Shown one piece after another: positions 1-64,000 of a DNA stretch of 64,000 bases; position 1 is the first letter of the stretch, and each line of letters begins with the position of its first letter. The DNA is from Curtobacterium sp. VKM Ac-1395 (GTDB lineage: Bacteria; Actinomycetota; Actinomycetes; Actinomycetales; Microbacteriaceae). The notes beneath the pieces are model-generated. The model had not been told where the DNA came from. It did no database searches and worked only from the letters and a program-made list of their open reading frames with translations. The stretch is from assembly GCF_015350975.1 (NCBI RefSeq), contig NZ_JADKRX010000009.1, positions 1-64,000 on the forward strand, read 5' to 3'. Made by a program: the position numbers and the translations under genes.

Positions 1-260
1 GAGCAAGCTCGGCGACGAGGTCAATAAATTGGCATTGACAATGTGCACGCTGTTGAGTTCTCAAGGACCAGACGCACTCCCCGCTCGACCCGTGAAGGAT
101 TCCGCCAGAGAGGCATTCGTTCTTGGTTGACCACCGATGACGAACATCGGTGGTGGTTGCCTGACCGGGACCCCGTCCGGACTGCGTCTCAGGGTGTTGA
201 CCCTGTGACCGTCTCGGCCGTTCCGTTCTCCGCATCAGCGGCAACGAGTGATTACTTTAC
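1..260 (-). promoter_or_regulatory. rRNA operon leader (16S gene beyond left edge)
   Basis: Read on the minus strand, positions 66-45 contain CTTGAGAACTCAACAGCGTG, the box A-like motif I know from the leaders of actinobacterial rRNA operons just upstream of 16S rRNA. It is followed by a GTCAAT...ATTGAC inverted repeat (about 20-40) of the kind that forms the 16S processing stem. Upstream of it the transcript would carry a 10-bp hairpin (130-139 with 145-154) and a 6-bp hairpin (190-195 with 200-205). No coding sequence is credible here. The inference is that a 16S-23S-5S operon lies immediately left of position 1, transcribed leftward. The 16S gene itself is not visible. Confidence 0.7.
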
Positions 261-283
261 ACACGGCCCCAGGGCCCCGCCAA
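254..283 (-). promoter_or_regulatory. candidate rRNA operon promoter
   Basis: On the minus strand there is a -35-like TTGGCG (283-278), an 18-bp spacer and a -10-like TAAAGT (259-254), which would start transcription near 245, ahead of the box A-containing leader. This AT-rich patch stands out in otherwise GC-rich DNA. Other promoters may exist in the leader, since rRNA operons often have several. Confidence 0.5.
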
Positions 284-391
284 CCGTCCTCGCACCCGGG
301 CGTGTCGCGCCCAGGTGAACGGCAGGAGGACCCAGCGACACCAGCGGAGATCCGGGGGTTGAACAGCACGCGCGGGCCCGGGGACGACCGA

Positions 392-419
392 AGGCACGGT
401 GCCGATGAGCACCGTGCCT
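392..419 (-). terminator. hairpin terminator after rlmN
   Basis: A perfect 11-bp stem (392-402 with 409-419) and 6-nt loop lies about 40 nt past the rlmN stop. There is no real T tract, as is common in high-GC actinobacteria. It would separate rlmN from the downstream rRNA promoter. The remaining bases between 284 and 459 show nothing else. Confidence 0.5.
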
Positions 420-459
420 CCTGAGACGAAGGACGAGGGCGAACCTCGACTCCTGCCAG

Positions 460-1704
460 CTACTCCGCCGCAGCCAACTGCCCGCAGGCGCCGTCGATCT
501 CCTTGCCGCGGGTGTCGCGGAGGGTGGTCGGGATGCCGGCGGCGTTGAGTCGGCGGACGAACTCGTCCTGCACGTGGACCTCGGACGACGTCCACACGGA
601 CCCGGGGGTCGGGTTGAGCGGGATGGGGTTGACGTGCACCCAGCCCTTGCCGCGCTTGTTGAGCTTCTCCGCCAGCAGGTCGGCGCGCCAGGCGTGGTCG
701 TTCATGTCCTTGATGAGCGCGTACTCGATCGACACCCGCCGACCGGTCTTGACGTAGTAGTTGTGGGCGGCGTCGATCGCCTCGTCGGCCTTCCACTTCG
801 AGTTCACCGGGATGAGCTCGTCACGGAGTTCGTCGTCGGGCGCGTGCAGTGACAGCGCGAAGGTGAGCGGGATGCCCTCGTCCGCGAGCTTCAGCATCGC
901 GGGCACCAGCCCGACGGTCGACACCGTGATGCCTCGGGCGCTCATCCCGAGCCCGCTCGGTTGCGGCGCCACCATCAGGCGGACGGCGTCCATCACCCGC
1001 TTGTAGTTCGCGAGCGGCTCCCCCATGCCCATGAACACGATGTTCGTCACGCGCTCGGCGTCGACGCGGTCCTGCCCGCCCTTGCGCGGGTCACCACCGA
1101 GCTCCCCGGCGGCGATGGCCGCGTTGGCCCGGACGATCTGCTCGATGATCTCCGCCGTGGACATGTTCCGCGTCAGCCCGGCCTGTCCCGTGGCGCAGAA
1201 CGGGCAGTTCATGCCGCACCCGGCCTGGGACGACACGCACAGGGTGATCCGGCCGGGGTAGCGCATCAGCACCGACTCGACCAGGGCACCGTCGTGCAGC
1301 TTCCAGAGGAACTTGATCGTGTCGCCCTTGTCCGTCGCCAGCCGCCGGGTCTCGGTGAGCAGCGGCGGCAGCATGCCCTGCACGAGCTGCTCGCGCTGGG
1401 CCGCCGGCAGGTCGGTCATCTTCGCCGGGTCGGACGTGTAGTGCGTGAAGTAGTGGGTCGCGAGCTGCTTGGCCCGGAACTTCGGCAGACCGAGCGCGAC
1501 CACGGCGGCCTCGCGCTCCTCGGTCGTCATGTCGGCGAGGTGCACCGGCGGCTTGCCGCGCTTCGGCGACGCGAACTGCAGGAGGGGCCGGCCGTCGCCG
1601 TCGGTCGCCTGCTGCCAGCCCTCGGTGCGAGGGCGCACCTGCGGTCGGGCAGAGCGTGCTGCTGCGCTCTGCTCCTCGAACGGGGTGCGGATCTCGGTGG
1701 CCAT
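460..1704 (-). CDS. rlmN: 23S rRNA (adenine(2503)-C(2))-methyltransferase RlmN
   Basis: A radical-SAM enzyme that methylates C2 of A2503 in 23S rRNA (and A37 of some tRNAs), in the cytoplasm. The protein is 414 aa, slightly longer than usual because of a disordered N-terminus of about 40 residues. The [4Fe-4S]/SAM motif CxxxCxxC is seen as CGMNCPFC (Cys163, 167, 170), followed by FMGMGEP and, near the end, the mechanistic Cys407 in DGACGQL. An ATG at 1704 is preferred to the adjoining GTG at 1707. It stands alone, just upstream of the rRNA operon whose product it modifies. Its family is clear; no oddities. Confidence 0.96.
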
Positions 1705-1804
1705 CACTCCAGCTTACGGGAGGCTCGGCCCCACTCGGCAGCGCCGCCGTCGGCCCGGTGGACCCTCGGGTCCAGGGCACGCCGGGTGCGTCCGACGCGG
1801 GGCG

Positions 1805-2770
1805 TCAGGAACCGGCGGGCAGGAGCCGGGCGAAGTGGTGGGCGGCCGAGTACATCGGGACGATGTCCACGACCTCACCGGGGTGCGGGGCCTGCAGCAC
1901 GAGGCCGTCGCCGAGGTACAGCCCGACGTGGTCCTCGTTGTCGTAGACCACCATGTCGCCCGGCTTCGCCTCGGACTCGGGGACGGTCGTCGCGACGGCG
2001 TCCTGCGTGGGGACGTAGTGCGCGAGCTGGATGCCGACGGCCTGGTACGCCACCATCGTCAGCCCGGAGCAGTCGATGCCGGCGTGGCTCGCACCGCCCT
2101 CGACGTACGGGTCCCCCATGTAGGCCAGCGCCGTCTGCAGCACCGTGGCACGGTCGCCACCGGGCGACAGCGCTGCCGACAGGGCTGCCTGCGCCTGGGC
2201 GGTGGTGACGCCGAAGCGGAGCACGAGGGTGGGGTAGGACACGACCGACGTCGTGGTCATGCCGTCCGAGGAGATGATCGGGACCTCGACGTCGTGGGCG
2301 ACCGTGAAGGTCTGCAGCTGCTCGGACGTCGTCGTCGCGTGGACCGGTGCGGGCTCGGGCGTCGCGGCGTTCGCCGGGATCGAGAGCGACAGGGTCGAGG
2401 TGATCGCCAGGGCCGGAGCGAGCAGGAGCGCGGCGCGGCGGGCGTTGGCGGCACGGCGGACGTGCCGCGGGTCGACGGCACGCTCGGCACGGAGTCCGGC
2501 CGTCCGGGAGGCCACGACGGCAGGCGGTGCGGCGACGAGCGGCCGTGCCAGGCGTGTCGGAGCGGGGGCACCCACGCGGGTCGGAGCGGGGGCGACCACG
2601 CGGGCCGGCTGCTCGTGCTCGACGACGCCGGCCCGGGTGGAGGCAGTGCCGGCGGCAGAGCGACGGCCGCGGCGCGCGGGGCCGGTGGTGGGGCTCGAGC
2701 TGGAGGTGGAGCTGGGGACGGGAGCGGGTCGACGGCCGTCGTCACCTGCTGGCAGTGCGTGGCGTCCCAT
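1805..2770 (-). CDS. secreted/membrane-anchored NlpC/P60 peptidoglycan endopeptidase
   Basis: A predicted cell-wall hydrolase cleaving peptide stems of peptidoglycan. At 321 aa, it has a Pro/Ala/Arg-rich cytoplasmic region (about 1-105), one hydrophobic segment (about 110-132) ending in an Ala-rich possible signal-peptidase site, a linker, and a C-terminal NlpC/P60 domain. The catalytic Cys is in GIDCSGLT (Cys234), His in EDHVGLYLG (His281), with a third His at about 296. An AAGGA ribosome site precedes the ATG. The long positively charged N-terminus before the membrane segment is unusual for a signal peptide, so the protein may stay anchored as type II. Separate transcription unit. The 175 bp upstream show no motif I recognise. 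Confidence 0.88.
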   Translation of the reverse strand: MGRHALPAGDDGRRPAPVPSSTSSSSPTTGPARRGRRSAAGTASTRAGVVEHEQPARVVAPAPTRVGAPAPTRLARPLVAAPPAVVASRTAGLRAERAVDPRHVRRAANARRAALLLAPALAITSTLSLSIPANAATPEPAPVHATTTSEQLQTFTVAHDVEVPIISSDGMTTTSVVSYPTLVLRFGVTTAQAQAALSAALSPGGDRATVLQTALAYMGDPYVEGGASHAGIDCSGLTMVAYQAVGIQLAHYVPTQDAVATTVPESEAKPGDMVVYDNEDHVGLYLGDGLVLQAPHPGEVVDIVPMYSAAHHFARLLPAGS

Positions 2771-2945
2771 GGTTCCTTCCGGGTCAGAACCGCCCGTCTG
2801 GTGCGGCGACTCGGGAAGATAACGTATTGGTCACGAACCTGATCCCGGCTGGGGAACGGCGGGGAGTTCCTGCGGCCCGTCACAGACTCACCGCGGTCTG
2901 GAGGTGTCCTGCCAGGCCGGGGTGAGCCTCCTGTCCGTGGTCGGA

Positions 2946-3854
2946 TCAGGCCGGGACGAGCGCGAAGTGGGTGCGGGCGACGGCTGCGTCCTCGGCCGGC
3001 GGTCGCCCGTAGGCGGCGCGGTAGTCCCGCGAGAAGTGCGACGCGCTGCGGTACCCGACGGCGGACGCGGCCTGCGCCGCGGTGTCGCCGTGGACGACCA
3101 TCCGGCGCTTGGCCTCCCCCAGGCGGAGCCGCTTGAGGTACTGCATCGGCGACATCCCCGTCGCGCTCCGGAAGCGGGCGTAGAGCGTGGACTCGCTCGT
3201 GCGGACGGCGTCGGCGAGCGTCGTCATCGACCACGGCTCGGCGGTGCGCTCGGTGAGCAGGCGGGTGGCGGCGGCGACGACCGCGGCCTCGCCGGTGCCG
3301 ATCGCGGCCAGGATCCGCGGTGCCTGGTCGGTCTGCAGGAGGCGGAGCACGACCTCCCGGCTGACGAGCGGTGCGAGCACGGGGACGTCCTCGGGGGTGT
3401 CCATCAGCGCGACGAGCCGGGCGAAGGCGTCGGCCAGTGCGGGCGTCCACGTGCCGAGCCGGCCGGGCTCGGCGTCGGACGGGGTCGGGCGGGCCATCGC
3501 ACCGGCGACGTCGGCCACCACGGACGCGTCGAGCTGCCAGACGGCCGACACGAAGCCGACCTCCGGCTCGGTCTCGACGACCCCGGCGATGACGGGCAGG
3601 TCGACGGGCGTGATGATGAAGTGCTCGCGGCCCCAGACCTGGTCATCGTCACCGACGATCGAGCGCTTGCGACCGGCCAGCACCACCGAGAGCGACGGTG
3701 TGTACCGCTGGTAGCCGAGCGGGGTGGTGTCGTACACGCGGGACACCGTGAGCCCGAGCTCCGGCACGGTGCGGCGGTCCTCGACACGGCGGAGCGCGGT
3801 CGCGAGCGCGCGGTCGAGGTGGTCGCTGGTGCCGTCGTCCATGTGCCCATCCAA
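2946..3854 (-). CDS. AraC-family transcriptional regulator
   Basis: A 302-aa DNA-binding regulator: an N-terminal cupin-like AraC_N-type domain (about 20-180) expected to bind a small molecule, and two helix-turn-helix motifs of the AraC/XylS family (about 205-300; the signature runs through GYRSASHFSRDYRAAYGRPP). It is divergent from the SDR gene at 3965, the usual layout for an AraC regulator and its target. A second in-frame ATG at 3842 could be the true start. The effector is unknown. Confidence 0.88.
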   Translation of the reverse strand: MDGHMDDGTSDHLDRALATALRRVEDRRTVPELGLTVSRVYDTTPLGYQRYTPSLSVVLAGRKRSIVGDDDQVWGREHFIITPVDLPVIAGVVETEPEVGFVSAVWQLDASVVADVAGAMARPTPSDAEPGRLGTWTPALADAFARLVALMDTPEDVPVLAPLVSREVVLRLLQTDQAPRILAAIGTGEAAVVAAATRLLTERTAEPWSMTTLADAVRTSESTLYARFRSATGMSPMQYLKRLRLGEAKRRMVVHGDTAAQAASAVGYRSASHFSRDYRAAYGRPPAEDAAVARTHFALVPA

Positions 3855-3898
3855 CCCCGCCCGGCCGTGGGCGGCGGCACCACTGCCGGGGTCGTGCG

Positions 3899-3931
3899 GG
3901 ATCGGGCAAGGACCTCGCGGATCCGGGCAAG
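3899..3931. promoter_or_regulatory. direct repeat, candidate AraC-type operator
   Basis: GGATCGGGCAAG (3899-3910) recurs as GGATCCGGGCAAG (3919-3931), about 20 bp apart or two helical turns, in the intergenic region between the AraC regulator and the divergent SDR. Direct repeats with this spacing are typical AraC-family sites. Assignment to this regulator is by position only. Confidence 0.4.
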
Positions 3932-3964
3932 CCGACGAGCCGGTGCCGCCAGGAGGCTGGATGC

Positions 3965-4762
3965 ATGCAGACGAACGAAGCAGTCCTCGAGTCCCTCCCC
4001 CGTGACGACCGGCTCGCCGGCCGCACCGCCCTGGTGACCGGCGCGACCAGCGGCATCGGCGAGGCGATCGCCCGTGTCCTCGCGGCCTCCGGTGCCCGGG
4101 TCGCCGTGTCCGGCCGCAGTGCCGAGCGGGCCCAGCGGGTGGTGGACGCCATCACCGCCCAGGGCGGCGACGCGGTCGTCGTCCGCGCCGACCTGTCCGA
4201 CGAGCCCGACACCGTGCGCGACCTCGCCACCCGGGCCACCGAGGCGCTCGGTGGACGGGTCGACGTGCTGGTGAACAACGCCGGCGTCTACCCCGGCGGC
4301 CCCACCGCGGCCCTGTCCGACGCGGCGATGCAGGAGCTCTGGGCGACGAACGTGCGCGCGCCACACGTGCTGGTCGGCGAACTCGCCCCGGCGATGGCGG
4401 CGCGGGGCTCCGGCGTCGTGGTGAACGTCGGGTCGTGGATGGCCCGCGTCGGGGTGCCGTTCATGGCGCTCTACCCGGCGACGAAGGCCGCCGTCGAGCA
4501 GCTGACCCGGGCGTGGGCGGCCGAGTTCGGGCCGAGCGGGGTGCGGGTGAGCACGGTGGCGCCGGGCGCGACGGCGACGCCGGGGAACGCGGACTCGGCG
4601 GACGCGCTGGCGGCGATGACGGCGGGGACCCCGGCCGGGGTGCCCGTGCGACCCGTCGACATCGCGTTCGCGGTGCGGTGGCTCGCCTCGGACGAGGCCG
4701 TGTTCGTGCACGGCGGCACCATCGACGTGGACGGCGGAGTTGCGTCGACCCGGATGGGCTGA
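3965..4762 (+). CDS. SDR-family oxidoreductase
   Basis: A classical short-chain dehydrogenase/reductase, 265 aa, NAD(P)-dependent and cytoplasmic. It has the cofactor motif TGATSGIG (residues 25-32), NNAG, and the catalytic set Ser157, Tyr170 and Lys174 (YPATK). A strong AGGAGG site eight bases before the ATG at 3965 fixes the start over the out-of-frame ATG at 3961. It is the likely target of the divergent AraC regulator. Such AraC-SDR pairs are common in actinobacteria, and no substrate can be named from sequence. Confidence 0.88.
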   Translation: MQTNEAVLESLPRDDRLAGRTALVTGATSGIGEAIARVLAASGARVAVSGRSAERAQRVVDAITAQGGDAVVVRADLSDEPDTVRDLATRATEALGGRVDVLVNNAGVYPGGPTAALSDAAMQELWATNVRAPHVLVGELAPAMAARGSGVVVNVGSWMARVGVPFMALYPATKAAVEQLTRAWAAEFGPSGVRVSTVAPGATATPGNADSADALAAMTAGTPAGVPVRPVDIAFAVRWLASDEAVFVHGGTIDVDGGVASTRMG

Positions 4763-4764
4763 CC

Positions 4765-4800
4765 GGCGCCGACCAGGACCGATCGGCGCTGGTCGGTGCC
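4765..4800. terminator. bidirectional terminator between convergent SDR genes
   Basis: A 12-bp stem with one G-U pair (4765-4776 with 4789-4800) and a 12-nt loop fills the 60-bp gap between the stops of the plus-strand and minus-strand SDR genes. Confidence 0.5.
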
Positions 4801-4822
4801 GACCGGACCTGACCGACGCGGG

Positions 4823-5581
4823 CTAGAGGCTCGTCATGCCGCCGTCGACGCGGAACTCGGCCCCGGTCGCGAAGGACGACTCGTCGCTGGCCAGGTAGAC
4901 CATGATCCCGGTCACGTCGTCGGGCGTGCCCGCGCGGCCGAGCGGCGTGCGCGCGACGATGGCCGCTCGCGCTTCCGGGTCCGTCGCGATCGTCGTCACC
5001 AGGCCGGTCTCGGTGTAGCCGGGCACCACCGTGTTGACCCGGATGCCGTCGCGGGCGTACGCCATCGCGGTCGAGCGGACGAGCGCGTGGATGCCGCCCT
5101 TCGTCGACGAGTACGCGGCGAACGTCGAGCCCTCGCCGTTCAGGCCCGTCGGGCTGCCCGTGCAGACGATCGACCCGCCGCCGCGGGGCCGCATCGCCCG
5201 CACGGCGTGCTTGAGCGTGAGGAACGTGCCGGTCAGGTTGACCGCGAGCGTCCGCTCCCAGGCCTCGAGCGGCACGTCGGCCACGGCGGCGTCCTGGCCG
5301 AAGAGCTGCACGCCGGCGTTGGCGACCACGACGTCCGGCACGAGGCCGTCGTCCGCGAGCGACGCGAACCCGTCGGCGACCGAGGGCTCGGACGCGATGT
5401 CCATCGTCAGCGGGACCGCGAGGGCACCGGCTGCGTCGGCCGCCGTCGTCGCCGCGGCGGTGTCACGGTCGGCGTAGACCACGCGGGCCCCCTCGGCCAC
5501 GAACCGGTCGGCGATCGCCCGCCCGATCCCCGATCCCGCGCCCGTCACGAGCGCCACCTTGCCGTCGAGTCGCCCGGTCAT
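4823..5581 (-). CDS. SDR-family dehydrogenase, candidate apiose dehydrogenase
   Basis: A 252-aa classical SDR: TGAGSGIG (13-20), NAG, and Tyr/Lys of YSSTK near 157/161. It ends in the VDGG motif common to sugar and polyol dehydrogenases of this family. It is divergent from apnL and shares with it an intergenic region containing a GTCAACCGGTTG palindrome, so it is probably part of the D-apionate regulon. No Gfo/Idh-type ApsD (the known D-apiose dehydrogenase) is visible within this cluster. The inference is that this SDR makes the lactone substrate of ApnL, or another C4/C5 polyol oxidation product. The SDR assignment is firm; the substrate is a guess. Confidence 0.85.
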   Translation of the reverse strand: MTGRLDGKVALVTGAGSGIGRAIADRFVAEGARVVYADRDTAAATTAADAAGALAVPLTMDIASEPSVADGFASLADDGLVPDVVVANAGVQLFGQDAAVADVPLEAWERTLAVNLTGTFLTLKHAVRAMRPRGGGSIVCTGSPTGLNGEGSTFAAYSSTKGGIHALVRSTAMAYARDGIRVNTVVPGYTETGLVTTIATDPEARAAIVARTPLGRAGTPDDVTGIMVYLASDESSFATGAEFRVDGGMTSL

Positions 5582-5651
5582 CGCATCTGCCCCGTCCCGC
5601 GGGGCGCCGTCGCCCCGTCCGTCTGCTCAGCGTACCGACCGGAGCGGAATG

Positions 5652-5665
5652 GTCAACCGGTTGTC
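5652..5665. promoter_or_regulatory. candidate FadR-type operator upstream of apnL
   Basis: GTCAACCGGTTGTC, a near-perfect palindrome (one mismatched pair), lies between the divergent SDR (start 5581) and apnL (GTG 5671). It matches the perfect palindrome GTCAACCGGTTGAC at 13525-13538 beside the regulator gene in 13 of 14 positions. GGACACGGTTGACT at 5687-5700 may be a second half site. Confidence 0.65.
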
Positions 5666-5670
5666 CAGCA

Positions 5671-7266
5671 GTGGCGGTGGCGGGCTGGACACGGTTGACT
5701 GACGCCGTGATCGATGACGACGCACGAGCGGAAGCCTGGCCGGACGCCACCCCCGAGGAGTCCGTCACGGTCGGCCCGTGGCGGCTCCGGCTGCGCGGGA
5801 CCGAGGTCGCGGACCTCACCCACGACGGCACGCCGGTGCTGCGGGCCGTGCGGTTCGTCACGCGGGACCACGACTGGCGGACCGCCGAGGACACCCTGGT
5901 CAGCCGGACCGTGGACCGGACGAGCACGGGCGTGGACGTCCGGATCGCCGCGCGGAGCGGGTTCGACGGGGACGACGTGCTCGAGTACACCCTCGCGGTC
6001 CGCATCGAGGGCGACGTCCTGCGGGTGGACGGGTCCGCGACGACGCTCCGTGCGTTCCGCCGCAACCGCGTCGGTCTCGTCGCGCTGCACCCCGCCGGAC
6101 TCGCCGGGGTGCCCCTGGTCGTCGAGCACCCCGACGGCCGGCCGTCGATCACGTCGTACCCGCTCTGGATCGCCCCGCACCAGCCCGCCGTCGACGTGGT
6201 CGGGTACCGCTGGACCGCCGGCTCGATCGCGGTCGCGATGACGATGACCGGGGACGTCTTCGAGATGGAGGACCAGCGGAACTGGTCCGACGCGTCGTTC
6301 AAGACCTACTCGACGCCGCTCGCGGAGCCGTTCCCGGTCGCGCTCGAGCCCGGCGCCACGGTCCGGCAGGCGTTCACCCTGCGCTGCGCGCACGTCGAGA
6401 CGGGAGGCTCGGTGACGGTCCTCTCGGACGTCCCGCCGGTCGAGGACCCGGCGGAGGACCTCACGGCCGCCCCTGCCCCGGTGCTCCAGTTGCTCGCGTC
6501 CTCGGCCCCGGCGGCCCTGCGCCCGCCGGACGACGCGCTGCGACCGGGCGTGCCGGTCCTCGTCGAGCCGGTCGTCGGGGCGCCGAACGCGGCCGCCGTG
6601 CTCGCGTCCGCCCGCCGGGACGCGGTCCACGCCCCGCTCGACGTCCGCTTCGTGACCGACGACCCGGTCGCGCTGCGCGCCGCGATCGACGACGTGCTGA
6701 GCAGCGGCGCGGTCGTGCGCGTCGGGGCGTTCGACCCGCGCACCCACGTGACGACGCCGGCACTGCAGCAGGCGCTGCGGGAAGCCGCTCGGGCGGACGG
6801 TGGCCTCGAGGTCGTCGCCGGCACCCGCGCGCACTTCACCGAGCTGAACCGGGCGGTCGCGCTCTTCCGGGACTGGGACGGGCCCCTGACCTTCAGCGTG
6901 ACGCCGCAGATGCACGACCGGTCCCGTGCCCAGGTGACCGAGGCGGTGCGGATGCTGCGCTGGGTGGCGATGAGTGCCTCCAGGCTGGCTGCCGGCCGAT
7001 CGCTCCACGTCGGGCCGGTGACCCTGCGTCCGCGGTTCAACGCGGTCGCGACCTCGGCGCCGGTCCCGATGCCGCGCGCCGACGTCGAGGACGGCCACGG
7101 GCCGCAGTTCGTGCCGGACGCGACGGACCCGGAGCAGCACTCCCCCGCGGCGGACGCGTGGTTCCGCCGGGCCGTGCACGCACTGCGGGCCCCGGGCCTC
7201 GTGAGCATCACGCTCGACGAGGCCTGGGGCCCGCGGGGGTCGACCGGGCGGTCGCTCAGCGCTTGA
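5671..7266 (+). CDS. apnL: D-apionate lactonase
   Basis: Predicted to hydrolyse D-apionolactone to D-apionate in the D-apiose pathway. The 531-aa length is close to the family's. Landmarks that I recognise from ApnL proteins are LRAVRFVTRDHDW near the start, VLHP-type VALHPAGLAG, the strongly conserved EMEDQRNWSDASFKTY, and FTELNR in the second half. The N-terminal half looks beta-rich, the C-terminal half like a TIM-barrel remnant. Position beside apnO and oiaC-like genes supports the call. It converges on apnO with an 11-bp overlap of the 3' ends. The start is uncertain: GTG 5671 or GTG 5707, neither with a clear ribosome site and both very near the operator, so a leaderless transcript is possible. 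Confidence 0.82.
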   Translation: MAVAGWTRLTDAVIDDDARAEAWPDATPEESVTVGPWRLRLRGTEVADLTHDGTPVLRAVRFVTRDHDWRTAEDTLVSRTVDRTSTGVDVRIAARSGFDGDDVLEYTLAVRIEGDVLRVDGSATTLRAFRRNRVGLVALHPAGLAGVPLVVEHPDGRPSITSYPLWIAPHQPAVDVVGYRWTAGSIAVAMTMTGDVFEMEDQRNWSDASFKTYSTPLAEPFPVALEPGATVRQAFTLRCAHVETGGSVTVLSDVPPVEDPAEDLTAAPAPVLQLLASSAPAALRPPDDALRPGVPVLVEPVVGAPNAAAVLASARRDAVHAPLDVRFVTDDPVALRAAIDDVLSSGAVVRVGAFDPRTHVTTPALQQALREAARADGGLEVVAGTRAHFTELNRAVALFRDWDGPLTFSVTPQMHDRSRAQVTEAVRMLRWVAMSASRLAAGRSLHVGPVTLRPRFNAVATSAPVPMPRADVEDGHGPQFVPDATDPEQHSPAADAWFRRAVHALRAPGLVSITLDEAWGPRGSTGRSLSA

Positions 7267-8170
7267 CCGCGTCGATCTTCAGCATCTTGGCGATGACGCT
7301 GTCGAGCTCGCTGTCGTCGAAGACCTGCTTCCAGTCCTCCTTGATGAGCTTCTCGCGGCCGTAGCCCATCGCGATGTGGCAGGCGTCCGAGAACGGGTTC
7401 GAGCCGCGGAGACCGTTCGTCAGCGCGATCCAGGTGTGACCGTAGAGCATCGCGCGGGCGGCCTCGCGGGGCACGCCGACGCCGTTCACGGTCTCCTCGA
7501 GCGCGTCGTGGAGGAAGTCGCCGATCATGCAGGCGATGGTCTCGACGAGGGTCGGCTCGAGCACGGCGAGCTGCTTGACGGTGACCCAGTGCACCTGGAT
7601 GACGGGGGCGTACATCGTCGTGATGACGGCCTCGGCGATCGCCTTGGCACGGTCGCCCTCGTCACCGAGCGACTCGGAGGCGTCGAAGGCCGCGATGACC
7701 TCCTGCGGGGCGGCGATGCCACCGAAGGTGTCGTCCCACTCCTCCTTGCTGGTCCGCTCGAGGAACACGGACGGGTGGCACGGGTGCGCCACGGCGTAGT
7801 GGATGTCCTCGCGCTTGGCGAGGAGGCCCGCGTAGGCCGCGGCGGGGTCGAGCGTCAGGATCGTGGCGCCGGAACGCATCTCGGGGACGAGCTGCTCCGA
7901 GACGGTGCCGAGGAGGACGTCCGGCACGGCGAGGATGACGACGTCGGCGACCTTGGCGGCCTCGATGCTGTCGGTCAGCTCGCGGCCGAGGTCCTTGATG
8001 CGCTCCTGGCCGGCGGGCGAGGCCTCGCTGTAGCGCGTCGTGTACTCGCTCTTGGCGAAGTTGTTCGAGACGCGGGTGCCCATCTTGCCGCCGGCGCCGA
8101 TCACGGCGACGGTGACGTCGGCGGTGCCCGAGCCGGCTGCGGTGGTGTGGCTGATGGCGGTGTCGGTCAT
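7256..8170 (-). CDS. apnO: D-apionate oxidoisomerase
   Basis: Predicted to convert D-apionate to 3-oxo-isoapionate by NAD-linked oxidation coupled to isomerisation. The 304-aa protein opens with a Rossmann fold, GAGGKMG at residues 25-31, and continues as a helical domain like that of the phosphogluconate-dehydrogenase-like family in which ApnO was assigned (AHPCHPSVF and a helix-rich C-terminus). It overlaps the upstream oiaC-like gene by ATGA and is the last gene of the six-gene operon starting at the MFS transporter. Confidence 0.85.
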   Translation of the reverse strand: MTDTAISHTTAAGSGTADVTVAVIGAGGKMGTRVSNNFAKSEYTTRYSEASPAGQERIKDLGRELTDSIEAAKVADVVILAVPDVLLGTVSEQLVPEMRSGATILTLDPAAAYAGLLAKREDIHYAVAHPCHPSVFLERTSKEEWDDTFGGIAAPQEVIAAFDASESLGDEGDRAKAIAEAVITTMYAPVIQVHWVTVKQLAVLEPTLVETIACMIGDFLHDALEETVNGVGVPREAARAMLYGHTWIALTNGLRGSNPFSDACHIAMGYGREKLIKEDWKQVFDDSELDSVIAKMLKIDAVKR

Positions 8171-9012
8171 GATTCCCTGCTCCTGGTGTACTCGATGGTG
8201 TGTTCGGTCCACGCCGCCTCGGTGCGGGTGGTGGTCTGTGCGGGGGTCTCCCCGGGCTCCGGCTCGGCGGCGACGGTGTCGTCCTGCCACGGGAGCCAGA
8301 ACTCGATGACGCGGTTGACGCCCCGGGTCTGCGGGTCGATCGCGTCGCGGATCCGCAGGTGGTCGATGCGGCCGGTGCCGATCGGCACGCCGGTGTACTG
8401 GAAGCCGACCCAGCCCGGGGTGCGGGTGAAGTCGGCGTCCTTCACGTGCCAGTTCCGGACGTACGGGGCGGTCATCCGGACGACGTCCGCCGGGTGTTCG
8501 AGGGCCGCGACGGTGTTCGCCGGGTCGAGGCAGACCCCGAGGTGGTCGGACCCGATCCGGGCGACGACGGCGACGAGGTTCGTGGTGGGCACGACCTCGT
8601 ACGTCTCGAGGGCGAGCGTGACGCCGGCGGCCTCGTACGCGGGCAGGGCCTGGCGGAGTCGCCGTTCGGTCTCGGCCGCGTCGGGCCGGTCGTCGCCGCT
8701 CGTCCACATCGAGCGGACGAGCGTCGCGCCGAGCTGCTCGGCGACGTGCAGGTACCGGGCGAGGTGCTCGGGCGCGGTGCCGCGGGTGCCGACCTCGAGC
8801 ACGAGGCCGAGGTCGTCGGCCAGGGCCTTCAGCGCCGCCAACCGCTCGTCCGACGCGGTGTCGAGCGGTAGGTGGTCGCAGATCTGGAACAGGTCGACGC
8901 CGTCGTGGGACGCCGCGTCGCGGAGGACGTCGTCGAGGGACATCGGCGCCGGCACGCGGTCGGACATCCGCCAGAAGTAGGCGTACGTCGAGAGGCCGAG
9001 GAGAGAGGTCAT
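8167..9012 (-). CDS. oiaC: 3-oxo-isoapionate decarboxylase-like TIM barrel
   Basis: A 281-aa member of the AP endonuclease 2/sugar phosphate isomerase-epimerase superfamily. The expected metal ligands are visible: Glu136 (LALETYE), Asp163 (CLDPAN), His189 (WHVKD) and Glu237 (VIEFW). In D-apionate pathways OiaC, of this superfamily, decarboxylates 3-oxo-isoapionate to L-erythrulose. The adjacent apnO and L-erythrulose kinase genes make that step exactly what is needed here. ATGA overlaps with both neighbours. Without the context it would be called a generic sugar isomerase/epimerase. Confidence 0.75.
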   Translation of the reverse strand: MTSLLGLSTYAYFWRMSDRVPAPMSLDDVLRDAASHDGVDLFQICDHLPLDTASDERLAALKALADDLGLVLEVGTRGTAPEHLARYLHVAEQLGATLVRSMWTSGDDRPDAAETERRLRQALPAYEAAGVTLALETYEVVPTTNLVAVVARIGSDHLGVCLDPANTVAALEHPADVVRMTAPYVRNWHVKDADFTRTPGWVGFQYTGVPIGTGRIDHLRIRDAIDPQTRGVNRVIEFWLPWQDDTVAAEPEPGETPAQTTTRTEAAWTEHTIEYTRSRES

Positions 9013-9812
9013 GCGTCGGCCCCCAGCTGCTCGGCCTCGTCGAGGATCGTCCGGATCGCCGCGGGGTCGTGCGCGAAGCGGCCGAGGAACAGCCCGCCGA
9101 TGCGGCCCCCTCCCCGCGTCAGCAGCCCGGGTCCGGCACTGCCGCCGTAGATCACGACGCTGCCGGCGAGCTCCGGCCGGGTGGCGAGGTGGGCCTCGAT
9201 GCCGGCGAGCACCGCGACGATGTGGTCGTCGGGCGCGGGAGCCGGGGCACCGATGGCCCAGACCGGCTCGTACGCCACGACGACGGGACCGGCGATGCCG
9301 TCCGCCACCGCGGTCTGGACGAAGCGGTCGAGCTGGGCGGTCACCTCGGTGACCGCGTCCGCGATCTGGTCCGGGTGGGAGGCCCGGGTCGACTCGCCGA
9401 CGCAGATGAGGGGCCGCAGGTGGTTCCGGAAGGCGGCGTGCACCTTCCCGGCGACGTCCTGGTCGGACTCGTGGAACAGGGAGCGCCGTTCGGCGTGCGC
9501 GATCTCGACGAGGTCGACGCCGATCTCCGCGAGCTCACGCCCCGAGACCTCGCCGGTGAAGGCGCCCTCGTCCGCCCACGCCAGGTCCTGCGCGCCGAGG
9601 AGCACGCCGGAACCCGTCAGCGCCGCACGCACGGGGACGAGCGACGGGAAGGTCGGGATGACGAACAGCTCGACGCTGCCGTCGGTCACCGCCGGGTGCG
9701 TGCGGGCGATGTCGGCCACGGCCTCGGCCCACGCGATCGTGCGGGCGTGGCCGAAGTACATCTTCAGGGACACCCCGATCGTCAGTCGGGGCGTCGCCGT
9801 GGCCCGGGTCAC
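9009..9812 (-). CDS. lerI: L-erythrulose-1-phosphate isomerase (triosephosphate isomerase paralogue)
   Basis: A TIM-fold isomerase of 267 aa converting L-erythrulose-1-phosphate to D-erythrulose-4-phosphate. The catalytic residues of the triosephosphate isomerase family are in place: Lys17 (SLKMYF), His106 (IAHAERR) and Glu182 (YEPVWAIG). IAHAERR differs from the IGHSERR of housekeeping TpiA, and the phosphate-gripping loop region [13 protein letters not shown] also differs, fitting a C4 substrate. The GTG start at 9812 overlaps the derI stop. The genetic neighbours LerK and DerI are the known partners in erythritol/threitol and apionate pathways. Confidence 0.82.
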
Positions 9813-10291
9813 GCGTCGGTCCCGACCGGGGCGCTGCCGTCGTACGCGCAGATCGCGTTGACCTTGTCGGCGCTCGCGCTGCTCTGGTCGAAGGTGTAGC
9901 CGAGCCACTCCTTCGCCATCCGCCGTGCGACCTCGATGCCGACGACCCGCTGGCCCATGCAGAGGACCTGGGCGTCGTTCGAGAGGACCGAGCGCTCGAC
10001 GCTGAAGGAGTCGTGCGCGGTGACGGCGCGGATGCCGGGCACCTTGTTCGCGGCGATCGCGACGCCGAGCCCGGTGCCGCAGATCAGGATCGCGCGGTCC
10101 GCCTCGCCGTTCGCGACCAGGCGGGCGGCGTCGACGGCGACGTGCGGGTAGGCGGTGTGGCCGTCCGCGTCGACGCCGACGTCCACGACGCTGGCGACGC
10201 GGGGGTCGGCCTCGAGGTCACGCTTGATGACCTCCTTGTAGTCGAAGCCGGCGTCGTCGGAGCCGACGACCAGACGGAACTGCTCGCTCAT
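9809..10291 (-). CDS. derI: D-erythrulose-4-phosphate isomerase (RpiB family)
   Basis: A 160-aa RpiB/LacAB-family isomerase, predicted to convert D-erythrulose-4-phosphate to D-erythrose-4-phosphate, which enters the pentose phosphate pathway. The active-site Cys71 lies in [16 protein letters not shown]. The usual SDHAG motif reads SDDAG here, a difference from ribose-5-phosphate isomerases. It lies 53 bp downstream of lerK; that spacer carries a run of CAG/CAC-type triplets (10313-10335). Confidence 0.82.
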
Positions 10292-10344
10292 GGGGATGCC
10301 TCTCTCGTGGTGCTGCTGGTGCTGGTGCTGGTGCTGCGTCGGGG

Positions 10345-12066
10345 TCAGGCCGGGACGCTGAGCGTCCGGAGGACCGCGGCGGTGATGAGGGCGAACGACA
10401 CGGCACCCGCGTCGGGGGTGCCGACCGCGTCCTCGCCGTGCGTCCGGGCCCGTCCCATGCGGGGCAGGAGCGCCGCGGTGGCGTCGGCCGCCTGCTGGGC
10501 CGCGGCGGAGGCGGCCGTCCACGCCGTGACGAGGTCGTCACCCGCGTCGATGCGCTCGGACAGCACCGCGTCGAAGGGGACGAGGGCGTCGACCATGGTC
10601 TTGTCGCCGACGACCGCGCCGAAGGCGAGGACGGCGTCGGTGGCGGCGTGCACCGCGGTCTGGACGGTGGCCGCGTCGGGCCGGTCGGTGTCGCCGAGGA
10701 CGCGACCCAGGGCCTCCAGGGCGGCGCCCCAGATCGCGCCGGAGGTGCCACCGGCCTTGTCCGACCAGGCGTCCCCCGCGATCGCGAGGACGCTGCCCGC
10801 CCCGGCACCACGCGTTGCGGCGTCCCGGGCGGCCGCGTCCGCGGCCGTGGAGCCACGCTGCATGCCGATGCCGTGGTCCCCGTCACCGGCGACCGCGTCG
10901 ATGCGGCCGAGCTCGTCGGCGTGCTCGTCGATCGTGGTGCGGATCGCGGTGACCGCGTCGGCGACGACCCGGGCGGACGCCTGCGAATCGGGGGTGCCGG
11001 GGGTGACCGGTGCGGCGACGTGGGCGGTGAGGACGTCCTCGGGGAGCCGCTCCTGCGGGACCGCGCCGCCCTTGCGGTACGCGGGGGTGTCCGTCGGCGC
11101 TGCCCAGAGCTGCTCGAGTTCCGCGTCGAGCCAGAACAGGGTCAGGGAGACCCCGGCCATGTCGAAGCTCGTGACGAGTTCGCCGACCTCGGGTTCGACG
11201 ACCACGGCGCCGGCGTCGGTGAGGAGCCGCTGGACGGTGGCGTAGACGACGAACAGCTCCTCGTACTTCACGCTGCCGAGGCCGTTGAGGATCGGGACGA
11301 CGTGGGCGCCGTCTGCCGTGACGCCGTCGGGCAGCTCGGTGAGGAGCTTGTCGACCAGCAGCGTCGCGAGTTCCGCGGCGGTGGGGACGTCGGTCTCGTC
11401 GATGCCGCGCTCACCGTGGATGCCCATCCCGATCGCCATGCGCCCCTCGGGCACCGTGAACAGGGGCTCCTCGGCGCCCGGGAGGGAGCAACCGGAGAAC
11501 GCGACACCGAAGGACCGGGTCCGCTCGTTCGCTTTCGTCGCGACCCGAGTCACCTCGTCCAGGGTCATGCCCTGCTCCGCAGCGGCACCGGCGACCTTGA
11601 ACACGCAGAGGTCCCCCGCGATCCCACGACGCTCGTGGGTTCGGGTGCTGGGTGCGGAGGCGACGTCGTCGGTGACGCGGACTGTGCGGACCTCGATCCC
11701 CGCGTCCCGCAGGGCACGTTCGGCGGCGTCGAAGTTCAGGACGTCGCCGGCGTAGTTGCCGTAGGACAACAGCACCCCGCCACCGTGCTCGGACGCCTTC
11801 GCGACCGCGGTGACCTGCTGCGCGGACGGGCTGGCGAACAGGTTCCCCATCGCCGCGCCGGCCGCGAGCCCGTGGCCCACGAGACCACCGAACGCCGGGT
11901 AGTGGCCGGAACCGCCACCGATGACCAGGGCGACCGTGCCGTCCGGGCTCGCCGTGGACCGGGCGACGCCGCCGTGGACCTTGCGGACACGGGCCTGGTT
12001 CGCGGCGACGAACCCGTCGACCATCTCATCGGCGAAGTCCGCCGGGTCGTTGAACAACCGGGTCAT
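10345..12066 (-). CDS. lerK: L-erythrulose kinase (fused DhaK-DhaL, ATP-dependent)
   Basis: A 573-aa single-chain dihydroxyacetone-kinase-type enzyme phosphorylating L-erythrulose at C1. The DhaK domain (about 1-335) has GGGSGH (51-55) and the substrate-linking His217 in GMGIHGERG. The DhaL nucleotide-binding domain (about 365-573) has DGDHG at 395-399. ATP dependence follows from the fused form; no PTS DhaM is present. An ATGA overlap with the upstream transporter shows co-transcription. On its own it could be a dihydroxyacetone kinase; the lerI, derI and apionate genes argue for L-erythrulose. Confidence 0.85.
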
Positions 12067-13451
12067 GCGCCTGCCTCCGTGGTGACCGCGCGCTCGGCGT
12101 CGGTGGTGGTCGGGGCGGTGCCGGTCTCGCCGCGGTGCTGGCGGGACACGACGACCATGAGGATGCTCGAGAGCACCATGAAGAAGCCGACGATGAACAT
12201 CGGGACCTGGTAGCCACCGGTCCACTCGCTGACGATGCCCGTGATGTACGGGGCAGCGAAGCCGCCGAGGTTGCCGATCGTGTTGATGAGCGCGACGCCC
12301 GCTGCTGCTGCGGCCCCGGTGAGGAACTGCGTCGGCATCGTCCAGAAGTTCGGCAGGGCGGCGAAGATCGCGCAGGCCGTGACCGCGATGACGGCGACGG
12401 TGGCCGCGGGCGAGTTCATGAACAGCGCCACCGGGATGCTGAGCCCACCGACCAGGGCGGGGAGCGCGATGTGCCAGACCTTCACGCCGCGGCGGAACGC
12501 GTCACGGGACCAGAAGTAGAGGACGACCGCGGCGGGCACGTACGGGATCGCCGTGATGAGGCCCTTCTGGAACAGGTCGAACGAGGTGCCGAACTGCTCC
12601 TGGAAGCCGTCGATGATCGTCGGGAGGAAGAAGCTCAGCGCGTAGAGGCCGTAGATGAAGCCGAAGTAGACGAACGCCAGCATCCAGACGCGGCCGTTGC
12701 CGAACGCGGCGCGGAGGGCGCCCTTGCCGTGGCCGTCGTTCTTGCCCTGGTTCTCCTTCGCGAGCGCGGTCTCCAGCCAGACCTTCTCGTCCTCGTCGAG
12801 CCACTTGGCCTGGGACGGCTTGTCCTTGAGGACGAAGAGGCACAGGACACCGACGATGATCGCCGGGATCGAGACGCAGAGGAACATGAAGCGCCAGCCG
12901 GCGAGGCCGCCGAGCAGGCCCTCGTGGGTCATCAGCCACCCGGCGAGCGGGGAGCCGATCACGCTGGTGAGCGGCTGCGCCAGGTAGAACAGCGCGAGCA
13001 TCTTGCCGCGGTGGCGTGCCGGGACCCAGGTGGAGAGGAACAGGATCGCGCCCGGGAAGAACCCGGCCTCCGCGATGCCGAGCAGGAAGCGCAGGCCGAC
13101 CAGCTGCGGGTAGTTCTGCACCCACGTGAAGAGCAGCGAGACGATGCCCCACGTGATCATGATGCGGGCGAGCCAGATGCGGGCACCGAACTTGTGCAGC
13201 GCGAGGTTCGACGGGACCTCGAGCACGAGGTAGCCGATGAAGAAGACCCCGGACGCGAAGCCGAACTGCGCGGCGGTCAGGCCGAGGTCGGATTCCATGC
13301 CGTTCGGGGCCGCGAACGAGATCGCGGTGCGGTCGAGGAAGTTGATGAAGAACATCAGCGCCACGAACGGCACGATGCGGATGGCGATCTTCCGGATGGT
13401 CGTCTTCTCGACGACCGAGGTCGGGATGCCTCGGGTGGCGGGGATGTCCAC
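12063..13451 (-). CDS. MFS transporter, anion:cation symporter type (candidate apionate uptake)
   Basis: A 12-helix major facilitator of the GudP/tartrate (ACS) type, 462 aa, expected to import a sugar acid with a proton. Signature stretches include INFLDR in helix 1, GIAEAGFFPG, and a charged central loop with ALAKENQGKN. A GTG at 13451 is chosen because AGGAG sits five bases ahead; upstream in-frame ATG 13502 lacks a ribosome site. It is the first gene of the apionate operon, directly behind the operator at 13525-13538, so D-apionate or a close relative is the likely substrate. Confidence 0.88.
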   Translation of the reverse strand: MDIPATRGIPTSVVEKTTIRKIAIRIVPFVALMFFINFLDRTAISFAAPNGMESDLGLTAAQFGFASGVFFIGYLVLEVPSNLALHKFGARIWLARIMITWGIVSLLFTWVQNYPQLVGLRFLLGIAEAGFFPGAILFLSTWVPARHRGKMLALFYLAQPLTSVIGSPLAGWLMTHEGLLGGLAGWRFMFLCVSIPAIIVGVLCLFVLKDKPSQAKWLDEDEKVWLETALAKENQGKNDGHGKGALRAAFGNGRVWMLAFVYFGFIYGLYALSFFLPTIIDGFQEQFGTSFDLFQKGLITAIPYVPAAVVLYFWSRDAFRRGVKVWHIALPALVGGLSIPVALFMNSPAATVAVIAVTACAIFAALPNFWTMPTQFLTGAAAAAGVALINTIGNLGGFAAPYITGIVSEWTGGYQVPMFIVGFFMVLSSILMVVVSRQHRGETGTAPTTTDAERAVTTEAGA

Positions 13452-13524
13452 AGTGACTCCTGCTGGGGGAACGACGTTGGTCGGGGTTGGAACGCGGACC
13501 ATCCTGCGCTCTTCGACGCAAGTT

Positions 13525-13538
13525 GTCAACCGGTTGAC
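13525..13538. promoter_or_regulatory. perfect palindromic operator GTCAACCGGTTGAC
   Basis: A perfect 14-bp palindrome in the region between the divergent transporter operon and the FadR-type regulator. The same motif lies in the SDR/apnL intergenic region at 5652-5665. The size and TGGTCAACCGGTTG-like shape fit FadR-subfamily GntR operators. Its position implies control of both the transporter operon and the regulator itself. Confidence 0.75.
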
Positions 13539-13590
13539 CAAAGGGTCGACTGCGCTGGGACCGGGAGCGTCGCACCGCTACGCTCGGCAC

Positions 13591-14337
13591 ATGCCCGCGT
13601 TCAGCGAGAACGACCCCCTCAACATCCGGCTCGAACTCGAGTCGGTGCCGGTCGGGTCCCCCGCGTCCGAGGTCGCCCGACAGCTCGTGTCCCTGCTCAC
13701 CGCCGGTGACCTGGCCCCCGGGTCGCGCTTGCCGTCCGAGCGGGTGCTGGCCGAGCGGCTGGGCGTCGGCCGATCAGCGGTGCGGGAGGCCCTCGCCGCG
13801 CTGGAGATCCTGGGCATCGTGCAGATCCGTCCGGGCTCGGGCACGTACCTGCGCGGCGGCATGTCGGACCTGCTGCCGACGACCCTGTCGTGGGGGCTGA
13901 TGCTCGCGTCGAACCGCACGCGGGAGCTGCTCGAGATCCGGTCCTCGCTCGAGCGCACCGCGGCGATCCTGGCGGCGCAGCGCGCGACGGACGAGGAACT
14001 CGACGCGCTCGGCGACCACCTGGACCGGCAGGAGGCCACCCTCGACGACCCCTCCGCGTTCATCGAGGCCGACGTCCGCTTCCACGTGCAGCTCGCGCGG
14101 GCCGCCGACAACGACGTGCTCGCCGACCTGCTCCAGAGCCTCCGGTCGATGCTGAGCGTGTGGGTCGGCCGCCGCGTCAGCACCCGTGAGGCCACCGAGG
14201 CCGCCTACAACGAGCACCGCGCGATCTACGACGCAATGCGGACGCGGGACGTCGCCGCGACGCTGCGGGCGATGGACGAGCACATGGCCACGGCGAGTGC
14301 GCGCATCGAGCACGCGGACGCGGTGCCGGCGGAGTAG
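13591..14337 (+). CDS. FadR-subfamily GntR transcriptional regulator
   Basis: A 248-aa repressor: winged helix at about 25-85 (SRLPSERVLAERLGVGRSAVREAL), then the all-helical FCD ligand-binding domain (about 100-235) with the Asp/His pattern that usually holds a metal (DVRFHVQLARAADN and NEHRAIYDAM). Divergent from the apionate transporter operon and flanked by the palindrome. It likely responds to a pathway acid such as D-apionate and represses both transcription units of the cluster. The ligand is inferred. Confidence 0.9.
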   Translation: MPAFSENDPLNIRLELESVPVGSPASEVARQLVSLLTAGDLAPGSRLPSERVLAERLGVGRSAVREALAALEILGIVQIRPGSGTYLRGGMSDLLPTTLSWGLMLASNRTRELLEIRSSLERTAAILAAQRATDEELDALGDHLDRQEATLDDPSAFIEADVRFHVQLARAADNDVLADLLQSLRSMLSVWVGRRVSTREATEAAYNEHRAIYDAMRTRDVAATLRAMDEHMATASARIEHADAVPAE

Positions 14338-14351
14338 CCGGCGCCCCCGTC

Positions 14352-14402
14352 GCTCGGGGCGCTCGCGGCGCTCAGGGCGCTCGCGGCGCTCGGGGCGCTC
14401 GC
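14352..14402. repeat. 18-bp tandem repeat (2.8 copies)
   Basis: Three units of GCTCGGGGCGCTCGCGGC (one with an A substitution, the last truncated) begin 15 bp after the stop of the FadR-type regulator gene. Noncoding. Confidence 0.85.
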
Positions 14403-14406
14403 GCTG

Positions 14407-14466
14407 GTGCGAGGTTGACCAGCCCGTGCGGCGCCGGGGGTCCGCACGGAGTGGTCAACCTCGCAC
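14407..14466. repeat. nested long inverted repeat
   Basis: A perfect 15-bp inverted repeat, GTGCGAGGTTGACCA (14407-14421) and its complement (14452-14466), encloses a second 7-bp stem (14425-14431 with 14442-14448). The folded structure could act as a terminator for the regulator gene. It contains GGTTGACC, resembling a half site of the apionate operator, which may be chance. The rest of the gap to 14553 shows nothing further. Confidence 0.75.
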
Positions 14467-14552
14467 GGGCGGGGGGGAAGGCGCACGGTACGACGTTGCC
14501 GAACCGGCAACGGGGCTCGCGTCCGGATGGTGCGGTGTGCGTCACTGGGCGG

Positions 14553-15296
14553 ATGCACACGCACGAGCACGGCACCGACTCCCCCGGCGACACACTGCCC
14601 GACGCCGCGACGTACTGGGAGTCCCGGTACGCCGACGGGGACCGGATGTGGTCCGGCCGGGTGAACGCCGTGCTCGCCGACGTCGTGGCGACGCTCGATC
14701 AGCGGGGGCCCGTCGGGTCCGCGCTCGACCTGGGCTGCGGCGAGGGCGGCGACGTGCTGTGGCTGGCCTCGCGGGGATGGCGGGCGACGGGTGTCGACCT
14801 GTCCCCCACCGCCGCAGCCCGAGGTCGCGCGGCCGCGGTGGACGCCGGCGTCGAGGACCTCGCGCGGTTCGACGCGGGCGACCTGGCGACGTGGGACACC
14901 GACGAGCGCTTCACGCTGGTGACCGCCTCGTTCCTGCAGTCGTGGCCGGTCGAGATCCCCCGCGCCGCGATCCTGCGCCGGGCGACCCGGTTCGTGGCAC
15001 CCGGCGGACACCTGCTGGTCACCGCGCACGCCGCCCCGCCCGGCGAACTACCCGAGGAGCTGCGGTCCTACCGGTTCCCGACGCCGGACGACGACCTGGC
15101 TGCACTCGGTGTGGCACGCGGCGACGGTGCTGATGCCGACGCCGACGCCGATGCCGACGGTGCTGATGTCGACAGTGCTGCTGCCGACGCCGACTGGGCA
15201 GTGGTCGCGGCCGAACTCCGCGCGCGGTCCGTCACCCGCGACGACGGCACCACGCACGACCTGCTCGACAGCGTGGTGCTCGTCCGGCGACGCTGA
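14553..15296 (+). CDS. class I SAM-dependent methyltransferase
   Basis: A 247-aa protein with motif I at residues 58-66 (LDLGCGEGG), the acidic residue ending strand 2 in TGVDLS, and a Rossmann methyltransferase fold resembling tellurite-resistance/thiopurine-type enzymes. The ATG at 14553 begins MHTHEHG, a His-rich N-terminus. Residues about 190-212 are a low-complexity Asp-Ala tract (DADADADADGADVDSAAA) encoded by GCCGAC-like repeats (15128-15190), inserted between the catalytic core and the last strands. The substrate is unknown. Its stop is 12 bp from the stop of the convergent GH95 gene. Confidence 0.83.
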   Translation: MHTHEHGTDSPGDTLPDAATYWESRYADGDRMWSGRVNAVLADVVATLDQRGPVGSALDLGCGEGGDVLWLASRGWRATGVDLSPTAAARGRAAAVDAGVEDLARFDAGDLATWDTDERFTLVTASFLQSWPVEIPRAAILRRATRFVAPGGHLLVTAHAAPPGELPEELRSYRFPTPDDDLAALGVARGDGADADADADADGADVDSAAADADWAVVAAELRARSVTRDDGTTHDLLDSVVLVRRR

Positions 15297-15308
15297 CCCG
15301 GTCGGCGC

Positions 15309-17735
15309 TCAGTCGGCGTCGAACAGCACCGGGACGCGGACACCGACCTCGTCGAGCCGCACCAGGACCTCGCGTCCGCCGTGACGCACCACGTGGCTAC
15401 CCAGCGCCCGCGGGGTGCGTGCCCGCAGGCCGGCCTCGACCAGTTCGGCGCCGTCGTGCCCCACGGCGCCCCAGGTCACGTCGACGTCGATGCCGGGCCG
15501 GGCGACGAGCCCACGGACGGACCCGTGCGCGAAGACCTCGGGCACGGCGGGGAGCAGGTCGAGACGACCGCGGTGGGACTGCACGAGCATCTCGGCCACG
15601 GCGGCGACGACGCCGAGGTTGCCGTCGATCTGGAACGGCGGGTGCGCGGCGAACAGGTTGCGGTAGAGACCGCCACGCTGCCCCTCGTCGTCGACCCCGT
15701 CCATGGTGCGGAACACGAGCGGCAGGAGCCTGCCGATCGCGGCGGTGTCCCCGAGCCGGGCACGGAGCGCGAGCTTCCACGCCAGCGACCACCCGGTGGA
15801 GTCGTCGCCGCGGGCGTCGAGCGTCCGGGCGACCGCGGCGGCCATCGACTCGTCGAGCGGTTCGGTGCCCGGGTACGCCGCGACGAGCGAGGACACGTGG
15901 CGGTGCCCCGGCTCGGCGTGCCCGCGGTCGGCACGCCACTCCGGCACGGCTCCGTCGGTGCCGGGCTCGATCGGCGGCAGGGCGTCGGCGAGCGCCGCCA
16001 GTCGCGGGTCGGGCACGAGGCCGACCCGGTCGCTGAGCCTCCGGTACGCGGACACCGTCATGCCGATGAGCGCGAGGTCCATCGCCGAGTCCGTGTCGAC
16101 CGACCCGGGGGCACCCGTCGCGGTGACGAAGTGGTTCTCCGGCGAGGTCGAGGGGACCGTGTGCGGGAGACCGTCGTCGCCGGTGACGAGCCAGGCGTCG
16201 ACGAACGCGAGCGCACCGGCCACGAGCGGCAGCAGCACGTCGGTGACGTAGGCGTCGTCGGCACCGTGGTCGGCGTGCGCGATCAGCGGGTCGAGCAACC
16301 AGAGCGCACCCATCGGCCAGAACGCGTACGCGGGGTCGTGCTGGCCCTCGCCGATGGGCTGGGTGTACCCCCAGGCATCGGTGTTGTGGTGCGCCACCCA
16401 CCCGGGAGCGTCGTACAGCCGGGCCGCGGTCTGCTCCCCGCTGCGGGCGACGGCCTGGACCAGCGTGACGAGCGGCTCGACGGTCTCGGGCAGCGCGGTG
16501 ACCTCGGCGGGCCAGTACGCCATCTCGAGGTTGACGTTCGTGGTGTAGTTCGCGCTCCACGGCGGCCGGAGTGCGGCGTTCCAGATCCCCTGCAGCGTCG
16601 CGGGCAGGCCACCGGGGCGGGACGAGCAGATGAGGAGGTACCGGCCGTACGCCACGAGGAGCGCCGCGAGACCGGGGTCCGTGGCGATGCCGTCGGCGGC
16701 GACCCGGGCGAGGCGCTCGTCCGTCATCAGGGTGGCGTGGTCGGCGTGGTCGCCCTCCGGCAGCGTCAGGGTGAACCGGTCGTACAGCGTGGCGTGGTCG
16801 GCTCGCTGTTCGTCGCGGACCCGGTCGATGCCGGTCGCGATCGCGGTGTCCACGAGTCCGGCCGCGACCGAGGCGGCGTCGGCAGCGGTGCCCGACGGCG
16901 CGCGGCCGGCCCCTTGGGCGGTCGTCGCCGTGGCGAGGACGATCCGGACCGTCCCCCGGGCCGGCACACGGACGCGTTCGGGGCCGGAAGCAGCGTCGGT
17001 GGTGAGCGGACGATCGTGCTCGTCGACCACCCGGAGCACCGCAGCGCCCTCGAGGGCGGGACCGTCCCAGCGCACCGGGTCCGGCACGTCGCCGTCGTGG
17101 GGCGGCCAGACGTCGCTCGGCAGCCGGACGAGCAGCACCGCGTCACCCGGTCCGGACGCCGCCGCACCGGCAGCAGCCCCGGCACCGGACGACCCGTCGA
17201 GCGGCGCGTGCAACAGCGTCTCGAGCGACACGTCCACCGTCCCCACGCCGGAGTCCGGGAACACCAGCTCGTGCACGAGCACCCGGTGGGGCCAGGACGC
17301 CCAGGTCGCGGTGCGGACGGGCTGGCCGTCGAGCACGAAGGACGTCGTCGCGGTGGCGGTCGGGAGCTCCAGCGTCCGTTCGTGGTCCTGCACGGAGCCG
17401 TCTCCGTCGGGCGTGGTCGTCACGAGCAGGTCGACGAACGGCACGTACGCCTGCGTGTGCCGGTGCTGCACCCGGCGGAGCGCGTCGGCGGCGTCGTCGA
17501 ACCGCTGCTCGGCGATCGCGGCGCGGGAGTCGGCGAGCGCTGCCCGGACGGTCTGCGGGTCGAGCGGGTCGACGTGTTCGGTCTCGACGGTGCCCGACCA
17601 CGCGGACCCGTCGTTGACGCCGACGCGGTCGGCGAGCGCACCGCCGTGGCACATCGCCCCGAGCAGGCCGTTGCCGACGGGGAGTGCATCGGTCCAGGTG
17701 GTCGCGGGGCCCCGGTACCGGAGCACGGCGCTCAT
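15309..17735 (-). CDS. glycoside hydrolase family 95 (alpha-L-fucosidase/galactosidase)
   Basis: An 808-aa GH95 enzyme, releasing alpha-1,2-linked L-fucose or L-galactose from glycans such as xyloglucan or rhamnogalacturonan II by inversion. It starts with the family's ALPVGNGLLGAM motif (N-terminal beta domain), followed by the (alpha/alpha)6 barrel. Family catalytic residues are recognisable: Asn pair in NYTTNVNLEMAYWPAE (about 397), Glu in EPGHRHVS (about 606) and Asp in QIDGNLG (about 701). No signal peptide, so it acts on imported oligosaccharides. Last gene of the LacI-controlled minus-strand operon, with an ATGA overlap. Confidence 0.92.
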   Translation of the reverse strand: MSAVLRYRGPATTWTDALPVGNGLLGAMCHGGALADRVGVNDGSAWSGTVETEHVDPLDPQTVRAALADSRAAIAEQRFDDAADALRRVQHRHTQAYVPFVDLLVTTTPDGDGSVQDHERTLELPTATATTSFVLDGQPVRTATWASWPHRVLVHELVFPDSGVGTVDVSLETLLHAPLDGSSGAGAAAGAAASGPGDAVLLVRLPSDVWPPHDGDVPDPVRWDGPALEGAAVLRVVDEHDRPLTTDAASGPERVRVPARGTVRIVLATATTAQGAGRAPSGTAADAASVAAGLVDTAIATGIDRVRDEQRADHATLYDRFTLTLPEGDHADHATLMTDERLARVAADGIATDPGLAALLVAYGRYLLICSSRPGGLPATLQGIWNAALRPPWSANYTTNVNLEMAYWPAEVTALPETVEPLVTLVQAVARSGEQTAARLYDAPGWVAHHNTDAWGYTQPIGEGQHDPAYAFWPMGALWLLDPLIAHADHGADDAYVTDVLLPLVAGALAFVDAWLVTGDDGLPHTVPSTSPENHFVTATGAPGSVDTDSAMDLALIGMTVSAYRRLSDRVGLVPDPRLAALADALPPIEPGTDGAVPEWRADRGHAEPGHRHVSSLVAAYPGTEPLDESMAAAVARTLDARGDDSTGWSLAWKLALRARLGDTAAIGRLLPLVFRTMDGVDDEGQRGGLYRNLFAAHPPFQIDGNLGVVAAVAEMLVQSHRGRLDLLPAVPEVFAHGSVRGLVARPGIDVDVTWGAVGHDGAELVEAGLRARTPRALGSHVVRHGGREVLVRLDEVGVRVPVLFDAD

Positions 17736-18655
17736 GCGGACCCCAGCGGGACGTGGGCGGCGACGCTCCGCACGACACGGTCGACGACGACGGCGGGCGC
17801 GGTGTCCCACACGGACTGGTTGAAGATCTCGACCTCCACGTCTCCGGTGTACCCGGCAGCGGCGACCGCCGCACCGATCGGGCCGAAGTCGATGTGCCCG
17901 TCGCCCGGGTACCCCCGCGAGAGCAGGGGGTCGGCAGCGAGCGGGGTCACCCAGTCGCACACCTGGTACGTCGCGATCCGTCCGGCGGCACCGGCGCGGG
18001 CGATCGACGACTCGAGCGCCGGGTCCCACCAGACGTGGAAGGTGTCGACGGCGACGCCGACCGCCTCGGCGGGGAAGGGTGCGGCCAGGTCGAGGGCCTG
18101 CGCGAGGGTGGAGACCACGGCACGGTCGGCCGCGTACATCGGGTGCAGGGGCTCCACGGCGAGCTGGACCCCGGCGTCGAGGGCGTGCGGCACGAGCTCG
18201 GTCAGGGCGTCGGCGACCCGGGCGCGGGCGGCACCGAGGTCCTTCGAGCCGCTGGGCAGTCCCCCGGCGACGAGGACCAGCACGGGTCGGGACCCGGGTG
18301 CGCCGGCACCGGCCAACGCCGCTGTCTCGTCGATGGCGCGGCGGTTGTCGTCCATGGCCAGTCGGCGCTCGGCCCCGTCGGCGAGGGTGAAGAACCCGCC
18401 GCGGCAGTGCGTCGACACGCGGAGCCCGGAGTCACGGACCATCCGCACGGCCTCGTCGAGCCCGACGTCGGCGACGGGTTCGCGCCAGGTGCCGATCGCC
18501 TCGACGCCCGCCGCGGTCACCGCCGCGATGGCCTCGGCCAGGGAGGCGTGCTTCACCGTCGCCTGGTTGACCGAGAGCCGGGCCGCGCCGACGGCTGCCG
18601 CGTGGCGGGCCGCGCCGACGGCTGCCGCGGGACGGGCCGGAGCCGGGGCGCTCAC
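17732..18655 (-). CDS. sugar phosphate isomerase/epimerase-family TIM barrel
   Basis: A 307-aa AP endonuclease 2-like TIM barrel. Metal-ligand candidates are Glu in LAVEPLHPMY, Asp in VAVDTFHVWWD, and Glu in VEVEIFNQ. The GTG start at 18655 overlaps the stop of the preceding gene by four bases, and the stop overlaps the GH95 start. The first 20 residues are an imperfect Ala/Arg repeat (AAAVGAARH..). Enzymes of this family in such operons are isomerases, epimerases, dehydratases or keto-sugar lyases; the reaction cannot be named here. Confidence 0.82.
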   Translation of the reverse strand: MSAPAPARPAAAVGAARHAAAVGAARLSVNQATVKHASLAEAIAAVTAAGVEAIGTWREPVADVGLDEAVRMVRDSGLRVSTHCRGGFFTLADGAERRLAMDDNRRAIDETAALAGAGAPGSRPVLVLVAGGLPSGSKDLGAARARVADALTELVPHALDAGVQLAVEPLHPMYAADRAVVSTLAQALDLAAPFPAEAVGVAVDTFHVWWDPALESSIARAGAAGRIATYQVCDWVTPLAADPLLSRGYPGDGHIDFGPIGAAVAAAGYTGDVEVEIFNQSVWDTAPAVVVDRVVRSVAAHVPLGSA

Positions 18656-19884
18656 GCGACCGACTCGGGGACGGGAGCGGCGTCGGCGGCCGAACCGGGC
18701 CTCCTGGCCGGCTGTGCACCACGGACCGACGTGACGCGCCGGTCCACACCGTGCAGTGCGAGCAGCGCGTGCCAGCGCTCGGCCGCGGCCTCCGGGTGTT
18801 CGAGCGCACCGCAGGCGTTGGCGAGCCGGACCGTCTCCGACAGGTGCGGCAGGCTGCGGCCCGCGTGCAGCCCGCCGACCATCGCGGGTGACGACTGGTG
18901 ACCGTTCAGCCAGGCCAGGAACGCGATCCCGGTCTTGTAGAACCACGTCGGGGCGGCGAAGACATGGCGCGCGAGGGCCTCGGTCGGGCCGAGGACGGCG
19001 CGGAAGGCGGCCTCGTCCGGCAGGGCACGGACCGCGGCGGACGCGGCGGGTCCGACGGCGGCGAAGGCACCGAGCAGCGCGTCCGAGTGCGCGGACCCGT
19101 CGCCGGCGATGAGGTCGACGTAGTGGAAGTCGTCGCCCGTGTACATGCGGGTGCCCTCGGGCAGACGGGCACGGAGGGCGACCTCGGCCGACGCGTCGAG
19201 CAGGCTCATCTTGATCCCGCTGACCCGCTCGCCCGCGTCACGCATCACCGCGAGCACCGTCTCGGGTGCCGACCGCTCGTCGCCGAAGTAGCCGGCGAGC
19301 GCCGGGTCGAAGGCGGCACCGAGCCAGTGCAGGACGACGGGTGCCCCGGCGCGCGCGATGACCCGCTCGTAGACCGAGCGGTAGTCGTCTGGTCCGGACG
19401 CGGCGCGCGCGAGGTGGCGGCTCGCCATCAGGACCACGCCGGCGCCGGCGTCCTCGGCGTGGTGGAGCTGGCGGACGTAGGCGTCGACGATCGCGTCGAG
19501 GCTGGCGTCCTCGGACGCCAGGTCGTCGGTGTTCACCCCGACGACGATCCGACCGCCGACGCTCGCGGCCTCGGCGGCGCTGCGGATGACGAGCTCGCGG
19601 GTCGCGGCCGGGTCGAGGCCCATGTTGCGCTGCGCCGTGTCCATCGCGTCGGCGACGCCGAGGCCCCAGGACCACAGGTGGTGCCGGAAGGCCAGGGTGC
19701 TGTCCCAGTCGAGGTCGGCCGGGGCGCCGGGCGTGGTGTCGGACCCGACGCGGGGCACGACGTGGGCGGCGGCGTACACGACGCGCTCGGTCAGCGGGCC
19801 GTCGGGCCTGGTCCACGTGGGTGCGGGCTGCAGGGGCACCGTCGTGGTGGTGCCGTCGGCGGCGAGCAGGGTCAGGTCCGTCAT
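18652..19884 (-). CDS. DUF993-family protein (dihydrodipicolinate synthase-like aldolase fold)
   Basis: A 410-aa protein of the family annotated as DUF993, related to the DapA/N-acetylneuraminate lyase TIM barrels. Seen: GVNTDDL, MASRHLAR, HWLGAAFDPALAGYFGD, a probable Schiff-base Lys in GIKMSLL, and TGDDFHY. Such proteins recur with Gfo/Idh dehydrogenases and TIM-barrel isomerases in carbohydrate clusters, consistent with a retro-aldol or dehydration step on a keto-sugar acid. GTGA/ATGA overlaps with both neighbours. Function not established. Confidence 0.78.
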   Translation of the reverse strand: MTDLTLLAADGTTTTVPLQPAPTWTRPDGPLTERVVYAAAHVVPRVGSDTTPGAPADLDWDSTLAFRHHLWSWGLGVADAMDTAQRNMGLDPAATRELVIRSAAEAASVGGRIVVGVNTDDLASEDASLDAIVDAYVRQLHHAEDAGAGVVLMASRHLARAASGPDDYRSVYERVIARAGAPVVLHWLGAAFDPALAGYFGDERSAPETVLAVMRDAGERVSGIKMSLLDASAEVALRARLPEGTRMYTGDDFHYVDLIAGDGSAHSDALLGAFAAVGPAASAAVRALPDEAAFRAVLGPTEALARHVFAAPTWFYKTGIAFLAWLNGHQSSPAMVGGLHAGRSLPHLSETVRLANACGALEHPEAAAERWHALLALHGVDRRVTSVRGAQPARRPGSAADAAPVPESVA

Positions 19885-21206
19885 GCGGAGACCGCCTGGA
19901 GGCTCGGGTCGGTTCCGGCGGGGGTGCCGTCGGTCCGGTCGCCGGTCCGGTCGCCGGTCCGGTCGTCCGTCCGGTCGTCGGTCCGGTCGTCCGTCCGGTC
20001 GTCGGTCCGGTCGTCCGTCCGGTCGTCGGTCCGGTCGTCCGTCCGGTGCGGCTCGGGCAGGTGGAGTTCGGGCAGGTCGACGCGGCGGCCCTCGCGCGAG
20101 GACACGAGGCCGGCCTCGGCGAGCGCGACACCGCGGGCACCGGAGAGCAGGTCGTACGGGTGCGGGCGGCCGGCGACGAGGTCGCGCACGAAGTCCTCCC
20201 ACTGCGCGCGGAACCCGTTGCCGTACTCGTCGTTGTCGGGGACCTCGAGCCACTGCCCGCGGTAGTCGCGGTCGTCGCGCAGGTCCGGGTTCCACACCGG
20301 CTTCGGCGTCGTCGTCCGCGGCTGGACCCGGCAGCCGAACAGCCCGACGACGGCGCTGCCGTGGGTGCCGTCGACCTGGAACTCGACGAGCTCGTCCCGG
20401 TCCACCCGCACGGCCCAGCTCGAGTTGATCTGCGCGGTGATCCCACCGGCCAGGTCGAACACCCCGTACGCGGCGTCGTCCGCGGTGGCCGGGTAGGCGC
20501 GGCCCTGCTCGTCGGTGCGCTCGGGGATGTGCGTGACGGCGCGGGCGTACACCGACTCGACGCGGCCGAACAGCTGCTCGAGGACGTAGTTCCAGTGCGG
20601 GAACATGTCGACGACGATGCCGCCGCCGTCCTCGCTGCGGTAGTTCCAGCTCGGGCGCTGGGCGTCCTGCCAGTCCCCCTCGAAGACCCAGTAGCCGAAC
20701 TCGCCGCGGACCGAGAGCACCCGGCCGAAGAACCCGGAGTCGATGAGCCGGGCGAGCTTGCGCAGGCCGGGCAGGTAGAGCTTGTCGTGCACGACGCCGG
20801 TCGGTACGCCGGCCTCGGCAGCCAGGCGGGCGAGCTCGAGGGCCTCGGCGGAGGTCTCCGCGGTCGGCTTCTCGGTGTAGACCGCCTTGCCCGCGGCGAT
20901 CGCCCGGCGGATGGCGTCGGTGCGGGCGCTCGTGACCGCGAAGTCGGCGAAGACGTCCCAGCGCGGGTCGGCGAGCGCGGCGTCGAGGTCCGTCGTCCAG
21001 TGCTCCAGGCCGTGGCGCCGGGCGATCTCCTCGAGCTTGCCGGCGTTCCGGCCGACGAGCACCGGTTCGAGCTGCACCCGGGAGCCGTCGGGCAGCAGCA
21101 CGCCGCCGTCCTGCCGGATGGCGAGCACCGAGCGGACGAGGTGCTGCCGGTAGCCCATGCGTCCCGTGACGCCGTTCATGATGATGCCGAGGGTGCGGGT
21201 GGTCAA
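19881..21206 (-). CDS. Gfo/Idh/MocA-family sugar dehydrogenase with repetitive tail
   Basis: A 441-aa NAD(P)-dependent oxidoreductase. The N-terminal Rossmann domain opens with IIMNGVTGRMGYRQ, then YTEKPTAET (family EKP motif, catalytic Lys), then the alpha/beta substrate domain including DMFPHWNY. The start is TTG 21206: AAGGAG lies just upstream, and the in-frame ATG at 21275 sits upstream of the operator. The last 50 residues contain about nine DDRT/GDRT units encoded by a 12-bp tandem repeat, a tail without any family counterpart. First gene of the operon running to GH95. Confidence 0.86.
   Translation of the reverse strand: MTTRTLGIIMNGVTGRMGYRQHLVRSVLAIRQDGGVLLPDGSRVQLEPVLVGRNAGKLEEIARRHGLEHWTTDLDAALADPRWDVFADFAVTSARTDAIRRAIAAGKAVYTEKPTAETSAEALELARLAAEAGVPTGVVHDKLYLPGLRKLARLIDSGFFGRVLSVRGEFGYWVFEGDWQDAQRPSWNYRSEDGGGIVVDMFPHWNYVLEQLFGRVESVYARAVTHIPERTDEQGRAYPATADDAAYGVFDLAGGITAQINSSWAVRVDRDELVEFQVDGTHGSAVVGLFGCRVQPRTTTPKPVWNPDLRDDRDYRGQWLEVPDNDEYGNGFRAQWEDFVRDLVAGRPHPYDLLSGARGVALAEAGLVSSREGRRVDLPELHLPEPHRTDDRTDDRTDDRTDDRTDDRTDDRTDDRTGDRTGDRTDGTPAGTDPSLQAVSA
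19931..20047. repeat. 12-bp tandem repeat encoding (DDRT)n
   Basis: About nine to ten copies of a GTCCGGTCGTCG-like unit, alternating two variants, lie in frame at the 3' end of the dehydrogenase gene. The unit is a multiple of three, so copy-number change would alter tail length without a frameshift. Confidence 0.9.
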
Positions 21207-21245
21207 CGCGTGCTCCTTTGCTCGCCGAGCTGCTCCCGCCGGTGC

Positions 21246-21259
21246 GGAAAGCGCTTGCC
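21246..21259. promoter_or_regulatory. LacI-type operator upstream of the GH95 operon
   Basis: GGAAAGCGCTTGCC, with the palindromic AAGCGCTT centre typical of LacI-family operators, lies 40 bp ahead of the TTG start of the dehydrogenase gene. An identical 14-mer is at 22779-22792 before the ABC transporter operon. The LacI gene between them is the probable regulator. Confidence 0.8.
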
Positions 21260-21540
21260 CGGCACCGTACACCACGGCGTGCTCGGAGCGCAGCCCCGAG
21301 GTCGGCGGCCGCGTGCGGAGGCCGGGTCAGGAGTGCCGGGCCGGATCCCCGGGGCACCGAGCGGTCATGACACCCCGCTCACGTCCGCCGAGCGGGCACG
21401 ACTCGTCGATCGACCCCGTGCGGGACGACGAGCTGTGGCCGGTGGACGACACACGAGCGGGGTGTTGCGACCGGTCGACGAGCGCGCGGGGCCGGGGACG
21501 GCAGGGCGGCGGCCGGGGTGTCGGCAGGGCGGCGCTCGGG

Positions 21541-21594
21541 CTGTCGGTCGAGGTGTCGGTCGGGGTGTCGGTCGAGGTGCCGGCCGGGGTGTCA
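21541..21594. repeat. 12-bp tandem repeat abutting the lacI-type stop codon
   Basis: About four units of GTCGGTCGAGGT/GTCGGTCGGGGT immediately follow the stop of the LacI-family gene. The rest of the 385-bp gap (21207-21591) holds the operator at 21246 and otherwise only GC-rich sequence with no gene I can support. Confidence 0.85.
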
Positions 21595-22623
21595 GCGCGC
21601 GGTGCTCGCGCGCAGGACGACCTCGCCGTCGACGTCGTCCGCGTCGTCGTCGGTGCCGAGCGCCCGACGGACCGCCCGCGCGCCGATCTCCTCGAGCGGC
21701 AGCCGCACGGTGCTGAGCGCCGGCACGACGTCGACGAGCATCCGCACGTCGTCGAACCCCGCGACACCGATGTCGACGCCGGGGACGAGGCCGCGCTCGC
21801 GGATCGCCGTGAGCGCCCCGACCGCCATCAGGTCCGTGACGGCGAACACGCACCGCGGCGGCGATCCCGCGTCGAGCAGCTGGGTCATGGCCTGGTAGCC
21901 GCCGTCCCGCGAGAACGCCGACGGCACCACGGCCCCGTGGTCGAGCCGGATGCCGTGGGCGGCGAGTCCGGCGACGAAGCCCTCGACCCGGGCGTGCGCG
22001 GTCACGAGGTCGGGCTCCCCCGCCAGCACGGCGAAGGACCGGTGCCCCTGCTCGACGAGCGCTCCCGCCAGGGCCGCGGCGCCGCTGAGGTTCCGGACGA
22101 CGAGGGCGTGGACGCCCTCGACACCGGCGGCGGCCCCGTCCACGTCGGACACCAGCGCCGAGACCCCGGCGCCCCCGGCGACCAGGGCGGCGATGCCGTC
22201 CCGGACGGCGTCCCCGTTCCCACCGAGGTGCCGACTGACGGCGAGCACCACGGCGCGCGGGCGGAGGCCGGCGACGACGTCGAGCACCTCGCGCTCACGG
22301 GAGGCGTCCCCGCCGGTCGAGGTGATCGTGACGACGAGCCCGGCCTCGTCTGCGGCCCGGATCGCACCGGCGGCGATCGCGGCGAAGTACGGGTCGGCGA
22401 TGTCGCCGACGACGAGGGCCAACGAGGTCGTCGTGCCGCGGGCCACCGCCTGGGCCTGCACGTTCGCGGTGTAGTGCAGCTCGCGGGCCGCGACGTGCAC
22501 CCGCTCCAGGAACTCCGGACGCACCCGACGAGCGCTGCCGTTCAGCGCACGGGACGCGGTGGCGAGGGAGACCCCGGCGCGCTGCGCGACGTCCGCCAGG
22601 GTCGCGGTGCTGCGGTCCGACAC
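21592..22623 (-). CDS. LacI-family transcriptional regulator
   Basis: A 343-aa repressor. N-terminal helix-turn-helix with the family signature TLADVAQRAGVSLATASRALNG (residues 8-29) and hinge helix, followed by a periplasmic-binding-protein-like sugar domain (about 65-335) with VFAVTDLMAVGAL and the closing DDVRMLVDVVPALSTVRLP. GTG start. It sits between two operons that carry identical LacI-type operators and is divergent from the ABC importer, so it most likely controls both and perhaps itself. The effector is likely a sugar from the GH95 pathway. Confidence 0.92.
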   Translation of the reverse strand: MSDRSTATLADVAQRAGVSLATASRALNGSARRVRPEFLERVHVAARELHYTANVQAQAVARGTTTSLALVVGDIADPYFAAIAAGAIRAADEAGLVVTITSTGGDASREREVLDVVAGLRPRAVVLAVSRHLGGNGDAVRDGIAALVAGGAGVSALVSDVDGAAAGVEGVHALVVRNLSGAAALAGALVEQGHRSFAVLAGEPDLVTAHARVEGFVAGLAAHGIRLDHGAVVPSAFSRDGGYQAMTQLLDAGSPPRCVFAVTDLMAVGALTAIRERGLVPGVDIGVAGFDDVRMLVDVVPALSTVRLPLEEIGARAVRRALGTDDDADDVDGEVVLRASTAR

Positions 22624-22778
22624 GACGGCGTCCTCTCCGGTGCGCGCTGCCGTGCGCGTCCGGCGTCAGGCTAGCGGTTTCCTCGGCCTCGACGCCGGAA
22701 CCAGCCATGTCGAGGAGCGAGCGCGCGTGCCTGGGCGAGCCGAACCTCCCGGCCGACACCGATGTGAGGACAAATGCG

Positions 22779-22817
22779 GGAAAGCGCTTGCCGAACTGCC
22801 CCCGGGTCGTGTAGACA
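22779..22817 (+). promoter_or_regulatory. promoter with overlapping LacI-type operator, ABC transporter operon
   Basis: Operator GGAAAGCGCTTGCC (22779-22792) overlaps a -35-like TTGCCG (22789-22794), with TAGACA (22812-22817) as -10 after 17 bp. Bound repressor would block the polymerase. The solute-binding gene starts 75 bp downstream. Confidence 0.65.
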
Positions 22818-22891
22818 ATGGACCCTCGGCCGAGACATCCCGAATGCTCGTCCACGGCGAACAGCCCGTGGCCCGAACGAAAGCAGTGACG

Positions 22892-24172
22892 ATGAAGTCA
22901 TCCAAACGAGTGCTCGCACTCGCCGGCGGCCTCGCCGCCCTCGCGCTCCTCTCCGGCTGCGCCTCCGGTGGTTCCGGGGACGACGGCGGGAAGGTGGACA
23001 AGCTGACGTTCTGGCTGTCGACCTCGACCGCGCAGGAGAAGGGCTACCAGGACCTGGCCACCGCGTACGAGAAGGAGTCGGGCGTCAACGTGCGGATCGT
23101 GAACCTGCCGTACGACGGCCTGCAGACGAAGCTCCGCGAGTCCGCCCAGGCGAAGTCGCTGCCGGACGTGGTCCGTGCTGCCGCCATCGACCCGATCTGG
23201 ACGTCGCAGACGGTCGACCTCAGCTCGATCACCGACAAGAAGGCCACCGGCATCAACCAGGACCTCGTCGCGAAGGCGAAGGACGGCAAGGTCCTCTCGA
23301 TCCCGTCCGACATCACCGCGGCGGGCCTGTTCGTGAACAAGTCGCTGTTCGAGAAAGCGGGCGTCAGCTACCCGACCGACCCGGCGAAGGCGTGGACCTG
23401 GGACGAGTTCCTGAAGGCCGCCGACGAGGTCAAGGCGAAGACCGGCGCGAAGTACGACCTGACGTTCGACGCCTCGCCCTCGCGACTGCGTGCGTACATG
23501 TACACGAAGGGCACGACCTTCCTCGAGCAGCAGAAGGACGGCTCGTTCGAGAGCAACGCGAAGATGGTCGGCGCGCTGCAGGACTTCGCCGACATGAACG
23601 ACGACAAGACGATGCCGAAGTCCGTCTGGGCCAGCGGGCAGGACCCGAACGCGCTGTTCAAGAGCGGCCAGGTCGTCGCGTACTTCTCCGGTGTCTGGCA
23701 GACCTCGGACTTCGCGTCGAACGTCGACTTCGACTGGGCGAGCGCCGCGACCCCCGCCGACCCGACCCACGCCACGGAGATCAACTACGGCGGCAACATC
23801 GTCGGGTTCGCCAACTCCGACGCCCGCGGTGCCGCCGCGAAGAAGTTCATCGAGTACATGTACGAGCCGGCGAACTACACCAAGCTCTCCGCCACCAACG
23901 GCTTCCTGCCGGTGGAGAACGGGCTCGACATCGACTACCCGTTCACCTCGCAGGCCGCCAAGGACTCGTTCGCGCTGTACACGAAGGAGATCGAGGCCGC
24001 TGACCCGATCTCGAGTGCCTACGCCAACGAGGCCTCCACCTGGGCGATCGAGGGCAAGGAACTCGGCACCGACCCCACCACCACCGAGGTCGGCAAGCTC
24101 ATCAACGGGCAGCAGTCGGCGAAGAAGACGCTCGACACGATCACGAAGTACTACGAGGAACAGGTCGGCTGA
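22892..24172 (+). CDS. ABC sugar transporter, solute-binding lipoprotein
   Basis: A 426-aa family 1 extracellular solute-binding protein that captures a sugar or oligosaccharide outside the membrane. Lipoprotein signal peptide with lipobox LLSGC (Cys23), a Gly-rich linker, then the bilobed binding fold (VDKLTFWLSTS..., FNGGNI-like YGGNIVGF, closing WAIEGKELGT). The ATG at 22892 is placed by the signal peptide. First gene of a five-gene plus-strand operon under the LacI-type operator. Confidence 0.93.
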   Translation: MKSSKRVLALAGGLAALALLSGCASGGSGDDGGKVDKLTFWLSTSTAQEKGYQDLATAYEKESGVNVRIVNLPYDGLQTKLRESAQAKSLPDVVRAAAIDPIWTSQTVDLSSITDKKATGINQDLVAKAKDGKVLSIPSDITAAGLFVNKSLFEKAGVSYPTDPAKAWTWDEFLKAADEVKAKTGAKYDLTFDASPSRLRAYMYTKGTTFLEQQKDGSFESNAKMVGALQDFADMNDDKTMPKSVWASGQDPNALFKSGQVVAYFSGVWQTSDFASNVDFDWASAATPADPTHATEINYGGNIVGFANSDARGAAAKKFIEYMYEPANYTKLSATNGFLPVENGLDIDYPFTSQAAKDSFALYTKEIEAADPISSAYANEASTWAIEGKELGTDPTTTEVGKLINGQQSAKKTLDTITKYYEEQVG

Positions 24173-24277
24173 CGACCTCGGCCGCCGGGTGCGTGCACCC
24201 GGCGGCCGCCCCTCCGGGTGCCCGCGTCCGGCGGCCGCCCCTCCCTCACCCCGGCACGACGAACGAAGAGGATCATC

Positions 24278-25252
24278 GTGAGCACCAGCACCGCAGCGGG
24301 TGACGTCACCGCCACCGCGGCCGTCCCACCCGGACCAGCCCGGTCGAGCACGCCGGGCCGACCACGCCGTCGCCGCTCCGGCGTCAGCCGACCGGTCCTC
24401 GCGCCGATCGCCTTCGTCGCCGTCAACGCCGTGCTGTTCGTCGTGTTCTTCGTGTGGCCCGCCGTCATCGGCCTCGGCTACTCGTTCACCGACTACAACG
24501 GCGTGAGCGACCCGACGTTCATCGGCCTGGAGAACTACACCGAGCTCTTCGGCGACTCCACCTTCTACGCCGCACTGGTCCGCACCCTGATCTACGCGGT
24601 CGTCGCCGTCCCGCTCGGCTTCGTGCTGTCGCTCTCGATGGCCCTGATGCTCACGAGCCCCGCCGCGAAGGGCCGGAGCGTCGCCCGCATCGTGTTCTTC
24701 GTCCCGTGGCTGATCTCCCCCATCGTCACCGGTGTCATCTGGCGGTGGATGTTCGGCGAGAACTTCGGCCTGGCGAACTTCGTCATCGAGTCCCTCGGCG
24801 GGAAGGCCGTGCCGTGGCAGTCGAACGCCGACCTGTCCCTGCTCGTGGTGATCTTCGCCACCGCGTGGGCCGGCGCCGCGTTCAACATGCTGCTGTTCGT
24901 CGCCGCCATCCGCAACGTCCCGCAGTCGTACTACGAGGCCGCGTCGCTCGACGGCGCCGGTGCGTGGCACCAGTTCCGCTACATCACGCTGCCGAGCATC
25001 GCGCCGACCTCGTTCATCGTGGTGCTGCTGTCCTCGCTCGGGGCGTTCAAGGAGTTCGCCACGATCCAGGCGCTCAACAACGGCGGTCCGGGCACCGACA
25101 ACAACCTGCTCGTGCAGTACATCTACACGAACGGGTTCCAGAACGCCCACATCGGCTACGCGAGCGCCGCGTCGATGGTCCTCATGCTGATCCTCATGGC
25201 CATCGCGCTGATCCAGCTCGCCATGAACCGCCGGACGGAGTCACGCCGATGA
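24278..25252 (+). CDS. ABC sugar transporter permease 1 (MalF type)
   Basis: A 324-aa inner-membrane permease with six predicted helices after a basic N-terminal tail of about 45 residues. The EAA loop that contacts the ATPase is YYEAASLDGAGAWHQF. The GTG start at 24278 has GAAGAGG upstream. Partner of the next gene (ATGA overlap). No ATP-binding subunit is encoded in the operon; actinobacterial CUT1 importers commonly borrow a shared MsiK-type ATPase encoded elsewhere. Confidence 0.92.
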   Translation: MSTSTAAGDVTATAAVPPGPARSSTPGRPRRRRSGVSRPVLAPIAFVAVNAVLFVVFFVWPAVIGLGYSFTDYNGVSDPTFIGLENYTELFGDSTFYAALVRTLIYAVVAVPLGFVLSLSMALMLTSPAAKGRSVARIVFFVPWLISPIVTGVIWRWMFGENFGLANFVIESLGGKAVPWQSNADLSLLVVIFATAWAGAAFNMLLFVAAIRNVPQSYYEAASLDGAGAWHQFRYITLPSIAPTSFIVVLLSSLGAFKEFATIQALNNGGPGTDNNLLVQYIYTNGFQNAHIGYASAASMVLMLILMAIALIQLAMNRRTESRR

Positions 25253-26226
25253 CCGACACGACCCTCCCGTCGACGCACGCGGGCGCGGCCGCGACCACTG
25301 GAGCCGCCACGAGCCCCGCCGGCGTCGCCGCCGCGACCACCGCCGCCGCCGTCACCGACCAGGTGACCAAGCGCAGCGGCCGCTCCGGTGGCCCCAGCCG
25401 GACCCGCACCCCGCGCGGCAAGGCGATCGCCGCGACCGCCCTGCTCTGGGTCTTCATCATCGCGTTCGGCTTCCCGGTGCTCTGGTTCGTCCTCAGCGCC
25501 TTCAAGCCGGGCAGCGAGCTGTTCTCCTACCCGCTGACCCTGCTGCCGAAGCAGTGGTCGGTGTCCGGGTTCACCGAGGCATGGTCGAGCTTCGACTTCG
25601 CCCGGTACTTCGGCAACACGATCATCGTCGCCCTCGTCACGACGGTGCTGACGGTCCTGGCGAGCGCCTGCACCGGCTACGCCCTGGCCAAGTACGACAA
25701 CAAGTGGCTCAAGGTGTTTTTCGTCTGCATCCTCGCGACGACGATGCTCCCCACCGAGGTCATCCTCGCCCCGACCTTCATCGTGATCCGCGACCTCGGC
25801 CTGTACGACTCGCTCGCCGGCATCATCGTGCCGTCGGTGATCACCGCGACCGGCATCTTCATGTTCCGCCAGTTCTTCCTCACGGTCCCCGACGACCTCG
25901 TCGAGGCCGCGCGGATCGACGGCGCGAGCGAGTTCGGCATCTTCGTCCGCATCATGCTGCCGATCTCCCGCCCGATCATGCTGACCCTGGCGATCTTCTC
26001 GTTCCAGTGGCGCTGGAACGACTACATCTGGCCGCTGCTCGTGCTGAACGACCCGCACCAGTTCACGATCCAGATCGCCCTGCAGAGCATCGTCGGGGCC
26101 GAGAACGTGAACTGGACCGTGCTCCTCGGTGCCTCGGTCATCTCGATCCTGCCCCTGCTGCTCCTGTACCTGGTGTTCCAGAAGTACGTGAACGGTGCCG
26201 ACCTCAACGCGGGACTGAAGGACTGA
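25249..26226 (+). CDS. ABC sugar transporter permease 2 (MalG type)
   Basis: A 325-aa permease: an unusually long Ala/Thr-rich cytoplasmic N-terminus (about 55 residues), then six helices, with the EAA loop LVEAARIDGASEFGIF. Overlaps permease 1 and the downstream gene by single codons, so translation is coupled. With the lipoprotein and permease 1 it forms a CUT1-type importer. Confidence 0.93.
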   Translation: MTDTTLPSTHAGAAATTGAATSPAGVAAATTAAAVTDQVTKRSGRSGGPSRTRTPRGKAIAATALLWVFIIAFGFPVLWFVLSAFKPGSELFSYPLTLLPKQWSVSGFTEAWSSFDFARYFGNTIIVALVTTVLTVLASACTGYALAKYDNKWLKVFFVCILATTMLPTEVILAPTFIVIRDLGLYDSLAGIIVPSVITATGIFMFRQFFLTVPDDLVEAARIDGASEFGIFVRIMLPISRPIMLTLAIFSFQWRWNDYIWPLLVLNDPHQFTIQIALQSIVGAENVNWTVLLGASVISILPLLLLYLVFQKYVNGADLNAGLKD

Positions 26227-27953
26227 TGGGACCGACCTTCCTCGAGGCCCTCGGCCCGGCTGCCGACACCGCGGTCCGGGACCTGCGGTCCAGCACCGAC
26301 GACCCGGCGACGCTGCAGCACCGGGAACTGATGGCACGCGCGCTCACGCTGGTGGGCGCGTGGGTCCGGACGGGAGGCCCGGCGCAGGCCGACGAGACCG
26401 ACCTCACCATCGCGCACGGGTACGTCCGGCACCTCGCCGACCGGCAGTCGGAGCACGGCACCTTCGTCGGCGGGGACAACGTGCTGTCGCCGCCGGACTC
26501 CGCGTTCACGGTCAACGACTGCTGCGACGCCCTCGAGCTGCTCGCCCCCGTCCGCGACGTCTCGGGCGTCGCCGGTGCCCTCGCCGGGGACCTCGACCGG
26601 ATCGTGCTCCGCGCCGCCCCTGCCCTGCGCACCGGCGGCGTGCACACGCCGAACCACCGCTGGGAGATCTCGGCCGCCCTGGCCCGGGTCCACCGCCTGC
26701 ACCCGGACCCGGCGCTCGTCGCCCGGATCGAGGAGTGGCTGGCCGAGGGCGCGGACATCGACGCCGACGGGCTGTGGTCCGAGCGCAGCCCGAACTACGC
26801 CGTCGCCGTCTCCTGCCCGTCGTTCCTGGTGCTCGCCGAGGTCCTCGACCGGCCCGAGCTCCTCGAGCCGGTCCGGCGGAGCATCGACGCCGTCCTCGCC
26901 CTGCTCCTGCCCGACGACACCGTCGAGACCGTGCAGTCGCGCCGGCAGGACCAGTCCCGCCCGTTCGGCATCGGCCCGTTCGCACCCCTGCTCTGGCACG
27001 TCGCCGTGCAGGACGACCGCGCCGACGTCGCCGCTGTCGCCCGGCGTGCGGTGACGCTCGACATGTGGCAGCCGGGTGCCGTCGCCGCGCGGGCAATGAC
27101 GGACCCGCTGCTCGGTCGACCGCTCCCCGACCGGGAGGCCCCCGCCGCCCCGGCCCGCGAGGTGCTCCACTTCGCCGACGCCCGACTCGTGCACGTCCGC
27201 GAACCGCGCCGGAGCGTCGTCGTGTTCGCCGGCTCGGACGTCCCGACGCAGGGCCACGTCCGCTCCGGCCTGGCGAACAGCCCGACGTTCCTCCGGGTGC
27301 TCGCCGGTGAGGTCGTCCTGTCCGACGTGCGGCTGTCCCGCGAGTTCTTCGGCCTGGGGCCCTTCCGCCCGACGACCCTCACGACCCTGCCGTCCGGCGC
27401 CGACGACGCCGACGACGTCCTGCGCTTCCGGCTCACCGAGTCCGTCGAGGCCGGCTACCACCAGCCCCTCACGCCCGCACTTCGGCGCCCGGACGGGGCG
27501 TACGACCTGCGCGACGAGGGCCGCTTCTCCGCCGCGATGGACTTCGGCGACCGGGCGGCGGACACCGTCACGCTGACGACCACCGTCGACGTGACCGTCC
27601 TGCCCGACGCCGTCGTGCTCGACCTCGACGTGGACGGCGCCGACGTGCCGTGGGCGCTGCAGCTGTCCTTCCGCACCGGGGGTACCGTCACCGGCATGGA
27701 GCTGGACGTCGAGGGCAACCGGGTGCTCGTCAGCGGGACCGGCAGCTACCGCGTGGGCGACGACGTCGTCACCGTCGGGCCGGGCAACGGGTCCGGGCCT
27801 GCGCAGCCGGCGTTCTACGCGCCGGGCCAGGACTACGCCTTCCTCGGCGGCACCGACCGCCCCGACGGCGAGCACCTCTTCGTGACCGGTCGGGCGCCAG
27901 GACGGACCCGGATCACGATCGGCACGGGCGGGTCCCCCGGGACGTCCGCGTGA
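26226..27953 (+). CDS. polysaccharide-lyase-like protein of unknown specificity
   Basis: A 575-aa protein with a helical N-terminal half and a beta-rich C-terminal half, the architecture of heparinase/alginate-type lyases (alpha toroid plus beta sandwich). Visible features: TPNHRWEISAALARVHRL, WSERSPNYAVAVSC, and QSRRQDQSRPFG, with His/Tyr/Arg that could form a lyase active site. No signal peptide, so it would act on imported oligosaccharides. Its ATG overlaps the permease stop and its stop overlaps the next gene, tying it to the importer. I do not recognise a characterised family member. Confidence 0.65.
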   Translation: MGPTFLEALGPAADTAVRDLRSSTDDPATLQHRELMARALTLVGAWVRTGGPAQADETDLTIAHGYVRHLADRQSEHGTFVGGDNVLSPPDSAFTVNDCCDALELLAPVRDVSGVAGALAGDLDRIVLRAAPALRTGGVHTPNHRWEISAALARVHRLHPDPALVARIEEWLAEGADIDADGLWSERSPNYAVAVSCPSFLVLAEVLDRPELLEPVRRSIDAVLALLLPDDTVETVQSRRQDQSRPFGIGPFAPLLWHVAVQDDRADVAAVARRAVTLDMWQPGAVAARAMTDPLLGRPLPDREAPAAPAREVLHFADARLVHVREPRRSVVVFAGSDVPTQGHVRSGLANSPTFLRVLAGEVVLSDVRLSREFFGLGPFRPTTLTTLPSGADDADDVLRFRLTESVEAGYHQPLTPALRRPDGAYDLRDEGRFSAAMDFGDRAADTVTLTTTVDVTVLPDAVVLDLDVDGADVPWALQLSFRTGGTVTGMELDVEGNRVLVSGTGSYRVGDDVVTVGPGNGSGPAQPAFYAPGQDYAFLGGTDRPDGEHLFVTGRAPGRTRITIGTGGSPGTSA

Positions 27954-29929
27954 CACCCGAGCGCTCCGACGCGGACACGACGGAGGCGGCACTGCCCGGC
28001 ATCGTGCTCGTCGGTGCCCGCGGGTACGGCCTGCACCACCGCGCGAACGTCGACCGGCTCGTCGCCGCCGGACGCTGCACGCTCACCGCGGTCCTCGACC
28101 CGGCGCTCGACGGCCCGACCGACGGCGACGTCCCCGTGGTGGCCGACCTCGCCGCCGCCCACGCGCACGGTCCCGTCGACGTCGTCGTCGTGGCCGCGCC
28201 CATCGCCGCACACCTCCCGCTGACCCTGGCGGCGCTCGAGGCCGGTGCGGACGTGCTCCTCGAGAAGCCACCGGTGACGACCCGGCAGGCCCTGGCCGAG
28301 CTGCTCGACGCCGAGCGGCGCACCGGACGCATCGTCCAGGTCGGGTTCCAGAGCCTCGGGTCCGACGCACTCGGTGCCCTGCGGGACGGCCACGTCGTCG
28401 GCGCGGTCCGCTCAGCGGCGGCCGTCGGCACCTGGCGCCGAGAGGACGCCTACTGGCAGCGGTCCGCCTGGGCGGGCCGTCGACGGCTGCACGGCGTCGA
28501 CGTGCTCGACGGCGTCGTGACGAACCCCCTCGCCCACGCCGTCGCCACCGCGCTGGCCGTGGTCGGTGCCCGCCGTGCCGCCGACGTCGCTCGCGTCGAG
28601 GTCGAGCTGTACCGGGCGAACGCGATCGAGGGCGACGACACCTCCACGGTCCGTGTGACGACGACGTCAGGACGCGAGGCCACGGCTGCGCTGACCCTGT
28701 GCGCCGCCGAGGAGACCGTGCCGTCCGTGCGGGTCACCGGCGCCGACGGCAGCGCGCGGTTCGACTACACGCTCGACGACGTCACGCTGCTCGACGCACC
28801 CGCGCAGCACCACGGCCGCACCGACCTGCTCGAGGACCTCCTCGACCACCGCCGCACCGGCGCCGACCTGCTCGTCCCCCTGGTGTCGACGGGCGCGTTC
28901 GTCGAGGTGCTCGAAGCCGTCCGCGCCACGGAACCGGTGCAGATCGACCACCCCTTCGTTACCTGGCTCGGCGAGGGGCCAGCGCGGCACCCGGTGGTCC
29001 AGGACGTCGAGTCGCTGGTCGAGCGGGCCGCCGAGGAGCTGGCCCTGTTCTCCGAGGTCGGCGCTCCCTGGGCACATGCCACCCGCGACGACGTGCTGCA
29101 CCGCTTCCTCGTCCCGACCGCCGACGGCACCACGACCGAGGTCGCGACCGTGCTCGACGGCGCCGGGACCATCCCGACCTCGGTCGCCCGGCCGTACCTG
29201 CACCCCGTGCGGACGCTCGCCGGGGTCGTCGTCAGCGCCCACCACCCGCCCGACCACGACTGGCACTGCGGCGTCGGCCCCGCGATCCCCGACGTCGACG
29301 GCGTGAACTGCTGGGGCGGTCGCACCTACGTCCACGGCGAGGGCTACGTCTGGCGTGACGACCACGGCACGGTCTCGGTCGAGCGGGAGACCGTCGAGGG
29401 CCACACGCACACCATCGAGGCGTGGTGGCGGGGACCCGACGGCCGACCGCGCCTGCACGAGGACCGGACGACGTCGACCCGGTCACTCGGCCCCGACGCC
29501 TGGGAGCTCCGCACGACCTCGTCCTTCAGCACCCCGGGCGACACGGACGTCCTGCTGGGCGGACCCGGCAGCAACGGCCGCGTCGGCGCCGGGTACGGCG
29601 GGTTCACCTGGCGCCTGCCACCGTGCACCGACGTCGAGGTCAGCACCCCGACGGCCACCGGGGAGTCCGCGGTGCACGGCTCCGTCGCACCGTGGGTGGC
29701 ATGGCGTGCCGACGTCGAGGGGCGACCGGTCACGATCGCCCTCGAGGCGCTCGGACACCGCGACCCGTGGTTCGTCCGGGTCGCCGAGTACCCCGCGATC
29801 GCGTCGGCCCTGGCGTGGTCGACCCCGGCGACGGTGCACGCGGGCGTCCCGCTGGTCCGCGCCTTCCGGGCGGTCGTCGCGGACGGCCGTCACGACCCCG
29901 TCGCGCTGCTCGCCCGGCGACCAGACTGA
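27950..29929 (+). CDS. Gfo/Idh/MocA oxidoreductase fused to a PmoA-like (DUF6807) domain
   Basis: A 659-aa two-domain protein. Residues about 15-340 are a Gfo/Idh/MocA dehydrogenase (VGARGYGLHHRANV for NAD binding; LLEKPPV in the EKP position). Residues about 370-655 resemble the family called methane oxygenase PmoA/DUF6807, recognisable by HPVRTLAGVVVSAHHPPDHDWHCG and GGFTWRLPP. That name is historical; these domains occur in sugar catabolism clusters, not methane oxidation. GTGA overlap with the lyase-like gene. Last gene of the importer operon. The substrate is unknown. Confidence 0.78.
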   Translation: MTPERSDADTTEAALPGIVLVGARGYGLHHRANVDRLVAAGRCTLTAVLDPALDGPTDGDVPVVADLAAAHAHGPVDVVVVAAPIAAHLPLTLAALEAGADVLLEKPPVTTRQALAELLDAERRTGRIVQVGFQSLGSDALGALRDGHVVGAVRSAAAVGTWRREDAYWQRSAWAGRRRLHGVDVLDGVVTNPLAHAVATALAVVGARRAADVARVEVELYRANAIEGDDTSTVRVTTTSGREATAALTLCAAEETVPSVRVTGADGSARFDYTLDDVTLLDAPAQHHGRTDLLEDLLDHRRTGADLLVPLVSTGAFVEVLEAVRATEPVQIDHPFVTWLGEGPARHPVVQDVESLVERAAEELALFSEVGAPWAHATRDDVLHRFLVPTADGTTTEVATVLDGAGTIPTSVARPYLHPVRTLAGVVVSAHHPPDHDWHCGVGPAIPDVDGVNCWGGRTYVHGEGYVWRDDHGTVSVERETVEGHTHTIEAWWRGPDGRPRLHEDRTTSTRSLGPDAWELRTTSSFSTPGDTDVLLGGPGSNGRVGAGYGGFTWRLPPCTDVEVSTPTATGESAVHGSVAPWVAWRADVEGRPVTIALEALGHRDPWFVRVAEYPAIASALAWSTPATVHAGVPLVRAFRAVVADGRHDPVALLARRPD

Positions 29930-30982
29930 CTACGCCGACCGCTCCTCCGTCTGCGCCAGCAGGTGCTCGTCGAGCAGGTCGAGCACCCGCGGGTCCGGAC
30001 CGAACTTGCGGGCGAACGGCAGCCCCGAGTCCAGCAACGCGGCCACGTCCTCGACCGTGTACTCGTCCGGACGCCCGGAGGTCGGGTCGGACCAGCGGAT
30101 GCTGTGCAGGCTCGCGTGCTCCGTCCGCAGGTCGGGGTGGTTGCCGATCACCGTCGGTGTGACGGCCTCGACCGGGATCATGGTGCGCTCGAAGTAGCGC
30201 ACGAGGGCCGGGTCGGAGCGCACCCGGTCGACGACGGCGCGCATCGCACGCCGGTCGATCGCGAACCAGCTGTTGTCGTACCAGCAGGGGGCGTCCCGGG
30301 TGAAGGGCGTGCGGAGCGCCCGGACACCGACCCGCGCCGGCACGCCGAGCCCGTCGTTCGCGCCGTAGATCCGCACCGGCATCCGGTGCACGCGGAGCCG
30401 GTGGATCGCGATGCCCCGGACGGCGCGGACCGCCCGGACGAGCGGCGCTGGGAGCCGACGCTCGAGGTCGACGGACGGCAGCTTCGTGTACTGGAAGCGG
30501 TAGCGCTGCTGGGCCTCGGCGCGGATGCCCGGGTCGGGGACCTCGTCGATCGGCCAGGACTCGATGATGGCGTTGCTCGACGCCGCCGTCGCATCGAGCA
30601 GGCGCCCGTGCAGGACGGACGCCGGGGCCGTGGGGTAGTCCTGCTCCGACAGCAGCATCACCCAGTCCACGTCGAGGTGGTCCAGCACCCAGCCGAACAG
30701 CCGCCACCGGGCCCGCTCGAGCGTCAGGTCACCCCACTCGATCCGTTCGGGGCTGACGAGCACGTGGACGCCGAGCGCCTCGAGCGGGTCGCGGCGGACG
30801 GGGTGGTGGGTCTCGTCGTGCTGGACCACGACCGGGGCGCCCGGGTCCGTGGTGCGCAGCGTCCGGACGAGCCGTTCGAGCTGGACCCCGTCGCCGTACG
30901 AGGTGATGAGGTACGCCAGACGGGCGCGGCGCCCGGTGGTCTGGTCAGTGGAGGGGTGCTCGGTGGAGTGGTGCTCGGACAT
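29930..30982 (-). CDS. core-2/I-branching (GT14-like) glycosyltransferase
   Basis: A 350-aa protein of the core-2/I-branching beta-1,6-N-acetylglucosaminyltransferase family, probably decorating a cell-surface polysaccharide from the cytoplasm. Typical stretches: LAYLITSYGDGVQLERLVRTL at the start, VVVQHDE, WVMLLSEQDYPT, and CWYDNSWFAIDRRAM. GGAG lies six bases before the ATG. Its stop abuts the stop of the convergent Gfo/Idh-DUF6807 gene with no gap. Confidence 0.82.
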   Translation of the reverse strand: MSEHHSTEHPSTDQTTGRRARLAYLITSYGDGVQLERLVRTLRTTDPGAPVVVQHDETHHPVRRDPLEALGVHVLVSPERIEWGDLTLERARWRLFGWVLDHLDVDWVMLLSEQDYPTAPASVLHGRLLDATAASSNAIIESWPIDEVPDPGIRAEAQQRYRFQYTKLPSVDLERRLPAPLVRAVRAVRGIAIHRLRVHRMPVRIYGANDGLGVPARVGVRALRTPFTRDAPCWYDNSWFAIDRRAMRAVVDRVRSDPALVRYFERTMIPVEAVTPTVIGNHPDLRTEHASLHSIRWSDPTSGRPDEYTVEDVAALLDSGLPFARKFGPDPRVLDLLDEHLLAQTEERSA

Positions 30983-31060
30983 CGTCTGCTCCTCGCGGGG
31001 ACGGTGGTGCTCCGGGCCCGCGGCGAGGGTGCCGCGGTGTTCTCGTGCCAGTGTCCCTGC

Positions 31061-31726
31061 TCAGGACGGCAGGGCCTCCGCGTAGACGCGGAACTCGCCG
31101 CGATCGGCGTGTATCGACCAGAGGCGGTCAGCCAGGGACTCGGCGGAGTGCGCTGGGTCGCCGTCGTCGATGCCGAACGGGATGATGATCTGCCCGACGT
31201 GGATGGACTCCGCGGCGAGCGCGTCGTGGAGGAGCTGGGCGTAGGCGCTCTCCCCCGCGAACGCGACCGAGGTGCCCGTGACCCGGGCGCCGGGTCGCAC
31301 GGCACTGCCGCCGTTGACGAACAGGAGCGTGCCGTGGCCGATGGCCCGCATGCCGGGGATGACCTGCCGTGCGGCGGCGACGGGGCCGTACACCGAGAAC
31401 TCGATCGGCCCGACGAGGTCCGCTTCGGTCGTCTCGAGCACCGGGCGCATGAACTCCTTCGCCGGCAGCGGGCTGTACTGCAGCACCTCGATCGGGCCGA
31501 GGTCGGCGCTGGCACGTTCGAGGGCCGAGCGGATCGAGTCGCCGTCACGGACGTCGGCGGTGTACCCGGCGGCGGTGTGCCCCTCGGACTGCAGGGTGGC
31601 GGCGAGGTCGTCGACGCGGCCCTGGTTGCGGGCGACGAGGGCGACGGCGAAGCCCTCGCGGGCGAACCGGCGGGCGACGGCGAGACCGAGGCCCCGGCCG
31701 GCACCGATGATGGCGATCGTGGTCAT
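31061..31726 (-). CDS. SDR-family oxidoreductase (atypical)
   Basis: A 221-aa short-chain dehydrogenase-like protein. The nucleotide-binding motif GAGRGLG is present near residue 10, but the catalytic Ser/Tyr/Lys region is atypical: where YxxxK is expected the sequence reads FAGESAYAQLLHDAL, with no Lys four residues after Tyr. It may bind NAD(P) without classical SDR catalysis. ATG 31726 chosen over a TTG at 31738. No operon partner is evident. Confidence 0.75.
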   Translation of the reverse strand: MTTIAIIGAGRGLGLAVARRFAREGFAVALVARNQGRVDDLAATLQSEGHTAAGYTADVRDGDSIRSALERASADLGPIEVLQYSPLPAKEFMRPVLETTEADLVGPIEFSVYGPVAAARQVIPGMRAIGHGTLLFVNGGSAVRPGARVTGTSVAFAGESAYAQLLHDALAAESIHVGQIIIPFGIDDGDPAHSAESLADRLWSIHADRGEFRVYAEALPS

Positions 31727-31751
31727 GCGGCCAGTCAACTCCGCTCCCGAC

Positions 31752-32450
31752 TCAGAGGTGGACGCCGGCGCGCCGCAGGTCCTTGACGATGGTCCTCAGC
31801 AGGACGCGGTGGCCGGCGACGGTGGGGTGCTCGCTGTCGTCCTGCAGCAGTGCGGCATGGCCCTTGAGCGGCTGGCCGATGTCGACGAAGGTGCCGTGCA
31901 CGGCGCGGACGGCCCGACGGAGGCTCGCGGTGCTCTGGGCGACCTCGGCCGGCACGGCACCCGGCTGGTCCCAGAGCGTGTTCATGCCGACGATCTGCGC
32001 CTTCGGCAGCGCCGCGTGCAGGGCCCGCACGGTCGCTCCGGTGGCGGTCTCGATCGACGCGGCGCTCTGGCCGATGTCGTTGTCCGTCGACTGCACGATG
32101 ACGATCGACGGGTGGGCCGCCGTCGCCTGGGTGATGAGACCGGCGAAGTCGGTCCCGCAGGCCCCCACCGCGAGGAACCCGCCGCTGCTGCACCCGAGGT
32201 TCGTCACGCGCACGTGGTCCGCCTCGGCGAGGAGCGCCGGCCAGGCCGTCGACGTGTCGTCGAGGCCGTAGCCGGCCATGATCGAGTCGCCGATCGTCAC
32301 GACCGAGGTGCCGGCGCGGGGCCCGGTGATCGTCGGGCTCGGCTGCGCGTTCCCGAGCGCCGGGTGTGCCGCGACGGCCACCCCGACCGCGCCGAGCGGG
32401 ATGCACACGCCGAGGGCGACGGCGACGAGGACCGTCCGGAACCTGCTCAT
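31752..32450 (-). CDS. secreted SGNH/GDSL-family hydrolase
   Basis: A 232-aa esterase-like protein with an N-terminal signal peptide or anchor (about 5-28, ending AVAAHP). Block I is VTIGDSIMAGYG with nucleophile Ser, the block III Asn lies in STDNDIGQ, and the Asp/His pair is in DDSEHPTVAGH. It acts outside the membrane on acylated carbohydrate or lipid. Divergent from the alpha/beta hydrolase with an 83-bp intergenic region. Confidence 0.85.
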   Translation of the reverse strand: MSRFRTVLVAVALGVCIPLGAVGVAVAAHPALGNAQPSPTITGPRAGTSVVTIGDSIMAGYGLDDTSTAWPALLAEADHVRVTNLGCSSGGFLAVGACGTDFAGLITQATAAHPSIVIVQSTDNDIGQSAASIETATGATVRALHAALPKAQIVGMNTLWDQPGAVPAEVAQSTASLRRAVRAVHGTFVDIGQPLKGHAALLQDDSEHPTVAGHRVLLRTIVKDLRRAGVHL

Positions 32451-32533
32451 GTCCCCACCGTAGATCGCCGGGGCTGATCACGCCGTGGGCGAACCGGCCC
32501 GCATCGGGTCGCACCCGGTCGTAGCGTCGACGC

Positions 32534-33259
32534 ATGGAACTCCTCTTCGTGCACGGCGCCCTGGTCCGCGACGGCGCCTGGTGGTGGCAGCCCACCGCCG
32601 ACCTGCTGCACGAGACCACCGGCATCCGCAGCCGCGCAGTCGCTCTGCCGTCCTGCGGCGAAGCGGAGTTCGGCGGGATCGCGTCCGGCACGCCCGAGGG
32701 CGGTCTGGTCGAGGACGCCGCCGCACTCCGCCGAGCGCTCGACGGCGTCGACCCGGACGTGGGCGCGATCGTCGTCGGGCACTCCTACGGCGGCACCGTC
32801 ATCGCCGAGGCCGGACACCACCCCGCCGTCCGGCACCTCGTCCTCGTGTCGTCGTACCTGCCCGCGGTCGGGCAGGCCCAGGCCGGGATCATGAGCGGCG
32901 AGTCGGACCCCGTCACGATCGCGGACCGTGGTGACGGCACGCTCGGCGTCAGCGGGTACGACGCCGATTCCTTCGGTGCCCGGTTCCTGCAGGACGCCGA
33001 CACCGCCACCCAGCAGGCCGCCTGGGAACGCGTCACCGCGCAGTCCGCCGCCGCCTTCGTCACCCCGACGACCCGGGCCGGCTGGCAGGGCGTCGACTCC
33101 ACCGCGATCGTGTGCACCGACGACCGCAGCACCTCCGTCGCGCTGCAGCGCGAGCACGCGGCGCGCGCGACGCGCTCCATCGAGCTGCCCACCGGGCACC
33201 ACCCGTTCATCACCCGACCGGACCTGGTCGTGGAGCAGCTCACGGCGCTGCTCGGCTGA
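32534..33259 (+). CDS. alpha/beta hydrolase
   Basis: A 241-aa soluble alpha/beta hydrolase. LLFVHGALVRDGAWWW carries the oxyanion motif, VGHSYGG the nucleophilic Ser, and TGHHPFITRP the terminal His, all as in small esterases of the salicylate-esterase/EstC-like group. No signal peptide. It is followed by a long palindrome that likely serves as terminator. Substrate unknown. Confidence 0.86.
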   Translation: MELLFVHGALVRDGAWWWQPTADLLHETTGIRSRAVALPSCGEAEFGGIASGTPEGGLVEDAAALRRALDGVDPDVGAIVVGHSYGGTVIAEAGHHPAVRHLVLVSSYLPAVGQAQAGIMSGESDPVTIADRGDGTLGVSGYDADSFGARFLQDADTATQQAAWERVTAQSAAAFVTPTTRAGWQGVDSTAIVCTDDRSTSVALQREHAARATRSIELPTGHHPFITRPDLVVEQLTALLG

Positions 33260-33266
33260 GCCGCAC

Positions 33267-33310
33267 CGGACGGGAGGCCCGTGGCGGCGCCGCCACGAGC
33301 CTCCCGGCCG
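33267..33310. repeat. dispersed palindromic element, copy 1
   Basis: An inverted repeat centred at 33288/33289 with GTGGCGGC/GCCGCCAC at its heart and CGGGAGGC/GCCTCCCG arms, two mismatched pairs. It lies 8 bp after the alpha/beta hydrolase stop. The same sequence recurs in perfect form at 51968-52011. Either a shared terminator type or a mobile REP-like element. Confidence 0.8.
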
Positions 33311-33350
33311 GTGGTCACCCCGTCCACGGCGCGCGCCTAGTCTCGAGGGG

Positions 33351-35813
33351 ATGCCCACTTCGCGAACCGCCCCTGCCGACTCCCCCGGGCACGACGACTT
33401 CATCCGTGTGCGCGGTGCCCGCGAGAACAACCTGCGTGACGTGGACGTGGACGTCCCGCGCGACCGGATCGTCGCGTTCACCGGCGTCTCCGGGTCGGGC
33501 AAGTCGTCCCTGGCCTTCGGGACGGTGTTCGCGGAGGCGCAGCGGCGCTTCCTGGAGTCCGTCGCGCCGTACGCGCGCCGGCTCATCGCGCAGGGGTCGA
33601 CGCCGCACGTGGACTCGATCACCGGGCTGCCGCCGGCCGTGGCGCTGCAGCAGCGTCGCGGTGCCCCGAGCGCCCGGTCCACCGTCGGGACGCTGACGAC
33701 CCTGTCGAACTCGATGCGGATGCTGTTCTCCCGCGCGGGCACCTACCCGGACGGAGCCGACCGGCTGGAGTCCGACTCGTTCTCGCCGAACACCGTCGCC
33801 GGCGCCTGCCCGCGCTGCCACGGGCTCGGCACCGCGCACGAGGTGACCGAGGCCTCCGCCGTGCACGACGACTCGCTCAGCATCCGGGACGGCGCCATCA
33901 CCGCGTGGCCCGGCGCCTGGCAGGGGAAGAACCTGCGCGACGTGACCGCGGGGCTCGGGTACGACATCGAGCGGCCCTGGCGCGAGCTGAGCCGTGAAGA
34001 CCGCGACTGGCTGCTGTTCACCGAGGAACAGCCCGTCGTCGAGGTGCACCCCAAGCGCGACCGCGTGGCGAAGCCCTACAAGGGACGGTTCTGGAGCGCG
34101 CGGCAGTTCGTGCTGCACACCCTGGCGGACTCGCAGAGCGAGACGCAGCGGAACAAGGTGCTGCGGTTCGTCGAGTCCGGGCCGTGCGGGCTCTGCCATG
34201 GGACCGGGCTCACCCGCACCGCCCTGGCCGTGACCGTCGGCGGACACTCCATCGCCGGGCTGAACGGGCTGCCGCTGACCGACCTGGCGGACGTGCTGCG
34301 GCCGATCGCGGCGATCACGGACGCGTCCGCGGCGACGTCGAAGGCGTCCTCCGGCGAGCGCTCCTCGGTCGCGGTGGCCATCGCGTCGGACCTCCTCACG
34401 CGGGTCGAGGTGCTGACGGGGCTCGGGCTCGGGTACCTGGCGCTCGATCGCTCGACGCCGACGCTCTCCCCCGGCGAGACCCAGCGCCTGCGGATCGCGA
34501 CGCAGCTGCGCTCGGGGCTGTTCGGGGTCGTCTACGTGCTCGACGAGCCGAGCGCCGGGCTGCACCCCGCCGATGCGGAGTCGCTGATGGAGGTGCTCGA
34601 GGACCTGCGCGCGAGCGGCAACAGCGTGTTCGTGGTCGAGCACGACATGAGCATCGTGCGCCGGGCCGACTGGATCGTCGACGTCGGGCCCGGGGCGGGA
34701 ACCGGCGGTGGGACCGTGCTGTACAGCGGGCCGGTGGACGGGCTGGCGTCGGTCGAGGCCTCGGTGACGCGGCGGTACCTGCGGGCAGGTTCGGGTTCTG
34801 GTGGTTCTGGTGGTTCTGGTGGTCGTTCTGGTTCGGCTGGTGGTGGGTCGTCGGTCCGTGAGCCGGTGGGCACGCTGTCGTTGCGCGGGGTGAGCCGGCA
34901 CAACCTGCAGGACCTCGACGTCGACCTGCCGCTCGGGGTCCTCACCGCGGTGACCGGCGTCAGCGGGTCCGGCAAGTCCTCGCTCGTCGGTGGGGTGCTC
35001 CCCGGCGTGGCCGCGGACCACCCGCTCGTCGACCGGGTCGTCGTGGTCGACCAGAAGGCGATCGGCCGGACACCCCGCTCGAACCTCGCCACGTACACGG
35101 GGCTCTTCGACGCTGTCCGTGCTGCGTTCGCGGCGACGCCCGAGGCCCGTTCACGAGGGTGGACCGCCGGACGGTTCTCGTTCAACGTCGCCGGCGGCCG
35201 TTGCGAGGTCTGCCAGGGCGAGGGGTCCGTCTCCGTCGAGCTCCTGTTCCTGCCGGGCAGCTGGGCGCCGTGCCCGGAGTGCCACGGCAGCCGGTACACC
35301 GCGTCGACCCTGGAGGTCCGGTGGCAGGGCGCGTCGATCGCCGACGTCCTGGCGATGACCGTCGACGAAGCCGCACCGTTCCTCGCTCCCCTGCCGATCG
35401 CCGCCCGCGGGCTCGAGACCCTGCGCGAGGTCGGGCTCGGGTACCTCCGACTCGGACAGCCCGCGCCGGAGCTCTCCGGCGGCGAGGCGCAGCGCATCAA
35501 GCTCGCGACCGAACTCCAACGGGCGCGGACCGGGCACACGCTGTACCTGCTCGACGAGCCCACCACGGGGCTGCACCCGGCTGACGTCGAACTCCTGGCG
35601 GCGCAGCTCGGCCGGCTCACCGACGCGGGCAACACCGTCGTCGTCGTCGAGCACGCGATGGACGTCGTCGCCGGGGCGGACCACGTCATCGACATGGGGC
35701 CGGCCGGTGGTGACGCCGGCGGGAAGGTCGTCGCCGTCGGGACGCCGCGCGAGGTCGCCGCATCCACCGAGAGCCGGACTGCACCCTACCTGCGGGAGCA
35801 GCTCGGGATGTGA
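33351..35813 (+). CDS. UvrA-like ABC-class ATPase (short, drug-resistance/UvrA2 type)
   Basis: An 820-aa protein with two UvrA-type ATPase halves: Walker A GVSGSGKSS at about 45 and 536, signature motifs LSPGETQRL and LSGGEAQRI, Walker B VYVLDEPSAGLHP and LYLLDEPTTGLHP. CxxC zinc sites are at CPRC, CGLC, CEVC and CPEC. It is over 100 residues shorter than housekeeping UvrA and lacks most of the UvrB-binding and extra insertion regions. Such paralogues (UvrA2, DrrC-like) are linked to DNA-binding drug tolerance. The halves are joined by a Gly/Ser linker (about 479-502) encoded by GGTTCTGGT tandem repeats. Confidence 0.88.
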   Translation: MPTSRTAPADSPGHDDFIRVRGARENNLRDVDVDVPRDRIVAFTGVSGSGKSSLAFGTVFAEAQRRFLESVAPYARRLIAQGSTPHVDSITGLPPAVALQQRRGAPSARSTVGTLTTLSNSMRMLFSRAGTYPDGADRLESDSFSPNTVAGACPRCHGLGTAHEVTEASAVHDDSLSIRDGAITAWPGAWQGKNLRDVTAGLGYDIERPWRELSREDRDWLLFTEEQPVVEVHPKRDRVAKPYKGRFWSARQFVLHTLADSQSETQRNKVLRFVESGPCGLCHGTGLTRTALAVTVGGHSIAGLNGLPLTDLADVLRPIAAITDASAATSKASSGERSSVAVAIASDLLTRVEVLTGLGLGYLALDRSTPTLSPGETQRLRIATQLRSGLFGVVYVLDEPSAGLHPADAESLMEVLEDLRASGNSVFVVEHDMSIVRRADWIVDVGPGAGTGGGTVLYSGPVDGLASVEASVTRRYLRAGSGSGGSGGSGGRSGSAGGGSSVREPVGTLSLRGVSRHNLQDLDVDLPLGVLTAVTGVSGSGKSSLVGGVLPGVAADHPLVDRVVVVDQKAIGRTPRSNLATYTGLFDAVRAAFAATPEARSRGWTAGRFSFNVAGGRCEVCQGEGSVSVELLFLPGSWAPCPECHGSRYTASTLEVRWQGASIADVLAMTVDEAAPFLAPLPIAARGLETLREVGLGYLRLGQPAPELSGGEAQRIKLATELQRARTGHTLYLLDEPTTGLHPADVELLAAQLGRLTDAGNTVVVVEHAMDVVAGADHVIDMGPAGGDAGGKVVAVGTPREVAASTESRTAPYLREQLGM

Positions 35814-36136
35814 CCGGGTCGCGTCAGGCGCGCAGGCGCGCAGGCACGCAGGCGCGCAGGCGCTCAGGCGGGCGCACGGGCGCACGTGTTCACGTGTTCA
35901 CGTGCTCACGTGTTCAGGGCGAGGCCGAGGAACGGCGAGACCAGGAGCGCGAAGCCGACGCTCACCCGGACCCACCCGCGTCGATCGCGACGACGAGGCC
36001 GAACACGCCGCCGATCCAGGCAGCGACCCGCTGCTCGCCGGGGTCGACGTTCCCGAAATGACGCGTGACGGGTCCGGTTGGCAGAACCCGCACGTCGCCG
36101 ACCGGATTCGTCAGCTCGATCTCGACCCTGTCGGCG
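35814..36136. repeat. noncoding stretch with two short tandem repeats
   Basis: Just after the UvrA-like stop, 35824-35873 holds about six GCGCAGGC-like units, followed by four ACGTGTTC-like units at 35884-35915. Beyond that, to 36136, I see no gene, promoter or RNA that I can support. A truncated stretch reading as an arginine-rich peptide in several frames lacks coding character. Confidence 0.7.
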
Positions 36137-36254
36137 CTACGACCGGTCGGTCAGGCGGTCCTTCGCCGAACGGATCGTGTCCGACGGCACCGGCGGACTA
36201 CGACCGGTCGGTCAGGCGGTCCTTCGCCGAACGGATCGTGTCCGACGGCACCGG
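36137..36254. repeat. 57-bp direct tandem duplication (61-bp period)
   Basis: Positions 36137-36193 and 36198-36254 are identical or nearly so, beginning CTACGACCGGTCGGTCAGGC. The second copy is the last 18 codons plus stop of the holin-like gene (minus strand); the first is a spare copy just downstream. The 61-bp period is out of frame, but the gene stops in the intact copy, so its product is unaffected. Confidence 0.93.
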
Positions 36255-36614
36255 TGGCACACCACGGCGGATGCCGCGCAGACCGAGGACCAGCAGGACC
36301 GCCGTCACGATCGCGAACACGGCGAACGTGATGCCCGCGGCCGCCCACACCGGCAGCACCAGCGCCAGGAGCGCGACCACGAAGCCGGCCAGCACGACGA
36401 GGGTCGTCAGCGCGAACGCGACCGCCACGCCCGTGAGCAGCAGCCCCGCCTTCGCGCTCGTCGCACGCTCGCTGATCTCTCGCCGAGCGGAGGCGATCTC
36501 GTCCCGCACGGCGCGCAGCACCGGCTCGAGGGCCTTCTGCGCCAGGCCCGCGGTGACGGTGTCTCGGAAGGACGGCCGGCTGGTCGTGCTGTCGTCGTGG
36601 TCGGTGGTGCTCAT
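36198..36614 (-). CDS. phage-holin-family (Holin_X-like) small membrane protein
   Basis: A 138-aa protein: an N-terminal amphipathic region with charged helices (about 25-52), two transmembrane helices (about 55-82 and 86-110), and a basic tail. This matches the actinobacterial 'phage holin family protein' group, which is chromosomal and widespread and whose job is uncertain (membrane stress or envelope). AGGAG precedes the ATG. Its 3' end is tandemly duplicated. Confidence 0.75.
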   Translation of the reverse strand: MSTTDHDDSTTSRPSFRDTVTAGLAQKALEPVLRAVRDEIASARREISERATSAKAGLLLTGVAVAFALTTLVVLAGFVVALLALVLPVWAAAGITFAVFAIVTAVLLVLGLRGIRRGVPPVPSDTIRSAKDRLTDRS

Positions 36615-36707
36615 GGTGTCTCCTGTCCGGGCGCGGGATGCTGCGCCCGTGAACAGGACGCGACGACTCCGATGATCGTCACGCGCGGCCGGTGCTGCTC
36701 GGACACT

Positions 36708-37052
36708 TCACAGCAGCGGGCGCAGCTCGATCTTGCGGTTGCAGGCGGTGGAGGCCTCGGCAGCGACCGCCCGTGCCGTCTCGACGTCCGGGAGCTCGAG
36801 CACCCAGAACCCCGCGACGTACTCGGCCGCGTCGACGACCGGCCCCTCGGTGGTGACGACGTCGCCGCTCCTGGTGTCGACGACGACGCTGTCGGCGGGG
36901 GCGGCGAGGCCGCCGGCGAACACGATGCGACCGTCCGACTGCAACCGGTCGTTGAGGGCCTGGACCGCCTCGGCTTCGGCGGCGGTGGCGGAGTGGGTCC
37001 GGCCGGCGGCTTCGGCCTGGCCGTCGTCGATCACGTTGACGAGGAACTGCAT
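36708..37052 (-). CDS. YCII-related domain protein
   Basis: A 114-aa dimeric alpha+beta-barrel (YCII/DGPF) family protein: MQFLVNVIDD first strand, central RIVFAGGL, and VVDAAEYVAGFWVLELPDVETA typical of the family. Members include catalytic dehydrochlorinase-like and accessory proteins, often linked to ECF sigma factors, though none is nearby. Cytoplasmic, function unknown. Confidence 0.8.
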   Translation of the reverse strand: MQFLVNVIDDGQAEAAGRTHSATAAEAEAVQALNDRLQSDGRIVFAGGLAAPADSVVVDTRSGDVVTTEGPVVDAAEYVAGFWVLELPDVETARAVAAEASTACNRKIELRPLL

Positions 37053-37190
37053 GGCGCATCATCTCCTGAGTGCGGTGCTGCCCATCGTCCTCGCCCCGGG
37101 CGCGCTCCGCACGGTGGATCTGCAGTCCTGACAGGTCGTCTCGGTGGTACCGCGGACGACGCGGTCCCGCAGCGATGTCACCATCGGCGC

Positions 37191-37931
37191 ATGCACGCCA
37201 GAGTCGTCGCCACCGCCCGGATCGTCGCCGCTGCGTTGATCGTCGCGGCCATCACCGGAGAGCTCCTGCAGAGCATCCACTTCTGGCACACGATCGGTGT
37301 CAGGGGCATCCCGGGGAAGGTCCTCGACTTCTTCCTCTTCTTCACCGAGGACTCGAACCTGGCTGCCGTGGCCGTCTTCGTGATCGGCGCGGTGATGCTC
37401 CTGCGGCACGGTGTGCGGACGCCGAGCGCGCACTGGGTCACCGCCCGCCTGACCGTGACGAGCGCCGTCGTGCTGACGTCCCTCGGTGACAACCTCCTGC
37501 TCCGCGGGACCGTGCCGCCGGCCGCGGTGATCCCCTGGGCCGACGCCTCCCTGCACATCGTCGCACCGGCGCTCGTGCTGCTCGACTGGTTGCTGGGCCC
37601 CGACCGCCGCCGCGTCCGAGTCCCCACCGTCGGCACGGCACTCATCGCACCGGTCATCTGGCTGGTGGTGACCATGCTCCGCGGCCCGTTCACCGGTGAC
37701 CAGGCGCGCTCGGCACGGCACTACTACCCCTACTTCTTCCTCGATCCAGACCACTTCGCGAACGGGTACCTCACCGTCGCCGTCTACGTCATCGCGTTCT
37801 TCGTGGCGTTCTGCGTCGTGTCGCTGCTGCTCGTGTGGACCACACGCTGGCCGGCACCGGGTGCGCCTGCCGAGGGCAGCGCCGTGGACGGCCCGGTCTG
37901 GGCAGAGCGGGCACCGTCGTCCGTCGGCTGA
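37191..37931 (+). CDS. Pr6Pr-family integral membrane protein
   Basis: A 246-aa protein with six predicted transmembrane helices and the conserved features of the Pr6Pr/FAR-17a-like group: FFTEDSNLAA after helix 1, HIVAPALVLLDWLL in the middle, and HYYPYFFLDPDHFANGY before the last helix. The function of the family is unknown. The start ATG follows 138 bp of divergent intergenic DNA shared with the YCII gene. A strong terminator follows. Confidence 0.82.
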   Translation: MHARVVATARIVAAALIVAAITGELLQSIHFWHTIGVRGIPGKVLDFFLFFTEDSNLAAVAVFVIGAVMLLRHGVRTPSAHWVTARLTVTSAVVLTSLGDNLLLRGTVPPAAVIPWADASLHIVAPALVLLDWLLGPDRRRVRVPTVGTALIAPVIWLVVTMLRGPFTGDQARSARHYYPYFFLDPDHFANGYLTVAVYVIAFFVAFCVVSLLLVWTTRWPAPGAPAEGSAVDGPVWAERAPSSVG

Positions 37932-37937
37932 GACGAG

Positions 37938-37981
37938 CATGGAGAAGGCCCCTCGACGTCTGTCGAGGGGCCTTCTCCATG
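37938..37981. terminator. perfect 20-bp hairpin between Pr6Pr gene and tRNA-Pro
   Basis: Arms 37938-37957 and 37962-37981 pair perfectly around a 4-nt loop (CATGGAGAAGGCCCC at the outer left arm). It starts 7 bp after the Pr6Pr stop and ends 32 bp beyond the 3' end of the convergent tRNA gene, so it can end both transcripts. No long T tract on either strand. Confidence 0.8.
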
Positions 37982-38012
37982 TCTGCAGTCTCTCGACTGT
38001 TCTTCGGTTCGG

Positions 38013-38086
<74 letters not shown>

Positions 38087-38232
38087 CGAGTTCCGGAGAA
38101 CTCGAAGTCCCGAGGGACTCCGCCACCCGCACCCGACCGAGCGCGGAGCAGCCCGACAAGCATAGCGGACGACGAGCCCTCACCGCGCCACCCGGTTCGA
38201 CCCGTCCAGCGCGGCTCCCCTAGGGTGGCCCG

Positions 38233-39705
38233 ATGCGTTCCCGATCCACCCGTTCCGTCGTCGTGCTGGCAGCCGCAGGACTCCTGTTGGGGGCGGCCGG
38301 TTGCACCGGGACAGCACCGTCCGAGACTCCCGCGACGTTGACCACGGCCTCCGCCGACACGGTCACGGTCGCGACGCAGCGAGATCCGGCGGAACGGGCG
38401 CTCCAGGCGAGTCGTGCGCTGTTCGCCTCGGCGCCGGGCGCCGTCCTCGCCCCCGCTGATGACGCCCGGTCGATCCGGACGGCGGCGAGCGCTGCGCGCC
38501 GCGCCCACGTCCCGGTGCTGCTCGTGGACGCCGAGCGGCGACGAGCAGTGGCGGACGAGCTGGAGCGTCTCGACGCGCGCTGGTACCAGACCGTCGGCAT
38601 CGTGCACATCGACTCGTCGGTCGACAAGCGGTCCGCGTCGGAGGACACGGACGAGACCGACGCACCCCGAGCCTCCCGGCCGGCGACCGTCCTGGTGGCG
38701 GACGCAGCGGACGACGCTGCGGTGGTCGGGACCGCTGATGCGGCGGGCGCGACGGTGGTGACGATGCCCGAGGGCGTGACCGATCCGGCCGCCGCGCCGG
38801 ACGTCATCCGTGCGCTGCACGACCACGAGGACTCGTCGACGGTCCTGGTCGGTGCAGCGTTCGCGGGTCTCGGAGACGCACGGTGGACCGTGCGGGCGGC
38901 CGAGAGCGGCTGGCAGCTGCCGCACGGCGGCCAGCGTCCGTTCGACGGTCACCGGTACGTCGCGATGTACGGCGCTCCGGGTGCTCCGGCGCTCGGGGTC
39001 CTCGGAGAGCAGGACCCCACGGCGTCGGTGCGGCGGGTCCGGGAGCTCGCGACGAAGTACGACGGGTTCAGCAACGAGCCCGTGTCCCCCGCGTTCGAGC
39101 TGATCGCGACGGTCGCAGCCGGCGACGCGGGTGCCGACGGCGACTACTCGACCGAACTGCCGGTGTCGACGCTCGAACCATACGTGGACGCAGCGCACGA
39201 CGCGGGCATGCCGGTGGTCATCGACCTGCAGCCCGGGCGCTCGGACTTCCTGTCGCAGGCGAAGCGCTACGAGTCGTTGCTGAAGCGACCCGGCGTGTGG
39301 CTCGCGCTCGATCCGGAGTGGCGACTCGGACCGGACCAGGTCCCGCTGCGACAGATCGGAACGGTGAGCGCAGCCGAGGTGAACGCGGTGTCCGCGTGGC
39401 TAGCCGACCTCGTCCGATCGGAGGACCTGCCGCCGAAGGCCCTCGTCCTGCACCAGTTCCGCCTGTCCATGATCCAGGACCGCTCGGCGCTCCAGTCCCA
39501 CCCGGAGCTCGACATGCTCGTCCACGTCGACGGCCAGGGATCGCAGCCGGACAAGCAGGCGACGTGGAAGGCGCTCCACGTCGACGCGCCCGAGGACGTC
39601 CACTGGGGCTGGAAGAACTTCTTCGACGAGGACACGCCCATGCTCTCGCCGTCCGAGACGATGTCACAGGTCACACCGACGCCCTCGCTCGTCACCTACC
39701 AGTAG
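38233..39705 (+). CDS. predicted lipoprotein of unknown function
   Basis: A 490-aa exported lipoprotein: signal peptide with lipobox GAAGC (Cys24). The first half (about 50-235) has repeated alpha/beta segments with PVLLVDAERR and TVLVADAADDAAVVGTADAAGAT, reminiscent of cell-wall-binding repeat 2-type domains. The second half (about 255-470) includes FELIATVAAGD, PVVIDLQPGRSDFL, WLALDPEWRLGPDQ and KALVLHQF, which looks like a TIM-barrel glycosidase-related domain found in actinobacterial lipoproteins. No function can be assigned. Confidence 0.8.
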   Translation: MRSRSTRSVVVLAAAGLLLGAAGCTGTAPSETPATLTTASADTVTVATQRDPAERALQASRALFASAPGAVLAPADDARSIRTAASAARRAHVPVLLVDAERRRAVADELERLDARWYQTVGIVHIDSSVDKRSASEDTDETDAPRASRPATVLVADAADDAAVVGTADAAGATVVTMPEGVTDPAAAPDVIRALHDHEDSSTVLVGAAFAGLGDARWTVRAAESGWQLPHGGQRPFDGHRYVAMYGAPGAPALGVLGEQDPTASVRRVRELATKYDGFSNEPVSPAFELIATVAAGDAGADGDYSTELPVSTLEPYVDAAHDAGMPVVIDLQPGRSDFLSQAKRYESLLKRPGVWLALDPEWRLGPDQVPLRQIGTVSAAEVNAVSAWLADLVRSEDLPPKALVLHQFRLSMIQDRSALQSHPELDMLVHVDGQGSQPDKQATWKALHVDAPEDVHWGWKNFFDEDTPMLSPSETMSQVTPTPSLVTYQ

Positions 39706-39815
39706 CGAGGATGGTCGGGTCGTTCCCGACCGGTCGGCTCTCCACATCCTCCGGTCTGTCCACAGCCAGGAGGCTCGGGGCGCGTTCCGTCGGTCGGTGC
39801 TGACAGCATGGGGGC

Positions 39816-42023
39816 ATGTCCTCTCCTGTGCTCGGCTCCGGACCGTTCGTCCCGCCTGCGTCCACCGTTGCCGCGTCCGCGCTGGGCGTGGCAGCGACGC
39901 CGACGGCGCCGCCGTCGGCCGAGCTCGCGACCGAGGCACGGGAGGCCCTCTTCGCCCTGACCGGTCGCCCCGACGCGGTCTTCCACCCCGGACAGCTGGA
40001 GGCCATCTCCGCCCTGGTCGAGCACCGCCAGCGCGCCCTCGTCGTGCAGCGCACCGGGTGGGGCAAGTCGGCGGTCTACTTCCTCGCGACCCTGCTGCTC
40101 CGCCGGCGCGGGGGTGGTCCGACCGTGCTCGTGTCGCCGCTGCTGGCACTCATGCGGGACCAGGTCGCGGCCGCAGCGCGGGCCGGTGTCCGGGCGGTGT
40201 CGATCAACTCGGCCAATGCGCACGAGTGGTCCGACACCCAGGCGAAGCTGGCGCGGGACGAGGTCGACGTGCTCCTCGTCTCCCCCGAACGCCTGAACAA
40301 CCCGAAGTTCCGCGACGAGCAGATGCCGGCGCTCATCGCCCGGATGGGGATGCTCGTGGTGGACGAGGCCCACTGCATCTCCGACTGGGGCCACGACTTC
40401 CGGCCCGACTACCGCCGGCTCGCCGAACTGATCCGGTCACTGCCGCACGGCGTCCCCGTGCTGGCCACCACCGCCACCGCGAACGAACGCGTGGTGGAGG
40501 ACGTCGCCGAGCAGCTCACCGCCGGCCCGGCCGACCCGGTGTTCACCATCCGCGGTTCCCTCGCCCGGGCCTCGCTGCGCCTCGGCGTGTTGACGCTGCC
40601 CGATGCCCGCGCTCGGCTCGGCTGGCTCCTGGCACACCTCGGCGACCTGCCCGGCAGCGGGATCATCTACACGCTGACGGTCTCCGCGGCCGAGGACATC
40701 GCGCGGCTGCTGCGTGAGAGCGGCCACGCCGTGCGGGCCTACACGGGCCGGACCGACACCGACGAACGCGAACAGCTCGAGCAGCAGCTCAAGAACAACG
40801 AGCTGAAGGCCCTCGTCGCCACGAGCGCGCTCGGGATGGGCTTCGACAAGCCCGACCTCGGGTTCGTCGTGCACGTCGGGGCGCCCTCCTCCCCCGTCGC
40901 CTACTACCAGCAGATCGGTCGTGCAGGCCGTGCGACGGACAACGCCGACGTGATCCTGCTGCCCGGGCGCGAGGACCGCGAGATCTGGCAGTACTTCGCC
41001 AGCGCGTCGATGCCGACCCAGTCGCGTGCCACTGCGGTGCTCGACGCCCTCTCCACGGACTCGGCGATGTCGACCGTCGCGCTCGAGGGCCTCGTCGACA
41101 TCAAGCGCTCCACGCTCGAGCTCCTGCTCAAGGTGCTCGACGTCGACGGCGCCGTCCGCCGTGTCACCGGCGGGTGGGTGTCGACCGGGCAGCCGTGGGA
41201 GTACGACGAGGCCCGCTACGCACGCGTCGCCGCTGCCCGTGCCGCCGAAGCCTCTTCGATGCTCGACTACGAGTCGACTGACGCCTGCCGCATGCAGCTC
41301 CTGCAGCAGGACCTCGACGACCCGACCGCGGAGCCCTGCGGGCGCTGCGACAACTGTGCGGGCGTCTGGTACCCCGCCGACGTGCCCGGCGCTGCCGCCG
41401 AGGGCGCGTCGTCGGCCCTCGACCAGGTCGGGGTCGAGATCGCACCGCGGGCGCAGTGGCCGTCCGGAATGGCGGCGCTCGACGTCCCCGTCCGCGGCAA
41501 GCTCGGCGCCGGCGAGGTCGTCGCCCCGGGGCGTGCTGTCGCACGACTGACCGACCTCGGCTGGGGCGGTCCCCTCCGCGCCCTGTTCGCCACCGGTGTG
41601 CCAGACGCACCCGTGTCCCGCGAACTGCTCGACGGCTGCATCCGCGCCCTCCGTGACTGGCCGTGGGAGACCCGCCCGACCGGGGTCGTCGCGATGTCCT
41701 CGCGCTCCCGGCCCCAACTCGTCGCGTCCCTCGCGGCGGCACTGTCGTCGATCGGCAAACTCGAGTTCCTCGGGACGCTCGACCGCGACGGCGGGGTGCC
41801 ACGTGGGGACGGCGCGACCAACAGTGCCTACCGGCTGAGCGGCGTGTGGGACACCTTCACCGTCGGACCGGAACTCGGGGCGGCGCTGCAGTCCCACCAG
41901 GGGCCGGTGCTGCTCGTGGACGACCTCGTCGACAGCCGCTGGACGATGACCGTTGCGGGGCGAGAACTCCGCCGTGCGGGGGCCTCTGCCGTGCTGCCGT
42001 TCGCGCTGGCCACCATCGCCTGA
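39816..42023 (+). CDS. recQ: RecQ-family DNA helicase fused to a phosphoribosyltransferase domain
   Basis: A 735-aa superfamily 2 helicase, probably unwinding recombination or repair intermediates. Motif I is RTGWGKS (79-85), motif II DEAH (183-186), motif III TTATAN, then the RecQ C-terminal zinc site (CRMQLL...CGRCDNC). Residues about 560-735 are a phosphoribosyltransferase-like domain ending in VLLVDDLVDSRWTM, the PRPP-loop signature. This RecQ-PRTase arrangement occurs in actinobacteria; what the extra domain does is unclear. The first 45 residues are disordered. Confidence 0.9.
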   Translation: MSSPVLGSGPFVPPASTVAASALGVAATPTAPPSAELATEAREALFALTGRPDAVFHPGQLEAISALVEHRQRALVVQRTGWGKSAVYFLATLLLRRRGGGPTVLVSPLLALMRDQVAAAARAGVRAVSINSANAHEWSDTQAKLARDEVDVLLVSPERLNNPKFRDEQMPALIARMGMLVVDEAHCISDWGHDFRPDYRRLAELIRSLPHGVPVLATTATANERVVEDVAEQLTAGPADPVFTIRGSLARASLRLGVLTLPDARARLGWLLAHLGDLPGSGIIYTLTVSAAEDIARLLRESGHAVRAYTGRTDTDEREQLEQQLKNNELKALVATSALGMGFDKPDLGFVVHVGAPSSPVAYYQQIGRAGRATDNADVILLPGREDREIWQYFASASMPTQSRATAVLDALSTDSAMSTVALEGLVDIKRSTLELLLKVLDVDGAVRRVTGGWVSTGQPWEYDEARYARVAAARAAEASSMLDYESTDACRMQLLQQDLDDPTAEPCGRCDNCAGVWYPADVPGAAAEGASSALDQVGVEIAPRAQWPSGMAALDVPVRGKLGAGEVVAPGRAVARLTDLGWGGPLRALFATGVPDAPVSRELLDGCIRALRDWPWETRPTGVVAMSSRSRPQLVASLAAALSSIGKLEFLGTLDRDGGVPRGDGATNSAYRLSGVWDTFTVGPELGAALQSHQGPVLLVDDLVDSRWTMTVAGRELRRAGASAVLPFALATIA

Positions 42024-42384
42024 CGCTCACCTCCGACAGCGTGCAACGGCATCCGGCGACCCAGAGTTCAGGCGCCGAGGACGCCTACAAGATCGAGAAC
42101 ACCGAGGACGAAACGGAATCGTCGACACCCCGAGGTCTTCGAAGACTGCTTGGACATCGTTGCCTGACGGCGCTGGGACGTTGAACTGCACGCCGGTCGG
42201 GGCCCGCCCGAGCCTGGTCGCCCATCCGACCGTCGCACTCGCGACTCCAGGTGCGGCCTGGACGCGATCACGAGCATCCAGGACGCTCGGACCCAATGGC
42301 TCGTCCGTGCCTGCCGACGTCCGCGTCCGCGTCCGGGTCCGGGTCCGGGTCCGGGTCCGGGTCCCGCTGACGATGCGGGCTTCG
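42024..42384. other. intergenic region with hexamer repeat
   Basis: 361 bp between recQ and the last lipoprotein gene of the type VII island. Positions 42318-42365 are eight units of CGTCCG/GGGTCC-like hexamers. Base composition is slightly lower in GC and codon-like periodicity is weak. I see no gene, promoter or RNA that I can support; it may hold decayed sequence at the island edge. Confidence 0.6.
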
Positions 42385-42849
42385 TCAGCCCTGGGCCGGC
42401 CAATCCCCGAATTCATCCTGGAGAACCGACGAAGGGACTGAGAACCGAGAAGTCAGGTTCCCCGCACGACGAACACCGGACAGACCAGAGTCTTCGGCGA
42501 TCTGAACGAGGTTGATGTCCTGATCATCGCCGTCAAGGGCTATCGCGACTCCAGTTTCGATCTTCTCCTCGTTCACAGACCAGCCGATTCGAAGCATCCG
42601 TTCGAACAGGGCCTTCTTGTCGACTTCGGAGAAAGCGTCACCTGGGCTGAAGGAAATGGTGACTCCCCAGGTGGACGTGAAGCCAGACCGGTAGTTCCGC
42701 ATCTCGACCTCGGCAGCTGCCACCCCCTGGACCGACTCCACAGCTGCAGTCGCTTGTTGCACCGTCCGTCCGCCCTCAGTACCCGAACACCCCGTCAGGC
42801 TCACCATGAGGACTGCAGCAGCGACTCCACACCGGATGGATGTCTTCAA
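42385..42849 (-). CDS. putative lipoprotein, third of three paralogues in type VII operon
   Basis: A 154-aa lipoprotein with lipobox SLTGC (Cys21). It shares with the two preceding genes the segment IGWSVNEEKIETGVAIAL and the C-terminal FGDWP motif, but has lost the GGQS segment after the signal peptide and is the most divergent. ATGA overlap with the gene before it; last gene of the operon. Lower GC than the neighbourhood. Candidate immunity protein anchored on the outer face of the membrane (see lipase-like gene). Confidence 0.78.
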   Translation of the reverse strand: MKTSIRCGVAAAVLMVSLTGCSGTEGGRTVQQATAAVESVQGVAAAEVEMRNYRSGFTSTWGVTISFSPGDAFSEVDKKALFERMLRIGWSVNEEKIETGVAIALDGDDQDINLVQIAEDSGLSGVRRAGNLTSRFSVPSSVLQDEFGDWPAQG

Positions 42850-43487
42850 CCTCGCACCAGCCCGCGTTCCAGCGACAGGACCGCGTCAGCGGATTCGTCG
42901 TCAAGTCGAGCGGTTCCACGCGTGGCACTGAGGAAGGCCCGGGGTCGCGGGCCCGGCCACGCTCCGAGTTCCTGCTCGAGCGAGGGGCGACTCACCACGA
43001 CCACGCTCTTGAAACTCTCCGGCGCCGGTCGGTACTGGACGTCAGGCCACGACGAGTCGAGCAGACCTCCCACGACGACCTGCGGCGACGTGTGGAGACG
43101 GACGCTCACTCCCTCGTCGGCGTGGACGTCGTTGATCGACCAGCCAAGAGACAAGAGGTACTCGACGAGGTCCCGCTGTTCGTCCGGTGACGTGCTGTCC
43201 GTCGTCGCTTCGAACCAGATGCGTCGGTGCGTGTTGAAACCCGAGAGCGTCTGGTTCACCTTCACTGACGCGTTGGTCACGCATCCGCAGGAAGCCAGCT
43301 GCTGACGAGCCTGTGCGAGGGATTGCCCCCCGACACCGGCAGAAGCGGACGCGGATGGCGTCGGAGGTCCTGCCGGTGGCGATTCGGAGCAGCCGGCGAC
43401 GAGAGCCACGTTGAGGAGGCAGGCGGCGGCCACCACTGCGCGTGCCGTGGAGATCGAGCGGTGCCGCGCCCTCGGTGCTGGTGCCAT
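42846..43487 (-). CDS. putative lipoprotein, second of three paralogues
   Basis: A 213-aa lipoprotein; lipobox LVAGC (Cys33) after a basic start. It shares with the first copy GGQSLAQARQQL, LSGFNTHRRIWFEATTD, LGWSINDVHADEGVSVRL and AWPGP. About 33 residues of unrelated sequence follow the shared end. A Cys pair (SCGC) precedes the shared region. ATG 43487 lies 11 bases after the first copy's stop. Part of the six-gene-plus type VII operon; role unknown, immunity suspected. Confidence 0.78.
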   Translation of the reverse strand: MAPAPRARHRSISTARAVVAAACLLNVALVAGCSESPPAGPPTPSASASAGVGGQSLAQARQQLASCGCVTNASVKVNQTLSGFNTHRRIWFEATTDSTSPDEQRDLVEYLLSLGWSINDVHADEGVSVRLHTSPQVVVGGLLDSSWPDVQYRPAPESFKSVVVVSRPSLEQELGAWPGPRPRAFLSATRGTARLDDESADAVLSLERGLVRG

Positions 43488-43497
43488 CACCAGTCCG

Positions 43498-44037
43498 TCA
43501 CCTGCCGAGGTCGCTCGCAGACGGTACTGGGCCCGGCCAGTCCCCGAAGCGCGCGCGCACAGCTGCCTCGGGGAGCAGAACCAGCTGCTTGAGCCGGTCA
43601 GTCGACGTCGAGTACGCCGCATCGCTCCAGCCGTTCTGCTTCGCGATGTCGCCCATGACCGGCTGCGGCGACACCTGGAGCCGTACGTACACACCGGTGT
43701 CGGGCTCGTCCTGGTTCACCGACCAGCCGAGCTGCGCCAGGTGGTCGATGAGCGCGGGCAGATCGGCTGACGTGTCCGCCGTGGCCTTGACGAGCACCTG
43801 GTGGTGCTTGTTGAGCCCGGAGACCGTCTCGTCGACTTCGATCGACGTCGCGCTGAGACCCGCGATCGACTTGAGCTGCGTTCGTGCCTCCGCGATGGAC
43901 TGGCCGCCGCCGCGCGCGCTGGAACTCGACGGCTTGTCCGTGCTGGCTGGATCGTCCACGGTGCTGCACCCTCCGATGGCTCCCACCACGACGAAGGCTG
44001 CAGCGATCAGCGCGAGACGTCGACGTGAGGGGCTCAA
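43498..44037 (-). CDS. putative lipoprotein, first of three paralogues
   Basis: A 179-aa lipoprotein; lipobox AIGGC (Cys24), Ser-rich linker, then GGQSIAEARTQL, VSGLNKHHQVLVKATAD, LGWSVNQDEPDTGVYVRL and FGDWPGP, the features that define this small family. The ATGA overlap with the lipase-like gene just upstream couples their translation, the strongest hint that this protein serves or counteracts that product. No match to a named family is apparent to me. Confidence 0.8.
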   Translation of the reverse strand: MSPSRRRLALIAAAFVVVGAIGGCSTVDDPASTDKPSSSSARGGGQSIAEARTQLKSIAGLSATSIEVDETVSGLNKHHQVLVKATADTSADLPALIDHLAQLGWSVNQDEPDTGVYVRLQVSPQPVMGDIAKQNGWSDAAYSTSTDRLKQLVLLPEAAVRARFGDWPGPVPSASDLGR

Positions 44038-45557
44038 TTGGTTCTCCGGACTTGGTAATCGGTGACGGTCGTCTGGTTCCCGGGTCCCCCGAGGAACTGT
44101 GCGATCGAACCATCCTTGTTCACCGCGGGGTTCTGGCCTGCCATCACCGCGTACCGGTTCGCGTCGTGCGCGTCGGCGATCGTCGGCACCGAGCCTTCAC
44201 CGATCTTCGTCGGTGCGGCTCCCCCGACAGTTGTCCAGGATGACGGGTTGTGCACTCCGTCCAACGCGGCGATCGGGTCCTTCGTCGACTCGAAGGCCGA
44301 TACATGGGTCGACGATGGGATGTCCATGGCACCGATCGGCGAACCGGCCGTGACGACCTGCTGCACGTTGTAACCGTGTGGGTCCGCCGCAACGGCGCCC
44401 GCCGTGATCCCGCCGAGGCTGAACCCGGTGAGCATCACCGGCTCGTCGGTGATGCCAGCGCGGTCCATCGCGTCCAGCACGCCCTTCGACAGCGCGGTGT
44501 TGTTGCCGTATCGCATGGCCATGACGTCAGAGGTGAGGTCGTTCGGTGCTGCGCCCGCTGCCGGGTCCCAGCTCTGCGTACTCGGGATCTGCACGGTGTA
44601 CCGCGTGATGCCGTCCTCGCCGACGGTCTTGAAGATCCGGATGTTGGCGAAGTCGTCCTGGCCCATGTTGTCGATCTGGCTGGAGCTCGCGAACAGGGAA
44701 CTGACGTCCGTCGGGATGATGTTGCCGTCGGCATCGGTCTTCAACGACTGTCCGGTCTGGGCGATGCTCGCGGCCAGCGCCGTGTCTCGACGATCGGCCA
44801 GCTTCTCCGGGTCGATGGCCCGGTCGACGAACGACGGCGTGCCGTCATCGAAGAGCCCGAAGCGATGGCCATCGGCAATGAGGGTGCTGAGGAGGTTCTC
44901 GTAGGTGTCAGAACCCCGCAGGTCTCCGAGGGCGTTCTGTTCCACCTCCACGATCTTCGGGCTCAGCGCCGGCAGCGCTGCCATGAAGTTGTCGCCGAAG
45001 TTGTTGCCGGTGGCGGTGGCGAAGACGATGAGCCGCTGCGCGAGGGTTCCATCCGACTGCAGCGCGGTGGTGAGCGCCTGCTGCATCGACTGTCCGGCGA
45101 TGCCCGCGATGTCGTTGACGAGACCCGTGTCGATGGCCTGCTTGACGATGGCCGTGACCGCGGTGACGGTGTAGACGACCGTCTGCACTCCGAGGACGAC
45201 ATCCGTGACGACCCGGGCCGTGACCGCCACGGCCTCTGCGACCTTGGCCTCGATCGCAGCAGCAGCGGCAGCGATGGCCGTCTCGGCCGCCTCGTAGACC
45301 TTCACGATCGACGCCGTGATGACCACGAGCGCCTCGGTCGTCACCATCGTCACGCCGAGCTGCGCCGATGCGCTGAGCACCGCGCCCTCGGCAGCGATGG
45401 CCGTGCCGGGCGACAGGATCGCCGACGCGAGCAGGTCACCGTCTGCCGAGAGCGCACCGACCTTCGGCACGAGCGGCAACGCGTAGGCATTGAGGTTGGT
45501 CAACCCCGTCACCATCCGGTCGATCTCCGCGAAGTCGACCTTGAGCCCGTCAACCAT
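44034..45557 (-). CDS. lipase-like alpha/beta hydrolase, putative type VII secretion effector
   Basis: A 507-aa protein. The first 170 or so residues are Ala/Val-rich helices without Cys, resembling the N-terminal helical carrier regions of type VII substrates. The C-terminal part is an alpha/beta hydrolase with the nucleophile elbow GFSLGG (Ser380); Asp427 and His464 are plausible triad partners. There is no Sec signal peptide. It is encoded in the WXG100/EssC operon and followed by three lipoproteins. The inference is a secreted lipase or phospholipase used against other cells or for lipid release. ATG 45557 chosen (GGGGG upstream); another ATG is at 45575. Confidence 0.78.
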   Translation of the reverse strand: MVDGLKVDFAEIDRMVTGLTNLNAYALPLVPKVGALSADGDLLASAILSPGTAIAAEGAVLSASAQLGVTMVTTEALVVITASIVKVYEAAETAIAAAAAAIEAKVAEAVAVTARVVTDVVLGVQTVVYTVTAVTAIVKQAIDTGLVNDIAGIAGQSMQQALTTALQSDGTLAQRLIVFATATGNNFGDNFMAALPALSPKIVEVEQNALGDLRGSDTYENLLSTLIADGHRFGLFDDGTPSFVDRAIDPEKLADRRDTALAASIAQTGQSLKTDADGNIIPTDVSSLFASSSQIDNMGQDDFANIRIFKTVGEDGITRYTVQIPSTQSWDPAAGAAPNDLTSDVMAMRYGNNTALSKGVLDAMDRAGITDEPVMLTGFSLGGITAGAVAADPHGYNVQQVVTAGSPIGAMDIPSSTHVSAFESTKDPIAALDGVHNPSSWTTVGGAAPTKIGEGSVPTIADAHDANRYAVMAGQNPAVNKDGSIAQFLGGPGNQTTVTDYQVRRTN

Positions 45558-46434
45558 TGCTGCCCCCGATGACATCCCTGTCCCTGACGAGTCCAGCGAC
45601 GAGGCTCAGCAACTCCGTGCGGATGTCCTCGTCGGTCTGCGCCGTCACGGTGACCGTGCCGGCGTCGGTGATGCGTTCGGGCGTGACCTCGCCGGTCCGC
45701 GCGGCGGCGTCGAGTCCGACGCTCATCCGCAGCCACCCGTGGCTGGTGCCGAACCAGTTGCGCGCGAACACGGGCCCACCGTCCAGCGTGAAGGCCTTCA
45801 CGCGGAACCCCTGCCGCACCGGCTCGGCGAGCCCACGGAACAGCGGGACCGCGTCGGCCGGGACGTGGAGTTCCTTGACGACGGCGTCGAGCACCCGTGC
45901 GTCGCGACCCTTGATCGCGTCGACGATGGCCTGCGACGCGACGGTGCTGACCGTCGTGGTGCCATGGACACGGTCGGTGACCTCGGCCTCGGGCACCAGC
46001 GACGCGAGCGTCTGCCAGGCGAGGTCGAGGACCGTACCGCGGACCCGTGCGCGTCCGTCGCCGTGGTCGGCACCGGTCCACACGGTCAGGTGCGACGCAG
46101 CGGCGGCCTGGATGACCGTCGAGTGCGCGGTCGTCGACGTCGGGGTCCAGGCCGAGACCTGGATGACGATCGACCCGGCGTTCTGCAGCGCCAAGGAGAG
46201 CAGGAAGGGAGCGTCGAGGTCATCGGACCACGACTCGGCGTCGAGAGCAGGCGCAGATGCGAGCACGCCCCGAGCAACGAGCGCGTCGACCACGCCGACA
46301 CCGACGACGGACGTGCGCTCGGGTACGAACGACGGCAGGACGAGCCCCGGCAGGTGGTCACGGACGGCGCGGAGTTCCTCGACCGACAGATGCCACTCGA
46401 CGACGTCGGTCGTGGTGTCCGGTGCGGGCGTCAT
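45550..46434 (-). CDS. EspG-like type VII secretion-associated protein
   Basis: A 294-aa soluble protein whose opening, VVEWHLSVEELRAVRDHLPGL, and alternating strands resemble the EspG family, cytoplasmic chaperones that hold type VII substrates before export. Other segments (WTGADHGDGRARVRGTVLD, VFARNWFGTSHGWLRMSVG) fit that fold's central sheet. Placed between the helical protein and the lipase-like gene with 4-bp and 8-bp overlaps, it could be the chaperone for either. EspG kinship is judged by pattern and needs profile confirmation. Confidence 0.6.
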   Translation of the reverse strand: MTPAPDTTTDVVEWHLSVEELRAVRDHLPGLVLPSFVPERTSVVGVGVVDALVARGVLASAPALDAESWSDDLDAPFLLSLALQNAGSIVIQVSAWTPTSTTAHSTVIQAAAASHLTVWTGADHGDGRARVRGTVLDLAWQTLASLVPEAEVTDRVHGTTTVSTVASQAIVDAIKGRDARVLDAVVKELHVPADAVPLFRGLAEPVRQGFRVKAFTLDGGPVFARNWFGTSHGWLRMSVGLDAAARTGEVTPERITDAGTVTVTAQTDEDIRTELLSLVAGLVRDRDVIGGSNG

Positions 46435-46994
46435 CCGATGCCGTTCCGGCTGGCCGCACTCCGGACGTCGATCCAGTCCTTCGACCCCGATGCAGGCGGT
46501 GCCGGGACCTGGGCGATGAAGGACTGCGCGCTGGAGACCTGCGAGCTCGAGACTTCGCGACCGCCGACCATGTGCACGGAGACCTGGATCTGGTCCGGGT
46601 TGCCCGACATCGCGGCACCGAGCACGTTCATGAAGCCGTTCACCGCGGTGCTCGCGACGTCCTTCACGGTGTTGACGACGTTCGCCACCAGGTTCGAGGC
46701 CTGGTTCCAGAGGTCTCGCGCGATGCGCTCGGCCTCGGCGATCTGCGCCTTCACGGCGTCGACGGCCTTGGCGTGGGCCTCGAGCGCCTCAGCGGCGTCG
46801 TCGAGCAGCTGGGCTTTCTTGCCGAGCTCAGCGCCGGACTCCCGCACGCGGGCGCGGACGCCCTCGACCGCCTTGGACGACGACGACAGCGCCTCGGCCT
46901 GCGCCACGAGCGCGGAGGCTCGTGAGCGCAGGCCGTCGGCGTCGTCGCGGAGTGCTCGGGCCTTCGCCCGCAGGTTGGACATCTCCCCGTACAC
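46431..46994 (-). CDS. coiled-coil type VII-associated protein
   Basis: A 187-aa protein. Residues about 5-105 are long heptad-like helices (Ala/Leu/Glu/Lys/Arg rich), followed by a hydrophobic helical patch (NQASNLVANVVNTVKDVAS) and a short tail. It has no signal peptide or membrane segment of certain length. It may be a larger WXG100/LXG-like partner that is co-secreted with the lipase. GTG 46994 is preferred, with AGGGGGTG upstream; ATG 46982 has no spaced ribosome site. ATGA overlap with the EspG-like gene. Confidence 0.68.
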   Translation of the reverse strand: MYGEMSNLRAKARALRDDADGLRSRASALVAQAEALSSSSKAVEGVRARVRESGAELGKKAQLLDDAAEALEAHAKAVDAVKAQIAEAERIARDLWNQASNLVANVVNTVKDVASTAVNGFMNVLGAAMSGNPDQIQVSVHMVGGREVSSSQVSSAQSFIAQVPAPPASGSKDWIDVRSAASRNGIG

Positions 46995-47047
46995 AGTTCA
47001 CCCCCTGTGGACCGCCGCCGGAGCGGCGGTCCTCCCCCCGATCAGTC

Positions 47048-47344
47048 CTATCGGCCGAGCTTCGACGCGAGCTGCTGGTCGACGTCGCCCAGCGTGGTCG
47101 CGGTGGTGCGGAGGAACTGGGCCAGGTCGTTCAGGCCACCGATGGTGTTCTGCGCACCGGAGGTGAAGCGCTGGTAGGCGTCGTTGTACGCACCGGACGA
47201 GCGGTCGGTCTGGAACCCCGCCTGCGTCAGCGACGCGATCTGCGCCTGCAGCTTCGACAGCGTCGCGTTGATCTCGTCACGCCCTGCGAGCAGCCGGTCG
47301 GCGTTGCCGTTGAGCTCCTGGTAGGACACGTTGATGTTCGGCAT
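47048..47344 (-). CDS. WXG100-family type VII secreted protein (EsxA/EsxB-like)
   Basis: A 98-aa helical hairpin protein of the WXG100 size. At the turn where WXG is expected it reads AGFQTDRSSGAYNDAYQRF: Trp is replaced by Gly-Phe context, while the following FxxDRSSGAY..AYQRF helix is typical. The start MPNINVSYQELN and the C-terminal helix FLRTTATTLGDVDQQLA also fit. GGGGAAT precedes the ATG. Substrate and likely activator of the EssC-type ATPase encoded just upstream. Confidence 0.87.
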   Translation of the reverse strand: MPNINVSYQELNGNADRLLAGRDEINATLSKLQAQIASLTQAGFQTDRSSGAYNDAYQRFTSGAQNTIGGLNDLAQFLRTTATTLGDVDQQLASKLGR

Positions 47345-47394
47345 GGTGATTCCCCGTTCAGTTGGTGGTTCTGGTCGTCAGCCCCTCCGACGAC

Positions 47395-50300
47395 TCACGA
47401 CACGGTAGCACCACCGGTTCTCTCATCACCCATGCGATGCGAACCGCCCTGGGCGGGCAGCGCGACCTGCACGCGGGTGATCCGACCGGAGTCGACCATG
47501 AAGCCGCGGCCGAGCGGGAAGTCCGACCGCGTGCACCGCGGGAACGCCGTGCGGAAGAGCGTCAGACCGTCGGTCTCCTCGGGCTGGAGCGCGATGCCGG
47601 CGCGGGCGGTCTTCAGCTCACCGAAGAGCTGCCAGGCGCTCGGAGCCGTGACGGTGTCGGCTTCGGCGAGCACGAACACCCCGGCGCGACGAGCAGCCTT
47701 GATCAGCCGCGCGACCTGCGACTCGGCCGGCAGCCCCTCGAAGTCGCCGACGTTCTCGATCACGATGAACGGCTCCGGTCCGGTGCCCCCGCCTGACTCG
47801 AGCGCCGTGGCGAGGCGTCCGGCGAGCGCGTCCGCCGAGTCGGAGTCCGTGGCGAGCTCGGCCCAGGCGGCGGCGTCCCGGAGCGCGCTGCGCCGCCCGA
47901 CGACCAGGTAGGCCGGTCGGTCGGGGAACGTCGCCGTGACGGACCCGATGAGGGTGCGCATGGTCGTGCTGCGGCCGGAACCGAACGGGCCGGTGACGAC
48001 GAACAGGCCGTCGGTCGGGATGCCGACGGCGCCGAGGGTGTCGTCCGCCAGACCGATCGTCGGCCGGCCGCCGACGGACGAGCCGAGGGTCCCGACGTCG
48101 ACCACGGCCGGCAACCGGCGGATCTCCGGGGTGCGCGGCACGTGACGCTCGACGAGCGACGCGGCGAGGGCCTCCACGGCCGCCGCCTGCACCACGAGGT
48201 CGGCACTGCCGGCGGGGACGGCGACCTGGAGTTCGTGCTCGTCCACGAGCCCGCGCCCGGGGACGGCGTCGTCCAGGACGTCGGCCGGCACGTCCGCGGC
48301 GTTGTACTCGATCTCGCTCGCGAGTCGGAGCACGATCCGTTCGCCGATGTTGGCCTGCAGGTTCGTCGGGAACGCCCCGACGCGATCCGCCGCCATCACG
48401 AGGTGGATGCCGAGCGAACGACCGGTCGACGCCAGGGACAGCACCTGGTCGAAGAGCTGCAGCGTGCCCGGACGGAACTCGTACTCGTTCCGGAAGGCCC
48501 CCATGCCGTCGATGAGCACCAGGATGCGCGGCTCGGCCGTTCCGGTGACTGCGCGGTACTCGGTCAGGGACGCCGTGCGGGCAGCCGCGAACCGGGTGGA
48601 CCGGTCGGCGATCGTCGCTTCGAGGTCGGTGAGCAGCCGGGTGATGCGTTCGTCGTCCGGCCCGCTGATGACGGACCCGACGGTCGGCAGGGCCTCGAGC
48701 ATGGACAGCCCGCCTCCGCCGAAGTCGAGTGCGTGGATCTGCACCGGGTGCCGGTCGGCCACGGCGGACGCGGCGACCGCCACGGCGCGGAGGGCAGTGG
48801 ACTTCCCTGAACCACCCGCGCCGATGACGGCGACGTTGCCCGCGGCGTCGAGGTCGACCGCGTACGCCGACTGGCGCTGGTCCTCGGGGACGTCGAGCGT
48901 GCCGATGACGAGCGCCGCACCGGTGGAGGGTGCGAGCGTGCCGAGGTCGACGGTCTCGCCGAGCTGGTCGAGCCAGGGCTTGCGCGGGATCGACAGCGCG
49001 CGACGGTCAGCGGCTGCGGCGATGGTGCGCGCGAGCCGTTCGATGTCCTTCGCCCGGGTGGTGTCCCGCGGGGCACGGACGGCGCTCGGCCACATCGTGC
49101 CCGGGCCGAACGGGAAGTCCTGCACGTCGACGTCGGGTTCGTGCACGACGACGTCGTCGGACCGGCCACCGAGGTACGCGGTCTGGAAGTCCAGCACGCG
49201 CCCCGGGCCCGTCTTGGCCGCGGCACGACCGGGGGTGCCCGGGTCGAACCAGGCCGCGTCGGGGACGCCGAGCACGTCGGAGCTGTCGACCTCGTCCGCG
49301 ACGCGGAGGGCGATGCGGAGGTTCGTGTTGGCGCGGAGCGAGTCCTTGATGACCCCGCTCGGGCGCTGGGTCGCCATCACCAGGTGCAGGCCGAGCGACC
49401 GGCCGCGCTGGGCGACGTCGATGACGCCGTCGATGAACTCCGGGATCTCGGACGCGAGCGCGGCGAACTCGTCGATCACGATGACGAGCGCGGGCGGCGC
49501 GGCCGGGTCCCCACGCTGTTCGAGCGTGACGAGGTCCTTCGCGCCGCGCTCGTTCAGCAGGTGTTCGCGGTAGCGCAGTTCGGCACGGAGGGAGGTGAGT
49601 GCACGCCGCACCAGGTGCGGGTTGAGGTCGGTGACGAGCCCCACCGTGTGCGGCAGCCCGACACACTCGGCGAACGCGGCACCGCCCTTGTAGTCCACGA
49701 GCAGGAAGGTCACGCGGTCAGGGGCGTACTCGGCCGCGATGCCCATGATCCAGGTCTGCAGGAACTCGCTCTTGCCGGACCCCGTGGTGCCACCGACGAG
49801 CGCGTGCGGTCCCTGCGCGCGGAGGTCGAGCGCGAGCGGCTCGCTCGGCCCCTGCCCGATGACGGCCCGGATGCCGCCGGCTTCACGCCCGGCGCCGCGG
49901 ACCCAGTCGGCGGTGAGGCTGTCGTTCTTCGACCAGCGGCTGACGACGGCAGCGGGGTCGCCGGCGAGGTCGCCCTCGTACAGGTCGACGAAGGCCACGC
50001 TGTGCGGCAGGTCGGTCTCGTCGAGCACGCGGGCACCGGTGTCCTGCACCGGGGCGATGGCCCGGGCGACGGTGGCGGCTTCGAGCGGGTCGACGCGGTC
50101 GAGTTCGTCGAGATCGACGGCCTGGCCGGTGCGCACGAACCCGACGGTCGCGGTGCCGCTCTGCCGGTCCAGCGTGATGTAGGTACGACACACCACCGGG
50201 AGCGCCTGCTGCGTCGGCGCGAGCCAGAGCACGAAGACCCCGAAGTCGGCGCCTTCCTCGGCGAGCGCCACGAGCCGGGCGCGGTCGGCCGGGGCCTCGG

Positions 50301-51903
50301 CGGTGACGACGACGAGCACCGCCGGGGTGGCCGGGAGCCGGTCGACGGACTCGCCGTGCTCCTCGTCGAGGGCACGGGACTCGTCGAGCCGGGACCGCAC
50401 GTGCTCACCACGGCCGGCGCCGGCGTCGCGCCGGGTCGCCACGAGGCCCTCGAGCTCGGCGAGGAGCGTGGACGCCCCCGCGAAGTCGCGCACGAGGCCA
50501 CCGGAACGCAGCGGGCTGTACGGCGAGTCGACGTGGGGCAGCCACTTCAGCCAGCCCCACTGGTCGGTGGTGGTGCCACCGGCGAACGCGGTGACGACGA
50601 GGTCGGCCGGGCTGTGGAGCCCGACGAGCTGCACCACGAGCGACCGGGCGACGTCGTCCGCCGCCAGACCGGTGCCGGCCACGCCGATGGCGCCAGCACG
50701 TTCGAAGGTCTCGATGACGGGGACCGGGCCGACGGTGGCGTACTCGTCGGCGAGGTCCTCGGCACGGTTCCAGTCGTCGACGCTGCCCGAGTTCTTCGAC
50801 GGCATCGTGATGGTGGCACGCGAGGGCAGCGTGCCGGCACCGAACCGGACCTCGAGGAAGGTCGTGTGCTCGGGCTTGCGCGTCCAGAGGAGTTCGGAGC
50901 GGGAGCGCATGGCGGCCGTCACGACCGCCGGCGACGGGGACTCGGCGACCCTGGCCTGGACCTCGCGCTCGCGCTCGGCGGCGAGGCGCGTGCGGGTGTC
51001 GGCGAGCGACTCCTCGAACCGCTGGCGTTCGTCCCGCTTGCGCCGCTTCACCTGGACGCGCTGGTCGATCCAGGTGCCGATCATGATGACCGGCGAGAGC
51101 GCGATGAAGATCAGCGTGTACGGCTGCTTCGTGACGAGGAAGAGCACGGCGCCGAGCACGATCGGCGCCAGGATCGCCAGGATCGGCAACCGGGGCTTCT
51201 CGCCGGGCACCGGGATCTCGGGCAGGGTGAACTGCTTGCCGCGGTGCGCGGGCTCCACGCGTGGGGACCGGGAGAAGGCATCGTGTGCGGGTGCCCCGAC
51301 CGACCCGGGAGCCACGGGCACCCCGGGTGCCGCGAGCGGCACGATCCGCAGGCGGGACTCCCCCACCTGGATCGTCGTGCCGGGTTCGACGAAGGCGCGG
51401 GCGACGAGCCGGCCGTCCACCGCGACGCCGTTCGCGGAGTTGAGGTCGATCACCTCGATCGTGTCGCCGACCATCACCGACGCGTGTCGTCGGGAGACCT
51501 CGTGGTCGCCCGACAGGTAGACCTGCGCCATGGCGTCGCGACCGATCAGGTTCACGCCGTGCGTGAGCGTGTACTCGTGGCCGGCTTCCGGTCCGGAGAG
51601 CACCTGCACGATCGCCGCGGGGGCGTCCTCGACGTCGTCGCCCCGTCGGCGTTCCGTGGCGGGGACGATCTCGACCCGGCAGCCGGACCGCAAAGAGGAC
51701 TCGTGCACGGTCGCTGACGGGTTGAGCAGGCGCGCCTGCGGCCGGTCCGGGAACTGCACGCGCAGCGTCAGAGGGACGTCACCCACCGGACTGCCCGTGG
51801 CGAGCCGGTTGGCCAGGCTGCCGATCGTCGCCGTCACGTCCGCCGTCACGACGACGTCCTGCTCGGTCCCCGCCGTGTCCGCGATGGTCATCTTGAGTTT
51901 CAC
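47395..51903 (-). CDS. type VII secretion FtsK/SpoIIIE ATPase with FHA domain (EccC/EssC-like)
   Basis: The 1502-aa motor of a type VII secretion system. Order: ubiquitin-like (YukD-type) region (1-80), FHA phosphothreonine-binding domain (about 105-190: NLIGRD...SRRHA...NSANGVAVDG), two membrane helices (about 245-290), then three P-loop ATPase modules with Walker A GGTTGSGKS (about 703), GAGGSGKS (about 1024) and GPFGSGRS (about 1303), and Walker B LLVDYKGG and VIVIDEF in the first. The single-chain FHA-EssC layout is nearer Firmicutes EssC than mycobacterial split EccCa/Cb. First gene of the operon; GTG preceded by GGGGGTG. Confidence 0.93.
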   Translation of the reverse strand: MKLKMTIADTAGTEQDVVVTADVTATIGSLANRLATGSPVGDVPLTLRVQFPDRPQARLLNPSATVHESSLRSGCRVEIVPATERRRGDDVEDAPAAIVQVLSGPEAGHEYTLTHGVNLIGRDAMAQVYLSGDHEVSRRHASVMVGDTIEVIDLNSANGVAVDGRLVARAFVEPGTTIQVGESRLRIVPLAAPGVPVAPGSVGAPAHDAFSRSPRVEPAHRGKQFTLPEIPVPGEKPRLPILAILAPIVLGAVLFLVTKQPYTLIFIALSPVIMIGTWIDQRVQVKRRKRDERQRFEESLADTRTRLAAEREREVQARVAESPSPAVVTAAMRSRSELLWTRKPEHTTFLEVRFGAGTLPSRATITMPSKNSGSVDDWNRAEDLADEYATVGPVPVIETFERAGAIGVAGTGLAADDVARSLVVQLVGLHSPADLVVTAFAGGTTTDQWGWLKWLPHVDSPYSPLRSGGLVRDFAGASTLLAELEGLVATRRDAGAGRGEHVRSRLDESRALDEEHGESVDRLPATPAVLVVVTAEAPADRARLVALAEEGADFGVFVLWLAPTQQALPVVCRTYITLDRQSGTATVGFVRTGQAVDLDELDRVDPLEAATVARAIAPVQDTGARVLDETDLPHSVAFVDLYEGDLAGDPAAVVSRWSKNDSLTADWVRGAGREAGGIRAVIGQGPSEPLALDLRAQGPHALVGGTTGSGKSEFLQTWIMGIAAEYAPDRVTFLLVDYKGGAAFAECVGLPHTVGLVTDLNPHLVRRALTSLRAELRYREHLLNERGAKDLVTLEQRGDPAAPPALVIVIDEFAALASEIPEFIDGVIDVAQRGRSLGLHLVMATQRPSGVIKDSLRANTNLRIALRVADEVDSSDVLGVPDAAWFDPGTPGRAAAKTGPGRVLDFQTAYLGGRSDDVVVHEPDVDVQDFPFGPGTMWPSAVRAPRDTTRAKDIERLARTIAAAADRRALSIPRKPWLDQLGETVDLGTLAPSTGAALVIGTLDVPEDQRQSAYAVDLDAAGNVAVIGAGGSGKSTALRAVAVAASAVADRHPVQIHALDFGGGGLSMLEALPTVGSVISGPDDERITRLLTDLEATIADRSTRFAAARTASLTEYRAVTGTAEPRILVLIDGMGAFRNEYEFRPGTLQLFDQVLSLASTGRSLGIHLVMAADRVGAFPTNLQANIGERIVLRLASEIEYNAADVPADVLDDAVPGRGLVDEHELQVAVPAGSADLVVQAAAVEALAASLVERHVPRTPEIRRLPAVVDVGTLGSSVGGRPTIGLADDTLGAVGIPTDGLFVVTGPFGSGRSTTMRTLIGSVTATFPDRPAYLVVGRRSALRDAAAWAELATDSDSADALAGRLATALESGGGTGPEPFIVIENVGDFEGLPAESQVARLIKAARRAGVFVLAEADTVTAPSAWQLFGELKTARAGIALQPEETDGLTLFRTAFPRCTRSDFPLGRGFMVDSGRITRVQVALPAQGGSHRMGDERTGGATVS

Positions 51904-51967
51904 ACGTCACCCCCGTACCGACCATCGTAGAGGACCGCACCGACGGCCTGCGGACTTCTCCACAGGC

Positions 51968-52011
51968 CGGACGGGAGGCTCGTGGCGGCGCCGCCACGAG
52001 CCTCCCGTCCG
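51968..52011. repeat. dispersed palindromic element, copy 2 (perfect 44-bp palindrome)
   Basis: A perfect palindrome without loop, 22 bp per arm, centred at 51989/51990, containing CGTGGCGGCGCCGCCACG. It is a near-copy of 33267-33310. It lies in the 140-bp gap between the EssC-type gene start and the aldo-keto reductase stop, both on the minus strand, so it can terminate the reductase transcript. Confidence 0.88.
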
Positions 52012-52043
52012 CCGTCGGCGCGGGCAGACCCGCGTGGTGCCGC

Positions 52044-52928
52044 CTACGCGCCGGTGCCGATCGCGTCGAGTTCGGCGACCGCGTCGGCCGGCAGCGTGAA
52101 GCCGGCTGCCGCGACGTTGTCGCGGAGGTGGGCCACCGACGAGGTGCCGGGGATCAGGAGGATGTTCGGGGAGCGCTGGAGCAGCCACGCGAGCGCGACG
52201 GTCAGGCGGGGCACGTCCAAGCGGGCTGCGACCGCGTCGAGGGCCTCGGACTGCAGGGGCGAGAACCCGCCGAGCGGGAAGTACGGGACGTACGCGATGC
52301 CCTGCTCGGCGGTGAGGTCGACGAGGGCGTCGTCCTCGCGGCGGGCGAGGTTGTAGAGGTTCTGGACACAGACCACGGGGGCGATGCCCTGCGCTTCGGC
52401 GAGCTGTTCGGCGGTCACGGTCGAGACGCCGAGGTGGTTGATCAGGCCCTGCTGCTGGAGCTCCGCGAGTGCCTCGAACTGGGGGGCGATCGAGCCGGGC
52501 TGCGGCGCGTCGAAGCCACCCATGCGGAGGTTCACGACGTCGAGCCGCTCCACGCCGAGCCGCTCGAGGTTGCCGTGCACCTGCTCGACGAGCTCGTGCG
52601 GCTCGCGGGCGTTCGGCCAGCCGCCCTTCGCGTCGCGTCGGGCACCGACCTTCGTCACGATGCGGAGGTCCGCCGGGTACGGGTGGAGGGCCTCGCGGAT
52701 GATCTCGTTCGTGACGTGCGGGCCGTAGTAGTCCGACGTGTCGATGTGCGTGATGCCGAGCTCGACCACCGTGCGGAGGACGCGGATCGCCTCGTCACGG
52801 TCGGCCGGTGGTCCGAAGACCCCCTTGCCGGCCAGCTGCATCGCGCCGTACCCGACGCGGGTGAGTTCGAGGTCGTCGGCGAGGCGGAAGGTGCCACCGG
52901 GGAGGGTCGTGTTCGTCATGGTGTCCAC
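52044..52928 (-). CDS. aldo-keto reductase (YdbC/PdxI-like)
   Basis: A 294-aa NADPH-dependent TIM-barrel reductase. Catalytic Asp63 (HIDTSDYYG), Tyr68 and Lys93 (VTKVG) are present; the fourth residue, normally His, is replaced in VVNLRMGG (around Asn133-Arg135), as in the YdbC/PdxI branch that reduces pyridoxal. A GTG at 52928 has GGAG four bases upstream; the ATG at 52919 is an alternative. Isolated gene. Confidence 0.87.
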   Translation of the reverse strand: MDTMTNTTLPGGTFRLADDLELTRVGYGAMQLAGKGVFGPPADRDEAIRVLRTVVELGITHIDTSDYYGPHVTNEIIREALHPYPADLRIVTKVGARRDAKGGWPNAREPHELVEQVHGNLERLGVERLDVVNLRMGGFDAPQPGSIAPQFEALAELQQQGLINHLGVSTVTAEQLAEAQGIAPVVCVQNLYNLARREDDALVDLTAEQGIAYVPYFPLGGFSPLQSEALDAVAARLDVPRLTVALAWLLQRSPNILLIPGTSSVAHLRDNVAAAGFTLPADAVAELDAIGTGA

Positions 52929-52964
52929 GATGCTCCGCCCACGCTGATCGTGGCAGGCCCGGTG

Positions 52965-53291
52965 TCAGGCGCGGTGTCCGACGACGCGGCGGACGGCGTC
53001 CTCGACTCGTCCACGGCGGACGTCGAGGTCGACGGGCTCCAGCAGTGCTCCGGCGGGCAGGGACGTCTCGGCGGCGACGATGCCCAGGACGTACGCCAGG
53101 AGCTCGGCGGGGTCGAACTCGTCCGGGTCGGCCGCTCCCCCACCGGACTCCGCCAGCAGCGCGATCGCGGCGACGACGTCCGGCTCGTCGAGGGTCGGGA
53201 CCCGCGCGCCGCCGAACACCCGCGCGGTCAACTCGCCCGCGAACCGCGGGAGGTCGTCCGGGTCGAACCGCGCACCGCCGAGGATCACCAT
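52965..53291 (-). CDS. hypothetical protein, 108 aa
   Basis: A small acidic soluble protein (MVILGGARFDPDDLPRFAGELTA...), mostly helical, with no cysteine, signal peptide or membrane helix. It reads with normal local codon use and lies 9 bp upstream (in the transcript, downstream) of a membrane protein gene on the same strand, so it is probably real and the third gene of a short operon. I do not recognise a family. Confidence 0.6.
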   Translation of the reverse strand: MVILGGARFDPDDLPRFAGELTARVFGGARVPTLDEPDVVAAIALLAESGGGAADPDEFDPAELLAYVLGIVAAETSLPAGALLEPVDLDVRRGRVEDAVRRVVGHRA

Positions 53292-53300
53292 GGAGCGATC

Positions 53301-53816
53301 CTACGGAGCGGGTCGGCGGACGGGCTTCGGGAACGTGGAGCGCATGTGGTCGGAGGTGAGCACGTCACCGATCCCGACCATCAGGACCGAGAACAGGATC
53401 TGCTCGACGACCATCCAGAACGGGTAGAGGCCGGGGATCGCCGCGATGATGAGCGTCACGATCGGGAAGACGCGGCTGAACAGGCGGAGCCGCTGGTACG
53501 CCCAGTAGTAGCCGAGCTGCGCCCGCCAGGCGAAGACGTAGAGCGTCAGGGTGATGAGCAGCACGACGGTCGCACGGAACCACACGGCCCACGGCACCGT
53601 CTGGCCGAGGTGGGTGAGCACGACGGCGATCACGATCGCCGCCAGGCCCACGACGGTCTCCGCGACGAGCAGCCAGCGGATCCACCGGAACGAGCGCACG
53701 GTGTCCGGGTGCGCGAGCATGTCCTGCCGGATGACGTAGCCCGCCTGGCGTCCGCCGGCGAGACGGTCGAGCCGCAGCCGGCACCACACCCGGTCGGCGA
53801 GGGAAGGCAGCGTCAC
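53301..53816 (-). CDS. membrane protein with three to four helices, unknown function
   Basis: A 171-aa protein with a soluble N-terminus (about 45 residues), predicted helices at about 48-70, 80-98, 112-130 and 135-150, and a basic tail. The GTG start overlaps the stop of the DM13-like gene by GTGA. No recognised family. Coupled to the secreted protein before it, so they may work together at the membrane. Confidence 0.7.
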   Translation of the reverse strand: MTLPSLADRVWCRLRLDRLAGGRQAGYVIRQDMLAHPDTVRSFRWIRWLLVAETVVGLAAIVIAVVLTHLGQTVPWAVWFRATVVLLITLTLYVFAWRAQLGYYWAYQRLRLFSRVFPIVTLIIAAIPGLYPFWMVVEQILFSVLMVGIGDVLTSDHMRSTFPKPVRRPAP

Positions 53817-54382
53817 CCGACCATCGTGCCGTATGCGGGCAGCAGTTCCGCACCACCCATGATCGTGGTGGTGTTCCAGTCGAGGACGACGAGCGAGTGC
53901 ACCGGGTCCGGCAGGATCTGCGGGATGCTGACCTCGATCACGGCGGTCGTCGCGCCGTGCGGGACGACGCCGACCTCGACCGGGTTGCCGTCCGGCACCC
54001 AGCGTGCGCCGCGCCGACCGGCGATGACGTCGCCGGCGGTCAGCTGCACGCGGATGTCGGCCGTGGTCAGGTCGGTGGCGAAGTCGGTGATCGTCACCCG
54101 GACGCTCCGCTCGCCGGACCGGACGACCTCGACCCGTCCGGTCGTACGGGCGCCGATCGGCACGATCTCGCCCTCGACGGGCAGGCCGGTGCGGTACCAG
54201 GGCTCGTCCACCGGGGGCAGCGTGGGTGCCGCCGACGGGGTGTCCCGCACGAGGGGCTCCGGGGTGGACCGGCCGGTCGGGACCGGGAGCGACAGCAGCA
54301 CGGCGACGGCGACCACGCCGGCGAGGACGCTCACGCCACCCGCGATCCGTCCGGCGCGCGCGGAGCCCGACGGGGGTGACAT
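53813..54382 (-). CDS. membrane-anchored DM13-like domain protein
   Basis: A 189-aa protein with an N-terminal membrane anchor (about 12-33), a Pro-rich linker, and a C-terminal beta domain (about 70-188) that resembles DM13: IGARTTGRVEVVRSG, DIRVQLT, and HSLVVLDWNTTTIMGGAEL. DM13 domains are thought to take part in extracellular redox or binding; the typical Cys is absent. Function unknown. Confidence 0.6.
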   Translation of the reverse strand: MSPPSGSARAGRIAGGVSVLAGVVAVAVLLSLPVPTGRSTPEPLVRDTPSAAPTLPPVDEPWYRTGLPVEGEIVPIGARTTGRVEVVRSGERSVRVTITDFATDLTTADIRVQLTAGDVIAGRRGARWVPDGNPVEVGVVPHGATTAVIEVSIPQILPDPVHSLVVLDWNTTTIMGGAELLPAYGTMVG

Positions 54383-54429
54383 GCACGGATCGTACGCCGG
54401 ACGGGGGACGACGGCGAGGGCCCGCCGAC

Positions 54430-54475
54430 GGTCCCGGGGACGAGCGGGTCCCGGGGACGAGCGGGTCCCGGGAAC
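54430..54475. repeat. 16-bp tandem repeat
   Basis: Three near copies of GTCCCGGGGACGAGCG between the DM13-like gene and the der terminator. Noncoding. Confidence 0.8.
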
Positions 54476-54478
54476 GAC

Positions 54479-54512
54479 GACGGCCGCCGGGGGCGTCGCC
54501 CCGGCGGCCGTC
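54479..54512 (-). terminator. terminator after der
   Basis: A perfect 14-bp GC-rich stem (54479-54492 with 54499-54512) and 6-nt loop, 18 bp beyond the der stop. Confidence 0.7.
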
Positions 54513-54529
54513 TGTCGTGCTGGTTCGGA

Positions 54530-56056
54530 TCAGGTGCGCTTCCGGCGCTCGCGGACACGCATGTTCACGGTGATCGGCGTGCCGGCGAAGCCCCAGACCT
54601 CGCGCAGACGCCGCGTGATGAACCGGCGGTACTGCGGGTCGAGGAACTGGGTCGTGAAGAGCACGAACGTCGGCGGCTGGCTGGCTGCCTGCGTGCCGAA
54701 CAGGATCCGGGGCTGGCGGCCACCGCGCACCGGGTGCGGGTGCTCCTGCACGAGCTCGGCGATGAAGGCGTTGACCTTGCCGGTCGGGATGCGGGTGTCC
54801 CACGACTCGAGCGCGGTCTCGAGGGCCGGGACGAGGCGTTCGAGGTGCCGACCGGTGCGCGCCGAGATGTTCACGCGCGGGGCCCAGGCGACGTGCGCGA
54901 GGTCCTGCTCGATCTCGCGCTCGAGGTAGCGGCGGCGCTCGTCGTCGAGGAGGTCCCACTTGTTGTAGGCCAGGACGAGGGCACGACCGGACTCGAGGAC
55001 CAGGTCGATGATGCGGAGGTCCTGCACGGAGACCGGCTCGGTGACGTCGAGGACGACGACGGCGACCTCGGCCTTCTCGAGCGCGGCGGTGGTGCGGAGC
55101 GAGGCGTAGAAGTCGGCGCCCTGCTGCAGGTGCACGCGCTTGCGGATGCCGGCGGTGTCGACGAAGCGCCAGACGCGGCCGCCGAGTTCGACCTGCTCGT
55201 CCACCGGGTCGCGGGTGGTGCCGGCGAGCTCGTTGACGACGACGCGCTCTTCACCGGCGGCCTTGTTGAGCAGTGAGCTCTTGCCGACGTTCGGTCGACC
55301 GAGGATCGCGACGCGACGCGGGCCGCCGAGCTCCTGCTTGGCGACGGCGGAGATCTCCGGCAGCGTCGAGATGATGAGGTCGAGGAGGTCCGCGACACTA
55401 CGGCCGTGCAGCGCCGACACGGGATGCGGTTCGCCGAGCCCGAGGTTCCACAGCTCGAAGGCGTCGAGGTCGCGACGCTCGTCGTCGGACTTGTTCGCCA
55501 CGACGATGACGGGCTTGTCCGTGCCGCGGAGCATCTTGACGACGTGCTCGTCGGTCGCGGTGATGCCGACCGTCACGTCGACCACGAACAGGACGGCGTC
55601 GGCGAGGTCGATGGCGACCTCGGCCTGGAGCGCCACCGAGGCGTTGATGCCCTTGGCGTCCGGCTCCCACCCGCCGGTGTCGACGAGGGTGAAGCGCCGG
55701 TCGTTCCACTCGGCCTTGTAGCTGACGCGGTCACGCGTGACCCCGGGGACGTCCTGCACGACGGCCTCTCGGCGACCGAGGATGCGGTTCACGAGCGCCG
55801 ACTTGCCGACGTTCGGGCGGCCGACGATCGCCAGCACGGGCAGCGCCGGCAGGTACGCGATGCCGTCCGGGCCGAGCTGCGCGGTCTCGAGGAGCGCGAC
55901 GTCTTCCTCGTCGAGGTCGTAGTCCTCGAGCCCGGCGCGGAGCGCGGTCGCCCGCTGCTCGGCCTCGGACTCGTCGAGGCTCGCGAGTCGGTCGCCCAGT
56001 GACTCGTCGTACTCCGGGAAGTCGTCGTGCTCTGGTCCGTTGTCCGGTTGCGCCAT
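54530..56056 (-). CDS. der: ribosome-assembly GTPase Der (EngA)
   Basis: A 508-aa essential GTPase for 50S subunit maturation with two tandem G domains. G1 motifs are GRPNVGKS at about 88 and 254, G3 DTGGWE and DTAGIR, G4 NKSD and NKWD; the KH-like domain closes the protein ([19 protein letters not shown]...). An N-terminal acidic extension of about 70 residues is typical of actinobacterial Der. AAGGA lies before the ATG. End of the cmk-der unit. Confidence 0.97.
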
Positions 56057-56097
56057 GGTGGGTTCCTTGCCGGCGACCCTGTGGTCGCGTGTGTGTG

Positions 56098-56961
56098 TCA
56101 GTGTCCGGCCGTACGGGCCAGGTCAACGACCGCCTGGACGGTCTGGTCGAAGTCGAGGTCGGTGGAGTCGAGCGTCGTGACGCCGTCCGCGGCGTTCATG
56201 AAGTCGACGACCTTCGCGTCGGCGGCGTCTCGTCGGGCGAGTGCTGCCGAGGTGTCGGCGGCCGACTGGGTCGAGACCTCTGCCGAGCGCCGTGCCATCC
56301 TAACCTGTTCGTCGGCGGTCAGCAGGATGCGGACCTCGGCGTCGGGTGCGACGACGGTCGTGATGTCGCGGCCCTCGGTGATGATGCCCTTGGCGTCGGT
56401 CGTGCGCATGATGGTCCGGAAGAGCTGCACCAGGCGCGAGCGGACCTCCGGGAGCTTGGCGATGTGCGCCACCGCGGCGGTCACGTCCGGGGTGCGGATG
56501 GCCTCGGTCACGTCGGTGTCCCCGACGCGGACGAAGTAGGCGTCGGGGTCGGTGCCGATCGTGTAGTCGAAGGTGTCCCAGCTCGCCAGGACGGCCGCGG
56601 GGTCGTCGAGGTCGACCTGCTGCTGGAGCGCGTGCCACGCCAGCGCACGGTAGGCGGCGCCGGTGTCCTGGTACCCGAAGCCGAGCACGCGGGCAGCGGC
56701 GCGGGAGACGCTCGACTTGCCGCTGCCGGCGGGACCGTCCACGGCGATGACGAACTTCGCCACGTAGGCGCCGTCCGCCAGCCCGGCAGGCATCGGGTCG
56801 CGGGTCAGGCCCGGCTCGCCGCCGCCCAGCCCGTCGGTGCCGCCGGAGGGTCCGGTCACCGGGCCCGGCTGGTCGCCGGGGGTGGGGAGACCGGTGTCGG
56901 GGCCGCTGGGCCCCCCGGTGATCCCGGAGTCGTTGGTGCGTCCGTCCACGTTCAGGCCCAT
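56098..56961 (-). CDS. cmk: cytidylate kinase
   Basis: A 287-aa (d)CMP kinase supplying CDP/dCDP. P-loop GPAGSGKSS at about 76-84; [13 protein letters not shown] and [15 protein letters not shown] are the CMP-binding motifs (DTGA, GRD). An N-terminal extension of about 65 residues, Gly/Pro/Asp rich and disordered, precedes the catalytic core (usual length about 225). ATG 56961 has GGAGG upstream and overlaps tyrA by 10 bases; an internal ATG at 56793 would remove the extension. Classic neighbour of der. Confidence 0.94.
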
Positions 56962-58076
56962 GCTGCTGCGATCCTCCATCCGCGACCCTCGAGTTCCTCG
57001 ATGAGCCGCTGTTCCTGCTCGGGGACGACCGACACCTCGACGATGCCGATCGGTGCGCCCGGTGAGTGCTCGAGGCGCAGGTCCTCGAGGTTGATGCCGA
57101 TCTCGCCGATGGTGGTCAGCAGATCGGCGATCTGCCCGGGTCGGTCGTCGACGAGGACGACGACCTGGGCGAACCGTCTGGTGGTGCCGTGCTTGCCCGG
57201 CAGGCGTTCGACGCCGCGGTTGCCCGACGCCATCGTCTCGGCGATCGTCCGCGGTGCGCCCGGGGCGTCCGGGTCGTCGAGGGCGTCGATCAGCCGGCTG
57301 AGTTCGCCCTGCAGGTCGACCAGCACGGGCCGGATGTGCGCGGCGTTCGCACCGATGATCTGGACCCAGAGTCCGGGGTCGCTCGACGCGACGCGGGTGA
57401 CGTCACGCACGCCGCCGCCGGCCAGTCCCAGTGCGGCTTCGGGGGCGTCACGCAGTCGGGACGCCATCAGCGTGGACACGAGCTGCGGCACGTGGGACAT
57501 GATCGCGACGGCCTGGTCGTGCGGGCCGGGCTCCATCGGGACCACGGTCGCACCGAGGTCGAGCGCGAGGGCCTCGACCACGGCGGCGCGTCGGTACGTG
57601 ATGTCGTCGTGCCCGGCGATGACCCAGGGCCGACCGATGAACAGGTCGGCGCGCGCGGCCGTGGGACCGCTGCGCTCGCGGCCGGCCATGGGGTGAGAGC
57701 CGATGTAGCGGGAGACGTCGGCACCGGTGGCCCGCAGCCGCTCGAGCGGGACCGACTTCACGCTGGCGACGTCGGTCACGACGGCCTCGGGGTGGGCGGC
57801 CAGCTCGCGGGCGACGACCTGCGCCGTGACGTCCGGCGGGACCGCGACGACGACGAGTTCGGGGGCGTCGTGTTCCGTCGGTCGACGACCGGCGCCGTAG
57901 TCGACGGCGAGCGCCAGCGCCGCCGGGGAGACGTCGTCGAGGATGACGTCGACGCCCTGCTGCCGGAGGCCGAGGCCGATCGACGCGCCGAGCAGACCGG
58001 TGCCGACGATCCGGACGGGTCCCCGCAGACGGCGGTCGACCTCGGGGGTCGGGTCGTGCGGGGTGGGCGTGGTCAC
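56952..58076 (-). CDS. tyrA: prephenate dehydrogenase
   Basis: A 374-aa NAD-dependent enzyme of tyrosine synthesis. [10 protein letters not shown] (25-34) is the nucleotide motif, followed by DVASVK, HPMAGRE (substrate-binding His) and a helical dimerisation domain. The last 75 residues form an ACT domain ([29 protein letters not shown]) that would give feedback inhibition by tyrosine. GTG start. Between rluB and cmk as usual in actinobacteria. Confidence 0.95.
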
Positions 58077-58090
58077 GCCGCAAGCCTACC

Positions 58091-58125
58091 GACCGAGGCC
58101 GGACGCACAGCGCCCGGCCTCGGTC
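58091..58125 (-). terminator. terminator after rluB
   Basis: A perfect 12-bp stem (58091-58102 with 58114-58125) with an 11-nt loop, in the 65-bp gap between the rluB stop and the tyrA start; it would allow tyrA its own promoter. Confidence 0.6.
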
Positions 58126-58141
58126 GCGGGTCGACCGTCGG

Positions 58142-60451
58142 TCAGTCGGTCGTGTCCTCCTCGGAGGAGTCCGGGCCGGAGCGTGCGTCCGCACCGGCGC
58201 TGCGGGCGATGCCGAGCAGTCCGCCGAGCTCGACACCGCTCAGCTCGCGGGTCCGGCCGCTCGGCAGGGTGCCGAGGTGGAGCGGACCGAACGAGCGTCG
58301 CACGAGCTCGAGCACCGGGTGGTCCACGGCGTCGAACATGCGCCGGACGATCCGGTTGCGGCCGGAGTGCAGGGTCAGCTCGAGGAGGGACTCCCCCCGC
58401 GACGACTCGAGCAGACGGACCTTGTCGGCGGCGATCCGGCCGTCCTCCAGGTCCACGCCGTCGAGCAGCTGCTGCACGGTCGCCGGGTTCACGTTGCCCG
58501 CGACCTTCGCGACGTAGGTCTTCGCGACGCCGAACGACGGGTGCGCGAGCACGTGGGCGAGCGCGCCGTCGTTCGTCAGCAGCAGCAGGCCCGCGGTCTC
58601 GGCGTCGAGCCGCCCGACGTTGAACAGCCGCTCCTCGTACTTGTCGACGTACTGCGACAGGTCCGGGCGGCCGCGCTCGTCGAGCATGCTCGACACGACG
58701 CCCGTCGGCTTGTTCAGCAGGACGTACCGGCGCGAGGTGTCGACCTGCACGGGGACGCCGTCGACGGTGATCTCGTCCTTCTCGGCGTCGACACGACGAC
58801 CGAGTGCCTCGACGACCTCGCCGTTGACCGACACGCGGCCCTCGGCGATCAGGTTCTCGGCGACACGACGGGACGCGACACCAGCGGCGGCGATGACCTT
58901 CTGCAGGCGCTCGCCCTCGGGCTGCAGCTGCTCGGGGGCCGCAGCGTTGCCGTCGGCGTCCCACTCGGGGATGATCGGGCGTTCCGGGGTGCCCTCGAGC
59001 GGCGCGCCGTGGTCGTCGCGCTGCCCTGCGGGTCGCGGGGTCGTCGCCTTGTTGCGGACCGTGGCCGTGCCGCCGACGTAGCGGCGTCCGTTGTGCCAGA
59101 CGCGGCTGGCGTCACTGCCCTCGCGGGGCGCACCACGACGGTCGTCGCGGCGGTCCCGGTCCTCGCGGCGGTCGCGCTGGTCCTTGTCGGACGAGCTCCA
59201 CCGGGGGCGCTCGGTCCGACGGTCACCGGTCGGGGCCGAGCGGCGGTCACCGGACGGGGCTCCGCGGTCGTCGCGGCGGGGAGCGCCACGGTCGTCCTGG
59301 CGCGGACGGTACCCGCGGTCGTCGTCGCGGCGGGGAGCACCACGGTCGTCCCGGCGGGGGGTGCCACGGTCGTCGCGGCGAGGAGCGCCACGGTCGTCCT
59401 GACGCGGACGGTACCCACGGTCGTCGTCGCGACGGGGGAACCCACGGTCACCGGCGCCTCGGTCGTCACGGCGAGGAGCACCACGGTCGTCCTGACGGGG
59501 GCGGTACCCGCGGTCGTCGTCGCGGCGCTGGAACCCACGGTCACCGGCGCCACGGTCGTCACGACGGGGAGCGCCACGGTCGTCGCGGCGCGGGGCACCA
59601 CGGTCGTCACGGCGGGGGGCACCACGGTCGTCACGGCGGGGACCGCCACGGTCGTCCTCACGGCGGACGAAGCCACCGTCCCGACGGCCACCACGGTCGT
59701 CCTCACGGCGGACGAAGCCACCGTCACGACGGGGAGCACCCCGGTCGTCGTCACGGCGCCCGTACCCGCGGTCGTCGCCGCGCGGAGCACCACGGTCGTC
59801 CCGACGGGGAGCGGAGCGGTCGTCCTGGCGCGGGCGGTACCCACGGTCGTCGTCGCGTCGGCCCTGCGGGCGGTCGTCACGACGGCCGTACCCGCGGTCG
59901 TCGCGCTGTCCGCCGCGGTCGTCCCGCTGACCGGGGGCGCCGGAACGGCCGCCGTACCCGCCGCGGTCCGCGCCACCGCGGTCGGACCCACCCGAACCTC
60001 CACGGTCCGAGCCGTACCCACCGGACCGACCGGCCGGGGCGCCGGAACGCCCGCCGTACCCACCACGGTCCGAGCCACCGCGGTCGGACCCACCCGAACC
60101 GCCGCGGTCCGAGCCGTACCCACCGGACCGACCGGCAGGAGCGCCGGAACGGCCGCCGTACCCACCACGGTCCGAGCCACCGCGGTCGGACCCACCCGAA
60201 CCGCCGCGGTCCGAGCCGTACCCACCGGACCGACCGGCAGGAGCGCCGGAACGGCCGCCGTACCCGCCACGGTCAGAACCGCCACGGTCCGAGCCGTACC
60301 CGGAGCGACCGGCACCGCCGTCACGACCGGCACCGCCGGAGCGACCAGCCCCACCAGCGCGACCCGGTCCACCTGCGCGGTCCGAGCCTCCTGACCGGTC
60401 TGGGCGTCCGCCGGACCGGCCGTCGTCTCGTCTGTCCTCATACGCGGCCAT
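58142..60451 (-). CDS. rluB: 23S rRNA pseudouridine synthase (RluB-like) with a very long disordered N-terminus
   Basis: A 769-aa protein. The C-terminal 260 residues are a normal RsuA/RluB enzyme: S4 RNA-binding domain ([17 protein letters not shown], about 512) and catalytic Asp in [11 protein letters not shown] (about 615). Before it are about 500 residues of low-complexity Gly/Arg/Asp/Ser, comprising three near-identical 34-residue units ([15 protein letters not shown]...) and then some 25 copies of RRDDRG-like units. RGG-type tracts bind RNA and promote condensation, so the tail may help rRNA binding. ATG 60451 overlaps the scpB stop by 14 bases. Actinobacterial RluB often has a shorter tail. 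Confidence 0.9.
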
Positions 60452-61178
60452 CGGGGATCCCTTCGTTCTGCTCGAAGCCGTCGACGCCGTCCTCCAGGAG
60501 GGGCGAGATGAGCGGCAGTTCCTCGAGCGAGTTGATGCCGAGCTGCTGCAGGAGCAGGTCGGATGTGACGTAGTTGATGGCTCCGGTCTCGGAGTCGGTG
60601 AACGACTCCTCGATGAGACCGCGGGCCACGAGGGTGCGGACGACGCCGTCGACGTTGACGGCGCGGATCGACGCGATCTGGGAGCGCGTGATGGGCTGCT
60701 TGTAGGCGACGACGGCGAGCGTCTCGAGCGCGGCCTGCGACAGGCGGGACGGCCGCTCGGCCTCCACGAACTGCTCGACGACGTCGTCGAGGTCCGCGCG
60801 GACGTAGAAGCGCCAGCCGCCACCGACCTCGCGGAGTTCGAACCCGCGGCGGACGGTGCCGTCGACGCCGTCGAAGTCCGCGACCAGCCGTTCGACGGCC
60901 TGGCGCACGACGGGGACGGGTGCTCCGACGGCGGTGCCGAGCGCGACGAGCGACTGGGGTTCGTCGGCGATCATCAGGATGGCCTCGAGCTGACGGTCGA
61001 CGGCGACGTCGGCCACATCGGCCACGCTGGCGACATCGGCGACGACCCGGGCCTCGGCGTCGTCGTCGTGTCCCGCCGCCGCGTGCGCGCGCATCGACTG
61101 CTCGATCGCCCGGGCGTCGGCGAGCTCGTCCGCCCCGCCCGGTTCGGCGCTGGAGACGTCGTGCACGTCATCCGTCAT
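60438..61178 (-). CDS. scpB: segregation and condensation protein B
   Basis: A 246-aa kleisin-associated subunit of SMC-ScpAB, which compacts and segregates the chromosome. Two winged-helix domains (about 55-215: [15 protein letters not shown], then [30 protein letters not shown], the family hallmark). An acidic N-terminal extension of about 50 residues contains [16 protein letters not shown] repeats. Overlaps scpA by 11 bases. Confidence 0.96.
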
Positions 61179-62028
61179 AGTCGGCTCCAAGATTGGCGAG
61201 GCTCTCGTCGGTCCAGTGCTCCGCGGTCCACCGCAGGGTGAGCTCCCCCAGCGGTTCGTCCTGCTCGAAGGTGATCGACGCCGTGCGGTACAGCTCGAGG
61301 ATCGCGAGGAAACGAGCCACAACGATACCCGCCGTGTCGACCCCGGCGACCAGTTCCCGGAACGCGACGTCCGGATCGCCCGACTCGGCACGGGTCCGGA
61401 GGATCGACACGACGACCGCCGCCTGCTCGCGGATGCTCACGAGCGGGGCGTGCAGGTGGTCCAGGCCGACCGTGGGGATCTCCCGCGGGGCGAAGGCCAA
61501 CGTGGCGAGCGCGGCGAAGTCCTGCGCGGTCAGGGTCCAGACGAGCTCGGGGGTGCGGGCGCGGAACCGTTCCTCGAGCCGGACGCTCCGCGCGTGCCGG
61601 CGCGACTCGGTGCCCCAGCGGGTGCCGAACCAGTCGGCGGCCTGCTTGAAGGCGCGGTACTGCAGGAGCCGGGCGAAGAGCAGGTCCCTGGCCTCGAGGA
61701 GGGCGACGTCCTCGGCGTCGACGAGCTCGCCCTGGGGCAGGAGCCCGGCGATCTTCAGGTCGAGCAGGGTCGCGGCGACGACGAGGAACTCGCTCGCCTC
61801 GTCGAGTTCGTCGACCGACTCGGCCTGGCGTACGTACGCGATGAACTCGCCCGTGACGACGCCGAGGGCGACCTCGGTGATGTCCAGCTCGTGCTTGGTG
61901 ATGAGCGAGAGCAGGAGGTCGAACGGCCCGTCGAAGTTCCGCAGGCGGACGCGGAAGCCCTGGCCGGCAGCGGGAGCAGCGTCGGCAGGAGGGGGGCCAG
62001 CGGCAGCGGGGTCAGACGACGGCGCCAC
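61168..62028 (-). CDS. scpA: segregation and condensation protein A
   Basis: A 286-aa kleisin bridging SMC heads. The signature FDGPFDLLLSLITKHELDITEVALGVVTGEF is at about 32-62, and the C-terminal winged helix (FLAILELYRTASITFEQDEPLGELTL) contacts the SMC cap. GTG 62028 overlaps the parA stop by 17 bases. Confidence 0.96.
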   Translation of the reverse strand: MAPSSDPAAAGPPPADAAPAAGQGFRVRLRNFDGPFDLLLSLITKHELDITEVALGVVTGEFIAYVRQAESVDELDEASEFLVVAATLLDLKIAGLLPQGELVDAEDVALLEARDLLFARLLQYRAFKQAADWFGTRWGTESRRHARSVRLEERFRARTPELVWTLTAQDFAALATLAFAPREIPTVGLDHLHAPLVSIREQAAVVVSILRTRAESGDPDVAFRELVAGVDTAGIVVARFLAILELYRTASITFEQDEPLGELTLRWTAEHWTDESLANLGADYDG

Positions 62029-62890
62029 GCTGGACGAGCTCCCGTGCGAGCTGCCGGTACGAGTGCGCCGCGGCGTGGTCCGGCGCGGTCTGCGTGATGG
62101 GACGCGCGGACACGGTGGCGTCGGGGAACTTCACGGTGCGGGAGATGACGGTGTCGAGCACGCGGTCGTCGAAGGTGTCGACGACGCGCTCCATGACCTC
62201 GCGGGAGTGCAGCGTCCGCGAGTCGTACATGGTGGCGAGGATGCCGTCGAGCTGCAGGGCGGGGTTCAGGCGGTCGCGCACCTTGTCGATCGTCTCGATG
62301 AGCAGGGCGACGCCGCGCAGCGCGAAGAACTCGCACTCGAGCGGGATGAGCACGCCGTGCGCTGCGGTGAGCGCGTTCACGGTGAGGAGGCCGAGCGAGG
62401 GCTGGCAGTCCACGAGGATGACGTCGTAGTCCCCGGCGACCTTGCGCAGGACGCTGGCCAGGATCTGCTCACGGGCGACCTCGTTGACCAGGTGGACCTC
62501 GGCGGCCGACAGGTCGATGTTCGCCGGGATCACGTCGAGGTACGGGGTGTTCGTTGGCTGGATGACCTGGTTCGGGTCCTTGATCGAGCCCATCAGCAGG
62601 TCGTAGACCGTCGGGATGTCGTGGGTGCGCACGCCGAGGCCCGCGGACAGGGCGCCCTGCGGGTCGAAGTCGACGGCGAGGACCTTGCGGCCGTACTCCG
62701 CGAGCGCGGCGCCGAGGTTGATGGTCGTGGTGGTCTTGCCCACCCCGCCTTTCTGGTTGCACAGGGCGATGATGCGGGCCGGACCGTGGCCGTCGAGCTC
62801 CTCGGGGATGGGGAACGCCCGAACGGGCCGGCCGGTCGGACCGTAGGTGGTCTCGCCGGTGCCGGACTGGGTCGTCGGGTTGGTGCTCAC
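62012..62890 (-). CDS. parA: ParA-family chromosome partitioning ATPase
   Basis: A 292-aa Walker-type ATPase: deviant Walker A NQKGGVGKTTT (about 45-55), Walker A' DFDPQG, Walker B DVILVDCQPSLG. GTG 62890 is preferred; an upstream GTG/ATG adds eight residues. This ParA next to scpAB is the conserved actinobacterial paralogue, separate from the parAB locus near oriC, and probably helps position the chromosome or SMC complex. Confidence 0.94.
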   Translation of the reverse strand: MSTNPTTQSGTGETTYGPTGRPVRAFPIPEELDGHGPARIIALCNQKGGVGKTTTTINLGAALAEYGRKVLAVDFDPQGALSAGLGVRTHDIPTVYDLLMGSIKDPNQVIQPTNTPYLDVIPANIDLSAAEVHLVNEVAREQILASVLRKVAGDYDVILVDCQPSLGLLTVNALTAAHGVLIPLECEFFALRGVALLIETIDKVRDRLNPALQLDGILATMYDSRTLHSREVMERVVDTFDDRVLDTVISRTVKFPDATVSARPITQTAPDHAAAHSYRQLARELVQRGAVV

Positions 62891-62960
62891 CTGGTCATCG
62901 TACCGGCGCACCACGCCGACACCGGGCCCGCACCGCCGTGCCGCGCCACGCCTGCCTCCG

Positions 62961-62990
62961 GCTCAGCCTCAGGCTCAGGCTCAGGCTCAG
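62961..62990. repeat. CTCAGG hexamer repeat at the end of the SseB-like gene
   Basis: Five copies of CTCAGG/CTCAGC flank and include the stop codon of the SseB-like gene (stop 62987-62989). Confidence 0.85.
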
Positions 62991-63805
62991 GCCGGCCGCA
63001 ACGCCACCCGCATGCTGTCCACCCGCTCCGCGATGACGGCGTCCGCGGTCCACCGCTGCTGCAGCCGCCCCACGAGCTCCCCGACCTGCTCGCGGTCGAG
63101 CCCCGGGTGCAGCGCGAGCCCGACCGTCAGCTCCGGCCCGGCGAACCGCCCGAGGGGGTCCCCCGGCGACAGCTCGACCCGTGCCACCGCCGGCTCCCCC
63201 GCGACCGAGTCCGCGAAGGCCTGCCCCACGGCAGGGTCCTCGAAGCACGGCGTCCAGGCGAGGTCCTGCCCGATCGCCCAGACCGCGGGACGTCGGAGCA
63301 CGAACTCGCTCGTGGACGTCGGGTCGAGGACGACGAGCTGGGTGTCCTCGCTCGCGGCCGCCATCGCCACGCGGCGGGCCTCCACCGGGATCGGCCGCGC
63401 GGTCGCGTCCCAGGCCTGCATCGCCGCGACGGAGGTGAACGCCGGCATCACCGTGCGCCCGTCCGGTCCGGCGACCGTCACGATGGACAGTTCCTGCGTC
63501 TTGTCGACCAGGCGTCCGTCCGGGGTCTCCCCGACCTCGCCGGCCTCGGCGACGAGTGGGATGAGCAGGCGGGCGGAGGCGAGCGCCGACACCACTGCGG
63601 CCTGCGATCCACCATCCTCCAGCCCGGCGATCGCGGCCAGGACCGCCGGATCGGCCAGGCCGTCGTCGTCGGCGAAGGCGTCGTCGTGGCTGTCGAAGGT
63701 GCGCCCGGCCCACGGGAACCCGGCGGTGTCCGCGGGCGCGTGCCCGTGCTCGTGCTCGTGCGCGTCCTCGGGTCCGCCACCGCGGCCGTTCGAGATGCCC
63801 GCCAC
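62987..63805 (-). CDS. SseB-family protein
   Basis: A 272-aa protein with two SseB-like domains. The first half includes RLLIPLVAEAGE...DKTQELSIVTVAGPDGRTVMPAFTSVAAMQAW, the family signature. A His/Glu-rich segment (EDAHEHEHGHA) near the N-terminus may bind metal. GTG 63805, 2 bp after the hisA/priA stop, so co-transcribed with it. The family function is not established. Confidence 0.82.
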   Translation of the reverse strand: MAGISNGRGGGPEDAHEHEHGHAPADTAGFPWAGRTFDSHDDAFADDDGLADPAVLAAIAGLEDGGSQAAVVSALASARLLIPLVAEAGEVGETPDGRLVDKTQELSIVTVAGPDGRTVMPAFTSVAAMQAWDATARPIPVEARRVAMAAASEDTQLVVLDPTSTSEFVLRRPAVWAIGQDLAWTPCFEDPAVGQAFADSVAGEPAVARVELSPGDPLGRFAGPELTVGLALHPGLDREQVGELVGRLQQRWTADAVIAERVDSMRVALRPA

Positions 63806-63807
63806 GA

Positions 63808-64000
63808 CTACTCCGAGGCGATGTCGAGTGCGGCCGGCAGCGTGAACGCCCCGGAGTAGAGCGCCTTGCCGATGATCGCGCCCTCCAGGCCGTGCGGGAC
63901 CAGTTCGCGCAGGGCGACGAGGTCGTCGAGGGTGGAGATGCCGCCGGACGCCACCACGGGCTGGTCGGTCCGGTCGCACACCTTCCGGAGCAGCTCGAGG
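63808..64000 (-). CDS. priA: phosphoribosyl isomerase A (HisA/PriA), C-terminal part
   Basis: Cut by the window edge; the last 63 codons read [40 protein letters not shown] and stop. This is the end of the bifunctional HisA/TrpF isomerase of actinobacteria (histidine and often tryptophan synthesis): the GGI(S/A) phosphate loop, [11 protein letters not shown] final strand and helix. Whether TrpF activity is retained depends on residues outside the window. Confidence 0.9.

Follow-up and report, generated by a model that had tools for sequence, protein, structure and literature searches.

A predicted FadR-controlled D-apiose/D-apionate regulon in Curtobacterium with an SDR-family candidate for D-apiose 1-dehydrogenase

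Bacterial pathways for D-apiose and D-apionate that employ ApsD, ApnL and ApnO were reportedly described by Carter et al. in 2018, and the published apionate route is said to be matched by the set ApnO-OiaC-LerK-LerI-DerI. Rhodobacteraceae LCG007 is reported to grow on D-apiose (PMC11747546). For Curtobacterium, a 2025 paper describes strain Eru-6 as isolated from an L-erythrulose enrichment, strain Ery-28b as showing no significant growth on L-erythrulose, and the proteins for tetrose use as "enigmatic" (PMC12780249). A literature search, with most subscription papers outside its scope, returned among the matches listed no actinobacterial apionate pathway, no SDR-type apiose dehydrogenase and no GntR apiose regulon.

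The DNA analyzed was positions 1 to 64,000 of the forward strand of contig NZ_JADKRX010000009.1 from the plant-associated bacterium Curtobacterium sp. VKM Ac-1395 (GCF_015350975.1); this whole 64,000-nucleotide stretch is referred to as the window. The apnL, apnO, OiaC-type, DhaK-DhaL, TIM, RpiB, MFS and FadR genes named by the initial annotation were all present as judged by reading frames and protein families (Table 1). Six of them form a core operon on the minus strand, in the order MFS transporter, DhaK-DhaL kinase, RpiB-type protein, TIM-type protein, AP_endonuc_2 barrel and PGDH_C dehydrogenase. The ATGA or GTGA coupling claimed for most of this operon was found as 4-bp overlaps at four of the five junctions, with a 53-nt gap between the kinase and RpiB genes. 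The proposed extent of the cluster held for the operon and was revised at its edge: the ApnL-like gene, on the plus strand, is convergent with the operon and lies outside it, its likely start is 5707 rather than 5671, and the unit reaches an overlooked SDR gene divergent from apnL. The FadR-type gene is divergent from the core operon, here and in relatives. A promoter scan found no promoters.

Table 1. Coordinates of the predicted regulon in the window
Feature	Position	Strand	Details
SDR-family dehydrogenase, predicted D-apiose 1-dehydrogenase	4823..5581	-	252 aa; PF13561/PF00106; operator upstream
Putative palindromic operator TGGTCAACCGGTTGTCCA	5650..5667	.	between SDR and apnL; no mismatch to pattern
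ApnL-like D-apionolactonase (predicted)	5707..7266	+	519 aa, GTG start; NF049900 181.5 bits
ApnO-type D-apionate oxidoisomerase (PGDH_C family; predicted)	7256..8170	-	304 aa; PF16896 181.1 bits
OiaC-type 3-oxo-isoapionate decarboxylase (AP_endonuc_2 TIM barrel; predicted)	8167..9012	-	281 aa; PF01261 72.8 bits
LerI-type L-erythrulose-1-phosphate isomerase (TIM family; predicted)	9009..9812	-	267 aa, GTG start; PF00121
DerI-type D-erythrulose-4-phosphate isomerase (RpiB family; predicted)	9809..10291	-	160 aa; TIGR02133 203.8 of 168.2 bits
LerK-type L-erythrulose kinase, fused DhaK-DhaL (predicted)	10345..12066	-	573 aa; PF02733 + PF02734
MFS transporter, predicted D-apionate importer	12063..13451	-	462 aa, GTG start; PF07690
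Putative palindromic operator TTGTCAACCGGTTGACCA	13523..13540	.	between FadR-type gene and operon
FadR-type GntR regulator, predicted binder of both operators	13591..14337	+	248 aa

The nine genes kept their order in all 20 same-genus loci of the main set. Three further loci of the genus deviated, two being rearranged (G053 and G050) and one carrying split frames (G025), and in ten the core operon stood alone, complete in nine. Microbacterium loci such as L119 had the order MFS-LerK-DerI-LerI-OiaC-ApnO-SDR-ApnL. Since the nine-gene order was retained in 20/20 loci and the operon, minus its RpiB gene, recurs on Erwinia and Pantoea plasmids, the cluster is not a product of chance. This synteny, shared with many actinobacterial loci, supports a predicted route from D-apionate to D-erythrose 4-phosphate.

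Comparison with paralogues and with other clusters was consistent with this route. ApnO was 61-62% identical to the Erwinia and Pantoea cluster proteins, and the MFS transporter 66%. OiaC, which adjoins ApnO, was 45-53% identical to cluster relatives outside the genus; its metal-ligand-like E136, D163 and H189 were invariant in nine aligned proteins, and we take them to be metal-binding residues. LerI has the SLKMY signature in common with the Erwinia and Pantoea proteins and was 47-52% identical to LerIs of other clusters versus 36% to the TIM of this genome on contig C11. Likewise, DerI was 45% identical to the Erwinia cluster RpiB versus 31% to the RpiB copy on C11 of this genome, a comparison that left out the RpiB of C13. 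In NCBIfam, the cluster proteins matched no model specific to ApnO, OiaC, LerK or LerI; LerK belonged to the PRK14479 subfamily (NF011049, 730.2 of 492 bits), DerI scored 143.5 bits against a cut-off of 240 for the rhizobial equivalog NF051858, under which the Erwinia cluster RpiB also fell (182.8), and the transporter reached 283.8 of 395 bits for the D-galactonate transporter model TIGR00893. A DUF1537/OiaK route was rejected, PF07005 having no match in the genome.

The regulator combines a GntR HTH with a FadR/NanR-type C-terminal domain, and the NCBIfam models for NanR, LldR and PdhR matched along most of its length, none of them reaching its cut-off. In the 3.9-Mb genome the 12-bp core of the putative operator occurred just twice, at 5650-5667 and 13523-13540, and the pattern gave a mean of 0.04 matches per window in shuffled sequence; some decoy palindromes scored many matches, up to 96 vs 200. 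Among actinobacterial SDR loci, the SDR-ApnL front unit carried a site of its own in 20 of the 27 cases with no core gene ahead of it, compared with 1 of the 33 in which a core gene came first (p 3.7e-9); the site was missing from 7/27 separately starting units. Because putative FadR-type sites lie at both promoters, the front end and core operon would be switched together, as their common site suggests.

The SDR itself matched only broad NCBIfam models, and for the nearest subfamily, PRK07231 (glucose 1-dehydrogenase), its score of 205 bits was below the cut-off of 215. TGxxxGIG, N115, S143, Y157 and K161 were invariant in 34 aligned SDR sequences, two paralogues included. Its distribution was surveyed in 149 genomes, this one included, with presence defined as E<=1e-60. 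The SDR was found in 32 genomes, all 32 of which had ApnL, and in 0/12 genomes with ApnO and no ApnL. All 33 ApnL-bearing genomes had a strong ApnO match, and the SDR/ApnL table among the 45 genomes with such a match was 32/0/1/12 (Fisher p 4.5e-10, uncorrected for phylogeny). G042 was omitted from the ApnL set for its short N-terminal match (5.3e-4), six genomes whose ApnO scores lay at about 20-25 bits were left out before counting (G007, G015, G039, G054, G055 and G135), and the ApnO match of G004 was partial. At the level of loci, the SDR was present in 59 of 71 actinobacterial loci, within 600 bp of ApnL in 57 of the 59 and on the same strand in 53. Six of nine genomes with ApnL and no SDR nearby had no SDR ortholog (best match at 39-43%, or none at E<=1e-40); these six include Jiangella and Ruania, and some of them are metagenome bins. 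Thus, ApnL is not always accompanied by the SDR. The missing SDR in G009 is uninformative, since ApnL there lies on a 3.4-kb contig.

The Gfo/Idh/MocA gene that adjoins ApnL in Paraburkholderia is presumably ApsD. No relative of it was found in this genome at E<=1e-30, which at this threshold rules out ApsD as a hidden dehydrogenase and, with it, an ApsD match for the Gfo/Idh/MocA gene at 19881-21275. ApsD-type relatives occurred in 3/149 genomes, none of the three with ApnL, and at the thresholds used the SDR and ApsD were found together in 0/80 loci. On this sequence evidence, the SDR is best read as a non-orthologous D-apiose 1-dehydrogenase, the predicted first enzyme of the FadR-controlled regulon. 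We consider it probable that this unassigned SDR family serves as D-apiose 1-dehydrogenase in many actinobacteria, taking the place of the Gfo/Idh/MocA enzyme without being orthologous to it, and that SDR and ApnL form an accessory front end, present or absent, tied to the core D-apionate operon by the conserved FadR-type operator GGTCAACCGGTTGACC.

The initial annotation had held that ApnL or ApnO candidates outside the characterized clades would refute the pathway, and for ApnL this was in part what was found: ApnL scored 181.5 bits against the NF049900 cut-off of 750, compared with 770.4 for the Paraburkholderia ApnL, 634.1 for that of Paracoccus and 212.5 for the actinobacterial L064. The name ApnL therefore rests on homology and context. 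Homology spans the length of the protein with the FEMEDQR-NW-DAS-K motif conserved (alignments A1 and A4), but the protein lacks a C-terminal stretch, very approximately 80 aa long, found in most other ApnLs. In most same-genus species ApnL identity was 62-64% versus 92-95% for ApnO, a faster divergence than that of its neighbors. A sequence search of the PDB returned no match. A frameshift in apnL, where the profile match ends at residue 243, was considered and rejected: the codon-position G+C pattern followed a single frame without a break up to about 7180, a second weak profile stretch covered 367-523 (E 9.7e-4), and relatives aligned along the length.

In several genomes the SDR adjoins predicted apiosidases. 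It follows one in G119 and in M. oxydans, where ApnL and the SDR are far apart, and apiosidase, SDR and ApnL form a single run in L064, L109 and L147. The SDR of G134, also distant from ApnL, had no apiosidase among its observed neighbors. The PF13204 matches of the apiosidase neighbors were modest (48-67 bits), and DUF5605 and DUF5060 were the only matches of the one in M. oxydans. ApnL occurred in 5/12 genomes with PF13204 versus 28/137 without (p 0.095), and in 5/6 with the closer apiosidase family versus 28/143 (p 0.002). The G119 apiosidase was missed by the PF13204 genome search and recovered by protein query. Neither search found an apiosidase relative in the present genome, for which a plant cell-wall source of the substrate is plausible.

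We regard as likely a FadR-controlled D-apiose/D-apionate regulon in which the core operon, together with the SDR-ApnL front end, leads to D-erythrose 4-phosphate. The SDR would oxidize D-apiose to D-apionolactone, ApnL, by homology, would hydrolyze this to D-apionate, and the MFS permease may import D-apionate directly. ApnO would then convert D-apionate to 3-oxo-isoapionate, OiaC would decarboxylate the latter to L-erythrulose, and LerK would form L-erythrulose 1-phosphate, which LerI and DerI would convert through D-erythrulose 4-phosphate to D-erythrose 4-phosphate, feeding the pentose phosphate pathway. At both promoters, GGTCAACCGGTTGACC-like sites would be bound by the FadR-type protein. 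The route from D-apionate proposed initially is well supported by synteny, paralogue comparison and the common operator, with the low ApnL score and the lack of significant growth of Ery-28b on L-erythrulose weighing against it. The proposal of apiose-derived acids as substrates was too narrow; the SDR-ApnL front end makes both D-apiose and D-apionate likely substrates.

It is unlikely that the core operon serves D-apionate while the SDR, a merely co-regulated neighbor, has another role, such as reducing D-apiose to apiitol or oxidizing another plant sugar. Such a role would fit the 12/149 genomes with ApnO and neither SDR nor ApnL, the bare core operons of the genus and an SDR sequence from which specificity cannot be read and which falls short of the PRK07231 cut-off. 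However, the SDR tracks ApnL and not ApnO, has the operator in common with the operon and adjoins predicted apiosidases and ApnL elsewhere, and a lactonase would require a lactone-forming dehydrogenase where the ApsD relative is absent. Slightly less likely is that the cluster degrades some other aldonic acid, branched or C5, that also gives L-erythrulose, with shifted ApnL-like and ApnO-like specificity. The low ApnL score and the lack of specific curated models for ApnO and OiaC are compatible with this, as is a second operon in the same genome, with LerK 89% and LerI 78% identical and a different front end, so that more than one substrate may pass through the lower pathway. Arguing against this reading, PF13204 apiosidase-type glycosidases accompany the front end in relatives, and the ApnO-OiaC-LerK-LerI-DerI set is reportedly that of the apionate route.

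The C-terminal loss and faster divergence of ApnL could also mean that it is decaying and non-functional in the genus, leaving imported D-apionate as the only substrate. This is very improbable: the frame was open in 22 near-full-length same-genus copies, including the window's, which also keeps, by definition, the invariant residues of alignment A4; the structure model was confident (pLDDT 91.6), and the operator was kept. Under the favored D-apiose/D-apionate reading, an SDR family matched here by broad models only would acquire a function that can be put to the test, and the known range of apiose/apionate catabolism would come to include Actinobacteria of plants and soil, with a defined regulon and a predicted operator. 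The regulator and its operator would form a biosensor pair if apiose or apionate proves to be the effector. The lower pathway is also a candidate for the Curtobacterium tetrose use discussed in PMC12780249.

The locus resembles the ApsD/ApnL/ApnO pathways in its ApnL and ApnO homologues and in the logic of apiose to apionate to 3-oxo-isoapionate; in Paraburkholderia and Paracoccus, too, the ApnL homologue follows a gene for a sugar dehydrogenase. Unlike those pathways, the Curtobacterium dehydrogenase beside ApnL is an SDR and not a Gfo/Idh/MocA protein, the decarboxylase is OiaC-type and not the RuBisCO-like OiaX, and the DUF1537 (OiaK-type) kinase domain is absent genome-wide. Plasmids of Erwinia sp. 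E602 and Pantoea sp. At-9b carry MFS, DhaK-DhaL, TIM, OiaC-type and ApnO-type genes in the Curtobacterium order, but rpiB is divergent rather than inside the operon and the sugar-binding regulator is of another type, not FadR; neither ApnL nor the SDR was found in the stretches fetched. As described in PMC12780249, the erythritol/threitol pathways of Mycolicibacterium smegmatis and Brucella have the lower part in common, from erythrulose phosphates to D-erythrose 4-phosphate, and differ in substrates and upper parts. The D-apiose cluster of LCG007 likewise encodes an apionolactonase, an apiose dehydrogenase and an apionate oxidoisomerase, with a 3-oxoisoapionate kinase and a phosphate decarboxylase in place of the Curtobacterium OiaC-LerK-LerI-DerI set (PMC11747546).

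The window DNA belongs to contig C18; the whole genome measures 3.92 Mb. Family matches and reading frames bore out what the initial annotation described, namely a six-gene operon, a gene of FadR type and an ApnL-like gene, with starts corrected, and the ATGA/GTGA coupling claimed for most of the operon was seen as 4-bp overlaps at four of its five junctions. Profile searches returned Dak1 plus Dak2, LacAB_rpiB, TIM, AP_endonuc_2, PGDH_C and MFS_1 for the operon proteins and a GntR/FadR-type family for the regulator. The gene cluster is real. The order FadR, MFS, LerK, DerI, LerI, OiaC, ApnO, ApnL, SDR was found in 20 of 20 loci of one fetched set; exceptions in a second set, all of the same genus, were two rearranged loci (G053 and G050) and one with split frames (G025, locus L073; genome completeness 65%). 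In this last locus LerK, ApnL and SDR are each broken into two or three frames, perhaps by sequencing errors.

Beyond the cluster, the genome carries two more RpiB genes and two more TIM genes. Window LerI shared 47-52% identity with the LerIs of other clusters versus 36% with the TIM on contig C11, which is of the NWKMN type, and window DerI shared 45-66% with other DerIs versus 31% with the C11 RpiB. The chemistry of the ApnO, OiaC, LerK, LerI and DerI steps was reportedly described by Carter et al. in 2018. Assignment of the core operon to the D-apionate pathway is likely.

To examine the distribution of the SDR, a predicted D-apiose 1-dehydrogenase, 149 genomes were compared (148 relatives plus that of the window). 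ApnL was present in 34 genomes, or 33 once one weak match was dropped, and the SDR in 32 at E<=1e-60, all ApnL-positive (Fisher p 9e-32, phylogeny not corrected for). ApnO was present in 51 genomes (45 strong matches), including all 33 with ApnL. The SDR was found in none of the 12 genomes with ApnO but without ApnL; inside ApnO-positive genomes its association with ApnL gave p 4.5e-10, again uncorrected for phylogeny. Among the 11 of these 12 ApnO-only loci that were fetched, nine from the same genus and that of G112 had a complete core operon running from the regulator to ApnO, with neither SDR nor ApnL; L179 was cut by a contig end. Relatives of ApsD, the Gfo/Idh/MocA-type D-apiose dehydrogenase, were found at E<=1e-30 in three of the 149 genomes, none ApnL-positive. 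The SDR probably represents a new enzyme family at the first step of the apiose/apionate system of Actinobacteria.

A wider sample from a scan of genome contigs comprised the best 80 of 577 confirmed loci and is therefore skewed to ApnLs resembling that of the window. With the SDR called at >=55% identity and class assigned by title, 59 of the 71 actinobacterial loci among these best 80 of 577 had the SDR; the other nine (eight Bacteroidota, one Chloroflexi) had no SDR, and five of them had ApsD. No locus of the 80 contained both at the thresholds used. Several Microbacterium loci among those listed formed one run, MFS-LerK-DerI-LerI-OiaC-ApnO-SDR-ApnL. The 12 of 71 actinobacterial loci lacking the SDR included L170 with ApsD, L129 on a short contig and L151 with a partial SDR match; genome searches for the remaining nine revealed an SDR ortholog elsewhere in three (61-72%) and no ortholog in six.

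Features of the window and of related loci (window positions unless a locus is named)
Feature	Position	Context
AraC-type regulator and second SDR (40% to first; distant)	2946-4762	adjoin front end
SDR gene	4823-5581	minus strand; adjoins apnL, divergent
Operator TGGTCAACCGGTTGTCCA	5650-5667	between SDR and apnL
ApnL-like gene	5707-7266	plus strand
Operator TTGTCAACCGGTTGACCA	13523-13540	between regulator and operon
GH95 glycosidase, AP_endonuc_2 protein, DUF993 protein, Gfo/Idh/MocA oxidoreductase, LacI regulator, sugar ABC transporter genes	15309-25252	
GntR/FCD regulator, AP_endonuc_2 barrel, 3HCDH-family dehydrogenase, SDR, MFS, LerK, LerI	L075, about 2290-9857	own genome, C1:324000-343500; second erythrulose-type operon
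DerI-like RpiB, DhaK-DhaL kinase, adjoining FGGY kinase	L074, 8368-12265	own genome, C13, near contig end
Nucleoside-hydrolase-family protein and alpha-L-rhamnosidase	L065, 10403-14508	between ApnL and ApnO
ApnL, then sugar-type ABC transporter (binding protein, ATPase, permease)	L153, 9947-15159	operator-like site near transporter start

The position and symmetry of the two palindromic operators suggest that they are bound by the FadR-type regulator. No further match with <=3 mismatches was found in the rest of the window (shuffles average 0.04), and the core GTCAACCGGTTG occurs at these two sites only in the 3.92-Mb genome, with none for the reversed control. Counting sites with <=3 mismatches, the share positioned upstream of a pathway gene at a distance of <=300 bp was 68/75 for the relatives' set (31 loci), 17/18 for the core-only set (11 loci) and 78/101 for the named-contig set (80 loci, best 80 of 577); these sets overlap partly, some named contigs being the same genomes. 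Where the genes were present, the MFS/FadR promoter had a site in 28/29, 10/10 and 47/52 (best 80 of 577) of these loci, respectively. Over 131 loci the motif had 200 matches; the top of 40 decoy palindromes had 96, and four others more than 60. Among the best 80 of 577, a separate site for the SDR-ApnL unit was present in 1 of 33 loci where the unit followed a core gene (same strand, <=500 bp ahead) versus 20 of 27 otherwise (p 3.7e-9), the seven siteless units being L098, L101, L109, L114, L128, L147 and L150. In the relatives set these values were 0/2 and 24/27.

NF049900, the NCBIfam ApnL model, matched ApnL residues 29-243, with a weak second stretch. Same-genus ApnLs measured 502-538 aa, apart from the 547-aa protein of G050 and the broken copy in G025; elsewhere, among loci listed, most measured 552-681 aa, one 720 and three 501-523. 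In a confidently predicted model (pLDDT 91.6, pTM 0.90), residues 14-229 resembled the E. coli LacZ C-terminal domain (best chain Z 16.7, rmsd 3.5, 204 aligned) and galactose mutarotases, and the C-terminal half by itself resembled GH51-type barrels (Z 16.7, rmsd 3.2, 235 aligned), fold likeness being no proof of function. The ApnL profile had no match among PDB chains. E379 (FTELNR) and E505 were nearly invariant in the alignment and N381, H403 and D474 invariant; our guess is that these are candidate catalytic residues.

Predicted apiosidases (PF13204, 48-67 bits, with DUF5060 and DUF5605) shared an operon-like run with SDR and ApnL in L064 and L109, and in L147 such a run includes a 66% similar protein. 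In G119 (L186) the SDR lies immediately after an apiosidase and >=0.8 Mb from ApnL. The SDR of M. oxydans (L198), also apart from ApnL, is preceded by an apiosidase-like protein matching DUF5605 and DUF5060 only; in G134 (L187) the SDR is far from ApnL, and its neighbours included no visible apiosidase. Of the 71 actinobacterial loci (best 80 of 577), 16 included GH relatives at some position. By protein search, the close apiosidase family was found in six of 149 genomes, five ApnL-positive, and not in the window's own. An alpha-L-rhamnosidase is close by in L064.

Other sugar genes were also observed. The L075 operon (LerK 89% and LerI 78% identical to the window proteins) may serve C3 oxidation of another sugar acid and decarboxylation to erythrulose; the exact 12-bp operator core was not found there in the whole-genome search. 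The L074 genes (RpiB 86%, DhaK-DhaL kinase 51%) perhaps form a tetritol pathway, the GH95-containing sugar cluster next door in the window possibly serves another plant-derived sugar, and the L153 transporter is a candidate D-apiose importer. The second SDR held its position in only the three closest of 20 fetched loci.

Apionolactonase, apiose dehydrogenase and apionate oxidoisomerase appear with EC names in PMC11747546. PMC12780249 describes an erythrulose phosphate route in Actinomycetota, Curtobacterium isolate Eru-6 from L-erythrulose enrichment and isolate Ery-28b, whose growth was on D-erythrose and not significant on L-erythrulose; there the authors call the transporters and kinases needed enigmatic. 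A different Escherichia D-apiose route without apsI, with two oxidoreductases proposed as replacement, appears in PMC13001218, so that enzyme replacement in apiose pathways has already been proposed, for another step. Among the papers listed in literature searches, none was seen to assign the apiose dehydrogenase role to an SDR.

Plasmids of Erwinia E602 and Pantoea At-9b carry an MFS-DhaKL-TIM-OiaC-ApnO run like that of the window (identities MFS 66%, DhaKL 60%, TIM 47-48%, OiaC 45-47%, ApnO 61-62%), but their rpiB is divergent, in Pantoea with a transketolase gene next to it. In Paraburkholderia and Paracoccus the gene immediately ahead of ApnL encodes a Gfo/Idh/MocA dehydrogenase, which we take to be ApsD, the known apiose dehydrogenase type, whereas the window has the SDR there. 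The window cluster is likely an actinobacterial apiose/apionate system under joint regulation, a variant on the known pathway.
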